Shown in pieces: positions 1-16,910 of a stretch of DNA of 16,910 nt. Source of the stretch: Klenkia sp. (GTDB lineage Bacteria > Actinomycetota > Actinomycetes > Mycobacteriales > Geodermatophilaceae). Under the pieces are notes generated by a model that was not told the origin of the DNA, ran no database searches, and saw only the letters and a program-made list of their open reading frames with translations. Every line of letters begins with the position of its first letter. The first letter of the stretch is position 1. The position numbers and the translations under genes were made by a program. The stretch covers positions 1-16,910 of the forward strand of contig JAOPVM010000360.1 in assembly GCA_025966215.1 (NCBI GenBank). The letters run 5' to 3'.

Positions 1-919
1 CGAACACGGTCTCCAGTGGCGCCGGACGAGTGAGGATCTGCTGGTCCACGGCGGTGCGCACGAGGTCGTGGAGGACCGCCCGGTTGGGCTTGATCCCGTA
101 GGGGAGCGGGTCGGTGCCGGTCCGGTCCAGGACGGCGCGGTACACGCGGTCGTCGCGCGTCTCGCGGGTCGGGGTGCCTGCCCGCAGCTCCTCCAACCAG
201 CGCCGCTTGGCCTCGCTGAAGACCTCGAAGACCTCGACGGCCAGTCCGGGTCGTGCCGCCAGGACGTCGTCACGGACGACGAGGAGGTGGTTGATGGGCC
301 AGCTTCCCCGTTGGTCGAGAGCGCGTAGGCCGGCGTCGAGCGCGTCCGGGATGAGCGGGACGATGTCGGGGGTGCGGAGGTCGGCACCGATCACCGCCGC
401 CAGCTCACCGGCCCGCAGCTGGTCCTCCAGCGTCGTCCCGGACGGGAGGGGCTCGACGTTGCCGGGGGGCGTGTACTGCTCGACGTGCTCGTCCCCGGAC
501 AGCACCCAGGTGATCCACCGCGGGTCGATGCCGTGCTCCCGGAGCAGCACGTCGCGCGCCCAGACCCCGGTCGTCACCGTGTAGCCACGGTGGACCCCCA
601 CGCGTCGGCCCACGAGGTCGGCCGGCTCCCGGACCCCGGAGCCGGCCAGCACCTGGATCGCGCCGTGGTGGAACGCGCGGACCAGGAACACCGGGATGCC
701 GGTGATGGGGACCCCGTGCTCCTTGGCGACCAGGTAGGTGGTCAGCGCCATCTCGCTGATGTCGAACTCCTGGGTCCGCACCATGCGCCGGAAGGCCTGC
801 GGCAGGACGGGGACCTCCTCGAAGGCGAACTCGAAGGTCGCCGGCCGGACCGATCCGTCCTTGACCGCGGCAGTGGGTCCGGACGTGCGGGTGACGGTGG
901 TGAAGACGGGTGCGGTCAC
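1..919 (-). CDS. 4,5-dihydroxyphthalate decarboxylase-like protein, 3' end cut by window edge
   Basis: Reading the minus strand from a GTG at 919 gives one open frame of 306 codons to the window edge. GAGAGG lies 7 bases upstream of the GTG and supports this start. The protein is a clear paralogue of the one at 3861-4850. Both share the pattern (D/E)xxEMxLxxYxxxxxxG (here about residues 52-67), then a DLVGRxVG segment, then TxGVWxRxxLxxxHG. The C-terminal part, with DPLPYGIKPNR, matches the usual end of the Pht5 family, so probably only a few residues are missing. Family members decarboxylate 4,5-dihydroxyphthalate to protocatechuate; the fold is related to NMT1/THI5 and periplasmic binding proteins. 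There is no signal peptide, which argues for a cytoplasmic enzyme rather than a transport lipoprotein. The gene diverges from the catabolic operon at 1037 and shares its operator at 971-984. The exact substrate is inferred. Confidence 0.8.
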   Translation of the reverse strand, partial: MTAPVFTTVTRTSGPTAAVKDGSVRPATFEFAFEEVPVLPQAFRRMVRTQEFDISEMALTTYLVAKEHGVPITGIPVFLVRAFHHGAIQVLAGSGVREPADLVGRRVGVHRGYTVTTGVWARDVLLREHGIDPRWITWVLSGDEHVEQYTPPGNVEPLPSGTTLEDQLRAGELAAVIGADLRTPDIVPLIPDALDAGLRALDQRGSWPINHLLVVRDDVLAARPGLAVEVFEVFSEAKRRWLEELRAGTPTRETRDDRVYRAVLDRTGTDPLPYGIKPNRAVLHDLVRTAVDQQILTRPAPLETVF

Positions 920-1036
920 GACTGCGCCTCTCAACGGCCGGGGCGGGGGTACCGCGGACCGGATGTCAACATGGTCAGACCAATGGACCATAGGTTAGCG
1001 TGAGCCGGACCACCATCTCAGGAGGCACAGACAGCC
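920..1036. promoter_or_regulatory. Divergent promoter region between the two catabolic transcription units
   Basis: This 117-base gap separates the divergent starts at 919 (minus) and 1037 (plus). It is the AT-richest spot nearby, around 963-996. On the plus strand a weak pair of TCAACA (966-971) and TAGGTT (991-996) could be a promoter, with a long 19-base spacer. On the minus strand a TTGACA is visible at 965-970, but I see no convincing -10 box at the right distance. A palindromic operator (971-984) lies between them and could control both directions. The AGGAGG at 1020-1025 serves the plus-strand gene. Confidence 0.55.
971..984 (-). promoter_or_regulatory. Operator site A, perfect TGGTC-A-GACCA palindrome
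   Basis: Bases 972-982 read TGGTCAGACCA, a perfect 5-base inverted repeat around one central base. The minus strand of 971-984 reads ATTGGTCTGACCAT. The same 14-base form recurs at 6576-6589 and 8385-8398, and more weakly at 5106-5119, each time in front of a gene of this locus. The TGGTC-n-GACCA form is that of FadR, and FCD-subfamily GntR repressors use similar sites. No GntR gene lies in the window, so the regulator is unseen. Confidence 0.6.
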
Positions 1037-2152
1037 ATGGCAGAACGTGTGCGGGCGGCGGTACGAACCGGCCCGGGGGTCACCCAGCTGCAGGACTTCC
1101 CGATGCCCGAGATCGGCGAGGACGAAGCGCTGCTGCAGGTGGAGGTCGCCGGCATCTGCGGCACCGACGTGAAGAGGTACAGCTCCCCGCCGTTCCCCGA
1201 CCCGGTGATCATGGGCCACGAGAACGTGGGGACCGTGGCCCGGGCTGGGCAGCAGTGGCTGCGCAGCCACGGCCTGGCCGTCGGGGACCGGGTCTTCGTC
1301 GAGCACTACGTGGGGTGCATGCACTGCGCGTGGTGTCGGGCGGGGGAGTACCGGCACTGCGAGCTCACCGACTGGCGGACCAACCCGGAGGCCCGCCGCT
1401 ACGGCTACACCTCCGCAGACAAGCCCGGCCGACTGTGGGGCGGGTTCGCCGAGTTCATGTACCTGCCGTGGAACGCGATCACCCACAAGGTCCCCGATGG
1501 TGTGTCGGCCGAGCTGGCGGGGCTGGTCACGCCTTTGTCCAACGGCATCGAGTGGGCACTGAACGCCGGGGGGGTCGGTTACGACTCCACGGTGCTCGTG
1601 CAGGGGCCGGGCCAGCAGGGACTGTCCCAGGTCATCGCCTCGAAGCAGGCGGGAGCCTCGTTGATCATCGTCACCGGCACCACCCGGGACGCCGCCCGGC
1701 TGCAGCTGGCCCAGGAGCTGGGCGCCGACCACGTCGTCGACGTGCTCACCGAGGACCCGCGTGAGCGGATCCTCGAGTTGACCGCAGGGGTGGGGGTGGA
1801 CGTCGTCCTGGACTGCACGGCGGGGGCGGGTACGGCCCCGGTCCTGCTGGGTGTCGATGCGCTCAAGCGGCGCGAGGGCGTCATGGTGACCCAGGGCGAG
1901 CTGGCGGCGTTCCCCGACTTCCCGCTGAAGAAGCTGACCGAGAAGTGCATCGCGCTGCGCAGCGCTCGCGGTCACGGGTACCGCGCGGTGGAGCTGGCCC
2001 TGGCACAGGTGGCGTCGGGACGTTTCCCGCTGGAGCGGCTGGCCACCCACACCTTCACCCTCGACGAGGTCGACCACGCGATCCGAGCCCTGGCCGGAGA
2101 GACCGGTGAGGATGCGCTGCACGTCTCGCTGCTGCCGGGAGCGGCGGCGTGA
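1037..2152 (+). CDS. Zinc-dependent alcohol dehydrogenase-like MDR oxidoreductase
   Basis: A 371-residue medium-chain dehydrogenase/reductase, NAD(P)-dependent and cytosolic. The catalytic zinc site is intact: Cys41 in GICGTD and the His61-Glu62 pair in MGHEN. The structural zinc lobe has all four cysteines at C94, C97, C100 and C108. The nucleotide-binding fold carries a GPGQQG loop in place of GxGxxG. The ATG at 1037 has AGGAGG 11 bases upstream (1020-1025). It is the first gene of a four-gene operon, and its TGA overlaps the next start by 4 bases, so it probably oxidises or reduces an intermediate of that pathway. The protocatechuate 4,5-cleavage dehydrogenase LigC belongs to a different family, so this cannot be named LigC. 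The substrate is unknown: an aldehyde, hemiacetal or diol of a carboxylated aromatic would fit the setting. Confidence 0.85.
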
Positions 2153-2841
2153 GGGGCGTCGTCGTCCAGGGTCACCGCCGTGCCGACCCCGACGTCGTGG
2201 CGGGCCTGGCCGGCTGCGGGGTGTCGACCGTGCACGAGGCGCAGGGCCGCACCCATCTGCTGGATCCAGCACTGCGACCGGTCTTCCCGGGAGCCCGCAT
2301 CGCGGGCACCGCGGTGACCGTCAGCGTGCCACCGGCGGACAACTGGATGATCCACGTCGCCGTGGAGCAGTGCGGGGACGGGGACGTGCTCGTCGTGGCT
2401 CCCACGTCGCCCTCGCAGGCCGGCTACGTCGGCGACCTGCTGGCCACGTCCCTGGCTGCCCGCGGGGTCCGCGGTCTGGTGATCGACGCCGGGGTGCGTG
2501 ATGTCGCGGAACTGACCCGGATGGGTTTCCCGGCCTGGTCTCGCGGGGTGTCGGCGTTCGGCACGGTGAAGGAGACGCTGGGCACCGTGAACGTCGGGAT
2601 GGTGTGCGCGGGCCAGTGGGTGGAGGCCGGTGACGTCATCGTCGCCGATGACGACGGCGTCGTCGTCGTTCCCCGCCTGACCGCCTCCGACGTCCTCGCC
2701 GCTGCACGCAGCCGGGAGGAACGGGAGGCCGCGGCTCGTGACCGGTACGCCGCTGGGGCGCTCGGACTGGACGTCAACAGCATGCGCGACCGGCTGGCCG
2801 AGGCAGGCCTGCGGTACGTCGACGCGGAGGGTGACCGGTGA
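2149..2841 (+). CDS. ligK: RraA-like aldolase, probable 4-carboxy-4-hydroxy-2-oxoadipate (CHA) aldolase / oxaloacetate decarboxylase
   Basis: A 230-residue member of the RraA/DlpA superfamily, close to the usual length of LigK/ProA/GalC aldolases. These class II (metal-dependent) aldolases split 4-carboxy-4-hydroxy-2-oxoadipate into pyruvate and oxaloacetate and often also decarboxylate oxaloacetate. The family signatures are present: GDLLATSL from residue 95 and GVRD at 115-118, where Arg117 and Asp118 match the substrate- and metal-binding pair of Lig[10 protein letters not shown] follows near residue 166. The GTG start overlaps the previous stop (GTGA), and its own stop overlaps the next start in the same way, so all three genes are translationally coupled. 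The adjacent LigJ-like gene strengthens the assignment, since LigJ makes the LigK substrate. RraA-fold proteins without aldolase activity exist, so the symbol is by homology and context only. Confidence 0.75.
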
Positions 2842-3857
2842 TCATCGACTGCCACGGCCACTACACGACCGAGCCCCCGGCCCTGCACGCCTACCGCCGC
2901 GCCCAGCTCACCGCCCTGGAGGACAGGTCGGCCACCGAGCCCGACCCGCCGGTCATCAGCGACGAGGAGCTCCGGGCCAGCGTGGAGGACCACCAGCTGC
3001 GGGTGCTGCGGGCACGCGGCGGGGACCTGATGCTGCTGTCCCCCCGCGCTTCGGGGATGGGTCACCACGTCACCGACCCTGGAACGGCCAGCCGCTGGGC
3101 GCAGACGAGCAACGACCTCATCGCCCGGTTGACCCGGCTCTACCCCGATCACTTCGCAGGGGTGTGCCAGCTGCCCCAGACCCCTGGGGGCTCGCTGGAG
3201 GCCGCGGTCACGGAGCTACGACGGTGCGTGGAGACCCTGGGGTTCGTGGGCGTCAACCTGAACCCGGATCCCTCGGGTGGGTTCTGGACGTCACCAGCGC
3301 TGACCGACGACCACTGGTTCCCGCTGTACGAGGCGATGACCGACCTCGACGTGCCGGCCATGGTGCACGTGTCGGCATCCTGCAATCCGGTGTTCCACGC
3401 ATTGGGTGCGCACTACCTCAACGCCGACACCTCTGCCTTCATGCAGTTCCTGGAGGGGGACCTGTTCACCCGCTTCCCCACGCTGCGGTTCGTCATCCCG
3501 CACGGAGGCGGTGCGGTGCCCTACCACTGGGGCCGCTATCGGGGATTGGCGGAACGGATGGGATGGGCGGAGCCCTCCACCCTGTGGGACAACGTCTTCT
3601 TCGACACCTGCGTCTACCACCAGCCGGGGATCGACCTGCTGACCCACGTGATCCCCACCGGCAACGTCCTCTTCGCCTCCGAGATGCTCGGAGCCGTGCG
3701 GGGCAGCGACCCGCAGACCGGCGTCGAGTGGGATGACACCAAGTCCTACGTGGACCGGACCGGCCTGACCGAGCAGGAGCTGAGCCAGGTGTACGAGGGG
3801 AACGCGCGCCGCGTGTACCCCCGACTCGATGCGCAGCTGACTGCTGCGGGGAGGTGA
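2838..3857 (+). CDS. ligJ: Amidohydrolase-family 4-oxalomesaconate hydratase (LigJ-like)
   Basis: A 339-residue amidohydrolase-2 protein, the same length class as Sphingobium LigJ. LigJ hydrates 4-oxalomesaconate to 4-carboxy-4-hydroxy-2-oxoadipate in protocatechuate 4,5-cleavage. The N-terminal metal motif DCHGHY places His6 and His8. Further likely ligands are His177 (MVHVS) and His222 (PHGGG). Glu282 (FASEM) stands where most amidohydrolases have Asp. That His/His/His/His/Glu set and spacing agree closely with LigJ as I recall it (H6, H8, H178, H223, E284). Other shared stretches are [17 protein letters not shown] and the terminal ENARRVY-type end (here EGNARRVYP). The GTG start overlaps the aldolase stop by 4 bases. 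The main alternative is a related decarboxylase of the ACMSD/gamma-resorcylate group, but the Glu and the LigK-like neighbour favour the hydratase. Confidence 0.8.
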
Positions 3858-3860
3858 CCC

Positions 3861-4850
3861 GTGTCCAAGCTCCGCCTCACGTTCGCCTGCGGTGACTACG
3901 ACCGGACCCGCGCGCTGGCCGAAGGCACCGTGCAGGCAGACGGCATCGACGTCAACTACCTGCGCCTGCCGGTCGAGGAGACCTTCTTCCGGATGATGCG
4001 GCACCGGGAGTTCGAGGTGGCCGAGATGTCCCTGTCCTCGTACGTGAAGTCACTGGCCACTGGCGGCGCACCGTTCATCGCCCTGCCCGTCTACACGTCC
4101 CGGCAGTTCCGGCACGCCGGGGTGTTCGTGCACGCCGACAGCGGGATCAGCCGGCCCGAGGACCTGGTGGGGCGGGTGGTGGGCACCCCGGAGTGGCAGC
4201 TGACCGCTGGGGTCTGGATCCGGGGCATCCTGGCCGACCGGCACGGGGTCGCGGTGGACTCGGTGCGCTACCGCACCGGGGGCCAGGAGACACCAGGTCG
4301 GATCGAGAAGGCGGTCGTCGACCTGGGCGCCGCGGTCGACATCGAGCCGATCGGACCGGGGGAGACGCTGTCGGCCCTGCTCGCCGAGGGACGGATCGAC
4401 GCGCTGCAGAGCCCGCGAGTCCCGTCCTCCTTCGTCCCCGGCGGCCCGGTGCGTCGACTGTTCGGCGATGCGGTCGCGGCCGAGAAGCAGTACTTCGCCG
4501 ACACCGGCATCTTCCCGATCATGCACGTGGTCGTGGTGCGTCGGGACGTCTACGAGGACAACCGCTGGGTGGCCCAGTCGCTGACCAAGGCGCTCACCGT
4601 GGCCAAGCACCAGGCGATGACCGAGTTGTACGACTCCTCGGCTCTGCGGTTCATGTCGCCGTGGCTCATACCGGGGGTGGAGGAAGCCCGGAGCTTGCTG
4701 GGCGAGGACTTCTGGTCCTACGGCCTGGCTGGGAACGAGACGGCGCTGTCCACGTTCCTGCGGTACCACCACGAGCAGGGGCTGTCCCCGCGCCGACTCG
4801 CTCCGGAGGAGCTCTTCGCCCCGGAGGCCCTCGAGTCCTTCGTCATCTGA
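3861..4850 (+). CDS. 4,5-dihydroxyphthalate decarboxylase-like protein (Pht5 family)
   Basis: A 329-residue protein of the Pht5/NMT1-THI5-like fold. Its start, LRLTFACGDYDRTRAL, is typical of annotated 4,5-dihydroxyphthalate decarboxylases, followed by EMSLSSY near residue 56 and LVGRVVGTPEW near residue 101. The GTG start has GGGGAGG 6 bases upstream and lies 3 bases after the hydratase stop, so it is the fourth gene of the operon. No signal peptide or lipobox is present, which argues against a secreted binding protein although the fold is shared with them. The expected role is removal of one carboxylate from a dihydroxylated aromatic diacid in the cytoplasm. It is a paralogue of the gene at 1-919. 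The two are divergent enough to act on different substrates or steps. Family assignment is firm, substrate inferred. Confidence 0.82.
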   Translation: MSKLRLTFACGDYDRTRALAEGTVQADGIDVNYLRLPVEETFFRMMRHREFEVAEMSLSSYVKSLATGGAPFIALPVYTSRQFRHAGVFVHADSGISRPEDLVGRVVGTPEWQLTAGVWIRGILADRHGVAVDSVRYRTGGQETPGRIEKAVVDLGAAVDIEPIGPGETLSALLAEGRIDALQSPRVPSSFVPGGPVRRLFGDAVAAEKQYFADTGIFPIMHVVVVRRDVYEDNRWVAQSLTKALTVAKHQAMTELYDSSALRFMSPWLIPGVEEARSLLGEDFWSYGLAGNETALSTFLRYHHEQGLSPRRLAPEELFAPEALESFVI

Positions 4851-4883
4851 GGGAGCGCGGGTGGGGCATCGCCTCGCAGGGGT

Positions 4884-5093
4884 TCAGCGACGGCCGCCGA
4901 CCATCGAGGTGAGGACCGCTCGTCGCGAGCGCGGTCCTCGGGCGTCCTCGTAGGCACGAGCGGCCGACAGTGCGCCGGCGATCACGGACGACCACGTGTG
5001 CGCCGTGCGTCGCAGCCGGGCGACGGGCAGGACAACGGCAGGGAGGGCAGGCGCTCTCGATGCACGTCGGCTGGGGGTGGTGATGCTGCTCAT
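4884..5093 (-). CDS. Small basic hypothetical protein, 69 residues
   Basis: The minus strand opens with ATG at 5093 and runs 69 codons. AGGAGG sits 3 bases before the ATG, a perfect sequence at short spacing. The protein is Arg/Ala/Ser-rich and basic, starting MSSITTPSRRASRAP, with a central stretch TWSSVIAGALSAARAYEDAR that could form one amphipathic helix. I recognise no family. The main reason to call it is the regulatory set-up: a copy of the locus operator lies 13 bases upstream (5106-5119), and no other gene start is nearby that it could serve. Against it, a terminator-like hairpin of the opposing operon overlaps its 3' third. It may be a remnant rather than a working gene. Confidence 0.4.
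   Translation of the reverse strand: MSSITTPSRRASRAPALPAVVLPVARLRRTAHTWSSVIAGALSAARAYEDARGPRSRRAVLTSMVGGRR
4911..4939 (+). terminator. Hairpin downstream of the catabolic operon
   Basis: GAGGACCGCTCG (4911-4922) can pair with CGAGCGCGGTCCTC (4926-4939), with a two-base bulge and a TCG loop. It begins 60 bases after the operon's last stop codon and lacks a T-run, as is common in GC-rich actinomycetes. It falls inside the small opposing ORF at 4884-5093, so part of the symmetry could be coding coincidence. Confidence 0.4.
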
Positions 5094-5105
5094 GAGCCTC
5101 CTATG

Positions 5106-5119
5106 ATGGTCTGTCCTTT
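5106..5119 (-). promoter_or_regulatory. Operator site B, degenerate copy
   Basis: The minus strand reads AAAGGACAGACCAT. The right half (ACAGACCAT) matches the copy at 8385-8398 closely, whereas the left half has drifted (AAAGGAC for ATTGGTC). It lies directly upstream of the small ORF starting at 5093 and about 130 bases downstream of the reductase stop. It is weaker than sites A, C and D. Confidence 0.4.
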
Positions 5120-5138
5120 TACGGTAAGACCGCCACGG

Positions 5139-5152
5139 CGGACATGTGTCCG
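5139..5152. promoter_or_regulatory. 14-base inverted repeat CGGACA-TG-TGTCCG
   Basis: Perfect 6-base arms around a 2-base centre. The loop is too short for a terminator, so a protein-binding site is more likely. It lies 46 bases upstream of the small ORF start, near the degenerate operator. I found no second copy. Confidence 0.3.
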
Positions 5153-5228
5153 TTTTCGGCCACCCCGTGCGTGAGAGGCAGCACATCCAGCCCAGGTCGT
5201 CGACCGGCGCACACCGACCGCGCGGCCT

Positions 5229-5245
5229 CGACCCCTTCCGGGTCG
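5229..5245 (-). terminator. Hairpin just after the reductase stop codon
   Basis: On the minus strand CGACCC, a five-base loop GGAAG, and GGGTCG form a short perfect stem only 3 bases after the reductase stop (5249-5251). There is no T-run. Likely end of the reductase transcript. Confidence 0.5.
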
Positions 5246-5248
5246 CGG

Positions 5249-6493
5249 TCAGGCGGTGGCAGCGGCGAGGACGTCCTTGAGTCGCACCGAGCTGTCGGCG
5301 ACAGCGGACGGCGGGAGCGGGACCCCGAGGGTCAGCGCCTTCCGGACCACCAGGTAGTCGGCGGGGGTGTTCACCGCGTCCACGGCGAGCAGTTCTCCTC
5401 GGCGGTAGTAGAGGACGGAGAACCTCTCCGCTCCAGGGTCACCCCGCAGGACCGTGGTGTCGAAACCGTCGGACAGGCCGGCGATCTGCAGGCGCAGGTC
5501 GCCCTGGTTGGACCAGAACCACGGCACGGATCGTTCCTCCCCCCGCTGCCCGAGCAGCGCCCCCGCCGCGGCCGTGGCCTGCGCGACAGCGCTCTGGACC
5601 GACTCCAGCCGGACGCGGCCCACGCCCGTCATGGGGTGGGGTTGCACGGTGCAGTCCCCCGCGGCGACCACCGCGGCGGCACTCGTACGACCCTGACCGT
5701 CGACGACGATCCCGCCGTCGCACTCCAGACCCAACTGCTCGGCGAGTTCCGTGCGGGGCACCACGCCGATGCCGACGAGCACGAGGTCGGCGAGCAGCCT
5801 CTCGCCGCCCTCGAGCTCCACCGCGGTCACCTGGCCGGCCTCCCCGATCAGCTGGATCACCGCGGTGCCCGTGAGCACCTGGGTTCCCCGCCGTTCATGG
5901 GCGCCGCGGTAGAAGTCCGACACGACGGGGGCGACGGCGCGACCGATGAGCCGCCCGGCCATCTCGACCACTGTCACCGCGGCGCCCTGGGCCCGCGCGG
6001 CGGCGGCCGCCTCCAGACCGATGAACCCACCGCCGATCACCACGACCCGGGACGCGCGGCTCAAGCCGGCGCGAACCCGTGTCGCATCGTCGAGGTCGCG
6101 CAGGTACAGGACCCCGTCGAGGTCGTGGCCCGGGATCGTGAGCCGCCGGGGACGAGCTCCGACGGTGAGGGCCAGGCGGTCGAACGTCATCGTCGCGCCC
6201 GAGGCGGTGCGCGCCCGACCCGAGCCACCGGTGGGCAGGGTCGCCTCGACCACCCGTTCCCCCATGACCAGCCGGATCCCGGCGTCGTCGTAGAACTGAG
6301 GGGTGCGGAAGGCGAGCGAGTCGGGCGGGACGGCAGCGGACAGGAACTCCTTGGACAGCGGGGGGCGCTGGTAAGGCGCGTGCGCCTCTGCCCCCACGAG
6401 GGTGATGGGGTCCTGGTCCCCCATCTCCCGGAGGGAGATCGCGACCTGGAGGCCGGCCTGGCTGGCGCCCACGATCAGGGTGCCCGCGCTCAC
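5249..6493 (-). CDS. FAD-dependent ferredoxin/rubredoxin reductase-type oxidoreductase
   Basis: A 414-residue flavoprotein of the pyridine nucleotide-disulfide family, of the type that passes electrons from NAD(P)H to a ferredoxin feeding a Rieske oxygenase or P450. The FAD loop is near the start (GASQAG at residues 9-14, with Ser for the usual Gly). PYQRPPLSK at 40-48 is characteristic of BphA4-like reductases. The NAD(P) loop GGGFIG is at 154-159, and the second FAD motif AAGDC comes later, followed by the WFWSNQ segment and C-terminal domain. I chose the GTG at 6493 because GGAG lies 7 bases upstream and the Rossmann strand begins at once. An ATG at 6577 is an in-frame alternative, but it abuts the operator at 6576-6589. 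No ferredoxin or oxygenase gene is visible in the window, so its partner must lie elsewhere. Confidence 0.85.
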   Translation of the reverse strand: MSAGTLIVGASQAGLQVAISLREMGDQDPITLVGAEAHAPYQRPPLSKEFLSAAVPPDSLAFRTPQFYDDAGIRLVMGERVVEATLPTGGSGRARTASGATMTFDRLALTVGARPRRLTIPGHDLDGVLYLRDLDDATRVRAGLSRASRVVVIGGGFIGLEAAAAARAQGAAVTVVEMAGRLIGRAVAPVVSDFYRGAHERRGTQVLTGTAVIQLIGEAGQVTAVELEGGERLLADLVLVGIGVVPRTELAEQLGLECDGGIVVDGQGRTSAAAVVAAGDCTVQPHPMTGVGRVRLESVQSAVAQATAAAGALLGQRGEERSVPWFWSNQGDLRLQIAGLSDGFDTTVLRGDPGAERFSVLYYRRGELLAVDAVNTPADYLVVRKALTLGVPLPPSAVADSSVRLKDVLAAATA

Positions 6494-6575
6494 CGTCGAG
6501 CTCCACGGTGCAGGCGCGAGGGGCGGGTGCGGGGTCGTGAAGGGAGCACGTGGTCCTCCGAGCAAGGACGAATCC

Positions 6576-6589
6576 ATTGGTCCTACCAT
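6576..6589 (+). promoter_or_regulatory. Operator site C
   Basis: ATTGGTCCTACCAT, with 6578-6588 forming TGGTC-C-TACCA, one mismatch from a perfect palindrome. It lies between the divergent reductase (start 6493) and the broken class II aldolase (start 6594 or 6597), so it can control both. It begins right at the alternative reductase ATG (6577). Confidence 0.55.
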
Positions 6590-6593
6590 CATG

Positions 6594-7190
6594 CCATGCG
6601 GCCCGGCGCGGAGGCGACGACTGCGGTGCGCCCTGAGTTCGTGCGGGGGCCGGCCCGACGACGTCGTCCTGGTGTCGGGGGACGGTGAGGTTCTCGCGGG
6701 CCACGGTCGGCGGCATGCGGAGCACCCGATCCACAGCGAGGTGGTGCAGGCACGTCCGGACGTCGGCAGCGTGGTGCACGCCCGCTCGCCGGCGGCGGTG
6801 GCCTCCGACTCGCTGACGGTGCCCCTCGTGCCGGTCTCCCACGAAGCGACGGTGTTCACGCCCCCCGACGTGCCCCGGTTCACCGACACCAGCGACCTCA
6901 TCCTCACCGCAGACCTGGGCCGGCGGGTGGCCGCGGTGCTGGCGGACCGGAAGGCGTGCCTCCTGGTCGACCACGGGTGGTCGTGGCGGCTGAGGACGTC
7001 CCGACCGCCGTCGGCACCGCGTACCTGCTCCATCGCGCGTGCCAGATGCAGCTGACCGCGATGGCCGCAGGGGGGCCGGCGACCTGGACGCCCCCGGAAG
7101 AGGCGCTGTCCCAGCGAGGGCACTGCTGCCCCCCGGACATGCTGCGGGGGGCCTGGGACCACCTCGTTCGCCGGTTGGACGGCCGCACCG
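6594..7190 (+). pseudogene. Decayed class II aldolase/adducin-family gene (decarboxylase or aldolase)
   Basis: The frame at 6594 gives a recognisable class II aldolase core from DDVVLVSGDGEVL (about 6658) through HPIHSEVVQARPDVGSVVH to ADRKACLLVDHG (about 6976). The homology then continues one frame over as VVVAAEDVPTAVGTAYLLHRACQMQL to AWDHLVRRLD (about 7180). GACCACGGGTGG lacks one G relative to the expected codons, so a single-base deletion near 6973-6977 explains the shift. The N-terminal 50-60 residues usual in the family, including the GHVSVR-type segment, are missing. A second shift may lie near 6650, since the other frame reads VRPEFVRGPAR before the core. The metal motif HxH has become HAR (6777-6785). 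No family-like stop precedes the opposing transporter gene. Relatives include fuculose aldolases and 3,4-dihydroxyphthalate 2-decarboxylase; which one this was is not decidable here. Confidence 0.75.
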
Positions 7191-7196
7191 GACGGT

Positions 7197-8351
7197 CTAT
7201 CGGGTCGACCTGGGGAACTGCCGACGCAACGCCACCGCCGGCAGCGCCATCGCGGCGCCGACCACGGCCACGGCCGAGCTCAGCGGCAGGGCGACGAGGA
7301 GGCCGGCGACCGTCAACGGCGCGAAGAGGAGGGCGGCGGCGCGGAACGTGCCGCTGACCGCGATGGCTTCCCCGCGCTCCTCGGGATGCACCGCTTCGGC
7401 CGCCGTGGCCTGGCCGAGCACCTGCACGGCTCCGGCGGCGACGCCGCTGACGGCCAGCGCCACGGCCACCCACCCCACGTGGTCGGCCAGGGCCGGCGTG
7501 AGTCCGGTGGCCACTCCGGTGAGGAGGATGCCGACTGCCAGGCTCCGCCCGGACCAGCGCGCCGACACCCAGCCGGACAGGGCCGTGCCGACCAGCTGCG
7601 CCCCGTTGGCGACCGACACGAGGAGCCCGATCCTGGAGGACGACTGGCCGGCCGCGATCAGGGCGACGGGCACGTAGGACGTCAGCAGTGCCCGCCACGC
7701 GCCTGCCGTCATCCCCGCCCAGCATCCGACGCTGACCCCCGGCCGACGCCACAGTCGTCCGGGCGGGCGATCGGCAGGGGGGCTGAAGGGCGGAAGACGG
7801 TCCAGCAGGAACGCAGGCACGACGCCGACGACGGCGACGCCGGCCGAGACGACGAGCGCCGCCGAAGGGGAGTCCTCCGACACCACGCCGGCGATCAGCG
7901 GCCCCACGAGCAAGCCCACGGCGGCCACCAGGTTGACGCGGGCGAGCGCCCCGGCAGCACGCCTGGAGCCCCGGACGACGTGGGTCTGACTGCCGGTCCA
8001 GAAGCACGCTCGGGCCACGCCCTGCAGCAGCTGGGCGATCACGAAGGGCGCAGGCTCCGTGGACAGGGCGACCAGGCCGCCACTGAGTGCCAGGAACACA
8101 CCCGCGGCGGCGACGAGGGTCCAGTCGGCCCACCGGCGCATCGCCCAGCCCAGGACGAGTCGAACAGCCATCTGCGACACGGCCGAGGCCGCTGTCAGGG
8201 CGCCGACGCCGACGGCGGAGTAGCCACTCTGCACAGCGAGGAGAGGGAGCGCGACGCTGGCGATCCCCAACGACAGGGAGAAGATGCCCGCGCCGCTCGC
8301 GGAGGCGACCGTGTCGCGGGACGGAGGGCCGACGTGCCGTCGCCAGTTCAT
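7197..8351 (-). CDS. Major facilitator superfamily transporter
   Basis: A 384-residue polytopic membrane protein. It has about twelve hydrophobic segments, beginning after a short cytoplasmic MNWRRHVGPPSRD leader with FSLSLGIASVALPLLAV. Two repeats of six helices are separated by a hydrophilic loop near DRLPPFSPPADRPPGRLWRR. Arg/Trp motifs such as GWAMRRWAD after helix 2 match the MFS signature position. I chose the ATG at 8349-8351 because upstream codons encode non-homologous, charged sequence; the Shine-Dalgarno is weak. A copy of the locus operator sits 33 bases upstream (8385-8398). Its role is probably uptake or efflux of the aromatic acid or a product; the substrate is not readable from sequence. 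It converges on the broken class II aldolase, with almost no gap. Confidence 0.85.
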   Translation of the reverse strand: MNWRRHVGPPSRDTVASASGAGIFSLSLGIASVALPLLAVQSGYSAVGVGALTAASAVSQMAVRLVLGWAMRRWADWTLVAAAGVFLALSGGLVALSTEPAPFVIAQLLQGVARACFWTGSQTHVVRGSRRAAGALARVNLVAAVGLLVGPLIAGVVSEDSPSAALVVSAGVAVVGVVPAFLLDRLPPFSPPADRPPGRLWRRPGVSVGCWAGMTAGAWRALLTSYVPVALIAAGQSSSRIGLLVSVANGAQLVGTALSGWVSARWSGRSLAVGILLTGVATGLTPALADHVGWVAVALAVSGVAAGAVQVLGQATAAEAVHPEERGEAIAVSGTFRAAALLFAPLTVAGLLVALPLSSAVAVVGAAMALPAVALRRQFPRSTR

Positions 8352-8558
8352 CGCTGCGTCACCGCCCCGGTCTCGGTCGTGCCGATTGGCCAGACCATAA
8401 GACCACGAGCGACGTCGTCTGCCCAGGTGCCAGGTGCCGAGAACCGCCCAGCGCCCGATCCCGGCAGGAGCGCTCACCGTCGCGGCGCATCGACGACGCG
8501 GGCTCGATGCCGGAGCCGAGGGAGCAGCCGACGACCCGCCCCGGGTGGGCGTCCTCGA
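8352..8558. other. Intergenic border between catabolic locus and purine operon
   Basis: This 207-base stretch contains the transporter promoter and operator at its left end. The rest, about 8400-8558, shows no gene I can support. A minus-strand frame across it reads LWLIEDAHPGRVVGCSLG, which faintly recalls part of an acetyltransferase-like fold. It has no start, motif or coding context, so it may be a remnant. A short tandem repeat AGGTGCC x2 lies near 8424-8437. Confidence 0.4.
8385..8398 (+). promoter_or_regulatory. Operator site D
   Basis: ATTGGCCAGACCAT, with 8387-8397 forming TGGCC-A-GACCA, one mismatch from perfect symmetry. It lies 33 bases upstream of the transporter ATG. On the minus strand TATGGT at its edge could be the -10 box, so a bound repressor would block the promoter. 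Confidence 0.55.
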
Positions 8559-9119
8559 TCAGCCAGAGGTGGAGCCCGGCGACGTGCCTCCAGCCAGGGC
8601 CTCCGGGGAGGCCTGGCGCGCCAGACCGCCCCGCCGGTCGACGACCGGCGGCTGCACCGACCAGGGGAAGTCGATCCAGGCGTCGGTGCGCTTCCAGACG
8701 TAGTCGCACGTCACGACCGAGCGGGGCTTCTCGTAGACCACCGCGGACCGCACCTCGGCGACGTAGCCGGCGCAGAAGTCGCGGACCAGCTCCAGGGTCC
8801 TGCCGGTGTCGGCGACGTCGTCGGCGATGAGCACGATGGCCCCGGTCAGGTCGACCCGGTCCAGGTTCGGCGGCAGCATGACCGGCAGCTCGAGCCGCTC
8901 GTCCACGCCGGTGTAGAACTCCACGTTCATCACGAAGAGGTTCTTCACGTCCAGGGCGTAGCCCAGCGCCCCGCCGAGGAACAGCCCGCCTCGGGCGATC
9001 GCCAGGATGAGGTCGGGTTCGTAGCCGTCGTCGGCGACCTGCTGGGCGAGCGCACGCCCGGCCGTCCCGAACATCTCGTAGGTCAGGGTCTCCCGCTCGG
9101 GCGCCGTCACGTCGGGCAT
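8559..9119 (-). CDS. Phosphoribosyltransferase (purine salvage type) with extended C-terminus
   Basis: A 186-residue type I phosphoribosyltransferase. The PRPP-binding loop IADDVADTGRT is at residues 98-108 and the pyrophosphate-loop region IARGG at 41-45. WIDFPWS near 148-154 is typical of xanthine/guanine-type enzymes. It should join a purine base to PRPP in the cytoplasm; the exact base is not determined. It starts 1 base after the urate oxidase stop (TGAGATG), so the two are co-translated. This places salvage of xanthine or hypoxanthine beside urate destruction. Similar proteins usually end soon after the PPVV at 157-160. Here 26 further Gly/Ser/Ala-rich residues follow, encoded by DNA with three strong palindromes, which suggests that the original stop was lost at the border with the catabolic locus. 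Confidence 0.82.
   Translation of the reverse strand: MPDVTAPERETLTYEMFGTAGRALAQQVADDGYEPDLILAIARGGLFLGGALGYALDVKNLFVMNVEFYTGVDERLELPVMLPPNLDRVDLTGAIVLIADDVADTGRTLELVRDFCAGYVAEVRSAVVYEKPRSVVTCDYVWKRTDAWIDFPWSVQPPVVDRRGGLARQASPEALAGGTSPGSTSG
8593..8617 (-). repeat. Terminator-like hairpin inside the phosphoribosyltransferase tail
   Basis: GCCAGG-g-CCTCC pairs with GGAGGCCTGGC: 11 pairs with one bulged base. The neighbouring 12-base palindrome CTGGCGCGCCAG occupies 8613-8624. It sits in the atypical C-terminal extension of the coding frame, about 30-60 bases upstream of the present stop, and looks like a former transcription terminator. Confidence 0.5.
8631..8651. repeat. 21-base perfect palindrome CCGCCGGTCG-A-CGACCGGCGG
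   Basis: Ten-base arms flank one base. It spans the codons at the point where the phosphoribosyltransferase diverges from its usual end (Pro-Pro-Val-Val). It could act as a hairpin terminator or be a recombination scar; the sequence alone does not decide. Confidence 0.55.
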
Positions 9120-9120
9120 C

Positions 9121-10011
9121 TCAGCAGAAGCCCGGGGTGCCCTGCCAGGCGACCTCGGCCGGGGCCACGTCGTCGCGGAGCACCTGGCCCTCGATGAGGC
9201 CGTAGGGACGGTCGTCGGCGTGGTAGACCACGTCGGGGTTGTCCAGGCCGAAGGCCGACAGGTCCTGCAGGAAGTGGTGCTTGTTGGGCATCGACATCCG
9301 CACCTCGGCGACCTCGGGCACGGCCTCCAGCACGGCGGTCCCCATCGCGAACAGGGTCTGCTGCAGGGCGAGGGAGTGGGTGGACGCGAAGGCCTCCAGC
9401 AGCGTCGTCCGCACCGTGTCGTAGACGCCGTTCCAGTCCAGGTCGGTGCCCACGTAGCGCCAGCGGGCGGTCACCGCGGTGGCCAGGATCCGATCCCGGG
9501 TCTCGGCCAGGGTCGTGTACGCATCGCGCGGGAAGCCCCAGAACTCCGAGCCGGTGGACTTCAGGACGACGAGGTCGGTGAGCCCGGCGACCACGTGCCG
9601 GCCCTCGCCGTCGGCGGTGACGACGGCGGTGCGCACCTCGCCGCCGGCCTTGCGGAACGCGTGGTCGTGCGGGGCCCCGCCGATGGCGATCCGGTCCCAG
9701 CCGTAGGACTCCACGGCGACCCGGGCGCCGCTGACCCAGTCGTAGGAGCCGGCGAAGTGACCGGCCAGCCGCAGCCCGAACGCCTCGGGGGAGGCGATCC
9801 CGTCCCGGGCGAAGGCGAACACGGTGTTCTTCTGTGCGTCGGTGGTCAGCACGTGCGCGTTGTCGCCGGTCAGGTGCGCGGCGGCGAAGTCACCGCGCAG
9901 CGCCGAGCTGACGTTGAGGTCCACCAGGGTGTGCCGGGGGGTGGAGCGGTCGACCGCGACCACCCGCACCTCGGCCTTCCCGTACTGGTTGGGTCCGAGC
10001 ACGATCGCCAT
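9121..10011 (-). CDS. Urate oxidase (uricase)
   Basis: A 296-residue cofactor-free uricase oxidising urate to 5-hydroxyisourate plus H2O2. The catalytic set is visible: Lys12 (QYGKAEVRV), Thr57-Asp58 (VLTTDAQKNT), the stacking Phe in KSTGSEFWGF, the Arg of DRILAT and Asn/His of MPNKHHF. The length matches the family. The ATG at 10011 has GGAGAGG 8 bases upstream. No peroxisomal tail is present, as expected for a bacterium. It lies downstream of the genes for the next two pathway steps (HIU hydrolase and OHCU decarboxylase), with a DUF1348 gene between, and is coupled to the phosphoribosyltransferase. A near-palindrome with a CACGTG core (10045-10058) lies just upstream of its start. Confidence 0.95.
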   Translation of the reverse strand: MAIVLGPNQYGKAEVRVVAVDRSTPRHTLVDLNVSSALRGDFAAAHLTGDNAHVLTTDAQKNTVFAFARDGIASPEAFGLRLAGHFAGSYDWVSGARVAVESYGWDRIAIGGAPHDHAFRKAGGEVRTAVVTADGEGRHVVAGLTDLVVLKSTGSEFWGFPRDAYTTLAETRDRILATAVTARWRYVGTDLDWNGVYDTVRTTLLEAFASTHSLALQQTLFAMGTAVLEAVPEVAEVRMSMPNKHHFLQDLSAFGLDNPDVVYHADDRPYGLIEGQVLRDDVAPAEVAWQGTPGFC

Positions 10012-10044
10012 GCGCGCAGCCTCTCCGATGGGTGTGTCCGCGGT

Positions 10045-10058
10045 GTTGCACGTGGAAC
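10045..10058. promoter_or_regulatory. Near-palindrome GTTGCACGTGGAAC upstream of urate oxidase
   Basis: Six of seven base pairs match around a CACGTG core. It lies in the 52-base gap between the DUF1348 stop and the urate oxidase start, the largest gap within the operon. It could be an internal regulatory site. No regulator gene is adjacent. Confidence 0.3.
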
Positions 10059-10063
10059 GTCGG

Positions 10064-10525
10064 TCAGTGGAGTGGGATGTCCCGGCCTCGCTCGGCCTCG
10101 GGACGGGGGCCGGATGTGCGCCGGTCGGCCTCGGTGATCGCCACGTCGTCGATGCTCGCCTCGCGCCGGCGCATGAGACCCAGCTCGTCGAACTCCCACA
10201 GCTCGTTGCCGTAGCTGCGCCAGCACTGCCCGTCGGCGTCGCGCCACTCGTACTGGAACCGCACGGCGATCCGGTCGTCGGTGAACGACCAGAGGCTCTT
10301 GCGCAGCGCGTAGTCGAGCTCCTTCGCCCACTTGTCGGTGAGGAAGGCGACCACCTCGGCCCGTCCGGTCAGGAACTGGTCGCGGTTGCGCCAGACGGTG
10401 TCCTCGCTGTACGCCAGGCTCACCCGGTGCGGGTCGCGGCTGTTCCACGCGTCCTCGGCGGCCTGCACCTTGGCAGCAGCACTCTCCCGGTCGAAGGGCG
10501 GGAACGGCGGGCGGGGTTCGCTCAC
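10064..10525 (-). CDS. DUF1348 / NTF2-like protein in the urate operon
   Basis: A 153-residue protein of the DUF1348 (nuclear transport factor 2-like, SnoaL-type cone fold) family. Typical sequence features are [31 protein letters not shown] and the C-terminal [18 protein letters not shown]. The GTG start at 10525 has GAGAGGA 6 bases upstream. It lies 11 bases after the HIU hydrolase stop and 52 bases before urate oxidase on the same strand, so it is almost certainly co-transcribed with them. The family has no established reaction that I can name. Its place suggests a helper role in urate breakdown, for instance handling an unstable intermediate, but this is inference. No signal peptide or membrane segment is visible. 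Confidence 0.8.
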
Positions 10526-10536
10526 GAGTGGTCCTC

Positions 10537-10851
10537 TCAGCTTCCGCGGTACGTGCTGAACGCGAACGGCGCCAGCAGCAGTGGCACGTGGTGGTGCGCG
10601 GTCGGGTCGAGGACGGCGAACTCCAGCGTCACCGAGGGGTAGAAGGTCTCCCGGCCCTGGTCGGCGAACCACTCCCCGGTGCCGAAGACGATCCGGTGCG
10701 CCCCCGCGGTGCCCTCCTCGAGCAGCCGGCAGCGGCCATCGGCATCGGTCACCGACGAGGCGAGCAGCTGCGGACCCCGCAACAGCTGCACCGTCATCCC
10801 CGCCGCGGGCCGGCCGAGCACCGAGTCGAGCACGTGCGTGGAGATGCTCAC
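10537..10851 (-). CDS. 5-hydroxyisourate hydrolase (transthyretin-like)
   Basis: A 104-residue HIU hydrolase, which opens 5-hydroxyisourate (the product of urate oxidase) to OHCU. The N-terminal [17 protein letters not shown] carries the conserved His6. [19 protein letters not shown] at the end contains the His-rich segment and the diagnostic C-terminal tetrapeptide YRGS. The GTG start overlaps the OHCU decarboxylase stop by 4 bases (GTGA), which marks translational coupling. A much longer open frame extends upstream on this strand across other genes, but homology begins only here. Expected as a cytoplasmic homotetramer. Confidence 0.93.
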
Positions 10852-11345
10852 GCCCTCACCAGCCCGCGCACCCGGAGCTCGGTGATCTGGGCCAGCTGCT
10901 CGAGCACCTCGGGTCGCTCCTCGTCGGGGGTGTGGGCCAGGCGGCGCTGGAGCTCGGCGAGCATCTCCTCCGGGGTGCGGCCGGTGGCCCGGATGAGGAA
11001 CACGTGGTCGAAGCGTGCCTCGTAGTCCCGATTGCCCTGGGTCAGGGCGTCGCGCACGTCGTCGGCCGCGGTGGACATCGACGCCTGCTCGCGCCGGGAC
11101 GACGACGCCTCCGCCGAGTCCCCGGAGACCCGGTCCCCGATCCGCGGGTGCGCGGCGAGTGCCTGGACGACCTCGGCCCACGGCAGCGCCCGGGACACCT
11201 CGCCGGCCCGGTCGACCAGGGCGTCCACCGAGGAGTACGGCCGGCCCGCGGCCACGGTCGGGGCGAAGGAGTCCGCGGCGTTGCACGCGCGCAGCGCCTG
11301 CGTCACCTGGTCGACGTCGGCTGCGGAGAAGCTGGACAGGTCCAC
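10848..11345 (-). CDS. 2-oxo-4-hydroxy-4-carboxy-5-ureidoimidazoline (OHCU) decarboxylase
   Basis: A 165-residue OHCU decarboxylase giving S-allantoin, the third step after urate oxidase and HIU hydrolase. The catalytic His66 lies in AHPRIGD (65-71). SRREQ (83-87) supplies Glu86 and Gln87, matching the known His67/Glu87 layout of animal homologues. [14 protein letters not shown] follows. The GTG at 11345 is chosen because homologues begin with MDLxxF-like sequence here; the Shine-Dalgarno is weak. It is the first gene of the urate operon and diverges from malate synthase, with only 43 bases between starts. Cysteine in [15 protein letters not shown] is absent, as in most bacterial members. Confidence 0.92.
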
Positions 11346-11388
11346 GGCTGCGAGGATGCCAGGACCCAACCGGATCGAAGGAGCACGC
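11346..11388. promoter_or_regulatory. Compact 43-base divergent gap, urate operon / malate synthase
   Basis: It holds the malate synthase Shine-Dalgarno (AAGGAG, 11378-11383) and little else. Two full promoters cannot fit without reaching into coding sequence on at least one side. I see no clear -35/-10 pair and no strong palindrome. The signals may lie inside the first codons of either gene, or one start may be misplaced. Confidence 0.4.
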
Positions 11389-12960
11389 GTGGTCGACGTC
11401 CAGGTGATCGGTCCCGAGGTCGAGCGGTCGGCGGAGGTGCTCACCCCCGAGGCCCTGCAGTTCGTCGGAGGACTGCAGCACCTGTTCGGTGCCAGTCGCG
11501 ACGAGCTGCTCGCCACCCGCGCCCTCCACCGGCAGGCCATCGCCGGCGGGCAGCCGCTGGACTTCCGGGTGGAGACCGCCGACGTCCGCGCCGGTGACTG
11601 GCAGGTCCCGCCGCCCCCGCCCGGTCTCGTCCGGCGCCGGGTCGAGATCACCGGGCCCACCGAGCCGAAGATGGCGATCAACGCGCTGAACTGCGGTGCC
11701 GACGTGTGGCTGGCCGACCTCGAGGACGCCAACAACCCGCACTGGCGCAACGTCGTCACCGGGCAGGTCGTGCTGAAGGACGCCGTCCGCGGCTCGCTGG
11801 AGTTCACCAGCCCCGAGGGCACGCAGTACGCCGTCCGCCCGGACGCCGTGCTGCCCACGATCGTGCCCCGCCCGCGCGGCTGGCACCTCGACGAGCGACA
11901 CCTGCTGGTCGACGGCGACCCGGTGGTGGCCGCGTTCGTCGACGCCGGTCTGTACCTGTTCCACAACGCGGAGGAGCAGCTGGAACGCGGCAGCGGGCCG
12001 TACTTCTACCTGCCGAAGATGGAGTCCCACCTCGAGGCGCGGCTGTGGGCCGACGTGTTCGTGCACTGCGAGCGCGAGCTGGGGCTCCCGCGCGGCTCGA
12101 TCCGCGCCACGATGCTCATCGAGACCATCCCGGCCGCGTTCGAGATGGAGGAGATGCTCTACGAGTTGCGCGAGCACGCCACCGGGCTGAACGCCGGGCG
12201 CTGGGACTACCTGTTCAGCGTGGTCAAGGTCTTCCGGGACGCCGGTGCCGACTTCGTGCTGCCCGACCGCTCCGCCGTCACCATGACCGCGCCGATGATG
12301 CGGGCCTACACCGAGCAGCTCGTGGCCACCTGCCACCGCCGCGGCGCCATGGCGATCGGCGGCATGGCCGCGGCGATCCCCAGCCGACGCGACGCCGAGG
12401 CCAACGAGAAGGCACTCGCCAAGGTCCGCGAGGACAAGACCCGAGAGGCCGGTGACGGTTTCGACGGCTCCTGGGTCGCCCACCCCGACCTGGTCGGCCT
12501 CTGCCGCGAGGTGTTCGAGGGCGTGCTCGGTACCGCCGACAACCAGCTCACCCGCCAGCGGGACGACGTGCACGTGACCGCGGCCCAGCTGCTGGACGTC
12601 GCCGGCGTGCCCGGGGAGCGCACCGAGGCGGGGCTGCGGGCCAACGTCGAGGTCGGCATCCGCTACCTCGCGGCCTGGCTGACCGGCAACGGCGCGGTCG
12701 GCATCCACGGCCTGATGGAGGACGCCGCGACCGCCGAGATCTCCCGCTCCCAGGTCTGGCAGTGGGTGCGCTCCGGCGTCGTGCTGGACACCGGGGAGAC
12801 GGTCACCGCGGAGCTGGTGCACCGGGTGATCCAGGAGGAGGTCGCCGGGATCGGTGAGCTCGACCGGCTGGACGACGCCCGCCGGTTGTTCGAGCAGGTC
12901 GCGCTGGCCGACGAGTTCCCCGACTTCCTGACCCTGCCCGCCTACGCCCTCGTCGATTGA
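11389..12960 (+). CDS. aceB: Malate synthase A
   Basis: A 523-residue malate synthase condensing glyoxylate with acetyl-CoA to malate, close to the usual length of the A isoform. Recognisable blocks are LADLEDANNPHWRN near residue 105, GPYFYLPKMESHLEARLW, the signature TMLIETIPAAFEMEEMLYELREH, and FDGSWVAHP near residue 360. The GTG at 11389 has AAGGAG 5 bases upstream; an upstream in-frame extension overlaps the opposing OHCU decarboxylase gene and is not homologous. Divergence from the urate operon makes sense because allantoin breakdown yields glyoxylate. No isocitrate lyase is in the window, so the ureide route is the likelier glyoxylate source here. Its TGA overlaps the next ATG by one base. 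Confidence 0.93.
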   Translation: MVDVQVIGPEVERSAEVLTPEALQFVGGLQHLFGASRDELLATRALHRQAIAGGQPLDFRVETADVRAGDWQVPPPPPGLVRRRVEITGPTEPKMAINALNCGADVWLADLEDANNPHWRNVVTGQVVLKDAVRGSLEFTSPEGTQYAVRPDAVLPTIVPRPRGWHLDERHLLVDGDPVVAAFVDAGLYLFHNAEEQLERGSGPYFYLPKMESHLEARLWADVFVHCERELGLPRGSIRATMLIETIPAAFEMEEMLYELREHATGLNAGRWDYLFSVVKVFRDAGADFVLPDRSAVTMTAPMMRAYTEQLVATCHRRGAMAIGGMAAAIPSRRDAEANEKALAKVREDKTREAGDGFDGSWVAHPDLVGLCREVFEGVLGTADNQLTRQRDDVHVTAAQLLDVAGVPGERTEAGLRANVEVGIRYLAAWLTGNGAVGIHGLMEDAATAEISRSQVWQWVRSGVVLDTGETVTAELVHRVIQEEVAGIGELDRLDDARRLFEQVALADEFPDFLTLPAYALVD

Positions 12961-14159
12961 TGGACGAGGCAGTCCTGGTCGAGCTGGACCGCCGGCTCGG
13001 CCCGGTCGACGACGCCCGGGCGGCGGCGTACCCGGGGGAGCGGTCCACCCGGCAGCCGGTGCACACCTGCTACGTCCCGGCCGACGCCGTCGTCCCCGGC
13101 CTGGTGCAGCACTGGGGGAGGACGGCGCTGGCCGCGCTCGACGAGCACGGGCTGCCTGACCTGGGGATCCCGGGGGAGCTCGTCGAGCAGGTGCTGCCGA
13201 GGGTGCGGGAGAAGCTGGCGCGCGAGCCGGTCGAGGACCTGCGGGTGGACAGCGAGGACGGCTACCGCGGCCCACCCGACCGGGAGGACCACGACGTGCG
13301 GACGGCGGCCGCGACGCTGGCCGCCGAGGCGACCCTGCCGCCGTTCTGGGGCACCCGGGCGAAGTCGCTGGAGGGCCCGACCCGCCGCCGGGGCGTCCGC
13401 TCGCTCGACCTGTTCCTCGGCGGGCTGGCCGGGCGGGACCGCGCGATCGTCACGCTGCCCAAGGTCACCGCCGTCGAGCAGGTGGCCGCGTTCCTGCCGG
13501 TGCTCGACGCCCTGGAGCAGGCGCACGGCCTCGCGCTGGACCTCGAGCTGCAGGTCGAGACCCCGCAGGCGGTGCTCGGCCCGGACGGCGTCGCGACGTT
13601 GGCCGCGATGCTGCACGCCGGCGGTGGCCGGGTGGCCGGGCTGCACTACGGCACCTACGACTACTCGGCCTCGCTGGGCATCGCCGCCGCGCACCAGGCC
13701 GGCGACCACCCCGCGGCCGACCACGCCAAGGCCACGATGCAGGTCGCGGTCGCCGGCACCGGGGCGCGCGCGGTGGACGGCTCGACCAACGTGCTGCCCG
13801 TCGGTGACCGGGACGCGGTGCACCACGGCTGGCAGCTGCACGCCGGGCTGGTCCGGCGCGCCCTGCAGCGCGGCTTCTACCAGGGCTGGGACCTGCACCC
13901 GGCCCAGCTCGTCACGCGGTACGTGGCCACGTACGCGTTCTTCCGGGCCGCGCTGCCCGCTGCCGGCGCCCGGCTGTCGGCCTACGTGAGCCGGGTCGAC
14001 GGCGGGGTGCTCGACGAGCCGGCGACCGCCCGGGCGCTGGCCACGGTGGTGCTGCGTGGGCTGGACTGCGGTGCGTTCGACGTGGCCGAGGCCGACGCCG
14101 CGACCGGGTTGGACCGGCCCGTGCTGGACCGGCTGGCCGGGAGGGCGCAACCGGGTTGA
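12960..14159 (+). CDS. DUF6986 family, CitE/HpcH-like aldolase/lyase fold
   Basis: A 399-residue protein from the ATG at 12960, which overlaps the malate synthase stop by one base (TTGATGG); a TTG at 12957 is in frame but less likely. It belongs to the PEP-mutase/HpcH-HpaI TIM-barrel group. Recognisable pieces are LRVDSEDGYRG, VTLPKV, LELQVETPQAVLG with the Glu-Thr-Pro seen in CitE-like enzymes, LHYGTYDYSASLGI and QGWDLHPAQL. The family has no firmly assigned reaction that I can name. Tight coupling to malate synthase suggests chemistry on glyoxylate, malyl-CoA or a related 2-oxo/hydroxy acid. Acidic and Arg residues for Mg2+ and carboxylate binding appear intact, so it is probably an active enzyme and not a degenerate copy. 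Confidence 0.82.
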   Translation: MDEAVLVELDRRLGPVDDARAAAYPGERSTRQPVHTCYVPADAVVPGLVQHWGRTALAALDEHGLPDLGIPGELVEQVLPRVREKLAREPVEDLRVDSEDGYRGPPDREDHDVRTAAATLAAEATLPPFWGTRAKSLEGPTRRRGVRSLDLFLGGLAGRDRAIVTLPKVTAVEQVAAFLPVLDALEQAHGLALDLELQVETPQAVLGPDGVATLAAMLHAGGGRVAGLHYGTYDYSASLGIAAAHQAGDHPAADHAKATMQVAVAGTGARAVDGSTNVLPVGDRDAVHHGWQLHAGLVRRALQRGFYQGWDLHPAQLVTRYVATYAFFRAALPAAGARLSAYVSRVDGGVLDEPATARALATVVLRGLDCGAFDVAEADAATGLDRPVLDRLAGRAQPG

Positions 14160-14216
14160 GCACCGTCGACACGCCGGATGTGCACGCTCACACCTGCGCC
14201 CCGCGGTGAAGCCGCA

Positions 14217-14241
14217 GCTCACGAGCGCGGCGGTCGTGAGC
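14217..14241 (+). terminator. Hairpin after the DUF6986 gene
   Basis: GCTCACGA (14217-14224) pairs perfectly with TCGTGAGC (14234-14241) around a 9-base loop, 57 bases after the stop codon. No T-run follows. The remaining sequence to 14337 shows no gene, only the leader of the next one. Confidence 0.5.
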
Positions 14242-14337
14242 CGGGGCAGCCACCGCCCAGCCTGCTGGTTGCGGGACGGCGGCATGCTCCATGATGAGGG
14301 GATCGGCCTGACCGGGTCGGACGGGACGGAGGACGAC

Positions 14338-15330
14338 GTGACCGCTGACCAGGGCCACCTCCTGCTGCTCCCGGCCCCGGAGCTCGCGGTCGACGGGTCC
14401 CTGGACGCCGACGGGGGCCGCGTCCACCGGGTCGCCGTGGTCGACACCGACGACGAGCTGATCGCGCTGGCGCTGGGCTTCCTGCGCACCGGGATCGAGC
14501 AGGGCGACGTCACCGTCGCGTACCTGACCCCCGCACCCGCTGCGCACGTGCGCGCTCAGCTGCCCGGGGTCGACGTCCGGGAGATCTCCGGGCCCACCCC
14601 GCGCGAGCCCGACGCCATCGCCGGTCACCTGCAGATGCTGGAGGGGGCCCGGGCCCAGGGACGACGCCTGCGGGTGCTGGGCCAGGTGTACGAGCGCAGC
14701 CGGCGGGCCTGGGACGAGCGGGTCCGCGGCGAGGCCGCCCACGAGCACGTGTTCAGCGGTGAGCCGATGAGCTCGCTGTGCGTCTACGACAGCCGCACGA
14801 CCCCCACTGAGGCGCTCGAGGTCGTGCTGGTCGCGCACCCCGAGGTCGTCATCGGGGGGCGGGTGCACACCAGCCCCGGTCACCGCCGGCCGCGGGACCT
14901 GCTCGCCGCGCTGCCGGTGCCCGAGGAGCCGCTGCAGGCCCAGGCCCCGGTCTTCACCGTCGACGACGCCCCGTCGCTGCCCGAGCTGCGGCACCAGTTG
15001 GCTGCGGCGCTGCGCGGCCGGTTCGCCGACCGGGACGCCGAGGAGGACTTCCACCTCGCCGCATCCGAGATCGCCGCCAACGCCTTCCGGCACGGCGGCC
15101 GGCCGGTCTCCGTGCGGCTCTGGGCCGCCCCCGACCGGGTGGTCTGCACCCTCACCGACGGCGGCAGCGACTACGACGGCTTCCTCGCCGGGTACCGCCC
15201 CGCGCACGGTGCCGACCTCTCCCGCGGCGGCATGGGCCTGTGGTTGGCCCGCAAGCTCTGCGACCACGTCGACCTGCACCGCTCCGCCGCAGGCCTCACC
15301 GTCCGCCTCTCCACCGCCGTCCCTGCCTGA
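14338..15330 (+). CDS. MEDS-domain sensor with C-terminal anti-sigma-type ATPase domain
   Basis: A 330-residue two-domain protein. Residues about 25-190 form a MEDS (DcmR-type sensory) domain, with DDELIALALGFLRTGIEQGD at its start and SSLCVYDSRTTP and AHPEVVIGG at its end. Residues about 215-325 form a GHKL/HATPase_c_2 domain of RsbW type: N-box EIAANAFRHGG, G1-like LTDGGSDYDG, G2 RGGMGLWLARKLCDHVD. There is no phospho-accepting His domain, so this is more like an anti-sigma factor/regulatory kinase than a classical sensor kinase. The GTG at 14338 has GGAGG 5 bases upstream; an ATG at 14284 is a weaker alternative. It stands alone between terminators, with no anti-anti-sigma or sigma gene next to it, so its partner is unknown. 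No membrane segment. Confidence 0.85.
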   Translation: MTADQGHLLLLPAPELAVDGSLDADGGRVHRVAVVDTDDELIALALGFLRTGIEQGDVTVAYLTPAPAAHVRAQLPGVDVREISGPTPREPDAIAGHLQMLEGARAQGRRLRVLGQVYERSRRAWDERVRGEAAHEHVFSGEPMSSLCVYDSRTTPTEALEVVLVAHPEVVIGGRVHTSPGHRRPRDLLAALPVPEEPLQAQAPVFTVDDAPSLPELRHQLAAALRGRFADRDAEEDFHLAASEIAANAFRHGGRPVSVRLWAAPDRVVCTLTDGGSDYDGFLAGYRPAHGADLSRGGMGLWLARKLCDHVDLHRSAAGLTVRLSTAVPA

Positions 15331-15342
15331 CCCGTCGCCCCA

Positions 15343-15369
15343 GCGTGGATCAGGTGACCTGATCCACGC
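15343..15369 (+). terminator. Strong hairpin terminator
   Basis: GCGTGGATCAGG, loop TGA, CCTGATCCACGC: a perfect 12-base-pair stem starting 12 bases after the MEDS gene stop. No T-run, typical of high-GC actinomycete terminators. As a palindrome it would work in both directions. Confidence 0.75.
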
Positions 15370-15375
15370 CTGGCC

Positions 15376-15402
15376 GCCGTCACCAACGCTGGTGAGGACG
15401 GC
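15376..15402 (+). terminator. Second hairpin in tandem
   Basis: GCCGT-CACCA, loop ACGC, TGGTG-agg-ACGGC: ten pairs with a three-base bulge, only 6 bases after the first hairpin. Probably a backup terminator for the MEDS gene or insulation of the next operon. Confidence 0.5.
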
Positions 15403-15461
15403 GGGTCGCTCGTGAGGGTGGAGGGGTTGACTCCGCGGTCTCTCAGCGGTGAGCTACCCGG

Positions 15462-16280
15462 GTGATCGTCGTGACGGCAGCGGGCGGCAACACCGGGACG
15501 GCGGTGGTCCGCGCGCTGCGGGCCCGGGGGGAGCAGGTGCGGGCCGTGGTGGGCAGCGCCACGCCCCGCCCGGAGCTGGACGGGCTCGGCGCGGAGGTCG
15601 TCGTCGCCGACCTGGTGGGCGCCCCGGGCAGTCTCCCGCTGGAGGGCGCCGACGCGCTCTACCTGGTCTGGCCGAACTTCGAGCCCACCGAGGCGGCCGG
15701 GGTGCCCCGGGCGGTGGAGGGCGCGAGGCAGGCCGGTGTCGGCCGGGTGGTCTACCACTCGGTGCTCCGCCCCCAGCTGCGCTCGATGCCGCACCACGCG
15801 GCCAAGGACCGCGCGGAGGAGGCCCTGGACGCCGGTGGGGTGCCGTGGCGGGTGCTCCAGCCCTGCGCCTACGCCGACAACCTCGACGCCCAGCTGCCCC
15901 GGATCGCCGAGACCGGTGAGCTGCGCAGCCCGTGGGGCCTGGAGCAGGCCCAGTCGCTGGTCGACCTGCGCGACGTCGCCGAGGCCGCGGCGGTGCTGCT
16001 CACCGAGGACGGTCTGGACGGCGGCACCTTCGAGGCGGTCGGCCCGCAGCCGCTGACGGCACCGCACCTGGCGGCGGCGGTCGCCGAGCACCTGGGCCGC
16101 GCCGTCCGCGCCGTGGACACCCGGCCCGGCACGGACGACGACTACGCCGGGCGCTGCTCGCGGACGATGTTCGACTGGTACCGCCGGCACGGGTTCACCG
16201 GCAGCCCGCGGGTGCTCACCGCGCTGCTGGGCCGGGCGCCCCGCACGTTCGCCGACCACCTCGCCGGGTTGACGCCGTGA
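15462..16280 (+). CDS. NmrA-like NAD(P)-binding protein
   Basis: A 272-residue atypical short-chain dehydrogenase of the NmrA/HSCARG type. The Rossmann motif AAGGNTGTAVV begins at residue 6 (GGNTG, 8-12), followed by VRAVVGSATP, ALYLVWPNF, VYHSVLRPQL and DLRDVAEAAAVLLTE. The classical Tyr-x-x-x-Lys pair is not obvious, so it may be a redox sensor or an NAD(P)H-dependent reductase such as the quinone type; which is not decidable. The GTG at 15462 is preceded by GGTGAG 7 bases upstream. It overlaps the MarR gene by 4 bases, so the regulator probably controls its own operon including this gene. Confidence 0.85.
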   Translation: MIVVTAAGGNTGTAVVRALRARGEQVRAVVGSATPRPELDGLGAEVVVADLVGAPGSLPLEGADALYLVWPNFEPTEAAGVPRAVEGARQAGVGRVVYHSVLRPQLRSMPHHAAKDRAEEALDAGGVPWRVLQPCAYADNLDAQLPRIAETGELRSPWGLEQAQSLVDLRDVAEAAAVLLTEDGLDGGTFEAVGPQPLTAPHLAAAVAEHLGRAVRAVDTRPGTDDDYAGRCSRTMFDWYRRHGFTGSPRVLTALLGRAPRTFADHLAGLTP

Positions 16281-16804
16281 CCGGGCCCGGGGACGCGCTG
16301 GACCTGATCCTGCAGCAGTGGGCCCGCGAACGACCCGACCTGGACTGCACGCCGATGGGCGTGATCGGCCGGATCACCCAGCTCCAGCGTGAGGTGTTCC
16401 TCGCCCAGCGGGCCACCTTCGCCCGGCACGGGCTGGACGCGCCGTCCTTCGACGTCCTCGCGGCCCTGCGTCGGGCGGGGGAGCCCTACCAGCTCACGCC
16501 CACCGCGCTGATGCGGACGGCGCTGGTCACCAGCGGTGCCATCACCCAGCGGCTGGACCGGTTGGAGGAGAAGGGCCTGATCACCCGCGGGCGCAGCGAG
16601 GCCGACGGCCGGGCCGTCGTCGTCACCCTGACCGCGTCCGGGCGGACGGCGCTGGACGCCGCGCTGCCCGACCACCTGGAGACCGAGCGCGGCATGCTCG
16701 AGGGCCTCAGCGCGGCCGAGCAGGCCCAGCTCGCCGATCTCCTCCGCCGCTTCCTGGTGGCCCTGGGCCGCACCCCGGACGGTCCGGCGCCCGACCCCAG
16801 CTGA
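16277..16804 (+). CDS. MarR family transcriptional regulator
   Basis: A 175-residue winged-helix regulator. The recognition region LMRTALVTSGAITQRLDRLEEKG (about residues 76-98) and the wing RGRSEADGRAVVVTLT with the DGR turn fit MarR proteins. Helices at both ends would form the dimer interface. The GTG start overlaps the NmrA-like stop by 4 bases (GTGA), which marks translational coupling. MarR proteins commonly repress their own operon and respond to phenolic or oxidative ligands; the ligand here is unknown. It converges on a minus-strand gene ending 3 bases after its stop. No clear operator palindrome stands out upstream of 15462 apart from the terminator hairpins. Confidence 0.9.
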   Translation: MTGPGDALDLILQQWARERPDLDCTPMGVIGRITQLQREVFLAQRATFARHGLDAPSFDVLAALRRAGEPYQLTPTALMRTALVTSGAITQRLDRLEEKGLITRGRSEADGRAVVVTLTASGRTALDAALPDHLETERGMLEGLSAAEQAQLADLLRRFLVALGRTPDGPAPDPS

Positions 16805-16807
16805 GGC

Positions 16808-16910
16808 TCACCGGGCCGCGAGTGCCTCCTCGGCGGGGACCCAGGCGAGCCCGTGCGCCGCGGCCACCGGCTCGCTGGTGAGCGCGCCGCCGACGCTGGT
16901 CAGCCCCCGG
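16808..16910 (-). CDS. 3' end of an unidentified minus-strand gene
   Basis: The minus strand is open from the window edge to a TGA at 16808-16810, giving about 33 codons: RGLTSVGGALTSEPVAAAHG, then LAWVPAEEALAAR. Codon use is GC-rich at third positions, as in genuine genes here. Its stop is 3 bases from the MarR stop, a natural convergent arrangement. I do not recognise the family from this fragment. Confidence 0.5.
   Translation of the reverse strand, partial: RGLTSVGGALTSEPVAAAHGLAWVPAEEALAAR

Follow-up and report, generated by a model that had tools for sequence, protein, structure and literature searches.

Near-palindromic sequences stand between the genes of a locus for aromatic-acid degradation in Klenkia sp., which raises the question of whether they form the operators of one regulon and which protein would read them. 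The locus lies in the window, the whole 16,910-nucleotide stretch of contig JAOPVM010000360.1 that was analysed. The sites are very probably the operators of one local repressor, a FadR-subfamily GntR/FCD protein encoded on another contig of the same genome (C92:273-1046), with the pairing of sites and protein drawn from co-occurrence and from the family consensus. This regulon is a well-supported yet ordinary type of gene switch. A motif first spotted by eye can now be tested as a regulon whose regulator gene is named. The pathway concerned is a little-studied, actinobacterial one, joining a LigXa-like Rieske oxygenase to a LigJ/LigK lower pathway.

Probable operators and promoter of the locus

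The first-pass annotation had listed four intergenic copies of a 14-base near-palindrome, and their sequences proved exact at all four positions (Table 1). For scoring, a symmetric 17-mer matrix was built from 119 sites of relatives, with the own genome excluded; since the palindrome idea also served as its seed, the matrix is held out with respect to genome but not to hypothesis. Operators 3, 1, 2 and 4 were, in that order, the four best positions of the window, and their scores were matched by none of 100 first-order Markov shuffles. Operator 2b ranked fifth, and the best position remaining anywhere in the window reached only 3.3, which agrees with the earlier statement that no copy was noticed in the gaps between 8560 and 16910. 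Across the window, C92 and a further contig, C423, six positions scored 15 or more, versus none with each of 40 column-permuted matrices. On the gene map, where intergenic DNA amounts to 1212 bases (7.2%), none of the five window operators overlaps a gene. The centring of the matrix was decisive for operator 2, which differs from ATGGTCNNACCAAT by three mismatches: an off-centre 14-mer left it at chance level, while the correctly centred 17-mer gave the tabulated 19.2.

Table 1. Genes, operators and promoter elements of the locus (FP, first-pass annotation)
Feature	Position	Strand	Remarks
NMT1-like protein	2..919	-	FP "decarboxylase"; Pfam NMT1; 3' end lost at contig end
Zinc-type dehydrogenase	1037..2152	+	Pfam ADH_N, ADH_zinc_N; first gene of operon
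LigK, 4-carboxy-4-hydroxy-2-oxoadipate aldolase	2149..2841	+	NCBIfam TIGR02798, 316.5 bits vs cut-off 304.5
LigJ, 4-oxalomesaconate hydratase	2838..3857	+	Pfam Amidohydro_2; nearest solved chains 2gwg, 6dxq
Second NMT1-like protein	3861..4850	+	Pfam
69-aa ORF, unannotated	4884..5093	-	AGGAGG box; downstream of operators 2 and 2b
Ferredoxin-reductase-type flavoprotein	5249..6493	-	Pfam Pyr_redox_2, Reductase_C
Class II aldolase remnant	6651..7180	+	Two pieces in different frames; N-terminus gone
MFS transporter	7197..8351	-	Pfam MFS_1
Operator 1	969..985	.	Score 20.1; centre of divergent promoter, genes 2-919 / 1037-2152; FP 971-984
Operator 2	5104..5120	.	Score 19.2; precedes 69-aa ORF; FP 5106-5119
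Operator 2b	5119..5135	.	Score 12.3, 0.08 expected per window; abuts operator 2; absent from FP
Operator 3	6575..6591	.	Score 20.2; precedes reductase; FP 6576-6589
Operator 4	8384..8400	.	Score 16.0; precedes transporter; FP 8385-8398
TANNNT box (TAGCGT)	996..1001	+	Putative -10 of 1037 operon; 24 bp past TGGT start
Third half-site, operator 1	986..990	-	Direct TGGTC, 8 bp off core; 5/5 letters
Third half-site, operator 4	8401..8405	-	Direct TGGTC, 8 bp off core; 5/5 letters

It had been proposed that every site lies between or just ahead of gene starts of the catabolic locus and that the motif links these genes. This stood for operators 1, 3 and 4, ahead of the LigJ/LigK operon, the reductase and the transporter, but not for the site at 5106-5119, which lies between convergent genes and precedes neither the reductase nor the LigJ/LigK operon but the 69-aa ORF. 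At the divergent promoter, operator 1 is centred about 19-24 bp ahead of the putative -10 of the LigJ/LigK operon, over its -35 position and spacer, and the TANNNT box recurs at the identical 24-bp offset in 11 of 12 promoter copies. This placement ahead of a conserved box makes repression of the operon likely.

Specificity and conservation of the sites

Genome-wide scans, run with sequence patterns, confined the flanked motif to the cluster. All 11 exact occurrences of WTGGTNNNACCAW in four whole genomes fall inside the cluster, as do 12 of the 14 matches to ATGGTCNNACCAAT at up to one mismatch in three genomes, in keeping with the local regulon first suggested. At that threshold, the 2.92 Mb of the own genome contain four matches, three in the window and one on the regulator contig (reversed control, 0), while the cluster holds 4/4 matches in genome G089 and 4/6 in G022. 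Pattern matches number 3-10 per genome (mean 5.7) in the 11 genomes with LigJ and the regulator and average 1.04 in the other 101, nine of which also have at least three.

The expected conservation in related loci was likewise found. The site preceding the reductase is present in 9/9 same-family copies, and operator 1, read as TGGTCAGACCAAT(A/G)GACC, aligns gap-free across 12 copies and is preserved despite diverging flanks. The transporter site is partly conserved: six of nine same-family transporter loci have a match of at least 11.5 within ~130 bp of the start, four of them weak (13.0-14.2), and the other three loci have none there. In five paralogue loci outside the training set (L204-L208), a site scoring 22.7-25.5 lies ahead of the gntR-adjacent transporter gene in every case. 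Of 80 LigJ loci from many phyla, 74 lack the regulator within the stretch examined, and 10 of those have a site of at least 18; one of these ten, L026, is the same cluster. The negative control LigJ loci L141-L146, where the nearest relative of the regulator reaches at best 34% (L144), gave no site at up to two mismatches and none scoring 18 or more.

The candidate regulator and rival readings

The first-pass annotation had placed the regulator outside the window and advised a search for a GntR/FCD gene nearby; such a FadR-type gene was found on C92, which gene order would place two contigs away from the window. Its product matches the N-terminal GntR winged helix (PF00392, 73.7 bits, cut-off 27) and the C-terminal FCD domain (PF07729, 84.3 bits, cut-off 24.3), and the winged helix is nearly invariant. 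It scores below the NCBIfam cut-offs for NanR (119.4/260), LldR (98.2/311) and PdhR (93.2/330). The AlphaFold2 model is helical from 101 to 253, with a mean pLDDT of 74.6 and a pTM of 0.57 that leave domain placement uncertain; Foldseek returned 2di3 as best match (E 3.6e-10, TM about 0.45), followed by NanR, VanR, DhdR and FadR. In this model, the C-terminal domain is all-helical and has the FadR/LldR fold. At the metal-site positions, H174, H219 and H241 are invariant in 33 sequences, with Ser170 at the Asp/Asn position.

In relatives, orthologues of the C92 GntR adjoin the cluster. A regulator orthologue of at least 74% identity occurs in 11 of 112 family genomes, the identical set to those with LigJ of at least 71%; because the two genes are neighbours, this co-occurrence counts as that of one cluster. 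C92 and C423 carry additional sites, the one on C423 ahead of a mutase gene, and none stands directly ahead of gntR on C92. C431 has an FCD match too, at its end, which was considered as the regulator and rejected, as it lacked the tie to the cluster that the C92 gene showed.

The commonness of the bare core would fit an explanation of the sites as chance look-alikes or copies of a dispersed repeat. The TGGTCnGACCA core, likened in the first-pass annotation to that of FadR/FCD-type GntR repressors, is not specific: TGGTCNGACCA at up to one mismatch occurs at 99 places in 2.92 Mb, below the 217 of its reversed control, and was dropped as a genome-wide marker; for TGGTCNNACCA at up to two mismatches, the window shows no enrichment either (39 observed vs 49 expected). 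The flanked motif, however, is restricted to the cluster, a matrix built on other genomes returns the top four of the window, and the sites are preserved where flanks diverge, so that this explanation retains hardly any probability and is refuted as far as sequence can refute it. Some GntR proteins activate, and the C92 GntR could act as an activator or in a dual manner at these sites; this is unlikely, as a site over the -35 position and spacer suits polymerase exclusion over recruitment. The operators could also belong to another FCD GntR of the genome, with the C92 gene a bystander. Four more FCD matches (C66, C229, C111, C431) in a genome just 73% complete favour this, as does the subfamily-wide likeness of FadR-type operators described in the accessible text of PMC4494728. 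Yet only the C92 gene is orthologous to the GntR that relatives carry within the cluster, C92 bears its own site (score 24.0), and 53-58% paralogues adjoin sites of identical form, which renders a different owner quite improbable.

Proposed mechanism and known systems

For the preferred local repressor, we infer binding, effector, direction of control and contig order. A dimer would bind the palindrome (A)TGGT-N3-ACCA(T), and at the divergent 919/1037 promoter it would exclude RNA polymerase from the LigJ/LigK operon by covering the -35 position and spacer. A carboxylated pathway intermediate in the FCD domain may release the repressor. On C423, the Rieske oxygenase/ferredoxin operon would be a further target of the C92 GntR, and autoregulation through a mutase-gntR operon is proposed because the C423 site stands ahead of the mutase gene.

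The matrix columns fit the FadR-subfamily consensus, TKGT/ACMA with a 3-nt gap (PMC4494728), with A/T flanks, bearing out the initial assignment to FadR/FCD-type sites. As far as the accessible text of that paper goes, the FadR, PdhR, LldR, GlcC and DgoR regulons share with this one the winged helix plus FCD, the A/T-flanked TKGT-N3-ACMA palindrome, a single site near the middle of divergent promoters and further half-sites lying 7-12 nt from the centre. This regulon departs from them in its target genes, in a strong third half-site that lies exactly 8 bp away in direct orientation, and in the Ser replacing the Asp/Asn metal partner. In the available portions of the respective reports, VanR2 of Pseudomonas sp. 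NGC7 (PMC12314914) is likewise a GntR repressor, of a syringate pathway with oxalomesaconate-type end intermediates. That system is proteobacterial, and the LysR-type GalR governs its lower galBCD operon, whereas here LigJ/LigK bear the GntR operator. Atu1419 (VanR) of Agrobacterium fabrum (PMC7797058) is an FCD repressor of an aromatic-acid pathway, with a fold (6za3) similar to that of the model and a palindrome overlapping the -10 or lying between -10 and -35. Unlike the present case, its palindrome is ATGTATACAT, and the protein is a tetramer binding zinc by Asn137 and three His, where the C92 GntR has Ser170. E. coli NanR (PMC8012715) shares direct GGT-containing repeats and an N-terminal extension ahead of the winged helix, but its operator has no inverted repeat in the text available, and the C92 GntR stays below the NanR cut-off. 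A literature search, with most subscription journals outside its scope, found no published account of this motif or GntR.

The analysis adds a sharp operator model, in which a third half-site stands 8 bp away, and a putatively regulated family of small proteins, that of the 69-aa ORF. A direct TGGTC stands exactly 8 bp outside the operator in 66 of 226 flanks; the inverted GACCA forms a smaller peak (16/226 at offset 6), and the peak of the permuted CTGGT (41 at offset 9) reflects the TGGTC half-site displaced by one. Where the direct TGGTC is present, the complex may be enlarged by a second dimer or by a higher-order contact. It is tentatively suggested that the operator is a hybrid, in which a direct repeat at 8 bp, like that of NanR, is joined to a FadR-type inverted repeat. 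Two dimers might then assemble on it cooperatively, and the number and quality of half-sites might grade gene release, in a regulon that might include the small-protein family with its own operator in several clusters. The 69-aa ORF has relatives in five other genomes; as a single query it gave no database match at E<=0.01, and an alignment of six sequences retrieved 19 database proteins.

Operator sites and their specificity

The operator sites constitute a real, conserved and dedicated local regulon, and the FadR/FCD-type control proposed for it in the first-pass annotation is supported by conserved flanked sites and by a regulator orthologue on contig C92 of the same genome, which is likely the regulator. 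The four copies annotated at 971-984, 5106-5119, 6576-6589 and 8385-8398 lie exactly there. They are the top four positions of the window in a scan with a symmetric 17-mer weight matrix trained on other genomes only, and none of 100 shuffled windows reached the score of any of them. A fifth, weaker site (operator 2b) abuts the second. All five are intergenic on the gene map, the intergenic share being 7.2% of the window. Beyond them the window maximum is 3.3, so the first-pass remark that no copy was noticed in the gaps of 8560-16910 is right. The genes at 8559-16804, on the contig's right side, belong to a different unit that lacks the motif.

The TGGTC-n-GACCA core, named in the first-pass annotation, is not special alone: with up to one mismatch it occurs at 99 places in the 2.92-Mb assembly versus 217 for the backwards pattern. 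Specificity resides in the core with its A/T flanks. With up to one mismatch, ATGGTCNNACCAAT is found at four places in the own genome (window 971, 6576 and 8385, and C92:2135), and its matches fall inside the same gene cluster in 4/4 cases in genome G089 and 4/6 in the one-contig genome G022; reversed controls give none in these three genomes. Without mismatches, WTGGTNNNACCAW occurs at 3, 3, 2 and 3 places in the own genome (G000), G022, G089 and G025, all 11 within the cluster, with controls at 0, 1, 1 and 1 places. Since flanked matches concentrate in the cluster and controls stay near zero, the motif does not occur at equal density at random genome positions.

Features of the window and of contigs C92 and C423
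Feature	Contig	Position	Strand	Remark
Operator 1	window	969-985		perfect third half-site, 986-990
Operator 2	window	5104-5120		third half-site 2/5 letters
Operator 2b	window	5119-5135
Operator 3	window	6575-6591		third half-site 3/5 letters
Operator 4	window	8384-8400		perfect third half-site, 8401-8405
Further site	C423	5602-5618		matrix score 17.8; perfect third half-site
Further site	C92	2133-2149		matrix score 24.0; third half-site 2/5 letters
LigK	window	2149-2841
LigJ, 4-oxalomesaconate hydratase	window	2838-3857		from nearest solved structures
69-aa ORF	window	4884-5093	minus	unannotated; AGGAGG box
Class II aldolase remnant	window	6651-7180	plus	broken gene beside operator 3
Right-half genes	window	8559-16804		phosphoribosyltransferase, uricase, DUF1348, HIUase, OHCU decarboxylase, malate synthase, DUF6986, MEDS/ATPase, NmrA-like, MarR
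C92 start	C92			3' end of phosphoglycerate-mutase-like gene, then gntR
C423 genes	C423			RpiB-like at start; hydrolase, PanB-like, Rieske oxygenase, ferredoxin; phosphoglycerate-mutase-like, cut by contig end
TctC-type solute-receptor gene	C423	510-1613 of locus L194		between RpiB-like and hydrolase genes

Conservation and architecture of the sites

The cluster was located in relatives via LigJ. In the promoter common to genes 2-919 and 1037-2152, 12 copies align without gaps across the site, with TGGTCAGACCAATAGACC nearly invariant and diverging flanks; the last part of the site reads ATGGACC in the window itself. A site precedes the reductase gene in all nine same-family copies having it, window included, and in Streptosporangiales (L021-L025) sites recur before the ferredoxin gene, gntR and other cluster genes. 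The transporter site is less conserved: in six of nine same-family loci with the transporter, a match of at least 11.5 lies no more than about 130 bp from the transporter start, and four of these six matches are weak. Locus L147 (G090:C60) is a second, decayed cluster copy with genes in several frames, in which gntR is still open and an operator of the 919/1037 type recognisable.

In 11 of the 12 copies operator 1 is followed by a TANNNT box that begins 24 bp after the operator's TGGT, the exception being decayed L147. If this box is taken, by the usual consensus, as a -10 box, operator 1 would cover the -35 position and spacer, and bound protein would exclude the polymerase.

Operator 2 is indeed intergenic, but the genes on its two sides are convergent; it precedes the 69-aa ORF by about 12 bp and does not stand upstream of a catabolic start as annotated. 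Relatives of this ORF, ending at a nearly equal residue, were found in five other genomes, four of them with an operator 34-39 bp upstream (G089, 13.5; G010, 20.2; G004, 22.6; G022, 19.7); the G088 relative has none close upstream. Six aligned copies show 407, 313 and 502 differences at codon positions 1, 2 and 3 (1007 codon comparisons), third positions differing most often and second least. The ORF matches no Pfam family, and its profile matches 19 database proteins, at most named hypothetical or uncharacterized.

Of the 226 flanks of 113 distinct sites, 66 have a direct TGGTC (at least 4/5 letters) placed exactly 8 bp ahead of the core TGGT, and any other offset from 5 to 20 gives 0-6 flanks each, counts that are not independent events because the sites share descent. 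Beside it, inverted GACCA at offset 6 gives a smaller peak (16/226). As PMC4494728 describes extra half-sites for GntR proteins generally, at 7-12 nt from the centre, this third half-site strongly exemplifies a trend already known. PMC8012715 describes three NanR dimers side by side on direct GGTATA repeats and an N-terminal extension of 32 residues; similarly, the C92 regulator has about 30 residues, of low confidence in the structure model, ahead of its winged helix.

The probable regulator and its association with the sites

The regulator had been expected outside the window, and an orthologue of the gntR inside the relatives' cluster was found on C92 (4,753 bases), one of five FCD matches in the own assembly (73% complete, 475 contigs). 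Given that mutase-like genes are cut at the end of C423 and at the start of C92, and that L132 and other relatives have the order gntR, mutase, ferredoxin, Rieske ... RpiB, window gene 2-919, C92, C423 and C410 are most likely contiguous in that order.

A regulator of at least 74% identity is present in 11 of 112 family genomes, and five more have one at 54-58%. The identical 11 carry LigJ at at least 71% identity; some LigJ (E<=1e-60) occurs in 42/112. Pattern matches number 3-10 in these 11 genomes and average 1.04 in the remaining 101, nine of which also have at least three. As the genes adjoin, the co-occurrence of regulator and LigJ is co-inheritance of one cluster. Better evidence for the regulator-site tie is a paralogous group of five genomes, whose loci were excluded from matrix building: the regulator is 53-58% identical, in another aromatic cluster, with a nearly identical winged helix, and a site of 22.7-25.5 precedes the transporter gene adjoining gntR in all five. 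Among 80 LigJ loci from many phyla, a site of at least 18 is found in 6/6 with the regulator (at least 50%) and 10/74 without. One of these ten, L026, belongs to the same cluster as the window's, and several others are marine Gammaproteobacteria, for which the matrix's high-GC background is ill suited.

The C-terminal part of the regulator model is helical, its nearest solved folds being FCD regulators (moderate confidence). Metal-binding H174, H219 and H241 are invariant in 33 sequences; the Asn/Asp partner position, four residues before the first metal His, is Ser170, whereas Atu1419 has Asn137. FadR-subfamily effectors are small organic molecules, e.g., carboxylic acids (PMC4494728). Among the published systems considered, the closest parallels are repressors of the GntR type that act on aromatic pathways, for example VanR2 (PMC12314914), and the regulon adds one more case to an already known kind of regulation.

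The C423 Rieske oxygenase is 89% identical to a relative's enzyme, which has a LigXa_C domain. The aldolase remnant lacks any counterpart to residues 1-69 of the intact relative's protein, and the remainder lies in two frames meeting at 6977; this frame change could be an assembly error, the assembly being draft.
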